Positions 1 through 64,000 of a DNA stretch of 64,000 nucleotides are shown here, in pieces. The stretch is from Verrucomicrobiota bacterium (GTDB lineage Bacteria; Verrucomicrobiota; Verrucomicrobiia; Limisphaerales; JADLHS01), in contig JAKQDQ010000042.1 of the NCBI GenBank assembly GCA_029573725.1, positions 126,777 through 190,776 of the forward strand. Reading direction: 5' to 3'. The notes below the pieces were generated by a model. The model ran no database searches, had not been told where the DNA came from, and saw only the letters and a list, made by a program, of their open reading frames with translations. Every line of letters starts with the position of its first letter. Positions within the stretch are counted from its first letter, which is position 1. A program made the translations under genes and the position numbers.

Positions 1-1
1 T

Positions 2-511
2 TTTGATCTGAACCCGACGCTGCTCCCCGTGGAAGGACAGCGTTTCCTGTCCCTGAACACACGGGTGGCTGGCGACTTTCTCGGGAACGACACTTACCAC
101 ACGTATGTGAGCCAGACGGTTGAATGTGCGCTGGGGGACGTTCTGTCCGGCTGGGCCGCCTTTTTCAATGGCGATGAAACCCCGTCCGATTCCGCCTGGG
201 TACGCATTTTTGACGCGAGTGGGGCTTTGGTGGCCACCCCCTGGCAGGCGACTTCGGGTTCCCTGCCCGTCGCCTTATCCGGGCTTTCCGCGCCGGATTG
301 GAGTACCTGGCAATGGTCGGCTCCGGCTGCGGGCGCCTATCTTTTGCAACTGGGAATCACAACGGAAGGCGCGAATAACGATGCCAGCTACGGCTTCTTC
401 GATGGGGTTAACTTCCAGTCCAACCCGGTGCCGGAACCCGGGGCAATGACGTTTGCGCTGCTCGGAGGCCTGGCCTTGGTCGTGTGTCGCCAGCGCCGGG
501 GACGATGTTGA
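2..511 (+). CDS. PEP-CTERM sorting-domain protein (5' partial)
   Basis: The reading frame is open to the left edge of the window, so the start lies outside it; the GTG at 29 is internal. About 170 residues are visible. The C-terminus has the tripartite exosortase signal: a VPEP motif, a hydrophobic stretch (MTFALLGGLALVV) and a basic end (CRQRRGRC). By family knowledge such proteins are exported, processed by an exosortase-type enzyme and placed at the cell surface or in extracellular matrix. The upstream part is rich in Gly, Trp, Ser and Asp and looks like a beta-sandwich, but I cannot name its fold. A strong hairpin terminator follows. Confidence 0.85.
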   Translation, partial: FDLNPTLLPVEGQRFLSLNTRVAGDFLGNDTYHTYVSQTVECALGDVLSGWAAFFNGDETPSDSAWVRIFDASGALVATPWQATSGSLPVALSGLSAPDWSTWQWSAPAAGAYLLQLGITTEGANNDASYGFFDGVNFQSNPVPEPGAMTFALLGGLALVVCRQRRGRC

Positions 512-542
512 CGGGAACGCAAGGCGGTTCGGTCATGGAACG

Positions 543-573
543 GCGCACCTGGACAAGCAGGTGCGCTTGATTT
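543..573 (+). terminator. Rho-independent terminator after the PEP-CTERM gene
   Basis: A perfect 9-bp stem (543-551 with 558-566, GCGCACCTG/CAGGTGCGC) encloses a 6-nt loop and is followed by a T-rich stretch (TTGATTT). It lies 32 bp past the stop codon of the PEP-CTERM gene and before the convergent oxidoreductase gene. The T-rich side is on the plus strand only. Confidence 0.65.
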
Positions 574-609
574 CTGTACCTTGGTTCCGTCCGGAGCCGC
601 GCAGTCGCG

Positions 610-1731
610 CTACAGGGTGAAGGCAGGCAGACGGACGATTTTCCCTCCCTGCAATGCCGATTCGTGCGCGCAAAGTCCGACGCAGGTCCAGTTGGCCGAT
701 TGCCGGACATTCGGAAACGGATCGCGGTTTTGCGCCAGCGCAGAGGCAAACTCATGCGCCAGATGTGGGTGGCTGCCGCCATGCCCGCTGCCCTGGGTGA
801 AGCTGAGGTGGGTTTTCTTTGCCGCGTCGTAAACGCCTTGCCTGGTGTATTTGGCGATGCTCCGGGGCAGACGTTTGGCAAAATCCGGGCAGGTGACCCG
901 TTGAGGGATCCGGGGCTCCGGCTTCTTGGCCGTGTGAACCACCAGCGGTTCGTGCTCAATCAAGGGCCATTCCACCGCCTTCTTCGAGCCGTAAACGTCA
1001 ATGCTCTCGCGATATTGTCGGGCGGTGTCAAACAAACTGCGAATGATGCGCGCGGAAACATCGGTGTCCCTGAATTTGATGTGCGCAGTTTCCACGGCGA
1101 AGGGGGAGCCGTAGCACTTGATCAGTTCCTTCCGGATCGTGCCTGAACCAAAACAGGAGACATACTCGGCCGGCCGGCCGATCAACCCCGCAACCGGTCC
1201 CACGCAATGCGTGGCGTACCACATCGGCGGCAGTCCGGGCCAGTAGTTCGGCCAGCCGTCCATGTCCTGCTGGTGGCTGGATTGGACAAACTGCAATTTC
1301 CCCAGTTCCCCCTGGTCGAGCAGTTCCTTCATGAAGAGGTACTCCCGGGCGTACACCACCGTTTCCATCATCATGTATTTGAGTCCGGTGCGTTTGACGA
1401 GTTCCACGATCTTTTTGCAATCGGCAAGACTGGTCGCCATGGGGACGGTGCAGGCCACATGCTTGCCCGCCTTGAGCGCCGCCAGGCTCATCCAGGCGTG
1501 ATCCGGAATGGGCGAGTTGATATGCACCGCGTCGATGTTCGGATCTTTGAGCATTTGCGCGAAATCCGTATGGCGATTCGCCACACCGAAGTAGTCACCC
1601 ACCGCGTCCAGCTTTTTCCGGTTGCGCTGGCAGATGGCATAACAATCGGTGTGCGGGTGTTTCTGCCACAAGGGAATGAACTCCGCTCCGAATCCCAGTC
1701 CGACGATCGCGATATTGAATTTTTTGCTCAT
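610..1731 (-). CDS. Gfo/Idh/MocA family oxidoreductase
   Basis: The protein has 373 residues from the ATG at 1731. The N-terminus (FNIAIVGLGFGAEFIPLW) is a Rossmann NAD(P)-binding motif, followed by the family pattern with VHINSPIPDHAWMSLAALKAGKHVACTVPMA, in which the H/K-rich segment binds cofactor and substrate (shown here in fragments of the same stretch: VHINSPIPDH and AGKHVACTVPMA). The C-terminal half is the usual alpha/beta substrate domain. These enzymes oxidise or reduce sugars, inositols or their derivatives; the substrate cannot be read from sequence. It lies 143 bp downstream of the DeoR-type regulator on the same strand and is probably co-transcribed with it. A longer version from 1773 is possible, but the extra 14 residues are unlike the family. 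Confidence 0.85.
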   Translation of the reverse strand: MSKKFNIAIVGLGFGAEFIPLWQKHPHTDCYAICQRNRKKLDAVGDYFGVANRHTDFAQMLKDPNIDAVHINSPIPDHAWMSLAALKAGKHVACTVPMATSLADCKKIVELVKRTGLKYMMMETVVYAREYLFMKELLDQGELGKLQFVQSSHQQDMDGWPNYWPGLPPMWYATHCVGPVAGLIGRPAEYVSCFGSGTIRKELIKCYGSPFAVETAHIKFRDTDVSARIIRSLFDTARQYRESIDVYGSKKAVEWPLIEHEPLVVHTAKKPEPRIPQRVTCPDFAKRLPRSIAKYTRQGVYDAAKKTHLSFTQGSGHGGSHPHLAHEFASALAQNRDPFPNVRQSANWTCVGLCAHESALQGGKIVRLPAFTL

Positions 1732-1874
1732 GATCAATTTGTCCGGTTTGTCTGCTCTGGCACGGGACGGCATGATGGGTTAATCCCCAACGAAGAGCAA
1801 TCCCCAGTTCACCGGGGCGGGAACCTCAACGCGCCGCAGGGGGAGACCGCGCCTTCCCGGAACTCCACCGGCAT

Positions 1875-2633
1875 TCAACCCGCAATGATGACTTCGATGC
1901 CCTGGTCGCGCAATTGCGTGGCCAGATCGGCCGGCGCCTGGCTGTCCGTGACGATGGTGTGGACACGGGCCAGATCGCTGAGCGGTGAAACGGAGCGGCG
2001 CCCGAATTTGGTATGGTCCAGACACATGATCACTTTGGCGGCGGCGCGCATCATGGCGCGCTGAATGTCAATCAATAATCCGTGCGAGTTGGTCAATCCA
2101 TCGAGGGTGATACCCCCGGCGCTCATGATGGCGACGTCCGCGTGGATTTTGGCGAAGGTTTCCACCGCCAGCGGCCCCACCAACACACCAAGCCGGGGGT
2201 AGATCACCCCGCCGCTCACGATGACTTCCACGCGGCCGGCGGCGGAGTAGAGGTTCGCGACGGGCAGGGAATTGGTGACAATCTGCGGGGATTTTTCTTC
2301 GAGGTATTTTGCCACGCAAAAAGTGGTGGAGCCGGCGTCAATAATGACACTTTGGTTGGGTTTGATCAGTCCCGCGCAGGCACGGCCAATCGCTTCCTTG
2401 GCCTCCAGTTGATACGTCTCGCGCGTGGAGAATGCAAATTCGTCAGTCTTGGGGACAACGATCCGCGCTCCACCATGAGTGCGCCTTACCGTGCCCGCCG
2501 CTTCAAGAACAGTCAGATCGCGGCGAACGGTGGAAACTGAGGAGCCGACGAACTTGGCCAAATCTTCCAACGAAGCAAACTCAACCTGCTGAAGATATTC
2601 CTCCAGTCGGTGTTTCCGTTCATCTGCCGTCAT
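1875..2633 (-). CDS. DeoR/GlpR-family transcriptional regulator
   Basis: The protein has 252 residues. Residues 1-57 form the DeoR winged helix-turn-helix, with the recognition helix SSVSTVRRDLTVLEAAG followed by the wing TVRRTHGGA. The rest is the DeoR C-terminal sensor domain, including the IIDAGSTTF phosphosugar-binding loop. Family members are usually repressors released by phosphorylated sugars. The gene is transcribed away from the BMC operon across a 72-bp gap, so it is the obvious candidate regulator of that operon, with a sugar phosphate such as fuculose or rhamnulose phosphate as possible inducer (inference). A short inverted repeat in the gap could be its operator. Confidence 0.92.
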   Translation of the reverse strand: MTADERKHRLEEYLQQVEFASLEDLAKFVGSSVSTVRRDLTVLEAAGTVRRTHGGARIVVPKTDEFAFSTRETYQLEAKEAIGRACAGLIKPNQSVIIDAGSTTFCVAKYLEEKSPQIVTNSLPVANLYSAAGRVEVIVSGGVIYPRLGVLVGPLAVETFAKIHADVAIMSAGGITLDGLTNSHGLLIDIQRAMMRAAAKVIMCLDHTKFGRRSVSPLSDLARVHTIVTDSQAPADLATQLRDQGIEVIIAG

Positions 2634-2642
2634 TTCGGCTCT

Positions 2643-2707
2643 ATTCTGATAGATATTGGAAGATTTTGCAATATTTTAGTTGACGTTTGGGTGAAAACAG
2701 TCAGAAT
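2643..2707. promoter_or_regulatory. Candidate divergent promoters and DeoR operator for the BMC locus
   Basis: The gap between the regulator and pduL is AT-rich compared with its surroundings. On the plus strand TTGACG (2680-2685) is followed after 16 bp by CAGAAT (2702-2707). On the minus strand TTGCAA (2666-2671) is followed after 17 bp by the same CAGAAT (2643-2648 complement). The two -10-like boxes make a 7-bp inverted repeat, ATTCTGA at 2643-2649 and TCAGAAT at 2701-2707. If the plus promoter is real, transcription starts near 2714 and translation of pduL from the ATG at 2718 becomes more likely than from 2706. Confidence 0.35.
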
Positions 2708-3395
2708 GATTCACGTTATGGCTGTTGCTGCGCCCGTACCCCATCGAGCCGTTATCGAGCATCTGGTTCGTCAGGCGGTTTACTCGCGCCTGGGCAAACG
2801 CCTCCCGCGTACGGCCACCGCTCCCAATCCACTCGTTGTGAACATCAGCGCCCGGCATTGTCATCTGACCGAAGCAGCGGTGGAGCAGTTGTTCGGCAAG
2901 GGGCACCAGCTCACGGTGCACAAGTGGTTGTACCAGGAAGGGCAGTTTGCGGCGAAGGAGACCGTGACGTTGATCGGGCCGCGCAGCCGGGTGATTTCCA
3001 ACCTGCGCATTCTCGGTCCGTGCCGCAGCTTGAATCAGGTGGAGCTGTCCTATACGGACGCGATTGCGCTGGGTTTCGAAATTCCACTGCGCTTGTCGGG
3101 AAACATTGCAGGGACACCGGGGGCGATGTTGATGGGGCCGTCGGGATTTTTTCAAATGAGCCAGGGGGTCATTCGCGCGCTGCGCCACGTTCACCTGAGT
3201 CCGGCGGACGCGGAATTTTACGGGGTGCGGAACGGCGACGCGTTGAAGTTGAAGATTGGCGGAGATTGCGGAATCACACTCGACCGGATGCTGTGCCGTG
3301 TGGATCCGGGTTTCAAGTTGGAGGTGCATATTGACACGGATGAAGGCAACGCCTGCAACCTGCAACCGGGCACACCGGTGGAGCTCTTGAAGTGA
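2706..3395 (+). CDS. pduL: PduL-type phosphate acyltransferase of the microcompartment
   Basis: The protein has 229 residues from the ATG at 2706; the ATG at 2718 is the main alternative. It matches the PduL family: ISARHCHLT is the first zinc-binding region, followed by IGPRSRVISNLRILGP, GTPGAMLMGPSG, the second histidine motif RHVHLSPADAEFYG and a C-terminal DTDEGNAC. The family converts acyl-CoA plus phosphate to acyl phosphate and CoA and so recycles CoA inside the shell. The first 20-25 residues (PHRAVIEHLVRQAVYSRLG) form an amphipathic helix typical of PduL encapsulation tags. It is the first gene of the BMC operon and works between the aldehyde dehydrogenase and acetate kinase encoded downstream. 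Confidence 0.93.
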   Translation: MIHVMAVAAPVPHRAVIEHLVRQAVYSRLGKRLPRTATAPNPLVVNISARHCHLTEAAVEQLFGKGHQLTVHKWLYQEGQFAAKETVTLIGPRSRVISNLRILGPCRSLNQVELSYTDAIALGFEIPLRLSGNIAGTPGAMLMGPSGFFQMSQGVIRALRHVHLSPADAEFYGVRNGDALKLKIGGDCGITLDRMLCRVDPGFKLEVHIDTDEGNACNLQPGTPVELLK

Positions 3396-3420
3396 CCACC
3401 AATGAACAGGCAGGCACACG

Positions 3421-3447
3421 GGCCGGCGAGGCCGGCGAGGCCGGGGA
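3421..3447 (+). repeat. Short tandem repeat, 9 bp x 3
   Basis: Three adjacent copies of GGCCGGCGA lie between pduL and the first shell gene; the third has one mismatch. It is non-coding in the accepted annotation and sits directly before the intra-operon hairpin. Confidence 0.6.
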
Positions 3448-3452
3448 GCGGA

Positions 3453-3475
3453 AAACCCGGGGTGCCGCCGGGTTT
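3453..3475 (+). promoter_or_regulatory. Intra-operon hairpin between pduL and the first BMC-H gene
   Basis: A perfect 8-bp stem (3453-3460 with 3468-3475, AAACCCGG/CCGGGTTT) closes a 7-nt loop. Only three Ts end the stem and GAATTT follows, so it would be at best a weak terminator. Its position 41 bp before a shell gene suggests partial termination or an mRNA stabiliser/processing site that sets shell-to-enzyme ratios. This role is inference. Confidence 0.4.
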
Positions 3476-3516
3476 GAATTTGCAGCCAACCATTAACACG
3501 CAAACAGAAAAAACAC

Positions 3517-3804
3517 ATGAGTGAAGCATTAGGCATGATTGAAACCAGGGGCTACGTCGGCAGTGTGGAGGCCAGCGATGCCATGGTCAAAGCGGCCAAC
3601 GTGACGTTGGTCAAAACGGTGCCCATTGGCGGCGGCTTGATTACGGTTCTCGCCAAGGGCGATGTGGGCAGCGTCAAAGCGGCGGTGGACGCCGGGGCGA
3701 AAGCGGCCGCCAAGGTCGGCGAACTGGTCAGTTCCCATCTCATCGCGCGTCCGCACGAGGATTTGTTGAAGGCGTTCATCAACGCCGGGGCCGCCGCCAA
3801 ATAA
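3517..3804 (+). CDS. BMC-H hexameric shell protein (first)
   Basis: The protein has 95 residues, the normal length of a single-domain BMC-H protein (Pfam BMC fold). The start [20 protein letters not shown], the central [17 protein letters not shown] and the end [10 protein letters not shown] are the canonical family segments. Six copies form a hexameric tile with a central pore, and the tiles make the facets of the shell. No clear Shine-Dalgarno sequence is visible; an A-rich stretch precedes the ATG. It is followed after 27 bp by a second BMC-H gene. Confidence 0.97.
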
Positions 3805-3831
3805 CGATTTAACTCCAACCAAGGAACAATT

Positions 3832-4110
3832 ATGGCACAGCAAGCAGTGGGAATGATCGAGTGCAAGGGACTTTGCGCGCTGATGGAAGCGTGCGACGCC
3901 GCCCTTAAAGCCGCGAACGTCACGATGACCGGCTGGGAAAAGATCGGCAGCGGCTACGTCACCGGATTCTTCCGGGGGGATGTGGCCGCGGTCAAAGCCG
4001 CCACCGACGCCGGGGCCGCCGCCGCCGCGCAGGTGGGGCAGGTGATCAGCGTCCAGGTCATTCCGCGGCCCCACGACGATCTCGGAATCCTGGGCAAGTG
4101 GTTGCAATAG
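3832..4110 (+). CDS. BMC-H hexameric shell protein (second)
   Basis: The protein has 92 residues with the BMC fold: [20 protein letters not shown] at the start, [19 protein letters not shown] in the middle and VIPRPHDDL near the end. It differs from the first BMC-H around the pore-lining segment ([13 protein letters not shown] instead of [13 protein letters not shown]), so pore chemistry may differ. AAGGA stands 7 nt before the ATG, the clearest ribosome binding site among the shell genes. It is followed by acetate kinase. Confidence 0.97.
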
Positions 4111-4180
4111 GTGCGGACGCGGCAGGTGCGGTGCGGGAGATCCGCGCACCCGTTGCCTGCCGCGCGCGGCGCTCCGGCTT

Positions 4181-5371
4181 GTGAAAATTCTCGTCGCCAA
4201 CATTGGCAGCACTTCGCTGAAGTGGCGGTTGTTCGATTTTGCGAACAACGCGGAGTGCCTCCTGCACAAAGGCGGTTTCGAACGGGTGGCGGATTATCCG
4301 CAGGCGATTGAGGGCTGTTTGACGCAGCTCAAGGAGGCCGGCGCACTGGCCAGCGAGAGCGAACTCGCGGCCGTGGGGTTCAAAACGGTGATTGCCAAAA
4401 ACGTCACCGGCTGTGTGCGGCTGGATGAAACCGTGCTGGCCGCGATGGAAGCGCATCGCGCACTGGCCCCGGCGCATAATCCACCTTACATCACCGGCAT
4501 CCGCCTGTTTGGGAAGCGCGTGCCGCAGATTCCGCTGGTGGGATTGTTCGAGACGGCGTTTTATCAGTTCGCCCCCGAAGCAATGATGCGTTATGCCGTG
4601 CCCGCCGCCTGGCTCGACATCGGGGTGCGCCGCTGGGGCTTTCATGGCGCCAGTCACAAGTACATTGCGGAACGTTCCGCGGAACTACTGGGGCGGGACG
4701 ATGTCGCCGCGCGCGCGCGCCAGCTGTATGTCAACGGGGGCGGGACGCCGGTCAATGACCCGCCATTGCGGGTGATTTCGTGCCACCTGGGCGGCAGTTC
4801 GAGCATCACCGGGATCTGCAATGGCGTGGCGATTGGCACGAGCATGGGGATGAGTCCGCAATCGGGGTTGCCGCAAAACAATCGCGTCGGCGATCTGGAT
4901 GCAGAGGCCCTTCCCTACGCGGTCAAAACGCTCGGGATCACCCTGGAGGAAGCCCAACGTCAACTCACCCGGGAATCCGGCTTGCAGGGTTTGAGCGGCA
5001 TCTCGAACGACATGCGCGACGTGGCGGCGGCGGCGGGGCGGGGGAATGCCGCCGCCCAGCTGGCCGTGGAAGTGTTTGTGGCGAGCGCCCGGCACTGGAT
5101 GGGCAGCTACTTTTTTGAGATGGGCGGCGCGGATGCGATTGTGTTCACCGGCGGCATCGGCGAAAACCGCGCCGAGGTTCGCCGGGCCATTTGCGCGAAT
5201 CTGACCGGATTGGGCATCGAGCTGGATTCCACCTTGAACCAGGCGCTGCCGGCGGGCGAAGCGACGATCAGCACCGCCCGTTCCCCGGTCAAGCTCATGG
5301 TCATCCCCACCAACGAAGAGCTCGTGGTGGCGCGGGAAACCAAACGGTTATTGGAAGCAACGAGCAACTGA
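4181..5371 (+). CDS. ackA: Acetate/propionate-type kinase of the BMC locus
   Basis: The protein has 396 residues, the usual AckA length, from a GTG at 4181. The N-terminus ILVANIGSTSLKWRLFDF is the acetokinase phosphate motif, normally NxGSSSxK. RRWGFHGASHKYIAER, ISCHLGGSSSITGICNG, DTSMG-like GTSMGMSPQSG and the ATPase motif FTGGIGENRAEVRR are all present. The enzyme converts acyl phosphate and ADP to the free acid and ATP. In this operon the acyl phosphate would come from PduL, probably lactyl or propionyl phosphate rather than acetyl phosphate (inference). I see no encapsulation tag, so it may act in the cytosol. It sits between shell genes, which argues for a dedicated BMC enzyme. Confidence 0.93.
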   Translation: MKILVANIGSTSLKWRLFDFANNAECLLHKGGFERVADYPQAIEGCLTQLKEAGALASESELAAVGFKTVIAKNVTGCVRLDETVLAAMEAHRALAPAHNPPYITGIRLFGKRVPQIPLVGLFETAFYQFAPEAMMRYAVPAAWLDIGVRRWGFHGASHKYIAERSAELLGRDDVAARARQLYVNGGGTPVNDPPLRVISCHLGGSSSITGICNGVAIGTSMGMSPQSGLPQNNRVGDLDAEALPYAVKTLGITLEEAQRQLTRESGLQGLSGISNDMRDVAAAAGRGNAAAQLAVEVFVASARHWMGSYFFEMGGADAIVFTGGIGENRAEVRRAICANLTGLGIELDSTLNQALPAGEATISTARSPVKLMVIPTNEELVVARETKRLLEATSN

Positions 5372-5404
5372 AATTCACACGGAACCAACAAAGAAAACAA
5401 AACT

Positions 5405-5686
5405 ATGCCTCAAGCAATTGGACTCATTGAAACGCGCGGACTGGTGGCCCTCGTCGAGGGCACGGACGCAATGCTGAAAGCGGCCAACGTGGAACTCGTC
5501 GGGCCCATGACCCAGGTCGGCAACGCCCTGGTGACGGCCTGTGTGGTGGGTGACGTGGCCGCGGTCAAAGCCGCCACGGATGCCGGCGCCCAAGCCATCA
5601 AAGCCATCAAGGGCGAAGTGGTCAGCGTGCATGTCATTGCGCGTCCGCACAGCGACGTGGAAGCGGTGCTGCCCAAAAAGAAGTAG
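5405..5686 (+). CDS. BMC-H hexameric shell protein (third)
   Basis: The protein has 93 residues and a single BMC domain: [20 protein letters not shown], then [17 protein letters not shown], and [14 protein letters not shown] at the end. The pore-region segment ([18 protein letters not shown]) again differs from the other two BMC-H proteins. It comes 33 bp after acetate kinase, separated from the first two BMC-H genes by that enzyme. With the other two it gives three distinct hexamers, and no tandem-domain BMC-T gene is present in the window. Confidence 0.97.
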
Positions 5687-5775
5687 TCGCCGCCGGGAAG
5701 CCGGCACCGGGAAGAAGGCGGCGGCACGCTTTCTGATCCGGACTCCCGGATTTTAACTGCCAACTCCTGACCTTT

Positions 5776-6087
5776 ATGTTTTTGGCCAAAGTCGAAGGCT
5801 CGGTGGTCGCGACCAAGAAGGACGCGTCCATGAGCGGACGCAAACTGCTCCTGCTCCGGCCGCAACTGGTGGACGAAAAGAATCCGGCCCAGTTTCGCCC
5901 CGGCACCAACACCATCGTGGCGGTGGACGCGCTGGGCGCGGGCCTGGGCGAGATGGTGATGTTCACGCAGGGCAGTTCGGCGCGGCTGGCGCCGGGCATG
6001 AAGGATGCCCCGGTGGACGCCGTGATCATCGGCATCGTGGACAGCGTGGATGTGTTGGGCAAACAAATTTTCAGCGCGAAGGTTTGA
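5776..6087 (+). CDS. BMC-P (EutN/CcmL) pentameric vertex protein (first)
   Basis: The protein has 103 residues with the EutN/CcmL signature: LAKVEGSVVATKKDASMSG at the start, VAVDALGAGLGEMVMFTQGS in the middle and DAVIIGIVDSVDV near the end. Pentamers of this family cap the twelve vertices of the icosahedral shell. It is one of three BMC-P genes in the operon. The gene stands 89 bp after the third BMC-H and 132 bp before the aldehyde dehydrogenase. Confidence 0.96.
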   Translation: MFLAKVEGSVVATKKDASMSGRKLLLLRPQLVDEKNPAQFRPGTNTIVAVDALGAGLGEMVMFTQGSSARLAPGMKDAPVDAVIIGIVDSVDVLGKQIFSAKV

Positions 6088-6219
6088 TGCGTCACCTGTT
6101 CCCAGATCTGCCGCACCGGCGGAGCGGAAAGCGCCGCTGGCGGCCGTTTCCCATGCTGCCCGTAGAAGCGGATGTTTTAATTTCCTCCATTTTCCCGACG
6201 TGCCGGGCTTCCAATTGAT

Positions 6220-7719
6220 ATGAGTACCGTAAATGAAACGTTGATTCGCGATGTGGTGGCCGAGGTGCTTGGCCGGCTGGGCGGCAGCTCAACGGCGACG
6301 CGAGCCGTCACCCCCGAGCCGCCTCCGGCCGGAGCCGGAACGTCCACTCCGCGTCCCGCACGGACGGGCACCCCGGCGTTGCGCGGCAAGTTTGGCGTGT
6401 TCGCCACGGCGGACGAGGCGTGTGCCGCTGCCCAGGAAGCGTTCTTGTTGCTCCGGGAACAAGGCATTGCCGCCCGGCGCAAGATTGAAAACATTGTCAA
6501 AACCCTGGCGGAGCGGAATGCGGCGGTCTGGGGCAAACTGGAGCTGGAGGAAACGCGGATTGGGCGGCTCGATCACAAGATAGAAAAATTAAAAATCATC
6601 CGGTTGGTGCCGGGGGTGGACTGGCTGCGTCCAGAGGCGCTGAGCGGGGATCACGGCATCACACTGGAGGAATTCACTCCGTTTGGTGTGGTGGGCGCGA
6701 TCACGCCGAGCACCCACTCAATTCCCACATTGAGCGGCAACATTGTCAACATTGTGGCGGCAGGCAATGCGGTGGTGTTCAATCCGCATCCCGGTGCAGC
6801 ACGGTGCGCCGCCACGGCGGTGCGGGCCTATAACGAGGCGATTTATCATGAAACCGGCATCGAGAACATCGCGTGTCTGGTGGAGAAACCAACGCTGGAA
6901 TCCTTCGCGGCGCTGTGTCAGAACGCACATACCAAACTGCTGCTCGTCACCGGCGGACCGGGCGTGGTGAAGGCCGCCATGCAGACCGGCAAGCGCGCCA
7001 TCTGCGCCGGTCCGGGCAATCCTCCGGTGCTGGTGGACGACACCTGCTGCGCCACCCGCGCGGCCAGGGCGATCATCGCCGGAGCGGCGTTCGACAACAA
7101 TCTGCTCTGCATCGGCGAGAAGGAGGTGTTTGTGCTGGACAGTGTGGCGAACAAGTTGATGCAGCGCCTGGCCGAGCACGGCGCGGTGAAATTGAGCGGG
7201 GCGCAACTGGAAAAACTGACCCAGGCGGCCTTCACCATCAAACCGGGGCAGGGTGGGGGATGCGCACATGCCAGCGTCAACAAGGAATTCATTGGCCAGG
7301 ACCCCGTCGTGCTGGCGCAGGCGGCCGGCGTCAATGTGCCCGCGGGAACGCAATTGTTGTTTGCCGAGACGCCCGCCGACCATCCGTTCGTGCAAGAGGA
7401 ACAAATGATGCCGTTTCTGCCGCTCGTGCGGGTGAGAAATGTGGCCGAGGGCATCCAGCTGGCCGTGCAGGCCGAACACGGCTACCGCCATACCAGCGTG
7501 ATTCATTCGCACGATGTGGAGCACATGACCGCCATGGCGCGCGCGTTGGATACCACGCTGTTCGTAAAGAACGGGGCTTCCCCGGCGGGACTGGGCCTCG
7601 GGGGTGAAGGCTATCTGAGTTATTCAATCGCCACGCCAACCGGTGAAGGGGTGACCAATCCGCGCACCTTCACCCGCGTCCGGCGGTGCGTGATGGTGGA
7701 CAATCTGCGGATTTATTGA
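6220..7719 (+). CDS. CoA-acylating aldehyde dehydrogenase with N-terminal encapsulation helix
   Basis: The protein has 499 residues and belongs to the BMC-associated ALDH group (PduP/EutE-like). Cys297 in DNNLLCIGEKE is the expected catalytic thiol, and GAITPSTHSIPTLSGNIVN and HPGAARCAATAV are cofactor and structural regions. The first 20 residues (ETLIRDVVAEVLGRLGG) form an amphipathic helix and are joined by a Pro/Thr/Ala linker to about residue 53, the layout of N-terminal encapsulation peptides. The predicted reaction is oxidation of lactaldehyde (or propionaldehyde) with NAD and CoA to the acyl-CoA, which PduL then uses. It is the core enzyme of the compartment and is followed after 7 bp by a BMC-P gene. 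Confidence 0.94.
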   Translation: MSTVNETLIRDVVAEVLGRLGGSSTATRAVTPEPPPAGAGTSTPRPARTGTPALRGKFGVFATADEACAAAQEAFLLLREQGIAARRKIENIVKTLAERNAAVWGKLELEETRIGRLDHKIEKLKIIRLVPGVDWLRPEALSGDHGITLEEFTPFGVVGAITPSTHSIPTLSGNIVNIVAAGNAVVFNPHPGAARCAATAVRAYNEAIYHETGIENIACLVEKPTLESFAALCQNAHTKLLLVTGGPGVVKAAMQTGKRAICAGPGNPPVLVDDTCCATRAARAIIAGAAFDNNLLCIGEKEVFVLDSVANKLMQRLAEHGAVKLSGAQLEKLTQAAFTIKPGQGGGCAHASVNKEFIGQDPVVLAQAAGVNVPAGTQLLFAETPADHPFVQEEQMMPFLPLVRVRNVAEGIQLAVQAEHGYRHTSVIHSHDVEHMTAMARALDTTLFVKNGASPAGLGLGGEGYLSYSIATPTGEGVTNPRTFTRVRRCVMVDNLRIY

Positions 7720-7726
7720 GTGCGCG

Positions 7727-8005
7727 ATGCGTCTGGCCAGAGTGGAAGGCAACCTTGTGGCGACCCGGAAACATCCGAGTCTTGAAGGCTGGCGCCTGGT
7801 GATCTGCCAACCGGTCAATGCTGCCGGCCAGCGCGAGGGGCCGCCACAGGTGGCCATTGACGCGCTCGGCGCCGGCATGCACCAGCAGGTGGTGATTTCA
7901 TCGGACGGCTCGGCGGCGCGCCAGGCGGTCGGCGACGACCAGAGTCCGGTCCGCTGGCTGGTGATCGGCATCGTGGATGAGCGCGAACCAGGAGTGCGCG
8001 TGTGA
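7727..8005 (+). CDS. BMC-P (EutN/CcmL) pentameric vertex protein (second)
   Basis: The protein has 92 residues: LARVEGNLVATRKHPSLEGW, then AIDALGAGMHQQVVISSDGS and LVIGIVDE near the C-terminus. This is the full EutN/CcmL fold. It begins 7 bp after the aldehyde dehydrogenase and overlaps the next BMC-P gene by 4 bp (GTGA), so the two are probably translationally coupled and made in similar amounts. Confidence 0.95.
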   Translation: MRLARVEGNLVATRKHPSLEGWRLVICQPVNAAGQREGPPQVAIDALGAGMHQQVVISSDGSAARQAVGDDQSPVRWLVIGIVDEREPGVRV

Positions 8006-8307
8006 AACTGGGAACAGTCATCGGCCGCGTCACGTTGAGCAAAACCGTCAAAGCGTTCGAGGGCGGACGATTTTTGGTCGTGAGTCCGTTTTCGCGCGAG
8101 CAATACGCCGCGGGGCTGGCGGCGCCGTCCCGCATGGGCAGCGAACCAAGCCTCGTGGTGTACGATGCGCTCGGTGGCGGGATGGAACAGGTGATCGGCT
8201 ACGTCGAAGGTCGCGAGGCGGCCCAGCCGTTTGCCGTGCCGACACCGGTGGACGCCATCAATGTCGCGCTGGTGGACGACCTGTTTTACCGGCCGTGGCC
8301 GGGTTGA
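8002..8307 (+). CDS. BMC-P (EutN/CcmL) pentameric vertex protein (third)
   Basis: The protein has 101 residues from a GTG at 8002, chosen because it overlaps the stop of the preceding BMC-P by 4 bp. LGTVIGRVTLSKTVKAFEG, VVYDALGGGMEQVIGYVEG and VDAINVALVD mark the EutN/CcmL fold. It has a longer loop after strand 2 (SREQYAAGLAAPSRMG) than the second copy. Three paralogous pentamers in one locus is the arrangement known from the planctomycete/verrucomicrobial BMC type. Confidence 0.94.
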   Translation: MKLGTVIGRVTLSKTVKAFEGGRFLVVSPFSREQYAAGLAAPSRMGSEPSLVVYDALGGGMEQVIGYVEGREAAQPFAVPTPVDAINVALVDDLFYRPWPG

Positions 8308-8329
8308 GTGGGAAGAAGAGAGTTTCGAT

Positions 8330-9385
8330 ATGAAAAATGTCATCAGCTTGAAGGATGTGGAGCGGCTGCAGCGCGAGGGGCGGAGTCTGAGCAGCCTGCC
8401 GGAAGATGCCCTCTTAACACCTTCGGCGCGCGATTTTCTCAACGACCTCCGCTCGGTGGTCCCGCAGCCACCGGTCCCGCCCCCACCCGCCGCTGCGGCG
8501 GCCGAACCCGTTGCCCCGGAAAAGCCGATCCACGCCCAATCTTCCCGGGCGGAACTGGAGGCATTTTTCCACTCGCCATACGCGCAGGCTCTCAAGGAGC
8601 AGATTTGCGAAATGGGCCGGCGCCTGTGGCAACGCGCCTACGTGGATGGCAATGGCGGCAACATGGCGATTCGCGTCGGCGCGGATGTGGCCATTTGCAC
8701 CCCGACACTGGTGAGCAAGGGGGCGCTGAAACCGGAGGACCTGTGCCTGGTGGATTTTGAGGGACATCAACTTCTCGGCACCAAGAAGCGCACCAGCGAA
8801 ATCCTCATGCACTTGCAAATCATGAAACGACAGCCCAAGGCGGTGGCCACGTGCCATTGTCATCCGCCCTACGCCACGGCGTTTGCGGTGGCAAACGTGG
8901 CGCCCCCGACCTGTCTGCTGCCCGAGTTCGAGGTGTTCTGTTCGGTGGGGGTGGCGCCCTACCGCACTCCGGGCACGGCGGACATGGGCAAACTGGTGGC
9001 GGATTTGACGGAGCAATACAACACGATCCTCATGGCAAATCACGGCGTGGTGACCTGGTCGCACAACCACCTCGAGGAAGCCTACTGGCGCATGGAGATC
9101 GTGGAAGCGTACTGCCGCACGATTGTGGTGGCCGGCCAGCTCGGGCATCCCGTCAACACCTTCACCGGGTCCCAAATGAAGGATTTGCTGAACATCAAAC
9201 AAAAACTGGGTTTCGTGGACCCGCGTTTCGAGATGAAGGAATGTGAACTTTGTGACGCCGGCGAGTGGCGGCCCGGCGCCACCTGCACCGTGCCGCGTCC
9301 TGCGGCGGCGGACCCCGATTTCGATCCGGAGGCGGAACGCGCCGTTCAGGCCATTACGGAGCAAATTCTGGCCCGGTTGAAATGA
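8330..9385 (+). CDS. Class II (zinc) aldolase, fuculose/rhamnulose-phosphate aldolase type, with N-terminal tag
   Basis: The protein has 351 residues from the ATG at 8330, preceded by GAAGAAGAG. The catalytic domain (about 70-300) is the class II aldolase/adducin fold: the Zn ligands come from CHCHPPYATAF and from MANHGVVTWS, and DGNGGNMAIRVG is the phosphate-site loop. Before it lie a helical segment (residues 1-43) and a Pro/Ala linker (about 44-65), which look like an encapsulation module. Family members cleave L-fuculose-1-phosphate or L-rhamnulose-1-phosphate to DHAP and L-lactaldehyde. That fits lactaldehyde as substrate of the neighbouring dehydrogenase. Sequence cannot say which sugar is preferred. 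Confidence 0.88.
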   Translation: MKNVISLKDVERLQREGRSLSSLPEDALLTPSARDFLNDLRSVVPQPPVPPPPAAAAAEPVAPEKPIHAQSSRAELEAFFHSPYAQALKEQICEMGRRLWQRAYVDGNGGNMAIRVGADVAICTPTLVSKGALKPEDLCLVDFEGHQLLGTKKRTSEILMHLQIMKRQPKAVATCHCHPPYATAFAVANVAPPTCLLPEFEVFCSVGVAPYRTPGTADMGKLVADLTEQYNTILMANHGVVTWSHNHLEEAYWRMEIVEAYCRTIVVAGQLGHPVNTFTGSQMKDLLNIKQKLGFVDPRFEMKECELCDAGEWRPGATCTVPRPAAADPDFDPEAERAVQAITEQILARLK

Positions 9386-9509
9386 GCGCTGGCCGTTTAC
9401 CTGGGGCGGGTGGCCGCCCCCGATGGACAGGGCGGGTGGGGCGGCCGGCCCCGATCCTGACGCCTCCGCCGTCCGCCGATGGGTAATGCTCCGGCGCGTA
9501 ATCTTTTTC

Positions 9510-10757
9510 ATGAAATCACTCGACGCAAAACTTGCTGAAATCAGGGCCCGCCGCAATTCGCGCGCGTTTATTCTCGCGGATGCGAAGGATGCGGACATGG
9601 CGTATGGCGTGCGCGCCACCGGCCCGCGTTCCTATCTGGCACGACGGGGCGCGCGCCCCGCGCAATTCTCGCCGGAAGTCTGGACGCGGGAGGAATTTGG
9701 TTTCCGCAATCTGCCGGAATTCCTCGACATCATCCGCGAGGTGACGCACCAGGGACTGGTGGACATCATGTTGATGTCGGCGTATGTGAACGAGCAACTC
9801 ACCATCAAGGAAGGGCTTTTTCAGAACTCCCACGTCACCCCGGCCGCGCGCGCGAATGACACCACGGATGTGTGGGCCGCCCGGCACGGTTGTTACATGG
9901 GAGAGGCTTCACAACCGTTTCGCTCGGCCAGCATTGATCATATTCAATGTGGCGAAGTGGCGTGCGACCGGAGTGGTGGAAAGGATTTTCCCGGGGCCAA
10001 TCTCGGATTGTATTCGATCACCTACGTCAATGACCTGGAGCAGGACCGCGAGGCGTTGCTGGCCTACAAGGAATTCCGCGAAGAAGCCGAACGGAAGGGG
10101 TTCCGGCATTTTCTCGAAGTGTTTGATCCCAACGTGGACAGCGGGATTCCTGCGGAAAAATTGGGGGAATTCGTCAATGACAATATTCTGCGGACGCTGG
10201 CAGGGGTGCCGGATGCGGGGCGTCCCCTGTTCCTGAAGGTGGTTTATCACGGCCCGCGTGCCATGGAGGAGCTGTGTCAATACGACCCCAACATGGTGGT
10301 GGGTATCATGGGGGGCGGCGCCGGCACGACCTACGACGCCTTCAAATTGATTCACGACGCGCAAAAATACGGGGCGCGAGCCGCCCTGTTCGGCCGCAAA
10401 ATCAATCAGGCCGAGCATCAGCTCGCGTTTATTGAGATGCTGCGCTTGATTACGGACGGGCAGATCGGCCCCGAAGAGGCTGTGCGCGCCTACCACGGGG
10501 TGTTGCAGGGCAAGGGCATCCAGCCGCACCGCTCCCTGGCGGAAGATCTGCAACCCACCGCGCAGTCCATGAACTATGCCGGCACCGTTCCGGCATCCGG
10601 CAGGCGGAGCGACCCGCCTGCCAGCGCCGCCGCGCGGCCTCCAGGAACGGGCGGGGCGGTGGCCGACTGGCCGCGACGGGCGGACGGTTCACCGGACTTT
10701 GCCCGGATGAATTCGCAGCAACGGCTGGCTTACGATCAGGCGCGGCTGCAGCTTTGA
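9510..10757 (+). CDS. Class-I-like (DeoC/FbaB superfamily) aldolase homologue with C-terminal helical tag
   Basis: The protein has 415 residues from the ATG at 9510. The core (to about 350) resembles Schiff-base aldolases: FLKVVYHGPRAMEELCQYDP carries a candidate catalytic lysine (K243), and GIMGGGAGTTYDAFKL with GARAALFGRKI looks like a phosphate-binding end of a TIM barrel. A Pro/Ala/Gly/Ser linker (about 356-392) leads to a 20-residue helix-like end (DFARMNSQQRLAYDQARLQL), which has the form of a C-terminal encapsulation peptide. It is the last gene of the BMC operon. The assignment is from motifs only; the reaction is unknown and might be a second sugar-phosphate cleavage or a DHAP-linked step. 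Confidence 0.7.
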   Translation: MKSLDAKLAEIRARRNSRAFILADAKDADMAYGVRATGPRSYLARRGARPAQFSPEVWTREEFGFRNLPEFLDIIREVTHQGLVDIMLMSAYVNEQLTIKEGLFQNSHVTPAARANDTTDVWAARHGCYMGEASQPFRSASIDHIQCGEVACDRSGGKDFPGANLGLYSITYVNDLEQDREALLAYKEFREEAERKGFRHFLEVFDPNVDSGIPAEKLGEFVNDNILRTLAGVPDAGRPLFLKVVYHGPRAMEELCQYDPNMVVGIMGGGAGTTYDAFKLIHDAQKYGARAALFGRKINQAEHQLAFIEMLRLITDGQIGPEEAVRAYHGVLQGKGIQPHRSLAEDLQPTAQSMNYAGTVPASGRRSDPPASAAARPPGTGGAVADWPRRADGSPDFARMNSQQRLAYDQARLQL

Positions 10758-10759
10758 AA

Positions 10760-11716
10760 TCAGCGCACGCCCGCTTCGTCGAGCCGCAATTCGCCGCGGT
10801 TGGCGTCCAGGGTGGCGCGGGCGCCCACCGGCAAGGTGGCATTCATGGCCACATGACCGAAAGGGAGTCCCGCCACCACCGGGATGTTCAACGGCCGCAG
10901 GCGCTCGCAGAAAACCTCCTCCAGGGTCTGACGATATTCCCCCGCGGTTTGAGCGCGGGGATCCTGGCAGCGGGCATTAAGTCCGATTGCCACGCCGGCC
11001 ACCTGTGGCAGGAGCCCGCAGTTCAACAGCTGGGTCAGCATGCGATCCCAGCGATAGGGCACCTCCCCGACGTCTTCAAGAAACAAAATCGTGTTCTTGA
11101 AGTCCGGCAGCCATCGGGTGCCGATGAGCGTGTTCAGGATGGTGATGTTTCCCCCGATGAGCCGGCCGCGCGCGATGCCGCGCCGCAAAATTTTCACCGT
11201 CCGGCCCGCGTAACCGGTGGCGATGTCGCCTGGCGGCGCCGGAGAAGTGAGGGTGCGCAAGAAACTTTGCACGGTGAACGCGGGCAGTCGTTTGAGGGCG
11301 AAGTCGGAATTCAACATCGGTCCGTGAAAGGAGACCAGTCCCGCCCGGGTGAGAAAGGCGCCGTGCAGCGAGGTGATGTCGCTGTAGCCGATGAAAATTT
11401 TGGGATTGGCGCGGATCAGGGGATAATCCAACCGCGACAGCAATCGCGCCGTGCCGTAGCCGCCCCGGACACAAATGATCGCCTGCACCTTCCGGTCGGT
11501 AAACATCCGCATGAGGTCGCCGGCGCGGTCGCGGTCCGAGCCGGCGAGGAAGCCGAGGCGTTGATGCACCTTGGGGGCGAGCTTGGTGCGGTAGCCGAGG
11601 CGTTCCAGCACGGCAATGGCGCGGTCCACATTCTTCGGATCCGGCGGAGCGCTGGCGGGGGCAACCACGCCCAGGGTGTCACCGGGATGCAGGCGGGGGG
11701 GATAAAGCAGTTTCAT
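10760..11716 (-). CDS. ldcA: LD-carboxypeptidase (peptidase family S66)
   Basis: The protein has 318 residues, normal for LdcA. Conserved elements are the start RLHPGDTLGVVAPASAP, the loop CVRGGYGTARLL, the nucleophile segment FIGYSDITSLHGAF with the catalytic serine, the glutamate region GGNITILNTLIGT and the histidine region GLPFGHV near the C-terminus. The enzyme removes the terminal D-Ala from murein tetrapeptides in peptidoglycan recycling. It ends only 2 bp from the convergent BMC operon and starts 39 bp after the chemosensory operon on the same strand, so read-through from that operon is possible. Confidence 0.9.
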   Translation of the reverse strand: MKLLYPPRLHPGDTLGVVAPASAPPDPKNVDRAIAVLERLGYRTKLAPKVHQRLGFLAGSDRDRAGDLMRMFTDRKVQAIICVRGGYGTARLLSRLDYPLIRANPKIFIGYSDITSLHGAFLTRAGLVSFHGPMLNSDFALKRLPAFTVQSFLRTLTSPAPPGDIATGYAGRTVKILRRGIARGRLIGGNITILNTLIGTRWLPDFKNTILFLEDVGEVPYRWDRMLTQLLNCGLLPQVAGVAIGLNARCQDPRAQTAGEYRQTLEEVFCERLRPLNIPVVAGLPFGHVAMNATLPVGARATLDANRGELRLDEAGVR

Positions 11717-11755
11717 CGGCGGGATTGGCCGGCGTCTCGCGGCCCGTACTGAAGG

Positions 11756-14317
11756 TTAGATCTGCGGATCAAAGGAAGGTTTTTTCTGGTCGTGCAATCC
11801 GAGCAGGAGCACTTTGGTCTGGGTGAAAATTGATTCCAGCTCCTGAATCAGCTTCATGGCGCCATAGACCTCGCCCGAGTGGCCCAGGTCCTCAAGTTTC
11901 TGGCATAATTCCGCGAGCCGCCGGGCGCCCATGTTCAGGCTCATGCTCTTCAACGCATGAGCGTGAAAGGCGAGCTGGACCGGGGTCTCGGCGGATTGCA
12001 CCAGTTGTTTGATGTGAGTCGGGGCGGTGTCCAAATACAGACTGATCAGTTCGCTCAACATGCTGTCCCCGCCGGTGGAGGGCATTTCGCGGAGATCGGC
12101 GATGATGCCCTCGTCAAGCAGTCCCGGGGTCAGCGACTCGGGGTTGCGCATGAAATACTTGGTGTCATACTTCACGGCCTTGGTGGGGCCCCAGCGCTCG
12201 AGGATGGCTTGCAAATCCGCCACGCGCACCGGTTTCGAAATGTAATCATCCATGCCGGCGGCGAGACATTTTTCGCGATCGCCGATCAGGGCGTTTCCCG
12301 TCATGGCCACGATGACCGGGCGTTTGTCGCGGGTCCAGCGCTCGCAGATGCGGCGGGTGCATTCGTAACCGTCCATTTCGGGCATTTGCACGTCCAGAAA
12401 AAGCACGTCGCAGGGCTGCTGTTCCAGCACCTTGAGGACTTCGGCCCCGTTGGTGGCCAGCCCGGCTTGATAGCCCAGTTTGTTGAGGACGCTGATGCCG
12501 ACCTTTTGATTGATCGGATTGTCATCCGCCAGCAGAATACGCAGCGGCAATCGGCGCGCAAAATCGGAGTCGAGTCCCGGAGTAAACGGAGTTTTTCGGT
12601 CGTGTTCGGCGCGCACGCCCAGCAGACGGCAGAGCATCTCCAACAGCTGGGCCGGCCGGATGGGTTTGTGGAGGTAGCTGGCTTCGGTCATTCCCGCAGC
12701 GTGGAGATCCTCGGTGCGCAGCCGGGCCGGAGAGAGCAGGAGCAGGGGACGCGGCTTCCGGGACGGCAGTTTTTGAATCTCGCGCGCCAGGGCAAAGCAG
12801 TCCATGCCGGGCAGGTGCGAATCGAGCAGCACGGCGCCATACTCAACCGGTTCGCGCAGCAGGGTGAGCACCTTGTCCGCCGTGTCGGCCACGGTGACCT
12901 GCATGCCCCAGGTTTCCAGCCGTTGCCGGAGAATGCGGGCGCTGCCGGCGCCGTGTTCGGCCAGGAGCACGGATGTGCCGGTGAGTTGCCGCTGCTTTCC
13001 CACCCAGGCGGGCGGTGTGACCGTGGCCGCGCCCTGGACAAGAATGGTGAAATGAAAGGTCGCGCCCGCGCCCGCGTCGCTGTCCACCCAGATGCGTCCG
13101 CCCATCAATTCCACGAGGCGCTTGCTGATTGCCAGCCCCAGCCCCGTCCCGCCGAAGTGCCGCGTGGTGGAGGCGTCCACCTGGTGAAAGGACTTGAACA
13201 GCCGATGCTGCTTGTCCAACGGAATGCCGATGCCGGTGTCACGCACGCTGAAGTGCAGCAACCATTCCTCCCGGCTGACCGTGGTGCCGTCGGTGTCGCC
13301 GTCCATTTCCCGGATGGCGGCCGTGGCGGGACTCACTTCCACCACCACTTCGCCCGCCGGGGTGAATTTCACCGCATTGCTGAGCAGGTTGACCAGAACC
13401 TGGCGCAGCCGGGTCATGTCGCTGACGACGATTTTCGGCAGCGAATCGTCCACGACATAAACCAGGTCCAGCCGTTTCTCCGCGGCCTTGGGGGCCAGCA
13501 GTTCCAGCGCATCCTCCACGCAGCCGTGCAGCTCAAACGGATGATGGTCGAGTTCCAGTTTGCCCGCCTCGATCTTGGAGAAATCCAGAATGTCATTGAT
13601 GATGGTCAGCAGGGCGTCGGCGCTGGTGCGCACGCCTTCCACGTATTCCCGCTGTTCCTCGGACAGGTCCGTGTCGAACAGCAACGAGATCATGCCGACC
13701 ACGCCATTCATCGGGGTGCGGATTTCGTGGCTCATGTTGGCGAGAAACTCGGACTTCGCGAGCGTGGCCTCCTCAAGTTTTTGGTTCAAGGCCAGCAATT
13801 GCGAGTTGCCGTTGACCAGTTGTTGCTGGCTCTCCCGCAACGCGCGATAGGCGGCGTCCCGCTGGATCTGATTGAGGTAGGCGCGGGAGTGATAGCGGAT
13901 GCGCGCCAGCAACTCCAGGCGGTCCGGCAACTTGACCAGGTAATCGTTGGCGCCGAGGCTGAACGCCTGCCCCTTGACCTGGGGATTCTCGTTGGTGCTC
14001 AGGACGATGATCGGAATCTCCCGGGTGACGGGATGGGCGCGGAATTGCGTGACAAGACTCAACCCGTCAATGCCCGGCATCACCAGGTCCTGGAGAATCA
14101 CCGTGGGGCGCAACTGCGTCGCCAGGGCGACGGCCTCGCGCGCGTCGGCGCAATAATGGAAATCAATGTCCGGTTCACTGATGAGTGCCCGGCGGATGGC
14201 CTCACATACCATGGCCTGATCGTCCACCAGCAGCACCATGACGTGATAATCCGGGAGCTGGGGAAACGTGAGGCCGCTTCCGCCGGAGACGGGATGTTCA
14301 GTGCGTTCGGTGGCCAT
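11756..14317 (-). CDS. Hybrid histidine kinase with WspR-like receiver (REC-HK-REC-REC-HPt), output of the Wsp-like system
   Basis: The protein has 853 residues. Residues 26-150 are a receiver (acidic pair D32/D33, acceptor D77 in [13 protein letters not shown]), and the following linker RIRYHSRAY...[11 protein letters not shown] closely resembles the WspR receiver-stalk as I know it. In place of GGDEF comes a histidine kinase: H197 in [11 protein letters not shown], then an ATPase domain with DTGIGIPLD and [16 protein letters not shown]. Next are a degenerate receiver lacking the acidic pair, an intact one ([11 protein letters not shown] and [13 protein letters not shown]) and an HPt domain (H787 in HAHALKSMS). 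It overlaps the wspF homologue by 20 bp and takes the genomic place of wspR. It should pass WspE phosphorylation into a phosphorelay; the final acceptor is not in the window. Confidence 0.93.
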
Positions 14318-15350
14318 GAGTTTGACTCAAAATAGAAATGAGGCGCGGCGCGATTTTGTCCAGCGCTAAAATCTCCCGGGCGGCCTGCAACTCCACCGCT
14401 GCCTTGGGCATGCCGTACACCGTGCTGCTGAGCCGGTTTTGCGCAATCGTATGATGTCCCGCTTCGCGCAAAGCCTTCAAGCCCTCGGCTCCGTCGCGTC
14501 CCATCCCTGTCAGCAGGATGCCGGCAGTCATACCCGGCCAGTGCCGTGCCACGCTGTGAAAAAACACGTCCACGGAAGGACAGTAGGCGCTCTGGTGGGG
14601 CTGCAGGGAGTAGCTCAACCGCGTTCCGCTGGACATCACAAGATGCTGGTTGCGCCCGGCGAGGAAGACGCGCCCCGGCTCCACCCGGTCGCCCTCGGCC
14701 ACGACGCGCACGGGCAGCCGGGCGCGGGACGCCAACCACTCCGCCAGGCCGGCGGCAAACTGTTGGTCCACATGCTGCACGACCACGATGGCCGCAGGGA
14801 AGGTGGCTGGCAAGCCGGCAAGAATGGCCGTCAGCGCCGCCGGACCACCCGCAGATGCGCCAATGACCACCAGTTTCCCGGGCTGGTCCGGCGCGCGCGC
14901 TCCCGTTGGCGGCAGAACGGCCCGGATGGTTTTGGCGGACTTGGGCGACCGGGTTGCCCCCAACAGTTTTTCAATCGTCTGGATTTTGGCCAGCAACATG
15001 GCGACGCCCTTTGACGATGCCGCTCCGGCAAGGGGGGGGACATCCACCGCGTCCAGCGCGCCGGCCCCCATCGCGGCGAAGACCTGGGAGATGTGATCTT
15101 CAACTCTGGCCGTTGCCACGACGATGGCGCAGGGAGTCCTGGCCATGATTTGCCGGGTGGCTTCAATGCCGTTCAACCGTGGCATGAACAAATCCATCAA
15201 GATAAGGTCGGGGCAGGCATTTTCGCAGCGGGCGACCGCTTCCGCGCCGTCCCTGGCCACCCAGAGGACCTCGTGTTTGGTGTGCGTGTTGATGCTGCGC
15301 CGCAACGCTTCCGCGGCGAGAACCAGATCGTTGGCAATGCCGATTTTCAC
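14298..15350 (-). CDS. wspF: WspF-like CheB protein-glutamate methylesterase
   Basis: The protein has 350 residues: a receiver (acceptor D53 in [12 protein letters not shown]), a linker, and a C-terminal methylesterase domain with the triad regions [15 protein letters not shown] (Ser), [17 protein letters not shown] (His) and [11 protein letters not shown] (Asp). It demethylates receptor glutamates and resets adaptation. The start overlaps the CheA stop by 4 bp (ATGA), and its end overlaps the hybrid kinase. The order after wspE and before the output gene matches wspF. Confidence 0.93.
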
Positions 15351-17635
15351 TGGTTCGCCTCCCCGATGAGGTCGGCCACCGCCTGGATCAGGGTTGCGTC
15401 CTGGAAACTGCCCTTGGTCAGATAATAGTCCGCCCCCGCATTGAGGCCGCGCAGGCGATCCTCCTCGCGGTCCTTGTAGGACACAATCATGACGGGCGTG
15501 AGTTTCAGGCGTTCTTCCTGTTTAATCAGGATGGTCAGCTCGATGCCGTCCAGCCGGGGCATGTCCACGTCGGTGATCACCAGATCGTAACTCCCCGCCC
15601 GCACCGCGTTCCATCCATCCATGCCATCCACGGCGACGTCGGCGGCATACCCCGCCGCTTCCAGCAGTTTCCGTTCGAGTTCACGTACGGTCAGTGAATC
15701 TTCCACGACGAGGATGCGTTTCTCGCGGTGGCCGGCGGCCGGTAGAAGGGCCGGGGGAATGGCGGTGTGCCGCCCGCTCGCAACAAATTTGTCGATGCTG
15801 CGCAGTAAATCCTCCACGTCCACGATCAATACCGGCGCACCATCATCCATCAGCGCGGCCGCACTGATGTCCTTGATTTTCCCAAGCCGCGGATCCAGCG
15901 GTTGCACGACCAGCTCGCGTTCGCCGAGGAACCGATCCACTTGCAGGCCGTAGCGTTGATTGGCGGCGCCCAAAACAACCAGGGCCAGTTCCTCGGCCTG
16001 ATCCTCCACCGGAAACGACACGTCCAGAATTTGCTGCGCATTGACCAGACCGATGTGCTGATCGCCCTGGCGGAAATGCGGCTGGCCTTCCAGGGACAAA
16101 ATCCGGTCACGCGACAGCTTGAGGCTGTTCACAATTTGCGTCAGGGGGAAGGCGTAGGGTTCGCCGCCGATTTCCACCAGCAAGGCGCGAAAGACCGAAA
16201 GGGTGAGCGGCAGTTGCAGCTGGATGCGCATGCCGCGGCCCTTCAAGGTGGAGACGCGGACACTGCCGCGGACACTGCGGATCATGGTCTGAACGATGTC
16301 GAGGCCCACCCCGCGCCCGGAGATTTCCGTGACCGTTTTCCGCAGGGTGAAACCCGGCAGGAACAGGAACTGCAACAACTCGGGTTCGCTCATTTTCTCC
16401 ACTGCGGAAGGCGCGATGAGCTTGCGGTGGTTGATGGCGTCACGGACCTGTTGGGCGTCCAGGCCGGGACCGTCATCGGTCAGGGTGATTTGCAACATGC
16501 CGGCGCTGTGCCGCGCTTCCAGCCGGATGGTCGCTTCCGCCGGTTTGCCTTGCTCCAGTCGCAGCGCGGGCGGTTCGGTGCCGTGATCCACCGCGTTGCG
16601 CAGCAGATGCGTCAACGGCGCTTCGAGCCGTTCCAGAATATCCCGATCCACCTGCGTGTTCTCGCCGAGAATTTCAAAGCGGACTTGTTTCCCCAGGCTT
16701 TGGGCAAGATCGCGCACCATCCGGGGGAAATGCCGGACGCCGTCGCCAAAGGGACGCATGCGGGTGCGCAACGCCTCCAGATACAGCCGATTGGCCAGTT
16801 GTGCGGTGCGGCGTTCATGTTGATCCAGTTCCTGCAGGCGTTCCTCCAGCTGACGCGCCAATTCGCGTGTCTGTTGCGCGGCACTGGCCAGCTCCTGCGG
16901 GGCCGGTGAGGGCGCCGAAGGGGCCCGGTGCTGCAAACGGTGCAGCGTCGCTTCGAGCTCCGTATGCTGGCGTTTGAGGCGTTGCAGCTGCGCGGTGAAC
17001 GGACGCAGCCAGCGGGATTCGACCAGCGTCTCGCCGGCCAGCGCCAGCAGCCGGTTCAGGTTCTCTGCCGACAATCGCAAATAGCGCTCAACCGCCTCGG
17101 CGGATTCCGCACTCCTGGTGGTGGGCGTTATTTCCGCGCTGCGGAAGTGCGTGGTATCCCCGCTGGCCGGAACGCTGGAAATTTTGATGGGCGGGAAGGC
17201 GTCGGAGGGCGTTTCGATGATTGCCCGGACTTCCCGGCGCCACTGCTCCAGCGGCGCCTGGTGCCGCTGCTCCCAGGTGACCAGGCCCTGGTCGTCCTGT
17301 TTGCCCAGGTCCGCGAGCCAGTCCACACCGCGCAGGAGTATGTTGATGTGCGCCTGGCAGGGGGTCAGCCGGTTTTTCTGGGCGGCGACGAAATAGTCCT
17401 CCAAGCCGTGGGCTACCGCGATGCCGGCTTCCAGGTTGACGATGCGCGCCGCGCCCTTGTAGGAGTGGGCGGCGCGCATGAGCGCTTCCAGTTGTTCCGT
17501 CGTCGCCGGGGCCCGTTCCAACGCCAGGAGGCCTGCGCTTAACAACGCCGTCTGGCTTTCGGCCTCGGTGCGGAACAATTCCAGCATCGAGAGGTCCTCC
17601 ACGGCGCGCGCTTTCGGTGGCTCGGATTTCTTCAT
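15347..17635 (-). CDS. wspE: WspE-like hybrid CheA kinase
   Basis: The protein has 762 residues from the ATG at 17635, preceded by GGAG; a TTG at 17695 is less likely. Domains in order: HPt with phospho-acceptor H57 in RAAHSYKGAARI, a charged coiled-coil linker and dimerisation part, HATPase_c (LLRNAVDHGTEPPALR, TDDGPGLD, GRGVGLDIVQTMI), a CheW-like domain, and a C-terminal receiver (VVEDSLTVRELERK, ITDVDMPRLDGIEL). No separate CheY-binding P2 domain is apparent. A CheA fused to a receiver is the WspE layout. It should phosphorylate both its own receiver, WspF and the downstream hybrid kinase. Confidence 0.94.
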   Translation of the reverse strand: MKKSEPPKARAVEDLSMLELFRTEAESQTALLSAGLLALERAPATTEQLEALMRAAHSYKGAARIVNLEAGIAVAHGLEDYFVAAQKNRLTPCQAHINILLRGVDWLADLGKQDDQGLVTWEQRHQAPLEQWRREVRAIIETPSDAFPPIKISSVPASGDTTHFRSAEITPTTRSAESAEAVERYLRLSAENLNRLLALAGETLVESRWLRPFTAQLQRLKRQHTELEATLHRLQHRAPSAPSPAPQELASAAQQTRELARQLEERLQELDQHERRTAQLANRLYLEALRTRMRPFGDGVRHFPRMVRDLAQSLGKQVRFEILGENTQVDRDILERLEAPLTHLLRNAVDHGTEPPALRLEQGKPAEATIRLEARHSAGMLQITLTDDGPGLDAQQVRDAINHRKLIAPSAVEKMSEPELLQFLFLPGFTLRKTVTEISGRGVGLDIVQTMIRSVRGSVRVSTLKGRGMRIQLQLPLTLSVFRALLVEIGGEPYAFPLTQIVNSLKLSRDRILSLEGQPHFRQGDQHIGLVNAQQILDVSFPVEDQAEELALVVLGAANQRYGLQVDRFLGERELVVQPLDPRLGKIKDISAAALMDDGAPVLIVDVEDLLRSIDKFVASGRHTAIPPALLPAAGHREKRILVVEDSLTVRELERKLLEAAGYAADVAVDGMDGWNAVRAGSYDLVITDVDMPRLDGIELTILIKQEERLKLTPVMIVSYKDREEDRLRGLNAGADYYLTKGSFQDATLIQAVADLIGEANQ

Positions 17636-17695
17636 TAACGGGCTCCGCTTGAGTTTACACGTCCTTGTTCGGCACGGGGTAATGGAAGTTGGCAA

Positions 17696-18724
17696 TCAGG
17701 ACAAATTCCGATTCAGCGAAGCCATCAGGGGTTCGGGATCAATCAGGCCGACGGTGTGCTGGCGCCAGGGAAAAATTCCGTGGGCGCAGTGCCGTCCGGC
17801 CTGAGTGAAGAGGCTGGGCGGTTTGCGCAGATCAGCGTTGTGGAACCGATGCACCCCGTGGACTTCGTCCACAGGAAACGCCACCCGCTGCCCGCGCCAT
17901 TGGGCGACGAGCAACCGTTCGTGCGGTTGGGTGTGAACCAGGGCGGCGGGCGGGGTTTCCAGGCCGAGCAGCCGGTTCAGCGCGGCGCAGATCAACAGTT
18001 CGCCCCGGATGTTGACGATGCCGAGCAACACCGTATGGCGGCGATGCGGGATGGTGTGCAGCGTCCGTCGCTCGGCGACTTCCTGGAATATTTCCGTCGG
18101 CAACGCGAGCCATTCCTTGAGCAGCCGGAAAATCACCACACTGGTTTTGGCCGGGGCCGCCACGTGTTTCTCCGGGGCGAAATGCAGGCTCCACTCGCGC
18201 CGGTAATCGGACGGAATGGGACGGTTCAGGAACTGGGATGCTGCCCGGGCATAGGTGGGGCAGTGGTTGCAATGACCGTACTGCGCAAGCTTCGTGCAGG
18301 AATGATTTCCGTAAACTCCCTCGTGATTCCAGCAATCGTCCTCCGGCGCCGGGTGATTGCCGGTTTGGGTGACGGGTTGGTGGAATGCCGGGGACTCCGT
18401 CGTCCCTGCCACTCGCGCCAGCGCACCTGCGCCGGACGCCGGCTCAATGTGGACAATTTCCGCTTCGACCCGGATGAAATGCTGGGTGCCGGGTTCATCC
18501 GGCATAGGGGCGGACGTCAGAACATTCAGGGACGGCTTTGGGGGTGGTGGCGGGGCGGCGGGGTTTATGGGCGCATTCGAAACGGTGACATAGTTTGCCG
18601 GCACCGGATCCTCAGCGGGCGGCGGTTCGGCCGCCAGCGCTTCCAATTCCGGGCGGGACAGGTGCTGCGTGCCCGGGGTGTCCGGCTTTGACGGGGCGGC
18701 GGGATCGGGTCTGGCGCGTTTCAC
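17696..18724 (-). CDS. wspD: WspD-like CheW adaptor with long disordered N-terminus and Cys/His motif
   Basis: The protein has 342 residues from a GTG at 18724, chosen because it overlaps the CheR stop by 4 bp (GTGA). The first 150 residues are Pro/Ala-rich and probably disordered, with TPGTQHLSRPE and EPGTQHFIRVE as a near-repeat. Then comes a short segment DDCWNHEG...NHSCTKLAQYGHCNHCP, whose Cys spacing recalls the N-terminal motif of WspD-type CheW proteins. The C-terminal CheW domain (GIVNIRGELLICAALNRLL, VAFPVDEVHGVHRF) bridges receptor and WspE. The long N-terminal extension is unusual for an adaptor. Confidence 0.85.
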   Translation of the reverse strand: MKRARPDPAAPSKPDTPGTQHLSRPELEALAAEPPPAEDPVPANYVTVSNAPINPAAPPPPPKPSLNVLTSAPMPDEPGTQHFIRVEAEIVHIEPASGAGALARVAGTTESPAFHQPVTQTGNHPAPEDDCWNHEGVYGNHSCTKLAQYGHCNHCPTYARAASQFLNRPIPSDYRREWSLHFAPEKHVAAPAKTSVVIFRLLKEWLALPTEIFQEVAERRTLHTIPHRRHTVLLGIVNIRGELLICAALNRLLGLETPPAALVHTQPHERLLVAQWRGQRVAFPVDEVHGVHRFHNADLRKPPSLFTQAGRHCAHGIFPWRQHTVGLIDPEPLMASLNRNLS

Positions 18725-19992
18725 TCTGGTCTCAAGGGTTCGGAGTCTCTTCTGTTTTCCCGCCTGCGTTGTTGGGCCAGCCGGAGCATGCGGCGCTTGA
18801 ACACGTTGGCCCGGGCGGGGTGGCCTTGCTGCTCCCACCAGACCATCGAGCGTTCCAGGGATTCGTAGTGCTGGGGATCCAGATACAGCGCCTTGCGGTA
18901 AGACTCAATCGCCTGTGGATCATGGTTGACTTCCTGAATCAAGCCGAGCAGGTAAAAGCACTCCGCGCAATCCGGGTGTCGCTGCAAATAGCGCCAGCAC
19001 AGGGCTGCGGACTCCTCCAGCCGCCCGCTGGCCGCCAGTTCGTGCGCGTAGCTGAGCACCGCGGCATCGCGGTGGGGACCTGATGTGGACGCTTGCGGGA
19101 GCAGCATCGGGCGCACCAGCGGAATCGGGCTGCCGGCGCCGCCGTCGAGTGGGCCGGGAGATGCGGTGGAGCGCGGCGGCCGGCGGCAGCGGCGGCCGGC
19201 GGCGGATGCGCTTTTGTGACACGCGAACGCCAGCGGGAGGCGGAGATTTGTAAACCCGCACCGGGTGGCGATGGGCACTTCCGCCGGGCCGACAAAAAGC
19301 ACGCCGTCGGGCGCCAAGGAGCGATGCAACTTGGCGAGGACGGAAGCTTGCGTGAACCGGTCAAAATAGATCAGGAGGTTGCGGCAGAAGATGAAATCGT
19401 AAGGCGGAGTTGACGCCAGGAAACCGGCATCCAAAACATTGGCCCGCTGAAAGGAGACGGACCGCCGCAGAACCGGGTTCAGCGCGAAGCCGCCTTTCAC
19501 CTGCTGGAAGTGCCGTTGGCGAAAGTCGAGGTTGGCCCCGCGAAAGGAGTTGTTGCTGTAAACCGCCCGGGCGGCGCGGGTGAGGGCGTGCTGGGAAATA
19601 TCCATTGCGTCAATTTGGAACGCGTCCGGAGCGATTCCGGCATCGGCCAGGATCATCGCCGCGGAAAACGGCTCTTCACCACTGGAGCAGGGCACGCTGA
19701 GGATGCGCAACGTCTGCGTGGGATGCTGCGGCCGCCAGGTTTCCGTGACCATCCGCGCAAACGCGTCGAACGGCGCGCGGTCGCGGAAAAACCAGGTTTC
19801 CGTGACGACGACCGCTTCAATCAGACAATCCAATTCCGCGGGTGATTCGTACAGATGCTGCTCGTATTCGGCGATGGACTTGAGGCCCCGCCGCGCCATG
19901 CGTTGCTGGATCGTTTGGCGGATGCGCCCCGGGCCGATGGCGGTGGCTTCCAGGCCGATGTGACGCCGCAATAATGCTTCAATCTGTAACAT
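18721..19992 (-). CDS. wspC: WspC-like CheR methyltransferase with TPR domain
   Basis: The protein has 423 residues from the ATG at 19992, which overlaps the upstream CheW gene by 14 bp. An N-terminal CheR helical domain is followed by the SAM-binding methyltransferase (ILSVPCSSGEEPFSAAMIL, DFIFCRNLLIYFD). The C-terminal 130 residues contain TPR repeats (CAECFYLLGLIQEVNHDPQA, ESYRKALYLDPQHYESLERS). CheR-TPR is the WspC layout. It methylates glutamates of the receptor, and the TPR part probably controls activity or binding. Confidence 0.92.
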   Translation of the reverse strand: MLQIEALLRRHIGLEATAIGPGRIRQTIQQRMARRGLKSIAEYEQHLYESPAELDCLIEAVVVTETWFFRDRAPFDAFARMVTETWRPQHPTQTLRILSVPCSSGEEPFSAAMILADAGIAPDAFQIDAMDISQHALTRAARAVYSNNSFRGANLDFRQRHFQQVKGGFALNPVLRRSVSFQRANVLDAGFLASTPPYDFIFCRNLLIYFDRFTQASVLAKLHRSLAPDGVLFVGPAEVPIATRCGFTNLRLPLAFACHKSASAAGRRCRRPPRSTASPGPLDGGAGSPIPLVRPMLLPQASTSGPHRDAAVLSYAHELAASGRLEESAALCWRYLQRHPDCAECFYLLGLIQEVNHDPQAIESYRKALYLDPQHYESLERSMVWWEQQGHPARANVFKRRMLRLAQQRRRENRRDSEPLRPE

Positions 19993-20455
19993 GCGCGGAT
20001 TCCAATATTGGCTCGGGAGCGGAAACGCAGCGCTCCTGTTGCAGGAGGCGGTCCAAATCAAGCAGCTGGATCACGCCTTCGGCATCCTTCAACAAATGGC
20101 CGACAAACGGCTTCCCCGCCACCGGAATTTGCGCCTCGACCAGGTCTTCGGGCCTGCCCTGAAACGTTTCGGTGGCGCGTTCCACAATGAGACCAAGCCG
20201 GCGGTCCGGGGATGTGCCGCCGGGCTGGTTGATGATCAGGATGCGCGTGCTGAAATGTTCCGCCGCCGGGCGCCCCAGAATCAGCGCGCAGAGATCCACC
20301 GCCGCAACCGGCTGGCCGCGATAGACAAAAACGCCGGCTAGACCGGGCGGGGCGTGCGGAATCTTTTTCAATTCGAGCAACGGCACCAGCTCCACCACGC
20401 GCCGGGCTTCCAGGGCGAAGCGCTCATTGCCAAGTTGGAACAGGACAAACAGCAT
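19979..20455 (-). CDS. wspB: WspB-like CheW adaptor
   Basis: The protein has 158 residues and a single CheW domain: LFVLFQLGNERFALEARRVV at the start, GVFVYRGQPVAAVDLCALIL in the middle, and LDLDRLL at the end. It begins 4 bp after the receptor stop and overlaps the methyltransferase start, so the unit is tightly coupled. CheW proteins dock the kinase to the receptor array. Confidence 0.93.
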   Translation of the reverse strand: MLFVLFQLGNERFALEARRVVELVPLLELKKIPHAPPGLAGVFVYRGQPVAAVDLCALILGRPAAEHFSTRILIINQPGGTSPDRRLGLIVERATETFQGRPEDLVEAQIPVAGKPFVGHLLKDAEGVIQLLDLDRLLQQERCVSAPEPILESAHVTD

Positions 20456-20459
20456 GACT

Positions 20460-22067
20460 TCATTTCATCTCCAGCTTGAAGCGCGCCACGCTGGATTGCA
20501 GGCTGCGGGCGGCCTCGTTCAACTGTTCAATCGCCAGGTTGGATTGTCGCAGGGAGTCGGCGGTCTGATGCGCGGCCTCGCTGAGCTGGGTCAGCGTCTC
20601 ACTGATTTGCTGCGCTCCGGTGGCCTGGGCATGCATGCCTTCACTGACCGTGGCAAAGCGGGGCGTCAGCAACTGGACCTGGCTGATGATTTGGGCCAGT
20701 TGCTTGCTGACCTGGTTGATTTCCTCCACGCCGCGCCGGACCTCCTCCGAAAATTTGTCCATGCCCATGACGCCCGCGGTCACTGCGGACTGCATTTCCT
20801 TGACCATCTTTTCGATGTCGTAAGTGGCCACCGCCGTCTGGTCGGCAAGGCGGCGGATTTCCATGGCGACGACCGCGAACCCGAGTCCGTATTCCCCCGC
20901 CTTCTCGGCCTCGATCGCCGCATTGAGCGAGAGGAGATTGGTTTGGTCCGCCACCTTGGTGATGGTGGTGACGACGGCGTTGATGTTTCCCGCCCGTTCG
21001 TTCAGCGCGGCGAGTTTTCCGCCGATTGTGGCGGCTGCCGCCATGAGCTGGCGCATGGTGTTTTCCATGCGGGTGATGCCGTTCTGCCCGCTGCCCGCGA
21101 GATTTCCGGTTTCATGCGCCACGTCCACGACCTCCTGCATGGTGATGTCCAGCTCGCGCGAAGTGGTCGAGATCTGTCGGGACGTGGCCCCGATCTCGGC
21201 GGTGGTGGCGGCGATCTCCGTGGCGGTGGACTGTTGTTCCCGCGAGGTGGCGGCGATCTGCGTGGCCGTGATGTTCACCTGGACGCCGGACCGTTGCACC
21301 TGGCCCACCAGAATCGAAAGGTCATCCGCCAGCCGGTTCAACCCCTCGCCCAACACGCCGAATTCGTCCTGGCGATTCAGCGCAACGCGCTGGGTGAAGT
21401 CCCCGTTGCGCATCCGTTCCATGACGTCCACCAGCTGCTTCAGCGGAATGGTGATGGCGGAAGACAGCACGGAGCGGAACACAAAGAAGGCCGAGCACAA
21501 CACCGCCACCAGCCCCAGCACGGCAATGAAACCGATCCGGCTCGCGCGGTCGTCATCCTCGCTGCGGATTTGCTCAAAGGCGTTTTTGACTTCCGCCATG
21601 ACGTCCTTGCGCTGCTTGGTCAGTCCCGGGTTGGATTTCAGAAAAAAGTCGCGCGCACTTCCCGAATCCTTGTCCAGCTGGTCCATCACGCCTTTGATGT
21701 GCAATTCCAGGGTGAACGTCACAAAACTGTCCAGCCTGTCCAGCGACTCCTGGATGACCTTTTGCGGATAGGCCTGGCGCAACTGCTGCAGACAATTCTT
21801 GAGGTCCTCCATGCCGGCCTTGATGTTGCCGTATTCGGTCTCCACCATCTGCGCTTCGCGCGGTTCGATGAGCATGGCGCGCAACGCATCACTGATCAGC
21901 ATCAGATTATAGCCGATCCGGGCCTCAGCCACGTGCAATTGATCGCTGCTGTGGATGCTGCGCCCGCGACTGTGCTGGCTGAAAAAGGCCAGCCCCACAG
22001 CCAGAAGGATGATCGTGATGAAGATCACGAGCGTCGTGTAAAGGCGTTTCCAAATTGACAAGTTCAT
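20460..22067 (-). CDS. wspA: WspA-like methyl-accepting chemoreceptor
   Basis: The protein has 535 residues from the ATG at 22067. There is a first membrane segment (LVIFITIILLAVGLAFF), a periplasmic helical sensor of about 150 residues, a second membrane segment (IGFIAVLGLVAVLCSAFFVF), a HAMP domain and a long cytoplasmic coiled coil. Its tip has TKVADQTNLLSLNAAIEAEK, close to the receptor hairpin consensus. It is the first gene of the operon, divergent from maf across 97 bp. In known Wsp systems the receptor senses surface contact or envelope stress; whether that holds here is unknown. Confidence 0.92.
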   Translation of the reverse strand: MNLSIWKRLYTTLVIFITIILLAVGLAFFSQHSRGRSIHSSDQLHVAEARIGYNLMLISDALRAMLIEPREAQMVETEYGNIKAGMEDLKNCLQQLRQAYPQKVIQESLDRLDSFVTFTLELHIKGVMDQLDKDSGSARDFFLKSNPGLTKQRKDVMAEVKNAFEQIRSEDDDRASRIGFIAVLGLVAVLCSAFFVFRSVLSSAITIPLKQLVDVMERMRNGDFTQRVALNRQDEFGVLGEGLNRLADDLSILVGQVQRSGVQVNITATQIAATSREQQSTATEIAATTAEIGATSRQISTTSRELDITMQEVVDVAHETGNLAGSGQNGITRMENTMRQLMAAAATIGGKLAALNERAGNINAVVTTITKVADQTNLLSLNAAIEAEKAGEYGLGFAVVAMEIRRLADQTAVATYDIEKMVKEMQSAVTAGVMGMDKFSEEVRRGVEEINQVSKQLAQIISQVQLLTPRFATVSEGMHAQATGAQQISETLTQLSEAAHQTADSLRQSNLAIEQLNEAARSLQSSVARFKLEMK

Positions 22068-22164
22068 GAGCGCAGTTGGCTGAGGGGCATAATCAGGTCC
22101 GGCCGCCGGAAAAACAAGAAGGTTTGTTTCCCGTTCCGCCTGCGGTAGTCTGGGGGGGCCAACT

Positions 22165-22797
22165 ATGAAGGCATTACCAATTATTCTGGCTTCCAAATCT
22201 CCGCGGCGGCGGGAACTGCTCACCTTGTTCGATGTGCCGTTCCAGGTGGTCCCCAGCACGGCCCGAGAGGTGCATGACCAACAACTGACCGCCTGGGAAA
22301 TGGCGCAGGTCAACGCCTACCGCAAGGCCCGCGCCGTCGCCCGGCGCTTTCCCGATGCCCTGGTCATTGGTGCGGATACGATGGTGTACCTGGACCGGGA
22401 CACCCGGCTTTTGGGCAAGCCGACCAGCCAGCGCGATGCGGCGGCCATGTTGCGCGCGCTGGCCGGGCGGGTGCATGCGGTCATTACCGGGGTGTGTCTG
22501 CTGCACCTGCGCGAACGCCGGCGGCGGGTTTTTACCGATTGGACCGACGTGCAATTTCATCCGCTGACCGCCGCCCAGATCCGCGCTTATTTGCGGTTGA
22601 TTGACCCAATGGACAAGGCGGGGGCGTACGCGATTCAAGAGCATGGCGACCGCATCATTGCCGCGCTTTTTGGCTCGTACAGCAACGTGGTGGGCCTTCC
22701 CATGGAGCGCCTGCGCGAAGAGCTGAAGGCGTTTGGCTTTTTTCACCCCCGCCCCCGGCCCGCGCAAACCCGGCGCCGACCGGCCGCGCTCCGCTGA
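22165..22797 (+). CDS. maf: Maf family nucleoside triphosphate pyrophosphatase
   Basis: The protein has 210 residues. IILASKSPRRRELLTLF is the Maf signature (SxSPRR), VIGADTMVYLD carries the metal-binding Asp, GRVHAVITGVCLL and DKAGAYAIQEHG are further conserved parts. Family members hydrolyse non-canonical nucleotides such as dTTP/UTP or m7GTP to monophosphates, and are linked to septum control. The extra basic C-terminal tail (about 15 residues after FGFFHPRP) is longer than usual. It diverges from the Wsp operon. Confidence 0.9.
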   Translation: MKALPIILASKSPRRRELLTLFDVPFQVVPSTAREVHDQQLTAWEMAQVNAYRKARAVARRFPDALVIGADTMVYLDRDTRLLGKPTSQRDAAAMLRALAGRVHAVITGVCLLHLRERRRRVFTDWTDVQFHPLTAAQIRAYLRLIDPMDKAGAYAIQEHGDRIIAALFGSYSNVVGLPMERLREELKAFGFFHPRPRPAQTRRRPAALR

Positions 22798-22831
22798 TGC
22801 CGCAGGGGGGCCCGACGCCGGGGCGATGGAT

Positions 22832-23653
22832 TCAAGAACGACCTGTCCGGATGGTCGCGTCCTGCTCGATCCACCCGAGGTGGTGAGCCTCATCGGTCAC
22901 CTGCAACCACGCATCCTTTTGGTCCAGCACACGCAGTTCCGCCCCATCGTGTGCCGTGAACGTCGCGGCGGATTCCGCAAACGGGCTGGCGTGTACCGTG
23001 GCCTGATGCGCAATCACGATGGCCACCCGGCCGGGCGCATTTTGCGCGGCGGCGAACTTCGCGCCCAGCAGGAGCGCAACGGACACCCCCACGCCGGCGA
23101 CACTCCAAATCCGGAGCGCGGAACGCCAGGCCGGGCGGAGCACCTGGAGGATGAGCAACGCAAACGTGATCCAGACGGCAACCGTCGTCGTGGCCAGCCA
23201 TTCGGCGTTTGAAAGTGCGGCCAGTTTCTGCTGCCAGGCGGCGGGCGCGAGGCGCGGTCCATGCACCTGATTCCGCGCGAATTGCAGATTGGCGCGCACA
23301 TCCGGGTCGCGGGGCGACAGGGCCTCCGCCTGGCGATAGGCGGCAATCGCCCGGCCCAGCTGACCGGCCTTGAAGTGCGCATTACCGAGGTTGAAATAGA
23401 GGGCTGCGGAAATGGTCCCGTTCGTGAGGAATTGGTTGTATGCTGCCGCGGCGGCGGAAAACTGGCTTTGTGCATAGAGCTGGTTGGCGGCGTCAAATTG
23501 GGCCGCCAGATCATCCGCCGCCCTGGTGTGTTGCACGAAGCCCCCGAGCCCCAGCAGCGCCAGCGCCAGCCCCAGACCGCGGACGAGTCGCGTCCACCCG
23601 CCTGCCGGACGGAGCCGTGCCGGGCGGACGTAGATTGAAAGTGGGGCGATCAC
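22832..23653 (-). CDS. BatE-like TPR/SH3 membrane protein
   Basis: The protein has 273 residues from a GTG at 23653 that overlaps the BatD stop by 4 bp. An N-terminal membrane/signal segment (GLGLALALLGLGGFVQHTRA) is followed by TPR repeats (AALYFNLGNAHFKAGQLGRA, AYRQAEALSPRDPDVRANL), two membrane helices and a C-terminal SH3-like domain (GAELRVLDQKDAWLQVTD). This TPR plus SH3 layout next to BatD is typical of the Bat (Bacteroides aerotolerance) operon. Its role in envelope stress is inferred from the family; the MoxR and BatA/B partners are not in this window. Confidence 0.8.
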   Translation of the reverse strand: MIAPLSIYVRPARLRPAGGWTRLVRGLGLALALLGLGGFVQHTRAADDLAAQFDAANQLYAQSQFSAAAAAYNQFLTNGTISAALYFNLGNAHFKAGQLGRAIAAYRQAEALSPRDPDVRANLQFARNQVHGPRLAPAAWQQKLAALSNAEWLATTTVAVWITFALLILQVLRPAWRSALRIWSVAGVGVSVALLLGAKFAAAQNAPGRVAIVIAHQATVHASPFAESAATFTAHDGAELRVLDQKDAWLQVTDEAHHLGWIEQDATIRTGRS

Positions 23654-25467
23654 GATTCCACCTCATCCAGTTCGCGCAGCACCGTTGTCAATTGGGGGAT
23701 GAACGCCGCCAGTTCCTGACCCGAACGCATGGGCGCGTACCGGGCCGCGTTGGTGGCCTGGAAAAGCGCCTGCAGCGCGGTCAGTGTGGGTTCAGCCACG
23801 CCGCGTGGGCGGAGTTTTTCTTCGATGATTGCCTCCGTAATGGCGGAAGCCGGCAGGTCCAGGCGTTCCCCCAGTTTTTCCTGCAACAGGCGCACGAGTT
23901 CTGCAAAAAACGCCTCCGTCTGGTTCTGCCTGGCCAAAACGCGCAGCCGGTCCTGGCCTTCGCGCAACACCAGTTCCACGCGCCGGCGGCGGCGCAGGCG
24001 CGGATTGCCCGCCAGTGCCTCGGCGCGTTTGCGCCAGAGCATCACGCCAACCAGGGCGAGCGCCGGCACCACATTGAGCGTGACAAAGGTTGGGGTGAAG
24101 CCCGTCCGGGCGGGGCGGTGCCGGACCGTTCCGAGGCGCGTTTTGATCGGCACAATGTCGAGTTGCGGCGGCGGCGCCTGATTCGCGTCGGGGGGCTGAG
24201 CCGCCACCGTTGGCGCGACCGCGGTGCCTCCCGGACGCACGATGAGCGCCGGGCCCGGCTGACTCAAGGTCTGGTAAGTTTTCGTTTCCGGATTGAAGAA
24301 CGAGAAGGTGAACGGAGGTAATTCCTTCAAATCCATGCTTTCCGGGGAAACGATCTGCTCAAAGGTTTTTGTGCCCTGCAAACCCAGTGGGTCCGTGGTT
24401 TCGATCCGGGACGTCGGCGGATAAATTTTAAAATTTTTCCATGCCGGTTGCTCCGGCAGCGTCAGCGAGTCCAGTCCACCCTGGCCGCTGATGGCCACCC
24501 GCACGGTGATCGGGTCGCCGGTGGCAACATTGGTGGGGCCCGCGCTCACCGTCATGGAGAATTCCCCCACGGCGCCGGTGAAATTGGCCGGGCGGCCTTC
24601 CGTCGGCAACGGCAGACACTGCAGCGTTGCTGCTTCGGTGGCGAGGGAAAGTTGGCGCCGCTCCTTGTTGAACATGCCAAAAGGATCAAAGAAATCCCGC
24701 CGCCGATTGCTCGCCGGCAACTCGATCACAATGCTGGCGGTAACCGGGCCGAGTGCGAGCGGGCCGGTTTTGATGGGGGTGAGACTGACCGCGATGGGAA
24801 TCACCGTGTAGATCGCATTGCCGATTTGCTTCCGTTGCCGGCGCAGTTCGGTCATCTTGCCCACGGTGAGGCCCTCTGCAGGAGTTGCGGTGAACTGGAA
24901 TTGACCGGCATTGACACCCTCCCGCAGGTAAAGCTGAAATTCGCCGGTGAGAACCTCGCCCAGGTAAAGGTTGGTCTTGGGCAGTTGCAAGCGCAGGAAG
25001 ACCGGTTGTGATCCATTGGCCAGGCTTTCGGGCGCGGGCGCCTGGACTGGAAGCACCTTCAGATGGATGGGCTGTGTCGTCAACCTCTGCCGGTCCAGCG
25101 TCACCTGGACCGGAGGAATGACGAACTCGCCCACGCGTTGCGGGGTGATGGTGTAGTTGTGCGTGATTTTGGCGGAGGTCTGGCCGTTGACGAAACTGAA
25201 CTGGCTTGATGGGCCGTTGTAGGCAAACTGCAACCCCGGTACGGACGGAGGGGGCGGTGTGCCCTCGGGTTGCGCGCCATCGAAGGTGAGCGCAAATCCG
25301 ACCTGCTCGCCAAGATGGACCGTATCCTGATCAATGCTCGCGGTGAAGGTGACGGCGGCAGCCAGCGTCAGCGAAAGTCCCCATCCCGCCACTCCCGCCA
25401 ACCGCCGCGGCATCACCACGCGGTGACGGAGACCCATGCTGTTGATCGCCTTCGAAAACCTTTCCAT
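23650..25467 (-). CDS. BatD family protein
   Basis: The protein has 605 residues from the ATG at 25467; the ATG at 25413 (MPRRLAGVAGWGLSLTLAAA) gives a better placed signal peptide and may be the true start. The ectodomain has the BatD pattern of Ig-like modules: TASIDQDTVHLGEQVGFALT, YTITPQRVGEFVIPPVQVTL and VRVAISGQGGLDSLTLPE. A membrane helix (TLNVVPALALVGVMLW) and a cytoplasmic helical tail follow. Upstream lies the degenerate island, so the rest of the usual bat operon may have been separated or located elsewhere. Confidence 0.85.
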   Translation of the reverse strand: MERFSKAINSMGLRHRVVMPRRLAGVAGWGLSLTLAAAVTFTASIDQDTVHLGEQVGFALTFDGAQPEGTPPPPSVPGLQFAYNGPSSQFSFVNGQTSAKITHNYTITPQRVGEFVIPPVQVTLDRQRLTTQPIHLKVLPVQAPAPESLANGSQPVFLRLQLPKTNLYLGEVLTGEFQLYLREGVNAGQFQFTATPAEGLTVGKMTELRRQRKQIGNAIYTVIPIAVSLTPIKTGPLALGPVTASIVIELPASNRRRDFFDPFGMFNKERRQLSLATEAATLQCLPLPTEGRPANFTGAVGEFSMTVSAGPTNVATGDPITVRVAISGQGGLDSLTLPEQPAWKNFKIYPPTSRIETTDPLGLQGTKTFEQIVSPESMDLKELPPFTFSFFNPETKTYQTLSQPGPALIVRPGGTAVAPTVAAQPPDANQAPPPQLDIVPIKTRLGTVRHRPARTGFTPTFVTLNVVPALALVGVMLWRKRAEALAGNPRLRRRRRVELVLREGQDRLRVLARQNQTEAFFAELVRLLQEKLGERLDLPASAITEAIIEEKLRPRGVAEPTLTALQALFQATNAARYAPMRSGQELAAFIPQLTTVLRELDEVES

Positions 25468-25610
25468 TTGGAATGTTCAGTTTTGCCGGATGCCGTTTGC
25501 GACGCAAGGTTCCGTTCGCATCCCGCCGGTGCCCAACGAATGAATGGACAACCCACGGCTGTTTTTGTTCGGAAGAAATGGCGCGGACCGCGCCGGCGCC
25601 GGGCGCGCCC

Positions 25611-25973
25611 AATATCTACATCTACAATTTTTATCCCACGGCCAAGGTGGACGACGACATCGAGTTGAAGAAGAAGGCGATCATGAAGTTGCAGGCGTTT
25701 CACACCGCGCTGGGTGAGGACAGCCAGATTTATTCAGAGACGGCGGAAGTGGACAACTTCGGTCTGTTCGAGCGTTCGCCCGAGGAGGAGGAGCGCGCCC
25801 AACGGCTCTCCCTGCTCATGGAACTCCGCCAGTTCCGCCAGCAGAACCCGGAGGAATTTCGTCGCATCAAAGGCTTGCCGCTCCGCGCCCGTGTTGGGCG
25901 CGCGCAACCACCGCGCGTCGGCAGCACGGTCACGTTCATCCGCAGTCAACGCCACGATGCGTTTTACCGCATT
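25611..25973 (+). pseudogene. SNF2-like helicase C-terminal fragment
   Basis: About 120 codons read without interruption (NIYIYNFYPTAKVDDDIELK, MKLQAFHTALGEDSQIYSE, EEERAQRLSLLMELRQFRQQ, FRRIKGLPLRARVG, VTFIRSQRHDAFYRI). I recognise the pattern as the region after the helicase core in large SNF2-related helicases found in defence islands. No ATPase core lies upstream: the sequence runs into the start of the divergent BatD gene. The fragment sits in an open frame from 25473, but it lacks a plausible start and its own function. It is most likely a deletion remnant. Confidence 0.6.
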
Positions 25974-26015
25974 CGTCCTGGTAGTAGCCGACGTGAGGAG
26001 GCGCAAACATTGACT

Positions 26016-26043
26016 CCCTCTCCGCCCTCGGAGGGGGAGAGGG
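26016..26043. repeat. REP-like imperfect palindrome (copy 1)
   Basis: CCCTCTCC at the left and GGAGAGGG at the right flank a GC-rich centre, giving an imperfect hairpin. It lies just after the helicase fragment and before the DUF559 remnant. It shares the outer arms with copy 2. Confidence 0.5.
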
Positions 26044-26067
26044 GCGGGGAGAGGCGGCGGCTTTCGC

Positions 26068-26599
26068 ATGAACCCCACCGCCCGTGCCCGGCAACTTCGC
26101 CGCACCAAACCACCGAAGAAAAGCAGCTTTGGCAGGCGGTGAAAGCGGGACGTTTCGCGGGTTTCAAATTCCGGTGGCAGCCCCGGTGGGCAGCTATTTT
26201 CTGGATTGCTATTGCCCGCTGGCGCGGCTGGCGGTGGAACTGGACGGCTTTCAACATGGTTTGCCGGAAGGAATCAAACGCGACGAGGAGCGGGAGAAAT
26301 TTCTCGCGGAGCAGGACATTGAAGTGGTGCGCTTTTGGAATCATCAGTGGCATAAGAACCGGGGAGGTGTATTGCTGGAAATCTGGCACGCGCGGCAACG
26401 GCGGACGGGTTGCGTGAAGGTGATGTGGAAAGAACAAAATCACCGTTTTGTGCCGCCGAAGCTGGAACAGGTGCTTGGTGAACCGAAGCCGCTGCCACGG
26501 AAACGGCCCTCCTCTCCCCATCCCTCTCCTCCATCGGATGGAGGAGAGGGAGAAGACCGCGCCTTGGATTTGGTCCGCACCATCAAGGGCGAAGCATGA
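26068..26599 (+). pseudogene. DUF559 (Vsr-like) endonuclease, frameshifted
   Basis: Coding similarity to the DUF559 nuclease family runs through three frames. It starts in the frame of the ATG at 26068 (NPTARARQLRR), continues in a second frame as TTEEKQLWQAVKAGRFAGFKF and then in a third as GSYFLDCYCPLARLAVELDG, ERFLAEQ-like EEREKFLAEQDIEVVRFWN. The active-site region (LDCYCP...VELDGFQH) is preserved, but two frameshifts, near 26110 and 26185, break the gene. The C-terminal part contains the second REP-like palindrome in frame. DUF559 proteins have a PD-(D/E)XK-type fold and are common near mobile or defence genes. Confidence 0.7.
26522..26550. repeat. REP-like perfect palindrome (copy 2)
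   Basis: A perfect inverted repeat has 14-bp arms (CCCTCTCCTCCATC and its complement) around a single G. It lies inside the 3' part of the DUF559 remnant, where it encodes a PSPPSDGGEG-like insertion. Together with the related copy about 500 bp upstream it suggests a dispersed palindromic element. Confidence 0.65.
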
Positions 26600-27084
26600 C
26601 CATGAAAGTCATTGTGAGCGGCAGGCAGGGTTACCACGAGGACACCTTGGAGGTCGTTGAGCCAGACCTCATTTCCATCCTCGTTTTTTGATCAACCGGC
26701 CCCAACGCGCGGCGTCTGTTTTGCCGCCGGGCCGGATTCCCCGCAGTTGGCCCGGAACTTTGCCGAAAACTACCCGGGCTTGGGAATCATCAGCATCGCT
26801 TTACAGGCGGGCACCACGAAGGCTTGGTTGGAAATGAGCCGGGTGTTTGCCCCTCCCCAAACGGTGCTTTCAGCTGTTGGCGTCGTCCTGCCGGATTTGG
26901 AGCAGTCGCCCGCTGAAACGCGGAGCACATCCTCCAGACCATGCTGGCAGCCGAGAACCTGCTGTGGTTTCCGTCCGCGAGCGATCATCGAAAACTAATC
27001 CCCCCGCTGAGGCTGGCCTTGGTCATCTACCCCGGTCTTGGCGCGAACAACAAAATGCAGATTCTCCTTCAGGCAGTCAGGTGA
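26596..27084 (+). pseudogene. Broken gene of unknown function
   Basis: The ATG at 26596 overlaps the DUF559 stop by 4 bp (ATGA) and opens a frame (TMKVIVSGRQGYHEDTLEVV) that stops at 26691. Protein-like sequence continues in the next frame (ARNFAENYPGLGIISIALQA, TKAWLEMSRVFAPPQTVLSA) and returns to the first frame further on (EHILQTMLAAENLLWF, LRLALVIYPGLGANNKM) up to a stop at 27084. The three pieces look like one gene of about 160 codons with two frameshifts. I do not recognise the family. Confidence 0.5.
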
Positions 27085-27163
27085 TTGGAATTGATAAGGG
27101 CAGCCTCAAACGCGCTCTGCGCCCGGAAGTGTAATGAAACCAATCAACCAAAGGGCATGGCGA

Positions 27164-27667
27164 ATGAGAATCACCGGCGTCGAAATCACGAACTATCGCG
27201 GCTTCGCCGGCGATTCGTTTCGATTGCCCCTGGCAGCCGGGGAAAATCTCTTGGTGTATGCCGAAAACGGTGGCGGCAAATCATCCTTTTACAATCCACT
27301 CAAAGGTTTTCTCCGCGCCACCAGCCCGCGCGTCAACCTCGAACAGCAGCGCAATCGCGATAATCCCAATGGCGCCCCGGCCATCCGCGTGACCACGGCG
27401 CTTGGGCAGACCGATTGGACGCAAGCGGCGCGTGGGCAGAACCGGAACGATTGGCGTGATCTCGACGACGGCAACCCCGGAGAACAGAGACTGGGACCCT
27501 TGGTGGGCGGCGTACCCTCCGCATCTGGCGCGCGAACCTCCGGCGCGGAATTGACCCTCTTATCGCGGCACTGCACATTCGGTCTTGCCAATTGTCCAAC
27601 AGAAACCCCAGCCTACGCCCCGCGGAAGCTTGGCTTGTTGCTCTGTCCCGCCAATGTTCATCGTTGA
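27164..27667 (+). pseudogene. Truncated AAA ATPase (RecF/SMC-like N-terminus)
   Basis: The ATG at 27164 opens with MRITGVEITNYRGFAGDSFR, the typical first strands of RecF/SMC-type or OLD-like ATPases, and then a Walker A motif YAENGGGKSSFYN. After about 65 residues the similarity fades into low-information sequence and the frame runs to 27667, overlapping the antiporter start. No signature motif, Walker B or nuclease domain is seen. It is therefore the 5' end of a lost gene, probably from the same defence-type island. Confidence 0.6.
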
Positions 27668-29417
27668 TACGCTTATCCTGGTTGCAGGGGTGTTGATCTT
27701 GCTCGGCATCGTGTCGAGCAAGCTTTCGTCGCGTCTGGGGCTGCCGGTGCTGGTGCTCTTTCTGTTGGTCGGCATCCTGGCCGGGTCGGAGGGGATCGGC
27801 GGGATCGATTTTGAAGATTACCGTCTCGCGCACGCGATTGGCACCCTTGCCCTCGTCATCATTCTGTTTGACGGAGGGCTTGGAACGTCCGCCGAGGCAT
27901 TGCGCGCGGCGTGGAAGCCTTCGCTCCTGTTGGCGACGGTCGGCGTGGTGGTCACTGCCGCGATCACGGGCGCGGCAGCCGCATGGATTCTCAATATTTC
28001 ACTGCTCGAAGGGCTGTTGCTGGGCAGCATCGTGGGGTCCACGGATGCGGCGGCCGTGTTTTCCGTCCTGCGTTGGGGCGGGGTCAGTTTGTCGAAGCGG
28101 CTGGCGGCCGTGCTGGAGGTGGAAAGTGCTTCCAACGATCCGATGGCGATCTTTCTGACCATTGGCTGCATCGAGTTGCTGCTGGGGCGCGTAGAGTTTG
28201 GTCCGGGGCTGCTCGGGCTATTCGCTTCGCAGATGCTCGTCGGGGGTGTGTTGGGGGTTTTGGGTGGATACGGCACGGTCTGGGTGCTCAATCGCATCGA
28301 ACTGGGGGCGGTGGGGATGTACCCGGTGCTTGTGAGCGCGTGCTGTCTGCTGACGTATGGGGCAACCGTCCAACTGGGCGGCAGCGGATTTTTGGCGGTT
28401 TATCTGGCCGGGATTGTCATCGGAAACCGGCGGTTGATGTTTCAACAGGGGATCCGCCGGTTTCATGACGCGATGGCCTGGCTGGCGCAGATTGTCATGT
28501 TCGTGACGCTGGGTTTGTTGTGTTTTCCCAGCCGGTTGTGGGAGGTGAGTGGCAAGGCGCTGTTGATCTGCGCGGTGTTGATATTTGTCGCGCGTCCGGC
28601 CGCCGTACTGATTTCGGCCCTGCCGTTCCGGATCAATCTCAGGGAATTCACGTTCGTTTCGTGGGTGGGGCTGAAAGGCGCCGTGCCGATCACGTTGGCA
28701 ACGTTCCCGTTGATGTTCGCGACTCCGGAGATCCCGATGCATGCCGCCCTGATCTTCGACGTAGTATTTTTCATTGTCGTGCTCTCGGCCATCGTCCAGG
28801 GCACCACCCTCACTCCGGTGGCCCGCTGGCTCGGGCTGGAATGTCCCCGCGAGCCTGAGCCGCCGGTTTCCCTGGAAATCAACTCACTGCGGCAAGTGGA
28901 CGGCAAGATTCTGGATTATGCGATTACCGAAAACTCCCGGGCGGCGGAACGCCTGGTGAAGGAGCTGGCTTTGCCGGCCGGCGTGGTCATCGCCATGATT
29001 GTGCGTGGACAAAAGGTCATTCCGCCGCAGGGAATCACGCGGATTCACGCGGGCGACCACGTGATTTTGGTGTTGAAACCCGGCACCGAGCCGCTGGTGG
29101 ACCGGGTGTTCGCGCGTACGGCGGATCAACCTTCCGCAGTCCCCAGGGTCATTGAATTTCCGTTCCGGGGCACCGTGACGGTCGGAGAACTGCAGGAGTT
29201 TTATTCCATTTCCGTGAACGCCCCGCCGGAGGCTTCGCTCGATGAAGTGATGCGTCGGGAGCTGGGGCCGGAACGGATCGAGGAGAATGCGGTGGTCGAG
29301 TTCGACGCACTCCGGTTCCGCATCCAAAAACTTGGCAGTGACGGACACATCCAGGTGGTGGGCATGTCCATTTTTCCCGTCGCCGACGAAGCCAAGGCCC
29401 CGGAAGCGCCACGCTGA
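27654..29417 (+). CDS. K+/H+ antiporter, NhaP2/CvrA type
   Basis: The protein has 587 residues from the ATG at 27654. About twelve membrane helices make a CPA1-type exchanger domain; the ion-binding region is EVESASNDPMAIFLT, and GSIVGSTDAAAVFSVLR is the conserved helix break region. The cytoplasmic C-terminus (about 400-587) contains a TrkA-C domain (IAMIVRGQKVIPPQG, HAGDHVILVLKPG) followed by a CorC/HlyC-like region, the layout of NhaP2. It exchanges monovalent cations for protons across the inner membrane. It begins inside the tail of the AAA remnant and has no visible ribosome binding site. Confidence 0.9.
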   Translation: MFIVDTLILVAGVLILLGIVSSKLSSRLGLPVLVLFLLVGILAGSEGIGGIDFEDYRLAHAIGTLALVIILFDGGLGTSAEALRAAWKPSLLLATVGVVVTAAITGAAAAWILNISLLEGLLLGSIVGSTDAAAVFSVLRWGGVSLSKRLAAVLEVESASNDPMAIFLTIGCIELLLGRVEFGPGLLGLFASQMLVGGVLGVLGGYGTVWVLNRIELGAVGMYPVLVSACCLLTYGATVQLGGSGFLAVYLAGIVIGNRRLMFQQGIRRFHDAMAWLAQIVMFVTLGLLCFPSRLWEVSGKALLICAVLIFVARPAAVLISALPFRINLREFTFVSWVGLKGAVPITLATFPLMFATPEIPMHAALIFDVVFFIVVLSAIVQGTTLTPVARWLGLECPREPEPPVSLEINSLRQVDGKILDYAITENSRAAERLVKELALPAGVVIAMIVRGQKVIPPQGITRIHAGDHVILVLKPGTEPLVDRVFARTADQPSAVPRVIEFPFRGTVTVGELQEFYSISVNAPPEASLDEVMRRELGPERIEENAVVEFDALRFRIQKLGSDGHIQVVGMSIFPVADEAKAPEAPR

Positions 29418-29636
29418 ATCGCGGTCACTTCCGCTGCCGAGCGGCCGCTGCGCAGTCATCGCCACGCCGCCCAGCTCCGCCTGGTTGCCACAGGAGCTGG
29501 TTTGTGTAGCACCGAAAATCACGCTGAACGCCGTGTTGCCGCCACGGGCAGGAAACTGCAGCAGCCATTTTGCCGCCGCCCCGCCCAAGGCGGTCCTCAA
29601 CCGGGACGAGCCCGGTCACAAGCTTTCCGGCGGGTC

Positions 29637-30962
29637 TCAGAGCAGGGCCGCGGCCACCTTGCGGATTCCCCTGGCGATCAGGTTGCAATCTTCGGAGGTC
29701 AGGCGCGGAGCGATGTCGATCGTGATGGCCCGGCTTAAGAGATCATTGCATTGTGGGCACGAGGTTTTGGAATACTGGAGCGGCACGCCTGTAAGTTTCT
29801 CATGGTAGGTGTAGGGAAAACCGTCCGCGAACGGCGAGGCCTTCTGCATGATTTGATCCCAATGGTAGTAGATGTGCCAGTCGGGGATGTCCTGGTCGAA
29901 GGCTGAACCGCCGGGAAGGCCCTCGGCTTTGATGGCCTCGCCAAACCGGCGCGCGAGGCGCGGATCGGCCAGGTAGAAGAAAAGGGCGATGGCGGTGTCG
30001 CCGGCCGGATCCGTCAGCCGGCGGAATTCCAAGCCCGGCAGGTCCCGGATCTGGCCGAGAATCCGGGCCTTGTGTTCACGCATCCTCGCCAACAGACCCT
30101 CCAATTTCCGCACTTGCGCCAAGGCCACGGCGCCGGTCAATTCGGCCATGCGAAAATTGTAGCCGCAGAAGATTTGATTGGGCTGCGCGGCGGAGGCAAA
30201 GCGGTTCGGTCGCCAGCATGCGGCCGCGTCATGGACCCACAAGGCCCGTTCATAGAGGTCCGGGTCGTTGGTCGTCACCACTCCGCCTTCACCGGAGGTG
30301 ATGATTTTGTGGTATTGCAGGCTGAAGGCCGCGCAGTCCCCAATGGCGCCCAGACGCCGGCCCTTGTAAGCGCCTCCGCAGGCTTGCGCCACGTCCTCGA
30401 TCACCTTCAAACCATGCGTCCGGGCGATGGCGAGGATGGGGTCCATATCGCACGGCGCGCCGCGCATATGGACCGGGATGATCGCGCGGGTACGCGGTGT
30501 AATCAGTTTTTCCAGAGCCGTTGGATCCATGGTGAGGGTGTCGTCCACATCACAGATTCTGGGCACGGCCCCCACAGCCACCACCGCCGAGCAGGTGGCA
30601 AAGAAGGTGTAGGCGGGGACAATGACCTCGCAGCCCGGGCCCACGCCGCAGGCGATCAGACAGGTGATCAGTCCGGACGTGCAGGAATTGACGGCGAGCG
30701 CATGGTTGACCCCGATTTTCTCCCGAAACTCTGTTTCGAACTGCTCGACTTTTGAAACGTGGGCGGCAATGCCCATCGCGGGGCCGTAGTAGCGGAACAG
30801 GTGCCGGCTGGCGAGAACTTCGAGCACAAGCTGGCGTTCTTCATCACCGACTTCCAGTCCACCGGGGAACATGGGGTGATTGGGGGTGGGTTTGGCTTTT
30901 GCGCCACCGTATAGCGCCAGCGCGTCTTTAAGGGTCGTCGCGTCATTCATGGCATTGGTCAT
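29637..30962 (-). CDS. DegT/DnrJ/EryC1/StrS family PLP aminotransferase
   Basis: The protein has 441 residues from the ATG at 30962; 30950 is an alternative. PLP-fold motifs are present: NSCTSGLITCLIACGVGPG, VIVPAYTFFATCSAVVAVGA, VIEDVAQACGGAYKGRRLG and the Schiff-base lysine in SLQYHKIITSGEGG. Enzymes of this family transfer an amino group to keto-sugars or inososes. The gene is the last of a minus-strand set with GH2, PIG-L and an isomerase-like gene, separated from GH2 by 240 bp. Its substrate is not evident. The 219 bp between it and the convergent antiporter hold only weak hairpins. Confidence 0.9.
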   Translation of the reverse strand: MTNAMNDATTLKDALALYGGAKAKPTPNHPMFPGGLEVGDEERQLVLEVLASRHLFRYYGPAMGIAAHVSKVEQFETEFREKIGVNHALAVNSCTSGLITCLIACGVGPGCEVIVPAYTFFATCSAVVAVGAVPRICDVDDTLTMDPTALEKLITPRTRAIIPVHMRGAPCDMDPILAIARTHGLKVIEDVAQACGGAYKGRRLGAIGDCAAFSLQYHKIITSGEGGVVTTNDPDLYERALWVHDAAACWRPNRFASAAQPNQIFCGYNFRMAELTGAVALAQVRKLEGLLARMREHKARILGQIRDLPGLEFRRLTDPAGDTAIALFFYLADPRLARRFGEAIKAEGLPGGSAFDQDIPDWHIYYHWDQIMQKASPFADGFPYTYHEKLTGVPLQYSKTSCPQCNDLLSRAITIDIAPRLTSEDCNLIARGIRKVAAALL

Positions 30963-31202
30963 TTCAGCCAGGCATCCATCGTGATGCCGGCCGCTGCGTT
31001 CGGCGGCCCGCACGGGCAGGACAGAATCAAGGCTGGTCAGAGTTTATCTGGTCTTGTCCGCTCCGGGAGGTTCAAAGAATTGATTGGCTCTCTGACTTGA
31101 TGTCCGGAACTACGAATCACTCAAAGTCCGGTTGCCGCCGCTGTGCAGCGGCGCGTGCCCACGGGGGCGACTGTTGGCGGCGTGCTGCTTTCTCCGCCTC
31201 GC

Positions 31203-34200
31203 CTACGGAAATTCATAGAGACCGAAATACCGCAGACTGTGCGCCGACGAGCCGCGGACCGCGAGTTTGGCGGGCCGGCCCGGCTGCAGGAGCGCGCCCG
31301 GCAGGGTCAGCGTCATCACTCCGTCGCTGTCCTCGGCGGTTACCCGCCGCACCTCGTAATGCAGCTTTACGCTGGCATCCGCGCTTTGCCACTCCTGACT
31401 GGTAAAAGCGACATCGAACTGCAGCAGTTCGCGGTCGTTCAGGGAGAGGGTGAAATGTCCGCCTGCAGGCTGGCTTTTGTAACCCGTGGACACCAGCCAG
31501 CGGAACGTGAATGGTTGTCCGGCTTTGAGCGTTTCCGGAACGGGCAAGGTTCGCCAGGCCAGATTCTCGTTGCCGGTGGTTTGGCGGACGATTCGCATTG
31601 GGAAAGTCCCGGCGAAGGACGGGTAGGCGCGGACCTCGAGTGTGGTCGGCAACAATGCTGAAAAACCATTGATCCGCTTGCGAAATTCTGCCTGTTGAGC
31701 CGCTTTTTCCCGCCACGGACCGAGGTCAAAGGCGCCTGAGGGCTGGAATTGATCGGACCGGGTATAGCGGATCAACTGGTCGAGCAGCCAGATCGCCTCG
31801 GGATGGTCCGTCTCCAGGTTCAGACCGCTGGCGAGCAGTCGCCCGGCGCCGACTTGAGCCTCGAACATATAGAGATTGAACCACCAGCCGCCGGTGTCCC
31901 CGTTTCCGAAAATATAGTAATCGCGGCCTGTTCCGACCATGAGGGGGTGGACCTTTGCGAAGGCATGTCCCGGATCCAGTTTTTCCGCCGTGCCGACCAG
32001 TCGGAAGAAGAGTTGATCCACGAACCCGTCGTGCGGAAAGTTGCCGAAAGCGGGGTGGCGGGCAATGCTGGTCCCGGTCTGGCCGGAGGTGCCCCACCAA
32101 CCCAGCCGCACACCTGGTTTCATCAAGTCCAGCCCCGGCAGTGAAAGCAACAGAACGCGTTTTCCCGCCTCCAAGGCGGCCACCGTGTCGGGATCATCCA
32201 GACTGGGTGAAATCAACAGGGACGCGGCCGCTCCTGCCGGAGTGTCGGAGCGGGCAATTCCCGGATACCGCGACACCAATTTCTGGTGCAGGGAAGGGGG
32301 GGCGGCGAGTCCCTGGCCCGAACCCGGGGTGACTGCAAACTTGGGAAAAAGCCACACGTCCCAATGGTTCTCGACGCGATCCGGCAGCGCCGCCGTGACC
32401 TCGCTTGTTCCGGCCACCAAGACCGCCTCGAATCGTGCCTTGAGCGGCCGCCCGGGATCCGGTATCCGCACCTGGTCCACTCCCATGCCGGTTATGGCGC
32501 CGGAGGCCACGCGGATTTCCGGCGTGTTGCCGGACATCAGGACCTGGCCATCGGCGCTGAGTTTCCAGTGAATCGAGGCGCCGGGGAGTTCCGCGCCGGA
32601 GAAATTGGAAACCACCCACTCGATTGGGAGCGCGTCGCCAGCGGTGAAGACCGGTGCGTCCCGGAAGGCGCTGCTCGGTGCATCCGCTTTTTCCCGGGGA
32701 TTGCGCGCGAGAATTACGATGGGAGCGTTGAATTGTTGAAAGAACTGCGGCGGGCTTTGTTTCATGTCCCAGAACATGTCCAGAACGCCATTTTGGGAGT
32801 TGGGAGAAATATCCACCATCAACCAGCAGATAAATCCATCCAGCACCGGATCGAGGCGGGCGGTTTCGATGTCGAGCTTGTGATAAATACCCTGCAGGCG
32901 ACGGCCTGCATCCAGGCAGTTCACCGCCCACTCCCACGGCAGGCGCACCTTGTCCTGCACCAGGGCCTGTGCGTCATGCAGGCCGAGGTTGGGGAGGTAG
33001 GCCCCTGTGTACTTGGGTTCCAATCGGGGATCTTCATCCAGGCCCAAGCTCATGTATTCGTGGAGTACGTGCGGCCAGGTGTCCTCGGCATACGGACCGT
33101 GTTCCGCTTCCCAGGCTCCGCAATGGATGTCCGAGTTGGAGCGGCGGTTCTTGCCGCCGTCCTGGCTGATCCAGGGCCGGCTGGGATCAAGGGCTTTGGC
33201 CAGCCGATACATCGCCTCTCCCAACGGCGAGCCGTAATCTCCTTCATTGCCTCCGCAATAGGTCCCCAGCGAGGTGTAGCGCCGGTAATGCGTCACTAGC
33301 TCCTGCAAATCGCCGGCCGGATCCACGAAGCCGTTGGACATGTGGTTGGTGGGCGCCCAATAGGGGAGTTCCGGTTGAATCAACATGCCGACTTCGTCCG
33401 CCGCCTCGAAGTATTCCGGGATTTCGCAATGCGTGTGAAGCCGGATGTAGTTGAATCCGTAGGCCTTCGCTTTTTGCAGGTGCTGGATGTGTTCCTGGCG
33501 CGAGGCCGGGGAGCAGACGGTGAGGGGATAAACATGATCGTCGCCCGCGCCGCGCAGGAAATAGCGCTGGTGATTGAGGAAGATGGCACCGCCGCGGACC
33601 TCAAATTGTTTCAGTCCAAACCGTTCCACCCAGCCATCCACGACCTGTTCGTTTCTCAGCAGGGTCACTTCCGCCTCATACAGGAACGGATTTTCCGGCG
33701 ACCACAAGATGCACGGCGACAAGGGGAGGTCCAGGGTCAGATCGGAGGTGCCGGGGCTGACGGGCGCGCAATCCTGGCGGAGTTCGCCGGCCGGGCGGCG
33801 ATCCTTCCACGTCCGGACCTTCACCCGGACGGCCAGGGTTTCGCCGGGGAGCGTGGCCTCGCCCGCCCGCAACTGGATCTTGAGCCGGACGCGTTGTTGG
33901 TCGATCTCCGGCATCGCGTACACATTCTCCAGGCTCACGGGCGGCGTCGCTTCCAGTTCAACACTCCGGAAGAGCCCTCCATAGGTGCGAATAATGTTCG
34001 AGCAACCACGACGGCTCGGGATGTCATTTCGAACCTCGGCCACGACGGTGACGACCTCGCCTGGCGTGACAAGATCCGTGATGTCGTATTTGTAGGTGCC
34101 GCAGTAGACCCGGTTTTCCGCGACAAACTGGCCATTGACCCAAAAGCGGCCCTGGGCATTGACGCCGCCCACCTTCAGCCAGATCTGGTGTTTGTTCCAG

Positions 34201-34673
34201 GGTTCGGGGATGCGTATGGTCTTCCGATACCAGGCGGCCCCGGTGTACACCGAGCGGAGCCGGCGCATGACCGGTTCATAAACATAACGTCGTGGCGCTT
34301 CCCGTGGCTGGCTCCATCCCACGCCGCCGACGCCCTGCGCTTCCCACGCTCCGGGCACGGTGATGGTTCGCGTGCCTTCCCATCTGGCCGGGTCTCGAAA
34401 CCATCCTTCGGCCTCACCCCGCTGTTCCGGGTCGGTTGCAAAACTCCAGTCTCCATCCAGGGAAATCACGGGGCGCACACTGGAGCGGACGGCCGGGTTC
34501 ACCACCGCCGGAAAGGCGGTGCGCGCTGGCGGCGGAGTGGTGGCTGCCGCCCCGGGGCCCGGACCGCCGGCAAACAACGTGAGGACAAGCATCACCCGGG
34601 CTGCCCGGCGGACACGCCGGGAGGCATTGGGCGCGGGCTGCCGGCCGGTCCGGAAATAATTATTGATGCTCAT
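31203..34673 (-). CDS. Exported glycoside hydrolase family 2 protein
   Basis: The protein has 1156 residues from the ATG at 34673. A signal peptide (RVMLVLTLFAGGPGPGAAA) follows a basic N-terminus. The first domains are a GH2 sugar-binding jelly roll (SLDGDWSFATDPEQ, KVGGVNAQGRFWVNGQ) and an Ig-like domain, then a TIM barrel with the acid/base Glu near 477 in CGGNEGDYGS and a candidate nucleophile Glu near 537 in VLHEYMS. About 450 further residues form extra C-terminal domains. GH2 enzymes are beta-galactosidases, beta-mannosidases, beta-glucuronidases and relatives; the specificity is open. It acts in the periplasm or outside and follows the PIG-L gene on the same strand. Confidence 0.85.
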   Translation of the reverse strand: MSINNYFRTGRQPAPNASRRVRRAARVMLVLTLFAGGPGPGAAATTPPPARTAFPAVVNPAVRSSVRPVISLDGDWSFATDPEQRGEAEGWFRDPARWEGTRTITVPGAWEAQGVGGVGWSQPREAPRRYVYEPVMRRLRSVYTGAAWYRKTIRIPEPWNKHQIWLKVGGVNAQGRFWVNGQFVAENRVYCGTYKYDITDLVTPGEVVTVVAEVRNDIPSRRGCSNIIRTYGGLFRSVELEATPPVSLENVYAMPEIDQQRVRLKIQLRAGEATLPGETLAVRVKVRTWKDRRPAGELRQDCAPVSPGTSDLTLDLPLSPCILWSPENPFLYEAEVTLLRNEQVVDGWVERFGLKQFEVRGGAIFLNHQRYFLRGAGDDHVYPLTVCSPASRQEHIQHLQKAKAYGFNYIRLHTHCEIPEYFEAADEVGMLIQPELPYWAPTNHMSNGFVDPAGDLQELVTHYRRYTSLGTYCGGNEGDYGSPLGEAMYRLAKALDPSRPWISQDGGKNRRSNSDIHCGAWEAEHGPYAEDTWPHVLHEYMSLGLDEDPRLEPKYTGAYLPNLGLHDAQALVQDKVRLPWEWAVNCLDAGRRLQGIYHKLDIETARLDPVLDGFICWLMVDISPNSQNGVLDMFWDMKQSPPQFFQQFNAPIVILARNPREKADAPSSAFRDAPVFTAGDALPIEWVVSNFSGAELPGASIHWKLSADGQVLMSGNTPEIRVASGAITGMGVDQVRIPDPGRPLKARFEAVLVAGTSEVTAALPDRVENHWDVWLFPKFAVTPGSGQGLAAPPSLHQKLVSRYPGIARSDTPAGAAASLLISPSLDDPDTVAALEAGKRVLLLSLPGLDLMKPGVRLGWWGTSGQTGTSIARHPAFGNFPHDGFVDQLFFRLVGTAEKLDPGHAFAKVHPLMVGTGRDYYIFGNGDTGGWWFNLYMFEAQVGAGRLLASGLNLETDHPEAIWLLDQLIRYTRSDQFQPSGAFDLGPWREKAAQQAEFRKRINGFSALLPTTLEVRAYPSFAGTFPMRIVRQTTGNENLAWRTLPVPETLKAGQPFTFRWLVSTGYKSQPAGGHFTLSLNDRELLQFDVAFTSQEWQSADASVKLHYEVRRVTAEDSDGVMTLTLPGALLQPGRPAKLAVRGSSAHSLRYFGLYEFP

Positions 34674-34841
34674 TGACTTGTGCGCTGGCGACGGGCTGTG
34701 CGGAAAATGCCCCACCCGGTTCGGGTCTTCCGCCCGCGTCGGATGACCGCCCGGGATTTTCAACGGGGTTGACGGCCAATCCGTCGGCGGCTGCATCCTC
34801 ATAGATTCTGGTTTCATGCGATTTGATCCGGTCTGAACCAC

Positions 34842-35720
34842 TTACGGTTCCGGTGTTGTCTGTGGGCGGAATGCGACTGGCGGTTCCCCACGCCCGTCCG
34901 TGGCTTCCGGGCCGAGGCCGGCCCGGCCCGGAGTTGGAGACGACGTCGAGTTGGTGGGACAAGGGTGGAAGCAGGCGCCCAGTTCCGAGGCCAGCAGATT
35001 ATTTTGCGGATAGGCGTGCCCGAGATGTTGTCGAAACCCCTCCCCGAAATTGCAACCGACCAGTTGCCCGCGGAGTTGGGCCATCGTCTCCATGTATTGC
35101 ACATAACTGTCGAGGCCGTGCTGTCGGTGCAGCCATTCCCGTTGACTCGCGTGGCAGCGGAGCATCGCCCGTTTCGTTGCCATCTGCGAGGTGACATCCA
35201 CCACTCCCGTTGGGAGCACCGGCACCCCGAGAATATCTTTTCCCTCCATGGGGTCCGCATAATAGAGGTGCGGGATTGTGGCGAGCGGCAGGGCATTGCC
35301 GGGCGCCTGGTAATTGGGCACGCTCGACCAGAAGGCCCCCTGCCGCGCCAACAGGCTGGTGGCTTCGTGGTCAAACAGGTAGCAGGAGGGACTGTGGGTG
35401 AGGAGGAGAGTCGGACGCACTTCCCGCAGCAGTCCGACCACGCGGCGCAGCGTGTCCCGATCGTGCCAGATGTTGCCATCGCCCAGTTCAAGACAATGAA
35501 AGGTGGCCGCAATCAACGCGGCGGCCTGGGCGCCTTCCGCCCGGCGCACCGCGCTGATTTCCGCGGGGGCGAGCGTCGCCGAGCCGCAGTCGCCCGGAGT
35601 CATCGTGGCGATATGAATGTTCCAGCCCTGTTCGTGGAGCAGCGCCAGGGTGCCGGCGCAAAGGAATTCCGCGTCGTCAGGGTGGGCCAGGAGGCTGAGT
35701 GCGGTACGGCAGATGGACAT
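34842..35720 (-). CDS. PIG-L/LmbE family deacetylase
   Basis: The protein has 292 residues from the ATG at 35720; a TTG at 35756, overlapping the upstream stop by 4 bp, is possible. The zinc motif AHPDDAEFLCAGTLALL near the N-terminus, ISAVRRAEGAQAAALI and the later THSPSCYLFDHEATSLL define the family, which removes N-acetyl groups from GlcNAc-containing substrates. It lies between the isomerase-like gene (upstream) and the GH2 gene. A deacetylase with a glycosidase suggests an amino sugar or acetylated glycan as substrate, which is only inference. Confidence 0.88.
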   Translation of the reverse strand: MSICRTALSLLAHPDDAEFLCAGTLALLHEQGWNIHIATMTPGDCGSATLAPAEISAVRRAEGAQAAALIAATFHCLELGDGNIWHDRDTLRRVVGLLREVRPTLLLTHSPSCYLFDHEATSLLARQGAFWSSVPNYQAPGNALPLATIPHLYYADPMEGKDILGVPVLPTGVVDVTSQMATKRAMLRCHASQREWLHRQHGLDSYVQYMETMAQLRGQLVGCNFGEGFRQHLGHAYPQNNLLASELGACFHPCPTNSTSSPTPGRAGLGPEATDGRGEPPVAFRPQTTPEP

Positions 35721-35752
35721 GGTCGCAAGTGTCCGGACTGGGGACGACAAGG

Positions 35753-36646
35753 TCAACCGCGCAGTGGGGCGGCCGGGCGGGAAACTCCGGACGGGACCGC
35801 GGCTGGCCCGATGGTCAACCCCGCCTCCTCGCCGCCCAGATAAGCCAGCGTCGCCCGGAGCACTTCGTCGTGCCCGCCTGTCCCGGGAAAAAACTCGAGG
35901 CCGAAGCGGCCCCGGTAACCCAGCGCTTCCAGACGTTGCACAATCCCGCGAAAATTGAGTTCTCCCTGGTAAATTTCGCCGCGTCCGGGCACCGCCGCCG
36001 CATGAAAATGTCCGATCAGATCCAGGTGCTGTTCGATGGTGGCCAGAATGTTGCCCTCCATGATTTGCATGTGATAGATGTCATATAGCAGCTTCAAATT
36101 TGGGCTGTTGATTTCCCGGATTATTTCCACAGCCTCGGTCGTGGAGTGGAGAAAGTAACCCGGGTGGTCCACCTGGGTGTTGAGCGGTTCAAGGACCAGG
36201 AGCATCCCGTGTTTTTCCGCCAGCGCCGTGGCGGCGCCTAAAGCCGCGACCAGGTTGGTGCGCATCTGGGCGCGCGTCAAACCCGGTGCGGATGTTCCGG
36301 AAAGAGTTGCCAGGGTGGGGCAACCGACCGCTCTGGCGAATTCGATCATCTTGCGTGTCTGTGCCAAATACCTTTCCCGGTCTTCCGCCACCACGGGTCG
36401 TCCCCCGTAGAGACCGTCCCAGGCATTCAGGACAAAACCGCCGACGGTGATATTATTTTGGGAGCAGACCTGCTGCAGTGCCGCCGCGTTTTTCGGCAGC
36501 GCCGGGTTGATCGCCTGCCCATCCCAAGTCGCCTCCGGATGCCAGAATTCCACGCTGGTGAAGCCCGCATCCGCAATCCGGGCAATCCGTTGTGGGGGAG
36601 GGAGCGAGGTAAAAACGGTCTCAAGACATAAGCTGAACTCAATCAT
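35753..36646 (-). CDS. Hydroxypyruvate isomerase-like sugar phosphate isomerase/epimerase
   Basis: The protein has 297 residues from the ATG at 36646, with GGAG upstream at a slightly long spacing. It is an AP-endonuclease-2-type TIM barrel: FSLCLETVFTSLPPPQRIA at the start, VLEPLNTQVDHPGYFLHS, LLYDIYHMQIMEGN and FHAAAVPGRGEIYQGELNF with the metal-binding Glu, Asp and His residues, and GRFGLEFFPGTG at the end. This is the Hyi pattern (hydroxypyruvate to tartronate semialdehyde), although many homologues act on other ketoses. It is the first gene of the minus-strand carbohydrate operon and divergent from the AraC regulator. Confidence 0.87.
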   Translation of the reverse strand: MIEFSLCLETVFTSLPPPQRIARIADAGFTSVEFWHPEATWDGQAINPALPKNAAALQQVCSQNNITVGGFVLNAWDGLYGGRPVVAEDRERYLAQTRKMIEFARAVGCPTLATLSGTSAPGLTRAQMRTNLVAALGAATALAEKHGMLLVLEPLNTQVDHPGYFLHSTTEAVEIIREINSPNLKLLYDIYHMQIMEGNILATIEQHLDLIGHFHAAAVPGRGEIYQGELNFRGIVQRLEALGYRGRFGLEFFPGTGGHDEVLRATLAYLGGEEAGLTIGPAAVPSGVSRPAAPLRG

Positions 36647-36840
36647 GACGCTGTTTTCTCCGTTCAGGACCAACATTGCGGCGACGGTCATGGGCTCCGC
36701 CGCCACCCAAGAAATAACCGCGATCTGGCGGCGGCGTGAAGTGTCCGCTTCTTCGATTCCTTGTCTGCACCACAGAAGACGGCTCCCGGATGAAGGGGCG
36801 GCTGGCCGCGGCCCTGCTCCGGCGCGGACTCGGGTTCATC

Positions 36841-36862
36841 AACCGGGCGCACCCGGTTTTTT
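36841..36862 (+). terminator. Terminator hairpin in the leader of the AraC-type gene
   Basis: A 7-bp perfect stem (36841-36847 with 36852-36858, AACCGGG/CCCGGTT) has a 4-nt loop and is followed by four more Ts (six Ts in a row counting the stem end). It is oriented on the plus strand, 40 bp before the AraC start. No annotated plus-strand gene ends nearby, so it either ends an unannotated leader transcript or works as an attenuator of the regulator. Confidence 0.55.
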
Positions 36863-36901
36863 GTGGCCAGCCATCACTGCGATTGACTAGATTCCTGCAC
36901 C

Positions 36902-37924
36902 ATGAGCAACCGCCGAAATCGCGTCCGGCTGCGACAGGGAATGATTGATTTATTGAGCGGGCCGGTCTTGAGCAGCATTGGGAGCGTGACGACCGAATCC
37001 CTGCTCCACGGGCAGTCTGCTTCGCTTCGGGTGTCCGCCCGCCGGGAATTCCCGCTCACGGAATTTTATCCCAACCTCACGCTCCGGAACGGAGTGGTCG
37101 GACATCAACATGAATGGATCGAACTGGCGGTGGTTTTGCGCGGCACCCCCAGTGTGGTGATCAATGATGTGGTCTATGCTGGCCGTCCCGGGGACTGGTT
37201 TGTTTTCAAGCCCAACACCTTTCACAACGAGTTTGCGGCGCCGGATGAATCCCCGTACGTACTGCTCTGGTTCATGCCCCAGGGGAAAATGCGCCTGCAT
37301 AAAACCTGCTTTAACAGCCGCCGGAGATACTTCCTGGACAGCGTGACGCCGCTGCCGGGCTCGCTGACCGACCTGTACCGGGAATTGCATGATCTCGGTC
37401 GTGTCGGCAATCGTCCCCTGGTTGCCAATAAAATCGGGATGGCGCGTCTTGTAATCTGGTGTGTGGAGCGTCTTACGCTTGGCGCAGTCGAGTCCGTTGG
37501 CGAGAAGCAGGTGCATCCGGCGGTGCGCCAGGCGAAAGCCATGTTGATGGGGTCAATCGCCCGCCCGCCATCGGTGAAGGAGCTCTCCCGGGAATTGAAG
37601 ATCAGTCCCAACTACCTTTCATCACTCTTCCAGCGGGACATCGGTCAGACCATCAGTCAGTTCATGCAGGCGTTGCGCGTGGAGGAGGCTTCCATTGCCT
37701 TGGCGAACGCCTCGTTGAGCATCAAAAACATTGCGTATGCACTGGGATATGCCGACCCACAGCATTTCTCACACGCCTTCCACCGATACAAAGGCATGAG
37801 TCCCACCCGGTATCGTCAGCGTGTACTGGGGGTGCCCCCTGCCGGGGCGGACCCGGCCGAGGCGGCGGCGGCCGAAAGCCCCCGCATCCGCCCTCGTGTT
37901 GCTGAAACGCTCCGGGCCTCCTAG
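36902..37924 (+). CDS. AraC-family transcriptional regulator with cupin sensor
   Basis: The protein has 340 residues. The N-terminal half is a cupin-like AraC ligand domain (GHQHEWIELAVVLRGTPSVV, RPGDWFVFKPNTFHNEF). The C-terminal hundred residues carry two helix-turn-helix motifs: SVKELSRELKISPNYLSSLF and IKNIAYALGYADPQHFSHAF, ending with YKGMSPTRYRQRV. It is divergent from the isomerase-PIG-L-GH2-DegT set and convergent with the symporter, so it most likely activates sugar genes on one or both sides. A terminator-like hairpin lies in its leader. Confidence 0.9.
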   Translation: MSNRRNRVRLRQGMIDLLSGPVLSSIGSVTTESLLHGQSASLRVSARREFPLTEFYPNLTLRNGVVGHQHEWIELAVVLRGTPSVVINDVVYAGRPGDWFVFKPNTFHNEFAAPDESPYVLLWFMPQGKMRLHKTCFNSRRRYFLDSVTPLPGSLTDLYRELHDLGRVGNRPLVANKIGMARLVIWCVERLTLGAVESVGEKQVHPAVRQAKAMLMGSIARPPSVKELSRELKISPNYLSSLFQRDIGQTISQFMQALRVEEASIALANASLSIKNIAYALGYADPQHFSHAFHRYKGMSPTRYRQRVLGVPPAGADPAEAAAAESPRIRPRVAETLRAS

Positions 37925-37942
37925 AACGGATCCGTCGGGTCA

Positions 37943-37969
37943 GAAAAACCGCGCAGCTCGCCGTTTTTC
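37943..37969. terminator. Bidirectional terminator between araC-type and symporter genes
   Basis: A 10-bp stem with one mismatch (37943-37952 with 37960-37969) starts with five As and ends with five Ts around a 7-nt loop. It sits in the 78-bp gap between two convergent genes, and can serve both strands. Confidence 0.65.
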
Positions 37970-38002
37970 ACGGCTGCCTGCGCCGGCTGGAGGGCCTGCA
38001 CC

Positions 38003-39622
38003 TCACCAAAACCGGATGTAGATCAACACCTGACCCAGTACGAAGAGCGCCCACCAGAACTTGATCTGCTGGTACCAGGGGCGCGGATGGCCGGCATCGT
38101 AATTTTTCAGCAGATCCAGGCTCCACACCAGGTGTTTGATCTTTTCCGGGTCCGGCGGTGGGGTCAGCAGCGAAATGATCACGATGCCAATGACGATGGG
38201 GATCTGGGCCAGAAAGCCGATGTAGAAAAAATGCAGCCGGGGGAGGCCGGGGATCGCCCCGCTGAACAGAACCGCCATGATGATCTGGATGATCAAACCA
38301 CCAGCGAACCCGAAAATGCCGGCGGCGTAATTCACGCGCTTCCAGAGGATGCCCATCATGACGGTGGCCATGAACGGGCAGGCGATGTAGGTCATGGCGG
38401 TCTGAAAAAACTGGAAAATGCCCCCGAGTTTTCCGACCACCGGGGCCACGCACGCCGCAATCGCCAGGGCGAGGACTGCGGCGAGCTGGCCCACCACCAC
38501 CATGCGGCGGTCGGAAGCGTTCCGGTTGATGAATGGCTGGTAGAAATCGGTCGCAAAAAGAGTGGCCACCGAGTTCGAGAGCGCGCTCATTGTGGACATG
38601 ACGGCGGCGATGAATCCGGCCAGGACGATTCCCCGTACGCCCCAGGTGGGGGCGAGATGCTCGAGTGCGAACGTAAACGCCAGATCCTTGTCCGGCAGCG
38701 GCGGGGCCTGGTGCAGGACGTGGATCCAGTAATAAACCACCAAACCCAGAAAACAGGTGACCAACGGACGCAGAAAACCTAGAAAGGAGGCCATCACCAG
38801 TCCCATCAGCCCATCCCAGGTCGAACGCGCGGCCAGCATCCGCTGGATCATGGTTTGATTGCCCACTTGATAAAACGTGAACATCCCAAACACCGCCACC
38901 AGCATTCCCAGAAAGGGGGCCATCGGATGATCGGGCGGCTGATATAAGTGCATCCGTTCGGGCGAGGCCAGTTCCATCGCCCGCCAGCCTCCGAGCAGCC
39001 CGCCCGGCAGTTTCGCCAGGGCCACCAGGAACATCAGCACCCCACCCCCGGTCAGCAGCAGGCATTGGACTGCGTCCGTCCACATCACCGAAATCAGCCC
39101 TCCCTTGATGCTGTAGATCCCGACAATCAACGCGGTCAAAAACACGACCGCTTCGAAGTTCCAGCCGGTGATTTGTGCAAACGCCAGGCTGCCGCTGTAG
39201 AGCACGGTTACCAGATAAACAAAAACGTAAATGAACAGCAGGATCCCCGCATAGAGAACGCCCACCGCGGGACCGAAGCGTGCCGCGAGAAAGCCCGGCA
39301 CCGTGGTCACGCGGTTCTTCAGATAAATGGGGATGAAAAAAACCAGGGGAAGCAGGTAGGTGGGCGCAAGAAACCATTCCCAATTGGCGATGCCCAGCCC
39401 ATATTGGTACGTGATTCCGATGGTGCCGACCATTTGCTCGCTGGAGATGCCCGTCGCCACGAAGGCGGTACCGATGACGTACCAGGGCATTTGGTTGCCG
39501 GCCAGAAAGTAACCCCGGGCCGTGTTGCTGCGGCGGCGTCCCACGCGCAGACCCACCAATATGACGAGCGCAATCGAGCCAAGAATGATCGCCATATCGA
39601 CCGGGCTCAAAAACTGGTTCAT
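38003..39622 (-). CDS. Sodium:solute symporter (SSS family), sugar-type
   Basis: The protein has 539 residues from the ATG at 39622 with about 14 membrane helices. Family features include YFLAGNQMPWYVIGTAFVAT near the N-terminus, VPGFLAARFGPAVG, the sodium-site region of helix 8 (STMSALSNSVATLFATDFYQ) and GLVVYYWI. SSS transporters use the sodium gradient to import sugars, sugar acids or related solutes; the FLAGN and SNS motifs are those of the SGLT-like subgroup. It is downstream of a DUF1559 protein and a LamG protein on the same strand, and convergent with the AraC regulator. Confidence 0.9.
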   Translation of the reverse strand: MNQFLSPVDMAIILGSIALVILVGLRVGRRRSNTARGYFLAGNQMPWYVIGTAFVATGISSEQMVGTIGITYQYGLGIANWEWFLAPTYLLPLVFFIPIYLKNRVTTVPGFLAARFGPAVGVLYAGILLFIYVFVYLVTVLYSGSLAFAQITGWNFEAVVFLTALIVGIYSIKGGLISVMWTDAVQCLLLTGGGVLMFLVALAKLPGGLLGGWRAMELASPERMHLYQPPDHPMAPFLGMLVAVFGMFTFYQVGNQTMIQRMLAARSTWDGLMGLVMASFLGFLRPLVTCFLGLVVYYWIHVLHQAPPLPDKDLAFTFALEHLAPTWGVRGIVLAGFIAAVMSTMSALSNSVATLFATDFYQPFINRNASDRRMVVVGQLAAVLALAIAACVAPVVGKLGGIFQFFQTAMTYIACPFMATVMMGILWKRVNYAAGIFGFAGGLIIQIIMAVLFSGAIPGLPRLHFFYIGFLAQIPIVIGIVIISLLTPPPDPEKIKHLVWSLDLLKNYDAGHPRPWYQQIKFWWALFVLGQVLIYIRFW

Positions 39623-39820
39623 AACTGGAGGCCTTCCACAACCTTGATGGGGCAACGCCGTGCGTTCAATGATTCATCCGATATCGTCAATTTCGACTGC
39701 CGGATTCCGCCCGGAATGTCGCCGCGTTCCGTTCCACGCGGGCGCCGTCGGGAGCTGCTGTTCAACCAGCCATGGGCCGCGGCGCCGGAACACGCTGACG
39801 CGCCAGACTAGTTGCCGGCA

Positions 39821-40597
39821 TCACCATTCGCCAACAATAACCGGTCCGCCGCTCCAGACCAGGTGGGGTTCCATGATTCCGATTTTTCGCCAGCGCACCG
39901 AGCCGTCCAGGTACCCGACGTTGCCGCCCTGCGCCCCCAGCGCCGCCGGACTGATCCTGGGGCGGGTGCCGGTCTCGGCATAAACCCTGCCCTGGCGGGT
40001 ATGCGGGGCGTTGGAACCGGTTTTCCAACCGGCCAGGGTCATGTCTTCGTTAATATCTGCGGCAATGGCCAGATCTCCAAGATCGTGGGTGGTTTGCGGC
40101 GAAACCCATTTGACCGTGGTCCGATTCCCGATGCGCACACTGGCTTGCAGCAACCCTTGCATCGACGGAGGCACGCCCGCCAGATTGTAATAGCCGATCA
40201 CCCAGCCGATTCCGTCGTCAGCCGGGACGTGGGTCTGTGCGTAAGGCGGAGTGAGATAAACTCCCCGGCGCATGCTGGGGCAGGGAGAAATCTCGCGGGT
40301 CAGGCAGGCTACCAGACTGGTGTACAGCGTGCTCGAGATGTAGGAGGCGTGGTAATCAAGCGTATCCCGCACGGCGTTGGGAAAATTTTCGCGATTATCC
40401 ATGGCCACCATGATCTGGCCAAGAGTGAACTGGTGCAGGTTGCTCTTGCACACGGTCCGTGCGGCTTTTTCTTTTGCCGCGGCCAACGCAGGCAGAAGCA
40501 GGGCGGCCAGAATCGCCACGATGGCGATCACGACCAGCAGCTCGATCAGCGTGAAAGCCCGGTCCCGCCGGCGGCTGCCGGCCACCGCCAATTTCAT
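39821..40597 (-). CDS. Prepilin-type N-terminal cleavage/methylation protein with H-X9-DG domain (DUF1559-like)
   Basis: The protein has 258 residues from the ATG at 40597. [20 protein letters not shown] is a type IV prepilin signal with Phe at +1 and Glu at +5. The end has [17 protein letters not shown], the H-X9-DG type motif typical of very abundant paralogues in Verrucomicrobia, Lentisphaerae and Planctomycetes. Such proteins are thought to be pseudopilin-like surface proteins; their role is unknown. It lies between LamG and symporter genes. Confidence 0.88.
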
Positions 40598-40635
40598 GGG
40601 GTTGACCGGGCCAACTTGCACGAATTCACCCGGCC

Positions 40636-42489
40636 TCACTGTCGCAAGCGGAAGAACAACTGACTGCCGGTGGGAGTGAAGGTATGCGGACTGGTCGCAC
40701 CCGGCACGTCAGTCCATTCCCCGTCCAGTGCCGCCGCGGACTGAAGATATCCGGTTGTCCAGGTGACGGAGATCTGGCCGTCGGAGAAGCTGATGGCGAG
40801 CCCGGTGGGGATGCCCGAGGCCTGCATCAAGTTTTTGCCTTCGAGTCCGGCAGTGTAAATCTTGTTGATTTCGTTGGCGCTCAGCGCCCGGTTCCACAAG
40901 CCAACATCATCCACCTGCCCGTCGAAGTAAGCGAATCCGGTGAAGCCGGCTTCCACCTGCCCCGTGCCAATGAACAGTTCGCCTGCCGCGGTGTTCAGTG
41001 GGAGCGTCTTGCTGTTGGCCGGCTGTCCATCGTAGAAGACGCGAACCGTCGCCCCGTCGTAGGTAATAACTGCGTGATGCCATTCGTTGGGAGTGTAGTT
41101 CGGGCCGCCGGCGATGGTGTCAAAAATCCCTCCCCAGAAATGGCCGGCAACCACGCCGCTGTGCAGGAGAACTTCGAACAGTCCGGCCTCGGTCTCAGCG
41201 CCAAAGGAGAGCGCGCCGCGGTTGAGGGCGGTATCTTGTTTGCTGAACCAGAGGCTGACCGATTTCGGGCCCGCGCCGGTCAGGCCGGGGTCGCCGGCTT
41301 TGACATATTGGGAGTAACCGTCCAGGGAAATGGCCTGGCCGATTTTTCCCGTGACGTACGTTGGCCCGCCGATTTCCACCCCGTTATTGGCAGCCGGTGA
41401 CAGGTCGTTGGCATGGGCATCCAAGGGATAATGCCCCACCAGTCCCAGGGTGATGTCAAGCATGGGCAACACCGTGATGGTGGCGGGAGCGCTGGCAACC
41501 GGCGTCCCGCCGGGGGCCCGGACGATCACGCGATATTGCGTGCCGTTGTCCGTCAGTTCCAGCGCGCCGGTGTCGTAGGTGGACTTTACCGCGCCGGGAA
41601 TGGGAGTCCATTGGTCCGCTCCGGCGGGGCGGATTTCCCATTGGAAGAGGACTGCGGCCTCGGGGATGTCCGTGGTGGAAATTTCGACGGTACCGTGGAA
41701 CGCGCCGCCCTCGGTGAGAGTGGCATCGGCGGGCGGATTGACGATGGTTATCTGCGCGTCCGGGTAGGTGAGCTGGATCAGAAATTGATCGGGCGTCAGC
41801 CGGGAGTCGGAGATGCGCAATTCATCCAGCTGCCCGTTGAAGAAAAGGGCGCTGCCGCTGCGGGCGCCAATGTAGAATGGGTGGCTGGCCGCCGGCCCTC
41901 CCGTGCCGATTCCCCCGACGGCCGTTGTCTGCAGGATGCCGTCCAGCCACATTTCCATCCGGGCGGAATTATTGGTGATGCGGGTGTCGATTGAAACGGC
42001 GTAATGGTGCCATTCGCCGTCCTGCGGGAAGGCGGCAAATTGTTGCGACAACGAGGCGTCGGTTTTCATGGCCCACCACCAACGGCCGGGAACTTCCTGA
42101 TTGATAAAACTGATGAAGCCGTCGCCGTCGTTGAAATCCGCGGACAACTCCCACAGCACGCCCAAATCGCCCTGGTAGGTGCGCATGAACCATTCGACCG
42201 TAAACACCGGAAACGGGCTCATGTCGAGCGGGTTTTCGGTCTGGGCGAAACTGCTGAAGCCGTCAAACACCGCGCTGTTCGCACCTGGCGCATTCGTGGC
42301 GACATCCGCCATGGACACGATGCCGGAGACCAGCAGGTGATGTCCGTTTCCGGACAGATCCGCACCCGGATCGCCGGGTTCAAACGGCCAATACGCAATC
42401 ACGTCGGACCGGGCCGGATGGACCGGTGAAAATGCGGCTGCCAAGAGCAGGGAAGCCAGGTTGATACGGGCAATGTTCGTGAACTTCAT
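40636..42489 (-). CDS. Exported protein with two LamG domains
   Basis: The protein has 617 residues with a signal peptide ([17 protein letters not shown]). Two LamG/concanavalin-like modules are visible: [20 protein letters not shown] to [18 protein letters not shown], and [20 protein letters not shown] to [20 protein letters not shown]. Between them is an Ig-like domain ([20 protein letters not shown]). The C-terminus ends in a beta module with LFFRLRQ, common for exported Verrucomicrobial proteins. LamG domains bind glycans or proteins. It is the first gene before the DUF1559 and symporter genes and may present carbohydrate at the surface (inference). Confidence 0.87.
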
Positions 42490-43018
42490 ACAATCGGCTA
42501 GATGTGATTAATGGCTGTATCATGACAGAAGTCCGGACCGGGAGAAATTGTCCATATCTCCAATGTGATGCTCAAAAATGAATAACGGACGGGGAACCGC
42601 CCCCGTCACTCCAAGCGCCCGGTTGTGTGCGGGACGCAAGCGGCGGCGGGACGGCCTCCCCGCCCGCCTCGGAGTTGCCCTCCCACCACCGGCTTCAAGG
42701 CCGCCAGCGCACCTGGCTCGGAACCGCGGAGTTCCGGAGGGAGTCAAGCGACCTTCGACCCGCGCTGAATCATTCCCGGGAAGGTGTTCGTTCAGCGGGA
42801 GGATCGTCCATCAGAACGCTGGCCGCCCGGACCTGGCTGGTCCCGGGCGCAATCCGCCTCCCGGTGCGCGGGAATCCGCGCGGAGAAAATTTGTCGCCCG
42901 GGCATTCTGGGTTTGCATTTGGCGCGGTGTTGATCCATCAAATTAGTCCGATGCAATCAACAACTCCCAACGCCGGCCCCGCCGGCCACCGGCGGTCTGC
43001 CGCTCTCAAGTCCGGCTT
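42490..43018. other. Intergenic region without recognisable gene
   Basis: These 529 bp separate the divergent LamG and thioredoxin-like genes. The open frames present have no family likeness and overlap each other in several frames. The part next to the LamG gene (42490-42590) is relatively AT-rich and probably holds its promoter, but I find no pair of boxes good enough to call. The rest is GC-rich. Confidence 0.5.
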
Positions 43019-44191
43019 ATGAAAACCGGATGCCTCACGCTTGCCCTGGCCGTCCTGCTGGCCGCGGCGCTCGTGTCCCACGCGGAGGATGGCGGGCGCG
43101 GATTGAACCTTGGCGATGCGGCCCCGGACTTCGCATTGCCCGGCATTGATGGCAAGACACACCGCCTTGCCGACTACAAGGATGGGCAGATCCTGATGAT
43201 CCTTTTCACGTCCAATCACTGTCCGACCTCGCATGGCGCCGCGACCCGGCTGAAAGAATTTCTGGCCACCTTCAGAAGCCGGGGACTCGCCTTCGTCGCG
43301 ATCAACCCCAACCATCCCGAGGGCCTGAGCATTGATGAGCTGGGTTACTCGAAATACAACGACGGTTTCGAGGACATGAAAAAATATGCCGCCGACGCCG
43401 GGTTTGACTTTCCCTACCTTTACGATGGCGACACCCAGTCAACGGCCAGGGCGTATGGCTGCCTGGCCACGCCGCACGTCTTCATCTTTGATGCCGAACG
43501 CAGGTTGCGTTACAAGGGGCGCTTCGATGATTCCCCCTATGCAGACCCCGCGACGGTGAAGTCTCCCGACGCGCGCAACGCCGTCGAGGCCTTGCTGGCG
43601 GGGCGGCCCGTCCCGGTCCCGGTGACCAGTCCCCACGGCTGTTCAACGAAATGGCGGAGCAAACGGAGCGGCATCGCGCAACAAACGGAGCGCTGGAACA
43701 ACACCCCGGTGGATGTCGAACCCATTGACGCGGCAGGGGTTGCGGCCTTGCGCCGGGGGGGCACGGGAAACGTGCGCCTCTTCAACGTCTGGGCGACCTG
43801 GTGCGGGCCGTGCCTCACGGAGTTTCCCGAGCTGGTGGCCACGTCCCGCCGGTTTGACATGCGCAATTTCGAATTCATCAACATCAGCCTGGACGAATGG
43901 AAAGACGCCGCGAAGGTGAAGGGGTTTCTGGAGCGGAACGGCGCGGGTCTCTCCGCTCGGTTGCAAAAATCGGTGCGCGCCGAGGGCCGCAAGAGCAACA
44001 GCTATGTGTTCACCGGGGGCACCATGGAGGACTTGATGAGGGTGCTTGATCCCGGCTGGTCCGGCGGAATCCCGCACACGGTGTTTGTGGACTCCGCCGG
44101 CCGGCTTCTGTGGCGGCACAATGGCGCCGTGGACGGCGAAACATTACGCGCCCAAGTGCTGCAGCATCTGGGTACGGTTTACCGGCCCTGA
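43019..44191 (+). CDS. Exported two-domain redoxin/thioredoxin-like protein
   Basis: The protein has 390 residues with a signal peptide (LTLALAVLLAAALVSHAED). Domain 1 (about 28-200) is an AhpC/TSA-like redoxin: LNLGDAAPDFALPGIDGKTH, then FTSNHCPTSHGAATRL with one Cys where thiol oxidoreductases have a CxxC. Domain 2 (about 235-390) is TlpA-like with an intact active site, FNVWATWCGPCLTEFPELVA, and GGIPHTVFVDSAGRLLWRHN near the end. The protein should act outside the cytoplasm in disulfide chemistry. A resolving Cys for domain 1 may come from domain 2. Confidence 0.88.
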   Translation: MKTGCLTLALAVLLAAALVSHAEDGGRGLNLGDAAPDFALPGIDGKTHRLADYKDGQILMILFTSNHCPTSHGAATRLKEFLATFRSRGLAFVAINPNHPEGLSIDELGYSKYNDGFEDMKKYAADAGFDFPYLYDGDTQSTARAYGCLATPHVFIFDAERRLRYKGRFDDSPYADPATVKSPDARNAVEALLAGRPVPVPVTSPHGCSTKWRSKRSGIAQQTERWNNTPVDVEPIDAAGVAALRRGGTGNVRLFNVWATWCGPCLTEFPELVATSRRFDMRNFEFINISLDEWKDAAKVKGFLERNGAGLSARLQKSVRAEGRKSNSYVFTGGTMEDLMRVLDPGWSGGIPHTVFVDSAGRLLWRHNGAVDGETLRAQVLQHLGTVYRP

Positions 44192-44788
44192 ACGGGACGG
44201 TTAGACTCCGCTTGCGGGCCCTGCCGGCCGACCGATTGACGGATCGGTGCGCGGCCGGTGGCCGCCCGTGCAGACGCATTCCGCTGTGGTTCATTCCGCT
44301 GCCTGGATGAGGCCAGCCCACACCTGCCTTGCCGTGTGCTGATGTTTCCGCATGCCGGCGCAGGCGGACCTGTGGTGCATCGCTGCAGCGCATCCAGGAT
44401 TTTGGACTGCGCCGGCAAGGCGCAGCGGGGACGGCGCTTTTGGCGCGTGAGGTTCGGTTTGGTTCGACGGTTTCCGCAGGACCGCAAGCGGCGCGGCGTC
44501 CGCCCCATGGGATGAGAAGGCGAGCGCCGATGGCAGGCGGCCAAGTCAGATATCTCCCGGGGCAAGCTGCCCGCCGCACTCCAAGATGTTGCCGGTGCCA
44601 CGAGCGATCGCCCCAGGCCGGGTGGAACTTTTCAACGCCGGAGGTGTGACATCATTGTAGTTTCGGATTCTGAAATGGGCGCAGGCTCCGCAGGAGCGGG
44701 GAGGGCGGCCACGAGCTTTCCCGCGTCGGCGTCCCCGCATCCGGTTTTGCTTTGTGGCGGCCGGATGGAATATACTGCCGGCCGGACG
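44192..44788. other. Non-coding region, possible dispersed repeat
   Basis: These 597 bp carry no ORF with family likeness. The segment about 44385-44480 (containing CATCCAGGATTTTGGACTGC and GGCGCAGCGGGGACGGCGC) resembles a recurrent sequence I associate with intergenic regions of Pedosphaera-like genomes, but I cannot test this. At 44771 a TATACT box stands 18 bp before the HAD start codon; its -35 (TTGCTT at 44747) is weak and would make the transcript nearly leaderless. Confidence 0.35.
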
Positions 44789-45562
44789 ATGAATTTGCCG
44801 ATCAAGTTAATTTCCACCGATTTCGACGGAACATTGTTTGCCGAGTTTGAGAATCCGCCCATTCCGACGCGGTTTGCGGAGCTCATCGCCCGGCTGCAAC
44901 AGCGCGGCGCGAAGTGGGTGATTAACACGGGGCGCGAGATGTCGAGTTTGATGGAGTCGCTGGCGCGGGCCCGGCTGGCGGTGCAGCCGGATTTTTTGGT
45001 GCTGGTGGAGCGGGAAATCTACCAGCACGACGGGGTGCGTTATGTGCCGGTGGAACCCTGGAACACCGCGTGCCGTCAGGATCACGAGGCGTTGTTCCTC
45101 CGGGTGCGTCCGCAGGTGTCGGGTTTGACCGATTGGGTCAACGAGCGGTTCGACGCGACGGTTTATGAGGATGCGTGGTCGCCGTTTTGCCTGATTGCGC
45201 GGAATCTGCCGGATGCCGAGGCGATTCACGCGCGTCTGGAGGGGTTCTGCCGCCAGTTTCCCGGGCTGGCCGTGGTGCGCAATGATGTGTACGCGCGCTT
45301 CAGTCACGTGAATTACAACAAGGGCACGGCGCTGGCGGAGTTGATGCGGCGCCTGGCGTTGAGCAGTGCCGAGGTGCTGGCCGCTGGAGATCACCTGAAC
45401 GACGTGCCGATGTTGCAGCGCCGGTTCTCGCGACATTTGGTGGCCCCGGCCAACGCCATTCCGGCGGTGAAGGAACTGGTTGCCAGCCAGGACGGCTATG
45501 TGAGCCGGCAGGCTTGTGGTCACGGGGTGGTGGAGGGGATGGAAAGAGTCCTGCAACTGTGA
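44789..45562 (+). CDS. HAD superfamily (Cof-type) phosphatase
   Basis: The protein has 257 residues from the ATG at 44789; 44765 is an in-frame alternative. ISTDFDGTLFAEF carries the nucleophile D11 and D13, WVINTGREMSSLM is motif II, and NYNKGTALAELMRRL with AAGDHLNDVPMLQ gives motifs III and IV. The cap is of type C2 as in Cof/SPP-like enzymes. These hydrolyse sugar phosphates or other small phosphomonoesters. The substrate is unknown, and the gene stands alone before the korAB pair. Confidence 0.88.
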   Translation: MNLPIKLISTDFDGTLFAEFENPPIPTRFAELIARLQQRGAKWVINTGREMSSLMESLARARLAVQPDFLVLVEREIYQHDGVRYVPVEPWNTACRQDHEALFLRVRPQVSGLTDWVNERFDATVYEDAWSPFCLIARNLPDAEAIHARLEGFCRQFPGLAVVRNDVYARFSHVNYNKGTALAELMRRLALSSAEVLAAGDHLNDVPMLQRRFSRHLVAPANAIPAVKELVASQDGYVSRQACGHGVVEGMERVLQL

Positions 45563-45649
45563 GTTGGGAGCGCCGGCGCGCGCAGGCTTCACGGCTGCAG
45601 GCGTGTCGCCCTGCGCCCGCGGGATGACGGGCAGCAAGCCGGGAAGAAA

Positions 45650-45677
45650 TTGACACCCTGCGGCTGCCTGATACCTT
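45650..45677 (+). promoter_or_regulatory. Candidate sigma70-type promoter for korAB
   Basis: A consensus TTGACA (45650-45655) is followed after 16 bp by TACCTT (45672-45677), which is preceded by TG at 45669-45670, an extended -10. A start about 75 bp upstream of the korA ATG follows. The -10 itself is a weak match, which the extended element could compensate. Confidence 0.45.
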
Positions 45678-45755
45678 ACGCGCGAGCAGAGCTTCCGGAT
45701 GGGCTGGTGCAGTGATTCTCCGCCATGCCATCACGGTGTACGAAGAGACATTGGC

Positions 45756-47585
45756 ATGAGCGATTCAACCGCAACCACGACGAGCGCAGGCAAAGTCCCG
45801 CATAATTCCGCCATTTCCGAAGCCGTCATCCGCATCGCGGGCAACTCCCAGGATGGCATCCAGGCCATCGGCGGGTTTCTGGCCCGGCTGGCCGGCCGCA
45901 GCGAGCAGGAGGTCATGACGTTCATGACCATTCCCTCCACGATTTCCGGCGGCCCCTCCATTTTTCAGGTGCGGATCGGGTCCGGGGAGGTGCTCAGCTC
46001 GGGGGATGAAGCCGACGTGTTGCTGGCCTTCTACCAACATTCTTACGATGGGCACATGGGCTCGCTGCGGAAGGGGGGCATCGTGCTTTACGACGCCGAT
46101 CATGTCGAACCTAATCCGGACCTTCAGAAATCGTATCACCATCTGGGCGTCAAAATTTCCAGCCTGACCATCGAAGCCATCGGCGGGACGGCCAAAGACA
46201 AGGGGAAAAACATTTTTGCGCTCGGTCTGCTGGCGCGCATGTTTGATTTGCACGTGCCGAAGCTGGAAAAATTGATCGCCGAACGGTTCGGCGGAAAGGA
46301 CGCCAGCATCGTGCAAAACGCGCTCGGCGCGTTTCACGCCGGCTACGCCTACACCCTGGATGGGGTGATCAACACCTTCAAATTTCTCGATGGAGAAAAG
46401 CGCGAGGGCGCGCAGGTGGTGATGAACGGCAACGAGGCGCTGGCCTACGGCATCATCGCCGCGGGCGTGCGGTTCGGGGCCAGTTATCCCATCACGCCCT
46501 GGTCCGACGTCATGGAGATTCTACGGCGCGAACTGCCCAAGTACGGCGGGTTGTTCATCCAGTGCGAGGACGAGATAGCGGCGATCGCGATGGCGATCGG
46601 GGCCAGCTACGGCGGGCGCGTCGCGGTGACGGGCTCAAGCGGCCCGGGCATCTCCCTGAAGACCGAAGCCCTCGGCTGGGCGGTCATGGCCGAAATGCCG
46701 CTGGTCATTGTGGACGTGCAGCGCGGCGGACCGTCCACCGGCATGCCGACGAGCACCGAGCAGTCGGATTTGAACATCGCCTGTTTTGGCGGGCATGGTG
46801 ATGCCCCGCGGGTGGTGATTGCGCCGACCAACGTGGAGGATTGTTTTTACTCGGCGATTGAAGCCGTGAACATTGCGCGGCGGTACAGCGTGCCGGTGAT
46901 TTTGCTGACCGACCAGGGCATTGCCACGCGGATTGAAGCGTTCCCCGAACCGGATCTCAAGGCCGTTTGCCAGGATATTTCCCCGGACTTCAAACCGCTG
47001 GCGGAGCATAAACCTTACGATCTGAGCGCTCCGGACGGCATCACGCGTCACGCCCCGCCGGGCACACGGATTCAAAGCGGCAAGTATCCGGTCGTGACCG
47101 GACTGGAGCATGACGAACTGGGTCACCCCACCAGCTCACCGCGGTTGCATCTGCAGATGACGGCCAAGCGGCGCAAAAAGCTGCAGGCCCTGGCGGCCAC
47201 ATTACCCCGGCCGGAAATTTACGGTGGAGATTCGGGGGAGGTGCTGTTGGTGGGGTGGGGTTCGACCCAGGGGCCGATCCGGGAGGCGGTGGATCGCGCG
47301 CGGGCTGCGGGCGACCGCTTCTCCGCAATTCATCTCAAGCACATCAACCCCTTGCCCCCGGGTTTGGCGGACATTTTCGCCGGTTTCCGGCACGTGCTGG
47401 TCATCGAAATGAACGATGAAGGGCTTTATGGGTATGGACAACTGGCCACGGTGCTGCGCGCCAGATATTGTGATCCCAAAATCCGCGGCCTGAACAAAAC
47501 CGACGGACTCACGTTCAAGGTCCGTGAAATTCTTGCAGGCGTCCAGGCCAGGGTCGCCGTCGCGCCCGAACCCGTCCTGGCCTAG
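45756..47585 (+). CDS. korA: 2-oxoacid:ferredoxin oxidoreductase, fused gamma-alpha subunit
   Basis: The protein has 609 residues from the ATG at 45756. Residues 15-200 are the gamma domain (IRIAGNSQDGIQAIGGFLAR, HSYDGHMGSLRKGG); the alpha part follows with GNEALAYGIIAAGVRFGASY, YPITPWSDVMEIL, EDEIAAIAMAIGASYGG and SSGPGISLKTEALGWAVMAE. The fusion is the 2-oxoglutarate/2-oxoacid:ferredoxin (KorA) type. With KorB it oxidatively decarboxylates a 2-oxoacid, probably 2-oxoglutarate, to the acyl-CoA and reduces ferredoxin. KorB starts 9 bp downstream. No ferredoxin gene is seen nearby. Confidence 0.93.
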   Translation: MSDSTATTTSAGKVPHNSAISEAVIRIAGNSQDGIQAIGGFLARLAGRSEQEVMTFMTIPSTISGGPSIFQVRIGSGEVLSSGDEADVLLAFYQHSYDGHMGSLRKGGIVLYDADHVEPNPDLQKSYHHLGVKISSLTIEAIGGTAKDKGKNIFALGLLARMFDLHVPKLEKLIAERFGGKDASIVQNALGAFHAGYAYTLDGVINTFKFLDGEKREGAQVVMNGNEALAYGIIAAGVRFGASYPITPWSDVMEILRRELPKYGGLFIQCEDEIAAIAMAIGASYGGRVAVTGSSGPGISLKTEALGWAVMAEMPLVIVDVQRGGPSTGMPTSTEQSDLNIACFGGHGDAPRVVIAPTNVEDCFYSAIEAVNIARRYSVPVILLTDQGIATRIEAFPEPDLKAVCQDISPDFKPLAEHKPYDLSAPDGITRHAPPGTRIQSGKYPVVTGLEHDELGHPTSSPRLHLQMTAKRRKKLQALAATLPRPEIYGGDSGEVLLVGWGSTQGPIREAVDRARAAGDRFSAIHLKHINPLPPGLADIFAGFRHVLVIEMNDEGLYGYGQLATVLRARYCDPKIRGLNKTDGLTFKVREILAGVQARVAVAPEPVLA

Positions 47586-47594
47586 TTTTGAGTT

Positions 47595-48518
47595 ATGAAC
47601 GAATCCGCTCCGCAAACCCTGACCCCGCCCGCTTCCGCGCCCGGGGAGCGCAAGGGACTTACGAAAAAGGAAATCGCCGCCGATCATCCCACCTGGTGTC
47701 CGGGTTGTGGTGATTTTTCCGTGCTGGCGCTGTATTTCAAGCTGATCGAAAAACGCCGCCTGCACCACGAAAAGATCACGACCGTTGCGGGCATTGGCTG
47801 TTCCAGCCGCTTCCCCTACTTTGTGCAGGCCCATGGCGTTCACTTCATTCACGGCCGCACGCTGCCCTTTGCCAGCGGGCTGTCGTTGAGCCGGCCGGAT
47901 TTGCATGTATTCGTGTTTGGCGGTGACGGCGACGCCTTTTCCATCGGCGGCAACCATTTCAACCATGCGGCCCGCAAGAACATCAAGCTGACGTATTGTG
48001 TGATGGACAACTGGGTCTATGGCCTGACCAAGAAGCAGACCTCGCCGACTTCGCCCCTGGGCTTCAAGAGCAAGACCGACGTTTGGGGCGCGGTGGATTA
48101 TCCCATCAACCCGATGAAGCAGGCCATCGCCGCGGGGGCGACCTTCGTGGCGCGCACCACGCATACCAATCCGAACCATGTCCTGCAAATGATGGAGGCG
48201 GCCATGGATCACGACGGCTTCAGTTTCATTGAATGCCTCAGCGAATGCATTGAATTTTACCCGGGCGCCTTTGACGCCAGCAATCCCCGCAAGGGCGGGG
48301 TGTTTGATCTGGTGCCCGCGCAGCACGATCCAACCGATGAAGTGGCGGCATACCGGCTCGCCGACGAGCCGTTTCCCGGACGCTTCGGCATTTTCTACCA
48401 GGTCAACAAGCCGACCAAGAACCTCAAGGAGGCGGAGATCACCCGGGGGATGCGGGAAAAATTGCGGGGACTGGCCGACTGGGAGATACTGCAAAAAAGC
48501 TTTGACCGCCTGAAATAG
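47595..48518 (+). CDS. korB: 2-oxoacid:ferredoxin oxidoreductase, beta subunit
   Basis: The protein has 307 residues. HPTWCPGCGDFSVL (C35, C38) begins the conserved cluster region, GIGCSSRFPYFV and FGGDGDAFSIGGNHFNHAA form the thiamine diphosphate site, and NWVYGLTKKQTSPTSPLG completes the pattern. It holds the TPP and one Fe4S4 cluster and is the catalytic partner of the KorA protein encoded directly upstream. Such enzymes supply reduced ferredoxin and can replace the 2-oxoglutarate dehydrogenase complex. Confidence 0.94.
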   Translation: MNESAPQTLTPPASAPGERKGLTKKEIAADHPTWCPGCGDFSVLALYFKLIEKRRLHHEKITTVAGIGCSSRFPYFVQAHGVHFIHGRTLPFASGLSLSRPDLHVFVFGGDGDAFSIGGNHFNHAARKNIKLTYCVMDNWVYGLTKKQTSPTSPLGFKSKTDVWGAVDYPINPMKQAIAAGATFVARTTHTNPNHVLQMMEAAMDHDGFSFIECLSECIEFYPGAFDASNPRKGGVFDLVPAQHDPTDEVAAYRLADEPFPGRFGIFYQVNKPTKNLKEAEITRGMREKLRGLADWEILQKSFDRLK

Positions 48519-48611
48519 CCGCGTTGGCGTCCATGCGGCGGGGGCCGCGCGTCGCGCCCCGACGGGACATCGGTACTTGGCAGGCCGGGAGATAATTCTT
48601 ACGGTGGCGGC

Positions 48612-49148
48612 ATGACCAGATTGCTTCGGTTTGTGGGAATGCTGAATGCGGCCCTCTGGCTCGGGGCGGCCGTGTTTTGCTCCACAGCCTTGCTGGTGGC
48701 TTTGCATTCCCGGGAAGCCATCGCCTTGCTGGGGCAGCGCTACTTCGAGCAAGTCACCACGGGGCTGACGCAGATCATCTTCACCCGTCTCTATCATCTG
48801 CAGGTGTTCTGTGCCCTGGTGGCCTGGGCGCACTGGCTGTTTGAGTGGTTGTATCAAGGCCGCATACCGCGGCGCTTTTGGATGGGCCTGCTCGCCGGAC
48901 TTTTCCTGGTGAGTTTGCTGGGCAGTCTCTGGCTTTGCCCAAAGCTGACCATCCTGCACCGACATCAATATCTTCCCCGGCAGACCACCGAACAGCAGGT
49001 GACCGCCCAACGGCACTTCCGCTTCTGGAACGGTGTCTTTCAGGCGGTCAATCTGCTGATGATCGGCGGCGTGACCGCGTACTTCTGGCGGGTGACGCAT
49101 CCTCCGGACGAGCTGCGCCCCATTGGCTCCTTCAAATTCCGTGGTTGA
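48612..49148 (+). CDS. DUF4149-like membrane protein
   Basis: The protein has 178 residues with four predicted membrane helices (LNAALWLGAAVFCSTALLVA, FTRLYHLQVFCALVAWAHWL, WMGLLAGLFLVSLLGSLWL, GVFQAVNLLMIGGVTAYFW). The layout resembles DUF4149/TMEM205-type proteins. Function is unknown. It lies 93 bp after korB. A TTGACAA/TTGTCAA inverted repeat (49145-49168) overlaps its stop codon but lacks a T-run. Confidence 0.6.
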   Translation: MTRLLRFVGMLNAALWLGAAVFCSTALLVALHSREAIALLGQRYFEQVTTGLTQIIFTRLYHLQVFCALVAWAHWLFEWLYQGRIPRRFWMGLLAGLFLVSLLGSLWLCPKLTILHRHQYLPRQTTEQQVTAQRHFRFWNGVFQAVNLLMIGGVTAYFWRVTHPPDELRPIGSFKFRG

Positions 49149-49222
49149 CAAAGCGGCGAAGTTGTCAAACTTGACTTCATGGGTACGACGGCAAGAACCG
49201 GCAGCTTATCTCCAGGTGCGTT

Positions 49223-49507
49223 ATGATCTCCAACGAACGTCCATCATCATATGATCCCCATAAACCGCATGGCGCATCCAAAGCCCCGGTGAACGAGGAC
49301 ACGCTGCGCGCGGAGCAAATTCAAATCGAGCGCAAGATTTTCCAGTTTGCCTTGAAAGAGAACCCGCGGGGGCGGTTCCTGCGCATCACCGAAGATGTCG
49401 GCGGACGGCGTGACACGATCATCATCCCCGCGCCGGGCTTGGAGGAGTTTCGCAAACTGGTGGAGGAAATGGCCAGGACCTCCGCGGAGATTCCGCCCCG
49501 GTCCTAA
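49223..49507 (+). CDS. PUR-domain nucleic-acid binding protein (DUF3276-like)
   Basis: The protein has 94 residues. IERKIFQFALKENPRGRFLR followed by ITEDVGGRRDTIIIPAPG and LEEFRKLVEEM is the single PUR repeat found in bacterial Pur-alpha-like proteins. Bacterial members bind single-stranded nucleic acid. It ends 4 bp from the convergent rsfS gene. The first 30 residues are polar and probably disordered. Confidence 0.75.
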   Translation: MISNERPSSYDPHKPHGASKAPVNEDTLRAEQIQIERKIFQFALKENPRGRFLRITEDVGGRRDTIIIPAPGLEEFRKLVEEMARTSAEIPPRS

Positions 49508-49511
49508 CCGT

Positions 49512-49925
49512 TCACGTCCTGGTGGTCCGCTTGCGCGGGCCGGGGCGGGCGGCGGATTGTCGCGCGCGGGACTTCCGGACGGCGGGTGGCCGCACCACAG
49601 GCGCGTCGCCCCACAAGCCTTCCAGATCATAATGTTCGCGGACGTCGGTGCGCATCACGTGAACGATCACGTCGAAATAATCCAGCACCACCCAGTTCGC
49701 ATTGGCGCTGCCGTCGCGCGCGTGCGGGCGGCGTCCGTGCTCCGTGCGCAGGTGATCCACGATTTCCTCCACAATGGCGCGCAGATGCGGCGCGCTGGTG
49801 CCGGTGGCGATGACGAAATAATCCGTCACATTGGAAAGCTTGCGGACATCGAGCACCAGGAGGTTTTCGGCTTTTTTATTGTCGGCGCAGGCGCGGCAGA
49901 GCAGCGCTAATTTCTTGGCATCCAT
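49512..49925 (-). CDS. rsfS: Ribosomal silencing factor RsfS
   Basis: The protein has 137 residues from the ATG at 49925. LLCRACADNKKAENLLVLDV, SNVTDYFVIATGTSAPHLRA, NWVVLDYFDVIVHVM and YDLEGLWGDA are the RsfS family blocks. It binds ribosomal protein L14 and blocks subunit joining. The C-terminus has an extra Arg/Pro/Lys-rich tail (about 25 residues) beyond the usual WGDA end. It follows nadD by 25 bp on the same strand, a widespread pairing. Confidence 0.93.
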   Translation of the reverse strand: MDAKKLALLCRACADNKKAENLLVLDVRKLSNVTDYFVIATGTSAPHLRAIVEEIVDHLRTEHGRRPHARDGSANANWVVLDYFDVIVHVMRTDVREHYDLEGLWGDAPVVRPPAVRKSRARQSAARPGPRKRTTRT

Positions 49926-49950
49926 CGCGGGAAAAGTGGCGCAGCCCGGT

Positions 49951-50526
49951 TCAAAGATAAAGCCGATTGTTGCGGACCACCTCCGCCACCGCCGGCGGCA
50001 ACAGGAAGTCAACCGGCTGGCCGCGTTGCCTCCGGGCGCGGATTTGCGACGATGAAACGGCCAGGGGGAAGCCGCGCAAATGCACCCCATGGAAGGGGGC
50101 GGGGAACGGGGCGCTGCCTTCGCCAGGGCGCGGGACAACCACAAACTGGGCGAGCTGCGCCAGCTCGCCGGCCCGGTGCCATTCCGGAAGTTTGGAAACG
50201 TGATCCGCGCCAATGAGGTAGTACAACCGGGCGGTCGGAAACCGCCTGGCGTACTGCCGCAACGTGTCAATGGTGTAGGAAATGCCGCCGCGCTGAATTT
50301 CCTGTTCATCCACTTCGCAGTCGGTGCTTCCCGCCAGCGCGAGCCGCAGCATTTGCAATCGGAACGCCGCCGGCGCCGGGGTCCGGTCCGGTTTGAACGG
50401 CGACACCGCCGCCGGGACCAGGAACAGCCGGTCCAGTTGCAGTTCTTCGAGCGCGGCCCGCGTCACCAGCAGATGTCCCAGGTGGACGGGATCAAACGAG
50501 CCGCCGTAAATGCCGATGCGTTGCAC
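49951..50526 (-). CDS. nadD: Nicotinate-nucleotide adenylyltransferase
   Basis: The protein has 191 residues from a GTG at 50526, chosen because family similarity begins directly with RIGIYGGSFDPVHLGHLLV, the adenylyltransferase HxGH-type motif. SPFKPDRTPAPAAFRLQML, YLIGADHVSKLPEWHRAGEL and the C-terminal SSSQIRARRQRGQPVDFLLP complete the NadD pattern. It makes deamido-NAD from NaMN and ATP. It is 22 bp downstream of the esterase gene and upstream of rsfS. Confidence 0.93.
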   Translation of the reverse strand: MQRIGIYGGSFDPVHLGHLLVTRAALEELQLDRLFLVPAAVSPFKPDRTPAPAAFRLQMLRLALAGSTDCEVDEQEIQRGGISYTIDTLRQYARRFPTARLYYLIGADHVSKLPEWHRAGELAQLAQFVVVPRPGEGSAPFPAPFHGVHLRGFPLAVSSSQIRARRQRGQPVDFLLPPAVAEVVRNNRLYL

Positions 50527-50548
50527 GAGGCCAGGATAATCAAAGGGT

Positions 50549-51937
50549 TCAACGAAGGAAATGCCGGTCGGCGAATTGCAACCACTGCCGCCAGTCATAC
50601 TCGGTGACGTCGTGGGGGCCGGAGCGCAAATGGTATGCGATGAAATCCCCCACCGGCTGGTCGGGAGCGGGCTGCGCCGCCACTCCCAAGCCGGGTTTGC
50701 CGAAGAGCGCATAGACTGGTTCGGCGTTTTGGGCGGCCAGGAATTCCCCGCGCGGGTCGGCCCAGTGATCCTCGGTGGCGCTCGTCACGTAAACCGGCCG
50801 CGGCGCCAGCAGCGCAATCAACTCATGCGCGTCCACAGGCAGCGCATTTTCCCGTTCGGAAAAGTCTTTGAAGCGGCCGCAAAACCAATGGGGAAAATTT
50901 CGGTTGAGGTGAAGGATGCGCTCTCCGAACCGGCGTCGCATGATTGCGGCGCCGCCTTCACCGGAGTTGTTGGATATCACCGCAGCGAAGCGCGGATCAC
51001 TGGCGCCGGCCCACAACGCCGTTTTTCCCAGACGGGAATGTCCCATGACAATCACCCGCCGGGCGTCCACGGCGGGATCGGTTTCGAGGTAATCGAGTGC
51101 GCGGCTCAACCCCCAAGCCCACGCACTGATCGCGCCCCATTCCGTGGGGAGGAAAGCCGCGTTGGTGCCATCCGGGTGCAAGGCTGCCCGGAGGCTCTCC
51201 CGCCCGCCCAGTTGCCAACCGGTGGGAAAATCTGCTTCGAGATCGCCGTAGTACGCCGTGACCAGGCCGTAGCCCCGCCGGAGGATCAGCTCCAGCGGCC
51301 AGCGGGCAGCCTGGCTGCCCCGACAGGCCGCGGTGGCGCGGTGGTGGGTGACGCAGCCGTTCCCGGCTTCGCGCATCCAGCGCGTGGAAAGTTTCACGTC
51401 CGGTTCGGTCGTGATCGCGTGATTGCCAGCGAAGTTTAATCCCAGAAACGCGGGCACGGGTGCGCGGGGCGGGTTGGGAATGTAAATCAGGAGCTCCAGA
51501 CCCGGCCCGTTCGTGTCGCCTGTAAGCCAGACCGTGACTTCCTTGCGTATGGCCAGACCGTGGAGGGCGTTGGTGACCTGCGAGGTGGTTTCGAAGCGGC
51601 AGCGGGCCGGCCCGCTGGGGGCCACTCCATAAACGTTTTCCGCGAACAGGCGTAATAATTCGGGGCGGCGTTGGCGCAACCACTGCCCGGCGGTCGTGAC
51701 GCGCGAACCATCCGTGCTGACCAACGGATCGGGCAGGGTGTAGGACGGCACCCGGCTCTCCTCCTGAAGCACGTCCGGTGGCGCGGCGCACAGACTGGCG
51801 GTGATGACGCAAATTCCGAGACCGATCCGGCCGGCCCGCTGCCGGGAGGGCGTGCGGGTTTTATGCCGCCCGGCCGTTTCCCTCTGCGGGGGCGGTGCCG
51901 GTTTTTCGTACGGGGACGAAATGGCCAGCCTGTTCAT
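50549..51937 (-). CDS. Glucuronoyl esterase-like protein (CE15 type)
   Basis: The protein has 462 residues; a signal-like stretch (IGLGICVITASLCAAPP) follows a basic N-terminus. It is an alpha/beta hydrolase with the CE15-type nucleophile motif VMGHSRLGKTALWAG, the oxyanion/acid region ISNNSGEGGAAIMRR and a histidine in SATEDHWADPRGEFLA. CE15 enzymes cleave esters between 4-O-methyl-glucuronic acid and lignin or xylan. The start overlaps the stop of the glucoamylase-like gene by 4 bp, so the two are coupled. Other alpha/beta esterases are possible. Confidence 0.8.
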   Translation of the reverse strand: MNRLAISSPYEKPAPPPQRETAGRHKTRTPSRQRAGRIGLGICVITASLCAAPPDVLQEESRVPSYTLPDPLVSTDGSRVTTAGQWLRQRRPELLRLFAENVYGVAPSGPARCRFETTSQVTNALHGLAIRKEVTVWLTGDTNGPGLELLIYIPNPPRAPVPAFLGLNFAGNHAITTEPDVKLSTRWMREAGNGCVTHHRATAACRGSQAARWPLELILRRGYGLVTAYYGDLEADFPTGWQLGGRESLRAALHPDGTNAAFLPTEWGAISAWAWGLSRALDYLETDPAVDARRVIVMGHSRLGKTALWAGASDPRFAAVISNNSGEGGAAIMRRRFGERILHLNRNFPHWFCGRFKDFSERENALPVDAHELIALLAPRPVYVTSATEDHWADPRGEFLAAQNAEPVYALFGKPGLGVAAQPAPDQPVGDFIAYHLRSGPHDVTEYDWRQWLQFADRHFLR

Positions 51938-53241
51938 GCTTCGCGGAAATGCACCAGTTTCATGGCGCGTTGCGCTTCAGGGTTGCGCATGAAGTGCTCC
52001 CAGATCAATCCCGAGCGCAGATTTTCCGCCATGATCAGGGCGATGCCGGCGTTATTGCCGATGATGTCGGGCCCCACCCAGCCGGTGGCCGGATTGAACG
52101 CATCGGCAAACCCGAACCGGGTCCAGGACTGGTCGCCGAAGCGTTGACGCATCTGCCGCAGACAGCGCAGTGCGGCCTCGGGCAGAAAGGGCAGGGAACC
52201 GGCGGCGGCGCAGGGAACCAGCGATCCATCCAGCGGGCCGAGCTCCGGTGGTCCGCCCCAAACGATGTACCCGGCAGGGGAATCGGATGCGCTGATGCCC
52301 CAGAGCTCGCTGGAATAGTGCGGCCAACGGTGGGCGAGATCGGCGCAGAAGGCCTGATGGGCCTGCGTGGCGATGACCGAGTTGTTCCAGTAATCGGCGT
52401 GGCGGTCCCGGCGCCCGTGAAAATTGAACCAGGCGTGGGAGTACTGGTGCACAAAGAGCGGTTCGCGCGGGCTGATGTAACGGAAGTGACGATACACCAC
52501 CTCGGGCCGCTGCCATGCCTCCCATGTGGAAGCGGGAATGGCCTGCCGGGAGGCGCCAATCGCCAGCAGGTAGAGCAGCATGTGTTCACAATAGGCATTC
52601 CACCGCGCGGTGAGGAAACCGCTTTCCGGCTTCCAACCGTGACTGAGCATCGTTCCTCCATTCAACATCCACTCCCAATCCATCCGCTCGTAAAGCGCCC
52701 GGGCCAGCCGCCGGATCTCGCGGTCCTCAAAGTACTGCCGGCACGTCAACACGCCGCAGAGGAGCAGGGCTGAATCAATGGAGGACAATTCACAGTTCCA
52801 TTCGCGTTCGCCATTGCGCCAGTTCACGAAGTGATAAAAAAAACCGTGCTCCTGCGGCATGCGCTGCCAGAGGAAGCGCAGCGCCGTGCGCACCCGGGAG
52901 GCGGCCTCGCCACGTTTCAGCCAGCCGCGCCGGTCGGCCACGCAAAGCGCGGTCAGCCCGAATCCCGTGGCCGAGATGCTCGCCACTGCGCGGGAATCTT
53001 CACCGTGGACGCGACAACGATCCCGCACCAGGCCGGTTTCCGGATGGGTGTTGTGTTTGAAGAACTCGAACGTGGTCCGCGCGAGCTCTTCCAGGAAATC
53101 ATGGTCCGCGGTCGTCAGCGTTTGCGGAGTCCAAGCAGGGGTGGCGGCGGGAAGGTGGACGGGGAACGTGGTCAGTAACAGGGGGGCGGTCCAACCCAGC
53201 TTTTGCAGCAACTCACGGCGGGAAATGCAGCGGGTGGACAT
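51934..53241 (-). CDS. Tat-exported glucoamylase-like protein (PF10091/GH144-like)
   Basis: The protein has 435 residues. The N-terminus SRRELLQKLGWTAPLLLTTF is a twin-arginine signal. The mature part is an (alpha/alpha)6-type helical domain as in the glycoamylase family: EELARTTFEFFKHNTHPETG, ATGFGLTALCVADRRGW, ELSSIDSALLLCGVL, HQYSHAWFNF and SGWV-like ATGWVGPDIIGNNAG. GH144 members are endo-beta-1,2-glucanases, but many homologues have no known activity. It shares an operon with the CE15-like gene and follows 18 bp after cstA. Confidence 0.8.
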   Translation of the reverse strand: MSTRCISRRELLQKLGWTAPLLLTTFPVHLPAATPAWTPQTLTTADHDFLEELARTTFEFFKHNTHPETGLVRDRCRVHGEDSRAVASISATGFGLTALCVADRRGWLKRGEAASRVRTALRFLWQRMPQEHGFFYHFVNWRNGEREWNCELSSIDSALLLCGVLTCRQYFEDREIRRLARALYERMDWEWMLNGGTMLSHGWKPESGFLTARWNAYCEHMLLYLLAIGASRQAIPASTWEAWQRPEVVYRHFRYISPREPLFVHQYSHAWFNFHGRRDRHADYWNNSVIATQAHQAFCADLAHRWPHYSSELWGISASDSPAGYIVWGGPPELGPLDGSLVPCAAAGSLPFLPEAALRCLRQMRQRFGDQSWTRFGFADAFNPATGWVGPDIIGNNAGIALIMAENLRSGLIWEHFMRNPEAQRAMKLVHFREA

Positions 53242-53259
53242 GGGCTTTCTGGTCGTGAT

Positions 53260-55569
53260 TCAGCAACAGCGGCGGACGCCGGAAAAGCGCTGCTCGATGG
53301 TGGCGACGTAAATTTGCCCGGTCGTCTGGCGATGCTCCGCACATGGGCATTGCGCGGCCTGCTTTTGTTGGGCGCGCTCGAAATGCGCCTCACCGGACAA
53401 TTCCCGGGCCAGGGCCAGCGCCAGGGTGGCGGCGCCGCCCAGCCCGCGGAAGCGGCTGCCCGGCTCGACGAGGGCATAATCCGGCAGCCAGACGGGCTCG
53501 CTCTCCTGCAACACCGCCGCCTTGCGGCGGGACAGAAGCAGCATCCATTCGCGCAGACTCAGGAGGATCACCAGCAAGACGAGCAGCAGAAAGGCGCCGG
53601 TGACGATGGCGTCCACCTGGTTGTTGAACACCTGCACCTGCAACTCGCGCAGGCGCGTGGACAACTCCGGACGCTCCGCGGAGGCGGTGAGTGTGGTGAT
53701 TTCCGTCTGCAGGGACCGGGTTTTGGCCAGAAAGCCGATGCGGGGGTTGGGGCTCCAAATTTTTTGCACTCCGGCGGTAAAGGTCACCGCCAGCAGCCAG
53801 ACCAGCGGGAGGAAGGCGATCAGGGCCAGGGCGGGCCTTCCCGGACCCGGCTTCCGGGCGGCAGTGCCGGCGGGCGGCAGATTCATCTTCAACAGAATGG
53901 TGGTGGCCAGGCACAAGGCGATGGCGGCCAGCATTTGGTTGGCGATGCCGAACAACGGCCAGAGCGAATTGATTCCGCCCGCCGGATCACGCACCCCTTG
54001 AACCAGGAAGATCCCCCAGCCCGCCACCATGAGTCCGCTGGCCAGCAGGTTGGGGAGAATTGCCCGCGTGTTGCCCAGCGGCTTCCAGAGGTTGCCAAAG
54101 AAGTCCTGCAGGATGTACCGGCCGACGCGCGTTCCAGCGTCGAGAGTGGTGAGGATGAACAGGGCTTCGAACATGATGGCGAAGTGATACCAGAGATCGA
54201 GCCACTTTTCGTTGACAACCCTGGAAAAGATTTGCGCCATGCCCACGGCCAGCGTCGCGGCGCCGCCCGTACGCCCGAACAGGGTGTGTTCCCCCACTTC
54301 CCGCGCCAGGGCGTCCATGTGCGCGACCGTCACGGGAAACCCCAGGGAGGTGACCTGCGCGGCGGTGGTGGCGGCGGCTCCGTTGACGTTCATGGCGAAG
54401 TACACCCCGGGCTCCATGGTGCAGGCGGCGATGATGGCCATGATGGCCACCAGGGATTCCATGCACATCGCCCCGTAGCCGATGGGGCGGGTGTAACTCT
54501 CGCGCGTGACCATCTTGGGAGTTGTGCCGCTGGAAATCAGCGAGTGAAATCCGGAGATCGCACCGCAGGCGATGGTGATGAAGCAGAACGGAAAAATTTT
54601 TCCTGCGATGACCAGACCGGTGCCGTCCACGAACCGGGTCAGCCTGGGCATTTGCAGGTCCGGCAGCAGCAACAGGATGCCCCCGGCCAGGGCAAAAATC
54701 GTCCCCAATTTCACAAAGGTGCTGAGATAATCGCGGGGGGCGAGCAACAGCCAAACCGGGAGTACGCTGGCCGCGAGGCCATAACCGAGAATGATCCAGG
54801 CGAGATGGATCTCGGACAAGGAGAAGACGCCCGCCCAGTAGGGATGCCCATGCACCAGCCGGCCGCCCCACACGGCCAGCAGGAGCAGCAGCACCCCAAT
54901 GGCGGAGGCTTCCATGACCTTTCCCACACGCACAAAACGCAGATAGCCGCCCATGAACAGGGCGATGGGGATGGTCGCGCCCACGGTGAAGACGCCCCAC
55001 GGGCTGCCGCCCAGCGCCTTGACGACCACCAAGGCCAGCACCGCCAGGAGAATGACCATGATGGCAAGAATGGCCACCGTCACGATCAGGCCAATGGGGG
55101 TGCTCAGTTCCTCCTTCACCATCTGGCTCAACGATTTGCCGTTTCGCCGGACGGACGCGAACAAAACGATGAAGTCCTGCACCGCGCCGCCCAGAACCAC
55201 GCCGATGAGAATCCACAAGGTCCCGGGCAGATAACCAAATTGCGCGGCGAGGACCGGTCCGACCAGTGGCCCCGGTCCCGAGATGGCGGCAAAGTGATGT
55301 CCGAAGACGATCCACTTGTTGGTTTTGACGAAATCCTTGCCATCATCATGGACCTCGCAGGGGGTGGCGCGGCGATCGTTCAGGGTGAGTACGCGTGCCG
55401 CCAGCCACTTGGAATAGAACCGGTAACCCAGGGCGTAGGTGCAGAAGGCGGCAATGAGGAGGTATGCGGAGTTGAGGTGCTCGCCGCGCGCCACGGCGAG
55501 CGTGGCATAGGCCCACGCCCCCAACACCGCCACCAGCAGCCAACCAAGTTTTCCAGCCAGTTTCCGCAT
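53260..55569 (-). CDS. cstA: Carbon starvation protein CstA (peptide/pyruvate transporter)
   Basis: The protein has 769 residues from the ATG at 55569; the longer frame to 55908 has no family likeness. Multiple membrane helices and CstA motifs are seen: KWIVFGHHFAAISGPGPLVG, QFGYLPGTLWILIGVVLGGA, CGAISGFHSLISSGTTPKMV and IFSRVVNEKWLDLWYHFAIM. CstA proteins import peptides or pyruvate in carbon limitation. A cytoplasmic or periplasmic insertion near the C-terminus (about 640-700) is coiled-coil-like. It is divergent from the AmpG-like gene across 196 bp. Confidence 0.92.
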   Translation of the reverse strand: MRKLAGKLGWLLVAVLGAWAYATLAVARGEHLNSAYLLIAAFCTYALGYRFYSKWLAARVLTLNDRRATPCEVHDDGKDFVKTNKWIVFGHHFAAISGPGPLVGPVLAAQFGYLPGTLWILIGVVLGGAVQDFIVLFASVRRNGKSLSQMVKEELSTPIGLIVTVAILAIMVILLAVLALVVVKALGGSPWGVFTVGATIPIALFMGGYLRFVRVGKVMEASAIGVLLLLLAVWGGRLVHGHPYWAGVFSLSEIHLAWIILGYGLAASVLPVWLLLAPRDYLSTFVKLGTIFALAGGILLLLPDLQMPRLTRFVDGTGLVIAGKIFPFCFITIACGAISGFHSLISSGTTPKMVTRESYTRPIGYGAMCMESLVAIMAIIAACTMEPGVYFAMNVNGAAATTAAQVTSLGFPVTVAHMDALAREVGEHTLFGRTGGAATLAVGMAQIFSRVVNEKWLDLWYHFAIMFEALFILTTLDAGTRVGRYILQDFFGNLWKPLGNTRAILPNLLASGLMVAGWGIFLVQGVRDPAGGINSLWPLFGIANQMLAAIALCLATTILLKMNLPPAGTAARKPGPGRPALALIAFLPLVWLLAVTFTAGVQKIWSPNPRIGFLAKTRSLQTEITTLTASAERPELSTRLRELQVQVFNNQVDAIVTGAFLLLVLLVILLSLREWMLLLSRRKAAVLQESEPVWLPDYALVEPGSRFRGLGGAATLALALARELSGEAHFERAQQKQAAQCPCAEHRQTTGQIYVATIEQRFSGVRRCC

Positions 55570-55765
55570 TGCGCGTGGCAGAGTTGTAGTCCAAGCCGCG
55601 GCGTCTGCCCAGAAAAAGATTCCAGGTGCGGCCGACGAACTTTTCGGGTGGAACGCCGCGAATCCCGGCCGTCCCGCCGCGCCCACATGAAAATGTTGAG
55701 CCATGCCGCGCAAAAACCGGCGCGGAAACTTGCGGCCCGGTCCGCTTTCCCCAACACTCGCCGGG

Positions 55766-57622
55766 ATGTCAACGGTTTCGACTGTATCCCGGCGTAGCCC
55801 GTGGGCGTGGGTGCCCACGCTGTATCTGATCCAGGGCCTGCCGTTCGTGGTCGTCAATTCGGTTTCCGTGATCGTGTACAAAAGCCTCGGAGTGTCGAAC
55901 GCGGACATCGCCTTCTACACCGCGTGGTTGTATCTGCCCTGGGTGATCAAGCCGCTCTGGAGTCCGGTGGTGGATATTCTGCGGACGCGCCGCTGGTGGA
56001 TTTGGGTGATGCAATTGGTCATGGGCGCCGGTTTTGCCGGCGTGGGGTTGACCCTGCCGCTGTCCATTTATTTCCAGGCGTCCCTGGTTCTGTTCTATCT
56101 GGTGGCTTTTGCGTCCGCGACCCACGACATCGCCGCGGACGGCTATTACATGCTCGCGACCACCGAGAAGGAACAGGCGTTTTACGTCGGCATTCGCAGC
56201 ACGTTTTTCCGCGTCGCCAACATTTTTGGCCAGGGTTTGCTGGTTATTCTGGCGGGCTATTTGCAGGGCCGCACGGGATTGCCCGGCCCCCAGGTGATCG
56301 TGCGCGTCCAGCCGGAATGGGTTGCGCCCGGTGGCGCGGACGTCCCGTTTCCCTACTGGCAGGCCCCCACCAATCCGCCCTTGCGGGTTGCAGTGCAGGC
56401 CGGGGAGTTGCCGTTGGCCCCGCAACCGCGCGCCCCCTCCGAGGTGGCGTTGCGGCTGGCGGAAGTCAGACATTGGAACGAGACCAATGCGTTCACCCGC
56501 GTCCGCCAGCAAATTTCCCGCGCCCGGCAGGTCGGTGATCCGGGCTGGTGGCACCGCGCCGTAGCGCGGCCCCTGACGGAATTTCTCCACCGCCATTTCG
56601 GTCCGGAAGAAAAGCTGAAACCGGGGCACGTGGGCAACATCGGGGTGATCGCGATCGGTCTGACGCAGCCGCCGGGCCGGGAGATCGTGGTGACGCCGGT
56701 CTTCAAGGCGGGAGACAAGAGCATAGCCCTGGTGGAAGGTTCGCGGCTGGTGTTTGATGACACCAACTGGCACCGGCCCGCCTACGCCGTCGTCCAATTG
56801 GATCCCCAGCTCCGGAAGGCGGCGCAGGCCGTCTTCGAGATCCGTTCCGGGAACATCGTTTTTTCATGGACGGTGACCTTCTTTGCGCTGACGGGGTTGC
56901 TGGCGGGGTTTGGCATCTGGCATCAATTCATTCTCCCGCGCCCGGTCAAGGACCGGCCCGGGGATGCCCAGAACATCCTTGTGTTCATCCGGGAATTTTT
57001 TCAGACCTTCGGCGCGTTTTTTGCCAAGGAACGCATCGGCGCGTTGCTGGCGTTTCTGTTGTTGTTCCGCTTTGGGGAGGCGCAACTGATGAAAATGGTG
57101 GTGCCGTTTCTCCTGGACGTGCGCGAGGTGGGCGGTCTGGGATTGACCACCGGCCAGGTCGGCTGGGTTTACGGGACAATGGGGATATTGGGCCTGACGG
57201 CCGGCGGATTGCTCGGCGGGTTTGTGGCGTCGCGGCATGGATTGAAAGCCTGGCTCTGGGCAATGGTTTTCATCATGCACGTGCCGGACGCGGTGTTCAT
57301 CTACCTGTCCTACGCGCAGCCGGACCATCTCCCGATCATCACCGGCTGCATTGCGCTGGAGCAGTTCGGTTACGGGTTCGGCTTCACCGCGTACATGCTG
57401 TATATGATCTACATCGCGCGCGGCCAGCATGAGACGGCGCACTACGCCATCTGCACCGGCTTCATGGCATTGGGGATGATGATTCCCGGCATGTGGAGCG
57501 GGTGGTTGCAGGAAACCATCGGTTACCAGCATTTCTTTGTCTGGGTGATTCTGGCCACGATCCCGAGCTTTTTGGTCGTCCTCCTGATCCCGCTGGACAG
57601 GGACTTCGGGCGGAAGGGATGA
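55766..57622 (+). CDS. AmpG-like MFS permease with large inserted domain
   Basis: The protein has 618 residues from the ATG at 55766. The helices and motifs YLIQGLPFVVVNSVSVIVYK, YLPWVIKPLWSPVVDILRTR and AFASATHDIAADGYYM are typical of AmpG-type muropeptide or related permeases. Between helix 5 (IFGQGLLVILAGYLQ, about 153-167) and helix 6 (from about 363) lies a soluble segment of about 190 residues, far longer than the usual loop. By the predicted topology it is periplasmic. Helices 6-12 follow normally. Substrate unknown. Confidence 0.85.
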   Translation: MSTVSTVSRRSPWAWVPTLYLIQGLPFVVVNSVSVIVYKSLGVSNADIAFYTAWLYLPWVIKPLWSPVVDILRTRRWWIWVMQLVMGAGFAGVGLTLPLSIYFQASLVLFYLVAFASATHDIAADGYYMLATTEKEQAFYVGIRSTFFRVANIFGQGLLVILAGYLQGRTGLPGPQVIVRVQPEWVAPGGADVPFPYWQAPTNPPLRVAVQAGELPLAPQPRAPSEVALRLAEVRHWNETNAFTRVRQQISRARQVGDPGWWHRAVARPLTEFLHRHFGPEEKLKPGHVGNIGVIAIGLTQPPGREIVVTPVFKAGDKSIALVEGSRLVFDDTNWHRPAYAVVQLDPQLRKAAQAVFEIRSGNIVFSWTVTFFALTGLLAGFGIWHQFILPRPVKDRPGDAQNILVFIREFFQTFGAFFAKERIGALLAFLLLFRFGEAQLMKMVVPFLLDVREVGGLGLTTGQVGWVYGTMGILGLTAGGLLGGFVASRHGLKAWLWAMVFIMHVPDAVFIYLSYAQPDHLPIITGCIALEQFGYGFGFTAYMLYMIYIARGQHETAHYAICTGFMALGMMIPGMWSGWLQETIGYQHFFVWVILATIPSFLVVLLIPLDRDFGRKG

Positions 57623-57663
57623 TCCGCCCGGGCGTGACCGGGCAGTCCGGCGGCGGGCCGGCG

Positions 57664-58851
57664 TTATTTCCGGACGAACAACGCCAGCGAGGCCGTGTAG
57701 CCGTGCAGAAAATTTCTTTCGCCCACGGGACCGATCTCGCCGTTGCAGAAAAAGCCTGCCAGCCCGATCTCGCCGAATTCCTTTTGCGCCAGGCGTGCAT
57801 CGTGACTGGACGTTCCGAACAGATGCTTGCCGCGGCCGTTGCAGCAGCAGAGACAGCCGCCGTAAACGATCGCGCCGTTCAAGCCGGCATGGGTTTGGGC
57901 CAGCAGTTCGTGGAGGTCCTCGGTTGCCGCGGCGGCATCCCGCCGCTGGAACTGCATGGTCTGGCCGGCCCGGGGCAGCGCGCCCACGGCGAGAATGCCG
58001 GTTTGGGGATCGCCCCCCAGCAGGTTGCGGACGAGGAAATCACCACGCCGGAAATGCTCCCGATACTCGTCCATCACCAGCCCGATGAAGAGATTCCCGC
58101 GCACCTTCTGTTGTTCGTCGGCGGTCATTTTATTCACCGTGTCCGACAGGACCTCGTAGGCCGGACGGTTGCCAATGCGGTGAATGAGATTCTGTTCCAC
58201 CCGGGTCAACGTCCAGGTATCGCCGATGGGCGTGCAGCCCTGGGAGATGACGCCAGCCAGTTTCACTTCGCCGCCAACGGCGAGCGCCACGCCGCCCTCC
58301 TCGTACACGTCGCCGTTCAGGTAAATCTGGGTGGTCTGGTCCGCGAACACGCCACTGGCCAATCCGCCATAGACGGGACATCGGGGATAATCCCGGTTCC
58401 AGGAACGCAACCATGCTTCGGCGTCCAGATGGAACGGATCAATGAAGGCCAGCCAGCCATTGGCTTGGTTCGGGGACAGCTGGGTGTGTTCGGGCCAGAA
58501 GGTGGCCCCGGCCGCCAGTTCAATATGGGACTGGTCAAAATACGTGCCGGTGAGCGTTGCGCCCGGCAGGGCATAGAGGGCCAGGACCAAGCCCGCATCG
58601 CTTTCGAACTCTTCGCCGCCGGACACCAGCGCGGTGCTGGAGCAACCGGCGAGCAACGGAATGCGCGCATGCACCCGGAGAATTTCCAGAACGTCCGCGG
58701 CATACGGAAAAAAGCGGGGGGTCATGAACACAAGGCCCAATGACACTTGCGGGGCGGTCAATTGGCCCCGCAGGTTTTCCGCCCACTGTTGCAAGCCCGT
58801 CTCGTCGAAGCCGGCCTGCCAGTGCGCGCTCACTGAATACTCCCTGCTCAC
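57664..58851 (-). CDS. FIST N/C domain signal-transduction protein
   Basis: The protein has 395 residues from a GTG at 58851. The FIST N-terminal part (PQVSLGLVFMTPRFFPYAAD, HARIPLLAGCSSTALVSGG) and the FIST_C part (GNLFIGLVMDEYREHFRRGD, YGGCLCCCNGRGKHLFG, IGLAGFFCNGEIGPVGERNF) are clear. FIST proteins are thought to sense small ligands such as amino acids, often with chemoreceptors or kinases. A conserved Cys cluster (CLCCCNGRG) near the C-terminus may bind a ligand. It is 38 bp downstream of glycerate kinase. Confidence 0.87.
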   Translation of the reverse strand: MSREYSVSAHWQAGFDETGLQQWAENLRGQLTAPQVSLGLVFMTPRFFPYAADVLEILRVHARIPLLAGCSSTALVSGGEEFESDAGLVLALYALPGATLTGTYFDQSHIELAAGATFWPEHTQLSPNQANGWLAFIDPFHLDAEAWLRSWNRDYPRCPVYGGLASGVFADQTTQIYLNGDVYEEGGVALAVGGEVKLAGVISQGCTPIGDTWTLTRVEQNLIHRIGNRPAYEVLSDTVNKMTADEQQKVRGNLFIGLVMDEYREHFRRGDFLVRNLLGGDPQTGILAVGALPRAGQTMQFQRRDAAAATEDLHELLAQTHAGLNGAIVYGGCLCCCNGRGKHLFGTSSHDARLAQKEFGEIGLAGFFCNGEIGPVGERNFLHGYTASLALFVRK

Positions 58852-58889
58852 GACGGCAATTTAGCCAGTCTGCCCGCTTTTGCCAACTT

Positions 58890-60011
58890 TCAGTTCCTGG
58901 TTGGCACGGTCAGGCTGGCCGCCGTCCGCGTGGCCAGCCGGGTGAGCCAGAGCGCGGCATGCCGCCGGGCGTTGATTGGGCGGGTTAACTCCACCAGGGC
59001 GTGGGTGCGGGTGAAGCGCCGGGCGAGAAGGGCCGGATCGCGCACGACTCCCGCCAGGCCAATCACCGGCAGCTTGTGGCGTTGGGCCAGAAGCGCCACC
59101 TGCCCGGCGCCTTTGCCCATCAGCGTGGAACGATCCATCGCCCCTTCGGCGGTAAGGACCAGATCCGCTGCGGCCAGTTTTTGGAGCAATCCAGTTTCGC
59201 GGGCGAGCAGATCGAAACCGGAAACCAGTCGCGCACGGGCGAACGTGGCCAGGCCGTAGCCCAGTCCGCCGGCTGCGCCCGCCCCCGCCAGGGTGGCCCG
59301 ATCGGCGGCACACTGTTGTTGCATGACCCGGGCCAGCCGGCGCAAAGCGCGTTCGGCGGGGGCGAAATCTTCCGGACGCAGTCCCTTTTGCGGACCATAA
59401 ACCCGGGTGGCCCCATGGCGGCCGAGCAGCGGGTTGTTCACATCCACCGCCACCGTGAGACGCCCGCGGGGTGCGGGGCGGGCCGGAGGTTGAACCGTCT
59501 GCAATCGCGCCAGCGCCGGCCACGCCAGAATTTCCGTGTTGGTGCGGTCAAAAAATCTCCAGCCCAGCGCGCGTGCCAGACCGAAGCCGCCATCATTGGT
59601 CGCACTGCCGCCGATGCCGAGGAGGATTTGTTGCGCGCCCTGCTGTTGGGCGGCGTGCAGGGCTGCTCCCAGACCGAAGGTGTCCAGTTGAAACGGGTGG
59701 AATTTCCCGGGCGGGAGCATGGCCAGGCCGACAACCTCGGCGGATTCAATGATGGCGGTGCGGCTTTGCGGCTGCCACCACCAGGTGGCCGAGGTGGGTT
59801 GATGCGCCGCATCCACCGTTTTCAAACGGCGCGGCCCGGCGCGCAACGCCGTGCTCATGACCGCGCCGAATCCGTCCCCGCCGTCGCTGATCGGATGCAG
59901 GGTGAGCTGATCCTGTGGACGCGCTTTGCGCCATCCCCGCGCCATGGCCAGCGCGGCGGCTTGCGCGGTGAGGGTGCCTTTGAATTTGTCCGGGGCGATG
60001 AGAACGCGCAT
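58890..60011 (-). CDS. glxK: Glycerate kinase
   Basis: The protein has 373 residues from the ATG at 60011. MRVLIAPDKFKGTLTAQAAA, HPISDGGDGFGAVM, GIGGSATNDGGFGLARALGW, GATRVYGPQKGLRPEDF and VLTAEGAMDRSTLMGKG are the family (GK type 1) motifs. It phosphorylates glycerate to 2-phosphoglycerate. It follows xerD by 17 bp on the same strand. A Hyi-like protein encoded at 35.8 kb could supply tartronate semialdehyde, but the reductase linking them is not seen here. Confidence 0.93.
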   Translation of the reverse strand: MRVLIAPDKFKGTLTAQAAALAMARGWRKARPQDQLTLHPISDGGDGFGAVMSTALRAGPRRLKTVDAAHQPTSATWWWQPQSRTAIIESAEVVGLAMLPPGKFHPFQLDTFGLGAALHAAQQQGAQQILLGIGGSATNDGGFGLARALGWRFFDRTNTEILAWPALARLQTVQPPARPAPRGRLTVAVDVNNPLLGRHGATRVYGPQKGLRPEDFAPAERALRRLARVMQQQCAADRATLAGAGAAGGLGYGLATFARARLVSGFDLLARETGLLQKLAAADLVLTAEGAMDRSTLMGKGAGQVALLAQRHKLPVIGLAGVVRDPALLARRFTRTHALVELTRPINARRHAALWLTRLATRTAASLTVPTRN

Positions 60012-60028
60012 AACGAGTTGGGGAAAAC

Positions 60029-60949
60029 TTATTGGCGGGGATGAAACTTCCGATGAATGTCCCGCAGGCGGTTGCCGGTGACGTGGGTATAGACTTCCGT
60101 GGTGCTGATGTCGGTGTGCCCCAGCAGTTCCTGGATCACGCGCAAATCGGCGCCGTGTTCGAGCAGGTGCGTGGCGAAACTGTGACGCAGCATGTGCGGG
60201 GTGATGTTGCGGACAATCCCGGCCCGCCGCGCACGGGTCTTGATGCGCTGCCAAAGGGTGATGGGGGCAAAAGCCGAGCCGCGGGTGGTGAGAAACACGT
60301 TGGCGGGGGAGCGGGGGCGCACCAGCTGGGGCCGCCCGGCGTCCAGGTAATGCTTCAAGGCGACCACCGCCGGGGTTCCCAGGGGAACGACGCGCTCTTT
60401 GTTGCCCTTCCCAATGACATGAATGTAGCCGGCTTCCAGGTGCAGTTGCTCAAGGCGCAGGGCGCACAATTCCGCCCGGCGCAATCCGGAGGCATAGGCG
60501 AGTTCCAGGATGGCGGTGTCGCACAAGTGGCGTGGCGTGCGGACGGGGTCGGGCTGCAGCAGCGCTTCGATCTCCGCGTTGGACAGGGACTTTGGCAGGC
60601 GTTTCCAACGACGGGGCAGGGACAGGTGTTCGGCGATGTTGTGCGGCAGCAGTTTTGCCTCCTCGGCGTAGCGGTAAAAAGCGCGCAGCGCGGCGATTTC
60701 CAGATACACGCTTTCGCTGCTGAGGCGGCGCGGAGAATCCTGGGGTTCGTGGGCCAGCCGGCGTTCCCGCTCCTGTTGTAGATAGCGGGTGAGATGTCTC
60801 AACTCCACCTGCTCCCAGGCGGCGAGGCCCTGCCGGCCCGCCCAGGCGGTGAATTGTTGCAGCAGCCCGGCGTAGGTGCGTTGGGTGTGCAATGCCTGGC
60901 CGCGTTCGTGCCGGAGGTATTGCAGAAAATCCTCAATAAGCGCCTGCAT
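60029..60949 (-). CDS. xerD: Tyrosine recombinase XerC/XerD
   Basis: The protein has 306 residues. An N-terminal SAM-like domain (EDFLQYLRHERGQALHTQRT) precedes the catalytic domain with R in AYASGLRRAELCALRLEQL, K in VIGKGNKERVVPLG, HMLRHSFATHLLEHG, GHTDISTTEVYTHV (the last Tyr is the nucleophile). It resolves chromosome dimers at dif. The start overlaps the gspK stop by 17 bp, so it is transcribed with the type II secretion genes. The second Xer protein is not in the window. Confidence 0.93.
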   Translation of the reverse strand: MQALIEDFLQYLRHERGQALHTQRTYAGLLQQFTAWAGRQGLAAWEQVELRHLTRYLQQERERRLAHEPQDSPRRLSSESVYLEIAALRAFYRYAEEAKLLPHNIAEHLSLPRRWKRLPKSLSNAEIEALLQPDPVRTPRHLCDTAILELAYASGLRRAELCALRLEQLHLEAGYIHVIGKGNKERVVPLGTPAVVALKHYLDAGRPQLVRPRSPANVFLTTRGSAFAPITLWQRIKTRARRAGIVRNITPHMLRHSFATHLLEHGADLRVIQELLGHTDISTTEVYTHVTGNRLRDIHRKFHPRQ

Positions 60950-62018
60950 TCGCCGCCGGTTTGTTCAGTTTCCAGTAGAACGTCAACACCTGGACATCGC
61001 GCGGGCTGTTGCGCCGCAAAACCGCGTAGTATTGCCGGTGAATTCCATCAATTTCCGCATCAATCTCCACGCGAAACGTGGTGCTGCGGACGGTGAAACG
61101 ATTTTGGATCATGCCCACCACCGCCTGGTTCAAACCGGCGCACAGCAGCCCTTCGCCCGGATTCCGAAACGGGGTGGGGAAGCCAAGGTTCTGGCCGGAA
61201 CGGCATTGGATGATTTGCTGGGCCACATTTTCGTCAATAAACGGCACCAGTTGCAGAACCTCTGCCGAGGCGGTGTTGAGGTTGATCAGTCCCGACGACA
61301 GCGGAGTGAACAGCTGGCGCAGGGTGGCCCGCTGCACGGGCGGGGCAGCGAAGCCGATCTGGTCGCGCAACTCGGGTGGAGGAGGCGGAGGCGCGGATTC
61401 GAGTCCGTACATCTCGGGGGTGATGCCGCGAATCAGCAGCAGTTCCGATAAATCATCAATCCAACCATCCTTGGCCCGATACGGCGGGGTGAGGCTTTCG
61501 TAATAATCCGATTCCGTGCCGTTGACGTGTGGCACCTGGTCGGGGTCAATCCAATCCAGAATGGCGGCGACAATGCCCCCGGAGTCGCCGTCGTCCACCC
61601 CGACCAGGCGCATGGCTTGTTCGAGCAGGGCCGGATCGGCGGTGTTGATGTTGGCGTAACGTTCCAGGTCCACCATTTTCCAGGTGAAGCGGCCGTAGCC
61701 CAGGTCCACGGTGCGCTGCACGAAATCCAGCACGCTGTTCGAGCAGCTGCTCAGGTTGCCGCCCGCCCAAACCTGGGTTTCCGCGTCAAAGGGCTCCTCG
61801 GGGCAGGCGGCGCTGGCGACCAGAACGGCCTTGCAATAGTCCACGGCGGATTGGGCCAGGGGATAAAAATCCGCCTCGGCTTTGGCGTTGCGCGCCAGCC
61901 GGGTTTCCACCTTCATCGAATACGCAAATCCGGCGGCGAGGATTGAGAGCACCGTAATGCAGATCATCACAATGATGAGCGCGATGCCTGCCTGTGGAGA
62001 CTGTGGCGAGGTTTTCAC
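60933..62018 (-). CDS. gspK: Type II secretion minor pseudopilin GspK
   Basis: The protein has 361 residues. The prepilin-like N-terminus AGIALIIVMICITVLSILAA has the hydrophobic helix. GspK features follow: YANINTADPALLEQ, GWIDDLSELLLIRGIT, and LINLNTASAEVLQLVP, which is a helix-hairpin-helix-like repeat of the family. GspK caps the pseudopilus tip with GspI and GspJ. It lies 3 bp downstream of gspJ. Confidence 0.9.
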   Translation of the reverse strand: MKTSPQSPQAGIALIIVMICITVLSILAAGFAYSMKVETRLARNAKAEADFYPLAQSAVDYCKAVLVASAACPEEPFDAETQVWAGGNLSSCSNSVLDFVQRTVDLGYGRFTWKMVDLERYANINTADPALLEQAMRLVGVDDGDSGGIVAAILDWIDPDQVPHVNGTESDYYESLTPPYRAKDGWIDDLSELLLIRGITPEMYGLESAPPPPPPELRDQIGFAAPPVQRATLRQLFTPLSSGLINLNTASAEVLQLVPFIDENVAQQIIQCRSGQNLGFPTPFRNPGEGLLCAGLNQAVVGMIQNRFTVRSTTFRVEIDAEIDGIHRQYYAVLRRNSPRDVQVLTFYWKLNKPAANAGAY

Positions 62019-62021
62019 GTT

Positions 62022-62810
62022 TCAGCGGCCCGCCGGCTGTCCGGGAGGAGGCGGAGTCGGGGTGGGATTGGCTGGTGGCGGCACCGGCCCGCCGCCCGCC
62101 GGCGGGCGGTTGGCGGCCTGGGCGGCAACGGGCACCATCGTTGCCGGTAGCGCGGCGATGTCCACCACGACTTCCTTCACGCCGGGCTGGTAGGGATGGT
62201 CCGGACTGCGGCGTTCGAATTCCAGGGCGATCTTGAGCATGCGCGGCAGTTCGTTGGTGCGTACCCACTCCTCCACCCAGTCCTGCTTGCGCGCGTCCCA
62301 GAATTCCATGGTCATCCTGTTGACGTCCCGCGCCAGGACAAACGGAAATTCCTGCTCGTCCGAATCCATGTCCTTCAACAGCGGCGACTGCCGCAGCACC
62401 AGTCGCGGCCGGGAATCCCGGTCGGGCTCGATGGAAAAACTGACGCGGCGCACGTCGAATCCGGCAAACGCCACCCGGCTGCTGCGCGGGAACATTTCCG
62501 GCAGCCGCGCCACGAAACTCAGAAATCCGGCCTCCGCGTTGTCCGCCACAAACGCGTAATTGCGCGGGTCGGCTTGAAAGGACATCACTCCGTTCAAGGC
62601 TTCCTTGATGGTGCGCAGGGCCATGCGTTCGCGCTGAATCTGAATGGCGGCGTCCTGACCGATCCGGGCGGATTTCATGATCAGGGTCCAGGTGGCGTAA
62701 ATGGCCAGAAGGACCAGGCCAAAGATGGCGAACGCCACCAGGATCTCCAGCAGCGTAAAGGCGGCGCCGCGCCGGCGGCGGGCGGCCCGGCCATGGCGGC
62801 CCGGCTTCAT
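62022..62810 (-). CDS. gspJ: Type II secretion minor pseudopilin GspJ
   Basis: The protein has 262 residues with a type IV prepilin signal RRGAAFTLLEILVAFAIFGL (Phe +1, Glu +5). The middle part with ERMALRTIKEALNGVMSF and RDVNRMTMEFWDARKQDWVE fits GspJ. The last 45 residues are Pro/Ala/Gly-rich and probably disordered, unlike the usual family end. The start overlaps the gspI stop by 4 bp. Confidence 0.85.
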   Translation of the reverse strand: MKPGRHGRAARRRRGAAFTLLEILVAFAIFGLVLLAIYATWTLIMKSARIGQDAAIQIQRERMALRTIKEALNGVMSFQADPRNYAFVADNAEAGFLSFVARLPEMFPRSSRVAFAGFDVRRVSFSIEPDRDSRPRLVLRQSPLLKDMDSDEQEFPFVLARDVNRMTMEFWDARKQDWVEEWVRTNELPRMLKIALEFERRSPDHPYQPGVKEVVVDIAALPATMVPVAAQAANRPPAGGGPVPPPANPTPTPPPPGQPAGR

Positions 62811-63271
62811 GGGCGGAAGCCTCCGACGCCGACGCTGGTGCGGCTTTGCGTGTTTGGATCCCAGTAGAAGGTGGCCACTTCAGACTCCACTTGATGGGTG
62901 CGGCGGTTGAAGATGCGGTACGTCACGTTCCACAGGCCATTGGTCAGGTAGGGATCCGGTTCGGCCAGAATGGCGTATTCGTAGTCCGGATATGCCTTGC
63001 CCAGATCCTCGGAGATGTCGCTCAGGCTCCCGGAGAATTCCCCCTCGGTCACGCGGTTGGTCATCGAGGTGTACCACGCATGCACCAGGGCGACGCCCGG
63101 AGCTTTCCGGGTTTGAAAGGCGCGCGCGTTTTGCAGCAGTTGCGAGGTCAGCCCGAGAATGGCAAACGTGCACATGAAAAAAATCGCCAGCGCGATCATC
63201 ACCTCGATCAACGAAAAGGCGCGCCACCGGGAGGGGCGTGGGGCGGTTGGCCGGGGCGCGGAAAGCATCAC
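62807..63271 (-). CDS. gspI: Type II secretion minor pseudopilin GspI
   Basis: The protein has 154 residues with the prepilin signal RAFSLIEVMIALAIFFMCTF (Phe +1, Glu +5). The length and position between gspH and gspJ support the GspI call. It overlaps both neighbours by 4 bp. Confidence 0.85.
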   Translation of the reverse strand: MMLSAPRPTAPRPSRWRAFSLIEVMIALAIFFMCTFAILGLTSQLLQNARAFQTRKAPGVALVHAWYTSMTNRVTEGEFSGSLSDISEDLGKAYPDYEYAILAEPDPYLTNGLWNVTYRIFNRRTHQVESEVATFYWDPNTQSRTSVGVGGFRP

Positions 63272-63822
63272 AAATCCCCCTGGAACAGGACGCCGGTGGT
63301 GGGCTCCAGGTTCAGCTTCCGAAACTCCCGGTTCGAGCGGAAGACAATGGTCATTTCATCGCTGGTACCATTCGGATAAAACCGGACGCGCGTCCACTCG
63401 GAGTCCTTGTACTCGGACAAGTTGACGTCCAGCATTTCCAGCGCGATGTCGGCCGGGATGATGCCGGTGGTGCCGGCGCCGGAGGGAGGTTCCGGGGCGG
63501 ACGGCATCGCAGCGCCGGGCGTTTCGGGCGGGGCCGGACTGCCGCCGCTGATCCCGTAACGCCGCAATGGCGGGTAGAAAATGACGCTGACCTCCTGTCC
63601 GGAGAAAATGGCGCGCGCACGCGCATTGGCGCAGACCTCCTTCAGATCGCTGACGGCGCGGCGCAGCCCCTCTTTTCGGGCCAGCTGGTAAATGCTGGGT
63701 ACGGCGGTGGTGGCGATGAGCGCCATCAATCCCACCACGAGCATGATTTCGATCAGCGTAAAGGCGTGAACGCCCGGCCGGACGGCCGCGGGACGCAGGG
63801 GCTTTGGGCGCCGCAGCTTCAT
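63268..63822 (-). CDS. gspH: Type II secretion pseudopilin GspH
   Basis: The protein has 184 residues. HAFTLIEIMLVVGLMALIAT is the prepilin signal, followed by VSDLKEVCANARARAIFSGQ, typical of GspH. A Pro/Ser/Ala-rich insertion (about 92-115) interrupts the beta domain. The start overlaps the gspF stop by 4 bp (ATGA). Confidence 0.82.
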   Translation of the reverse strand: MKLRRPKPLRPAAVRPGVHAFTLIEIMLVVGLMALIATTAVPSIYQLARKEGLRRAVSDLKEVCANARARAIFSGQEVSVIFYPPLRRYGISGGSPAPPETPGAAMPSAPEPPSGAGTTGIIPADIALEMLDVNLSEYKDSEWTRVRFYPNGTSDEMTIVFRSNREFRKLNLEPTTGVLFQGDL

Positions 63823-64000
63823 CGTCCTCCCATTGCTCCTCCGACGTTGGAGATCATGGAGAACATGGCCGACAGGACTCCGAGCAGGAGAAAGCCCACG
63901 CCGCCGGCCATGACGACAATCAAGACCGGTTCGATCATGTTGGTCATCACGCGCAACGCCGTGTTCAGCTCGTTCTCGTAGGTGTCCGCCACGTTCTTCA
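63819..64000 (-). CDS. gspF: Type II secretion inner-membrane protein GspF (C-terminal part)
   Basis: About 60 C-terminal codons are present; the gene continues past the right edge of the window. KNVADTYENELNTALRVMTN, IEPVLIVVMAGGVGFLLLGV and LSAMFSMISN match the last part of GspF/PilC proteins, including the final membrane helix. The stop overlaps the gspH start. Confidence 0.88.
   Translation of the reverse strand, partial: KNVADTYENELNTALRVMTNMIEPVLIVVMAGGVGFLLLGVLSAMFSMISNVGGAMGGR

Follow-up and report, generated by a model that had tools for sequence, protein, structure and literature searches.

A predicted class I aldolase with a clade-specific C-terminal tail closes a Planctomycetes-Verrucomicrobia microcompartment operon

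Bacterial microcompartment (BMC) types are classed by one signature enzyme each, and Planctomycetes-Verrucomicrobia (PVM) organelles are taken to serve the use of L-fucose and L-rhamnose. Published descriptions link PVM loci to aerobic L-fucose and L-rhamnose use, their signature enzyme being a class II aldolase (PMC4207490, PMC8217296, PMC8857213). Two of these sources also describe microcompartments of the SPU type, in which a DeoC-type (PF01791) class I aldolase is the aldehyde-producing enzyme (PMC4207490, PMC8217296).

The locus described here lies in a stretch of 64,000 nucleotides from a Verrucomicrobiota bacterium, the whole of which is called the window. It contains the full gene set of the described PVM microcompartment (Erbilgin 2014; Axen 2014; Sutter 2021), namely DeoR, PduL, AckA, an acylating aldehyde dehydrogenase (AldDH), three BMC-H proteins, three BMC-P proteins and the class II aldolase. 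The genes are arranged in the order DeoR (on the opposite strand), PduL, BMC-H, BMC-H, acetate-kinase family, BMC-H, BMC-P, AldDH, BMC-P, BMC-P and class II aldolase. The last gene of this complete operon is a further one, designated X (Table 1), in agreement with the microcompartment setting that a sequence-only reading had assigned to positions 9510–10757. By this additional predicted class I aldolase at its 3′ end, the window operon differs from the described PVM loci. The available sections of the PVM literature, supplements and the 2014 primary paper aside, make no mention of a class I aldolase in that place, and a full-text literature search, the 2014 paper again set aside, found no description of the X gene. 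The SPU type cited above likewise has a Schiff-base aldolase in a BMC. X differs from the SPU enzyme in that it has no PF01791 match and accompanies a class II aldolase instead of being the sole signature enzyme.

Among the 80 loci fetched, 62 have X after the class II aldolase, and in 58 of these the retrieved stretch contains a further BMC gene. A lactate/malate-dehydrogenase-like gene (cluster c15, present in 28 of the 80 loci) often separates X from the class II aldolase; it is missing from the window (9386–9509), which leaves the NAD+ recycling of the window operon without explanation. Inspection by eye placed a Gfo/Idh-type oxidoreductase upstream of the operon (610–1773, minus strand) and an LdcA-like carboxypeptidase directly downstream (10760–11716, minus strand). 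A chemotaxis-type cluster, also recognised by eye, adjoins the operon (11756–22313) and comprises response regulator/histidine kinases, CheB, CheA, CheW, CheR and a methyl-accepting protein.

Table 1. Features of the PVM operon and of X in the window (residue numbers of X in brackets).
Feature	Position	Strand	Basis or remark
DeoR-family regulator	1875..2633	-	PF08220, PF00455
PduL-type phosphotransacylase	2703..3395, start codon provisional	+	PF06130
BMC-H shell protein	3517..3804	+	PF00936
BMC-H shell protein	3832..4110	+	PF00936
Acetate-kinase family	4181..5371	+	PF00871
BMC-H shell protein	5405..5686	+	PF00936
BMC-P shell protein	5776..6087	+	PF03319
CoA-acylating aldehyde dehydrogenase	6220..7719	+	PF00171; NCBIfam PRK15398, 586 bits, above cut-off
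BMC-P shell protein	7727..8005	+	PF03319
BMC-P shell protein	8002..8307	+	PF03319
Class II aldolase, known PVM signature enzyme	8330..9385	+	PF00596
X, 415-aa class I (Schiff-base) aldolase-like protein	9510..10757	+	ORF, homologues, predicted fold
Predicted barrel strand 1 of X (21-26), invariant D24	9570..9587	+	model, alignment
Predicted barrel strand 5 of X (199-205), invariant E203, candidate acid/base	10104..10124	+	model, alignment
Predicted barrel strand 6 of X (241-245), invariant K243, predicted Schiff-base lysine	10230..10244	+	model, alignment
GGGAGTT loop of X (268-274) after strand 7, predicted phosphate binding	10311..10331	+	model, alignment
G295-R296 of X after strand 8, predicted phosphate binding	10392..10397	+	model, alignment
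Low-complexity linker of X (356-383), pLDDT under 50	10575..10658	+	model; variable among relatives
Conserved C-terminal tail of X (385-415; predicted helix 402-413), candidate encapsulation peptide	10662..10754	+	missing in tail-less relatives

The reading frame of X is unbroken over its 415 codons. The start at position 9510, and not at 9423, is backed by the N-terminus MKSLDxKLAEI, which is kept in relatives, and the motifs FLKVVYHG, GGGAGTTYDAF and ALFGR were located at residues 241–248, 268–278 and 292–296, respectively. X is a genuine protein with conservation far beyond chance. The proposal that it represents an aldolase-like family without a curated model held up in the profile searches. 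No Pfam model matched the whole protein or any of its three pieces (E ≤ 1), and NCBIfam matches to class I aldolases (ADH synthase, LsrF and archaeal FBA) reached 14–20 bits compared to curated cut-offs of 241–430, which is far below family threshold. These weak matches (best E 4e-4) cover residues 243–328 only, confining the sequence likeness to Schiff-base aldolases to the second half of the protein as had been proposed, and residues 1–230 gave no NCBIfam match. A phmmer search of the PDB with X found no sequence, profile searches of the PDB yielded marginal LsrF matches only, and hhalign aligned X with LsrF exclusively over residues 248–334 (E 1.6e-4).

An AlphaFold model of X was built from 64 homologues (mean pLDDT 71). 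Its confidence is moderate, with pLDDT values under 50 at residues 28–65, 119–136 and 269–272. The model displays a TIM barrel with strands at residues 21–26, 86–89, 110–114, 165–171, 199–205, 241–245, 263–267 and 291–294. Residues 1–230, which the sequence-only reading had set apart as difficult to match, provide strands 1–5 of this same barrel and no separate part, and Foldseek and VIA-align matched residues 1–332 of the model to class I aldolases with Z scores of 18–20.6. The best structural match was the sulfohexulose-1-phosphate aldolase 8tnf (Z 20.6); LacD, ADH synthase, LsrF, archaeal FBA and YihT gave Z scores of 19–20 and eukaryotic class I aldolases about 18. Since structural Z scores within about 1 are tied, the fold does not pick a substrate.

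Class I aldolases bear the Schiff-base lysine on strand 6. In the model of X this strand carries K243, which is invariant both in the 64-homologue alignment, along with more than 100 residues in all, and in 32 diverse members of the family, in which D24, D27, D29, E203, G268, G269, G272, T273, G295 and R296 are invariant as well. We take K203 of LsrF and K193 of YihT to be the lysines to which K243 should be compared. The gapless HMMER alignment offsets K243 by one residue from LsrF K203, and a one-residue gap would restore the register. Because this alignment is one residue off and the LsrF profile alignment starts at residue 248, K243 is equated with the LsrF lysine on the strength of the fold and of the K-x-x-Y motif. 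Residues G268, G269, G272, G295 and R296 of X align with the GG and GR of LsrF, and E203 is a candidate acid/base, its role being taken from class I aldolases. The predicted fold and the conserved site together make it very probable that X is a class I (Schiff-base) aldolase.

The profiles of the DhnA/LsrF/ADH-synthase/archaeal FBA aldolases are the sole sequence profiles matching X, and these class I enzymes share with it the barrel (Z about 19–20, predicted), the strand-6 lysine, the GG loop and the GR. In contrast to them, X has no Pfam match, resembles them in sequence over residues 243–334 only, and has a longer core, a linker and tail and different gene neighbours. LacD and the SFP aldolase YihT (with 8tnf) are the best structural matches (Z 19–20.6), and yihT, like X, clusters with an isomerase and a sugar kinase. 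However, LacD and YihT are 11–16% identical to X, hhalign found no significant alignment of X with either of them or with FbaB, the isomerase of the YihT cluster belongs to a different family, and a cargo tail is missing in both.

Relatives of X were detected in GTDB genomes as at least 585 related stretches. Members of the microcompartment clade carry about 60–90 extra C-terminal residues, which consist of a variable linker followed by a conserved tail with the consensus WPxxxDGxPDFxxMxSxqRxAYxxxRL. Tail-less relatives comprise about 330–350 residues and are 46–60% identical. Some reside on Rhizobiaceae plasmids, several being annotated there as hypothetical, and others belong to ordinary sugar operons of other Verrucomicrobiota, so that the family is not limited to microcompartments as had been assumed. 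A maximum-likelihood tree placed all 81 tail-form sequences on one side of a branch with support of 100/99; several long branches are present among the free forms, the order of which is unsure. The occurrence of X is sporadic (78 of 384 genomes of the class). PVM AldDH is present without X in many genomes, indicating that X is not needed for the basic PVM pathway. A shortened tail-less X of 229 amino acids (51% identical) was found on a contig filed as viral (IMG/VR IMGVR_UViG_3300048838_000939; L112:375–1061), which is likely host DNA or a prophage edge.

Within the microcompartment clade 76 ORFs carry the tail motif, and none of the tail-less relatives does. Of 58 genomes from the order, 36 have it, each a single time, in frames fitting X or X fragments. 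All 15 genomes with a tail-bearing X outside the operon hold a PVM AldDH elsewhere (60–79% identical), and at each of the eight such AldDH loci inspected, BMC-H, BMC-P, AckA and class II aldolase genes adjoin AldDH. Tail-less X occurs in genomes with and without PVM. That it might exclude PVM was rejected, as 14 of 17 strong-match genomes of the phylum sample also contain PVM AldDH; thus, only the tail, and not X itself, tracks the organelle. Encapsulation peptides are terminal amphipathic helices, about 18 residues long, that follow a disordered linker of low conservation (PMC12339742). The linker and last helix of X resemble this general layout, but the helix is polar and not of the textbook hydrophobic kind; its hydrophobic moment is like that of the AldDH N-terminus and its mean hydrophobicity is low. 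The tail is likely a cargo tag that packs X into the PVM organelle.

The tail was also considered as a tag common to several cargos. This was not borne out, as no cargo other than X carrying it was found in the 58 genomes of the order or among the microcompartment-clade ORFs, and the sole other ORF with the tail (L018:10314–11279) is a duplicated scrap of X. In this otherwise unrelated ORF just downstream of X, the 3′ end of X including the tail is repeated, which looks like a local duplication.

A PfkB/Khk-family kinase (17 loci) or a lyxose-isomerase-family gene (9 loci) was present within 2 kb of tail-less X in all 21 loci. Several of these loci contain, in addition, mannosidase-type genes (GH2 or GH38), an aldehyde dehydrogenase or a regulator of the DeoR family, and the order in Rhizobiaceae is ROK regulator, sugar ABC transporter, X and kinase. 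Six of the 15 off-operon tail-bearing X genes have PfkB/Khk-family kinase or lyxose/mannose-isomerase-family neighbours, while nine have neither on the fetched stretch. The neighbours shared by these six and tail-less X suggest that the microcompartment form works in the same pathway. Kinase and isomerase names are annotation only, PF25270 being labelled prokaryotic ketohexokinase; a physiological role has been shown for a haloarchaeal ketohexokinase (PMC11519228). The short PF07385 isomerase scored 135 bits, where the D-lyxose/D-mannose isomerase equivalog has a cut-off of 350.

Of the 78 X-bearing genomes of the class, 16 have a PF07385 gene no more than 2 kb away from X. This family is present in 26 of these 78 genomes compared to 24 of 306 without X, and Khk in 65 of 78 compared to 136 of 306, both differences being significant in Fisher's test, which ignores genome relatedness. 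As Khk-family genes are common without X (136/306), the family name proves little. The window genome contains a Khk-family gene (209 bits, cut-off 35) far from X; no PF07385 isomerase was found in it. The genes around X and its relatives speak rather for a substrate different from fuculose and rhamnulose phosphate, as the sequence-only reading had considered.

Further arrangements were observed among the free forms. At L108 (6603–8081) the genes after tail-less X are those of an ordinary aldehyde dehydrogenase (PF00171), a lyxose-isomerase-family protein and a Khk-family kinase, a layout that would suit cytosolic oxidation of the same aldehyde in the absence of an organelle. The several copies of X in genome G228 lie in different clusters and could help to tell substrates apart; at two of its loci (L097 and L098) tail-less X is combined with a PfkB kinase, an isomerase weakly like SftI and a gene of the class II FBA family (PF01116).

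Based on the predicted fold and the genomic setting, we consider it fairly probable that X is an encapsulated, active class I ketose-1-phosphate aldolase, which would open another sugar input in addition to that of the class II fuculose/rhamnulose-phosphate aldolase. An activity on a ketose-1-phosphate as such is, if anything, slightly better favoured. In this route, an isomerase of the lyxose/mannose-isomerase family would produce a ketose and a PfkB/ketohexokinase-family kinase would convert it to the ketose-1-phosphate, most simply D-fructose-1-phosphate or D-xylulose-1-phosphate as the likeliest substrate. K243 would form a Schiff base with the C2 ketone, and cleavage would yield dihydroxyacetone phosphate (DHAP) and a short hydroxyaldehyde, which would be D-glyceraldehyde from fructose-1-phosphate or glycolaldehyde from xylulose-1-phosphate. 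With X packed into the PVM shell by its C-terminal tail, the aldehyde would be handled inside by the same AldDH, PduL and kinase as the L-lactaldehyde from the class II aldolase and pass via acyl-CoA and acyl phosphate to the acid with a gain of ATP. The organelle would then have two aldolases and two sugar inputs.

X comes immediately behind the class II aldolase in 62 of 80 loci, and this type of locus is linked to fucose and rhamnose (PMC4207490, PMC8217296), which would also fit X as a class I isoenzyme for L-fuculose- or L-rhamnulose-1-phosphate. We regard this as unlikely, as the tail-less and the off-operon tail-bearing forms adjoin lyxose/mannose-isomerase- and ketohexokinase-family genes and not recognised fucose or rhamnose genes, and as many genomes with PVM AldDH do without X.

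LacD and archaeal FBA rank among the top structural matches, which is consistent with a fructose- or tagatose-1,6-bisphosphate aldolase channelling DHAP back to hexose bisphosphate. Such a function seems improbable given the separate class II FBA of the window genome, by which X as sole FBA was rejected, the sporadic occurrence of X in the class and the linked sugar kinases, which would act upstream of an aldolase.

Cleavage of a sulfo-sugar phosphate of the 6-deoxy-6-sulfofructose-1-phosphate type to DHAP and sulfolactaldehyde appears less probable still. It would accord with the sulfohexulose-1-phosphate aldolase as top structural match, with E. coli yihS-yihV-yihT as a likewise composed cluster of isomerase, kinase and class I aldolase, and with the free locus L098, which combines a class II FBA-family gene with an isomerase weakly like the sulfoquinovose isomerase SftI (116 bits, cut-off 700). 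However, with Z scores within about 1 of each other, SFP aldolase, LacD and LsrF count as tied. In the loci examined, neither a sulfoquinovosidase nor a sulfolactaldehyde enzyme was recognised near X; the isomerase usually seen is of the lyxose/mannose type and the glycosidases are of the mannosidase type. Finally, a non-catalytic scaffold or assembly factor, an option raised earlier and suggested by the long linker, the conserved tail and the fixed operon place, is very unlikely because the putative catalytic and phosphate-binding residues (K243, D24, E203, the GG loop and R296) are invariant in microcompartment and free forms, tail-less relatives occur in sugar operons without a compartment and many PVM AldDH genomes have no X.

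Returning to X as an encapsulated ketose-1-phosphate aldolase, we propose that it belongs to an uncharacterised, unnamed family, one clade of which appears to have turned into a cargo-like accessory aldolase, the second in PVM organelles. A more far-reaching version, which we put forward only tentatively, is that the PVM organelles of a large Verrucomicrobiota lineage are two-input and house, next to the class II aldolase for deoxysugar phosphates, a hepatic-style ketohexokinase/aldolase route for mannose and fructose, in which X would split fructose- or xylulose-1-phosphate and reactive glyceraldehyde would be captured.

Many Verrucomicrobiota carry X beside, or together with, a fucose/rhamnose-degrading organelle, and X would probably let this organelle take a second sugar phosphate. 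If true, one shell and one aldehyde-oxidising core would serve different sugars by means of a further, unrelated aldolase that brings a cargo-like tail of its own, and the predicted diet of polysaccharide-degrading Verrucomicrobiota would be wider. It would also give a name to an enzyme family that has no Pfam model and is annotated as hypothetical in several plasmid records. The clade-specific tail, missing in the sister forms, would offer a natural test of enzyme recruitment into microcompartments.
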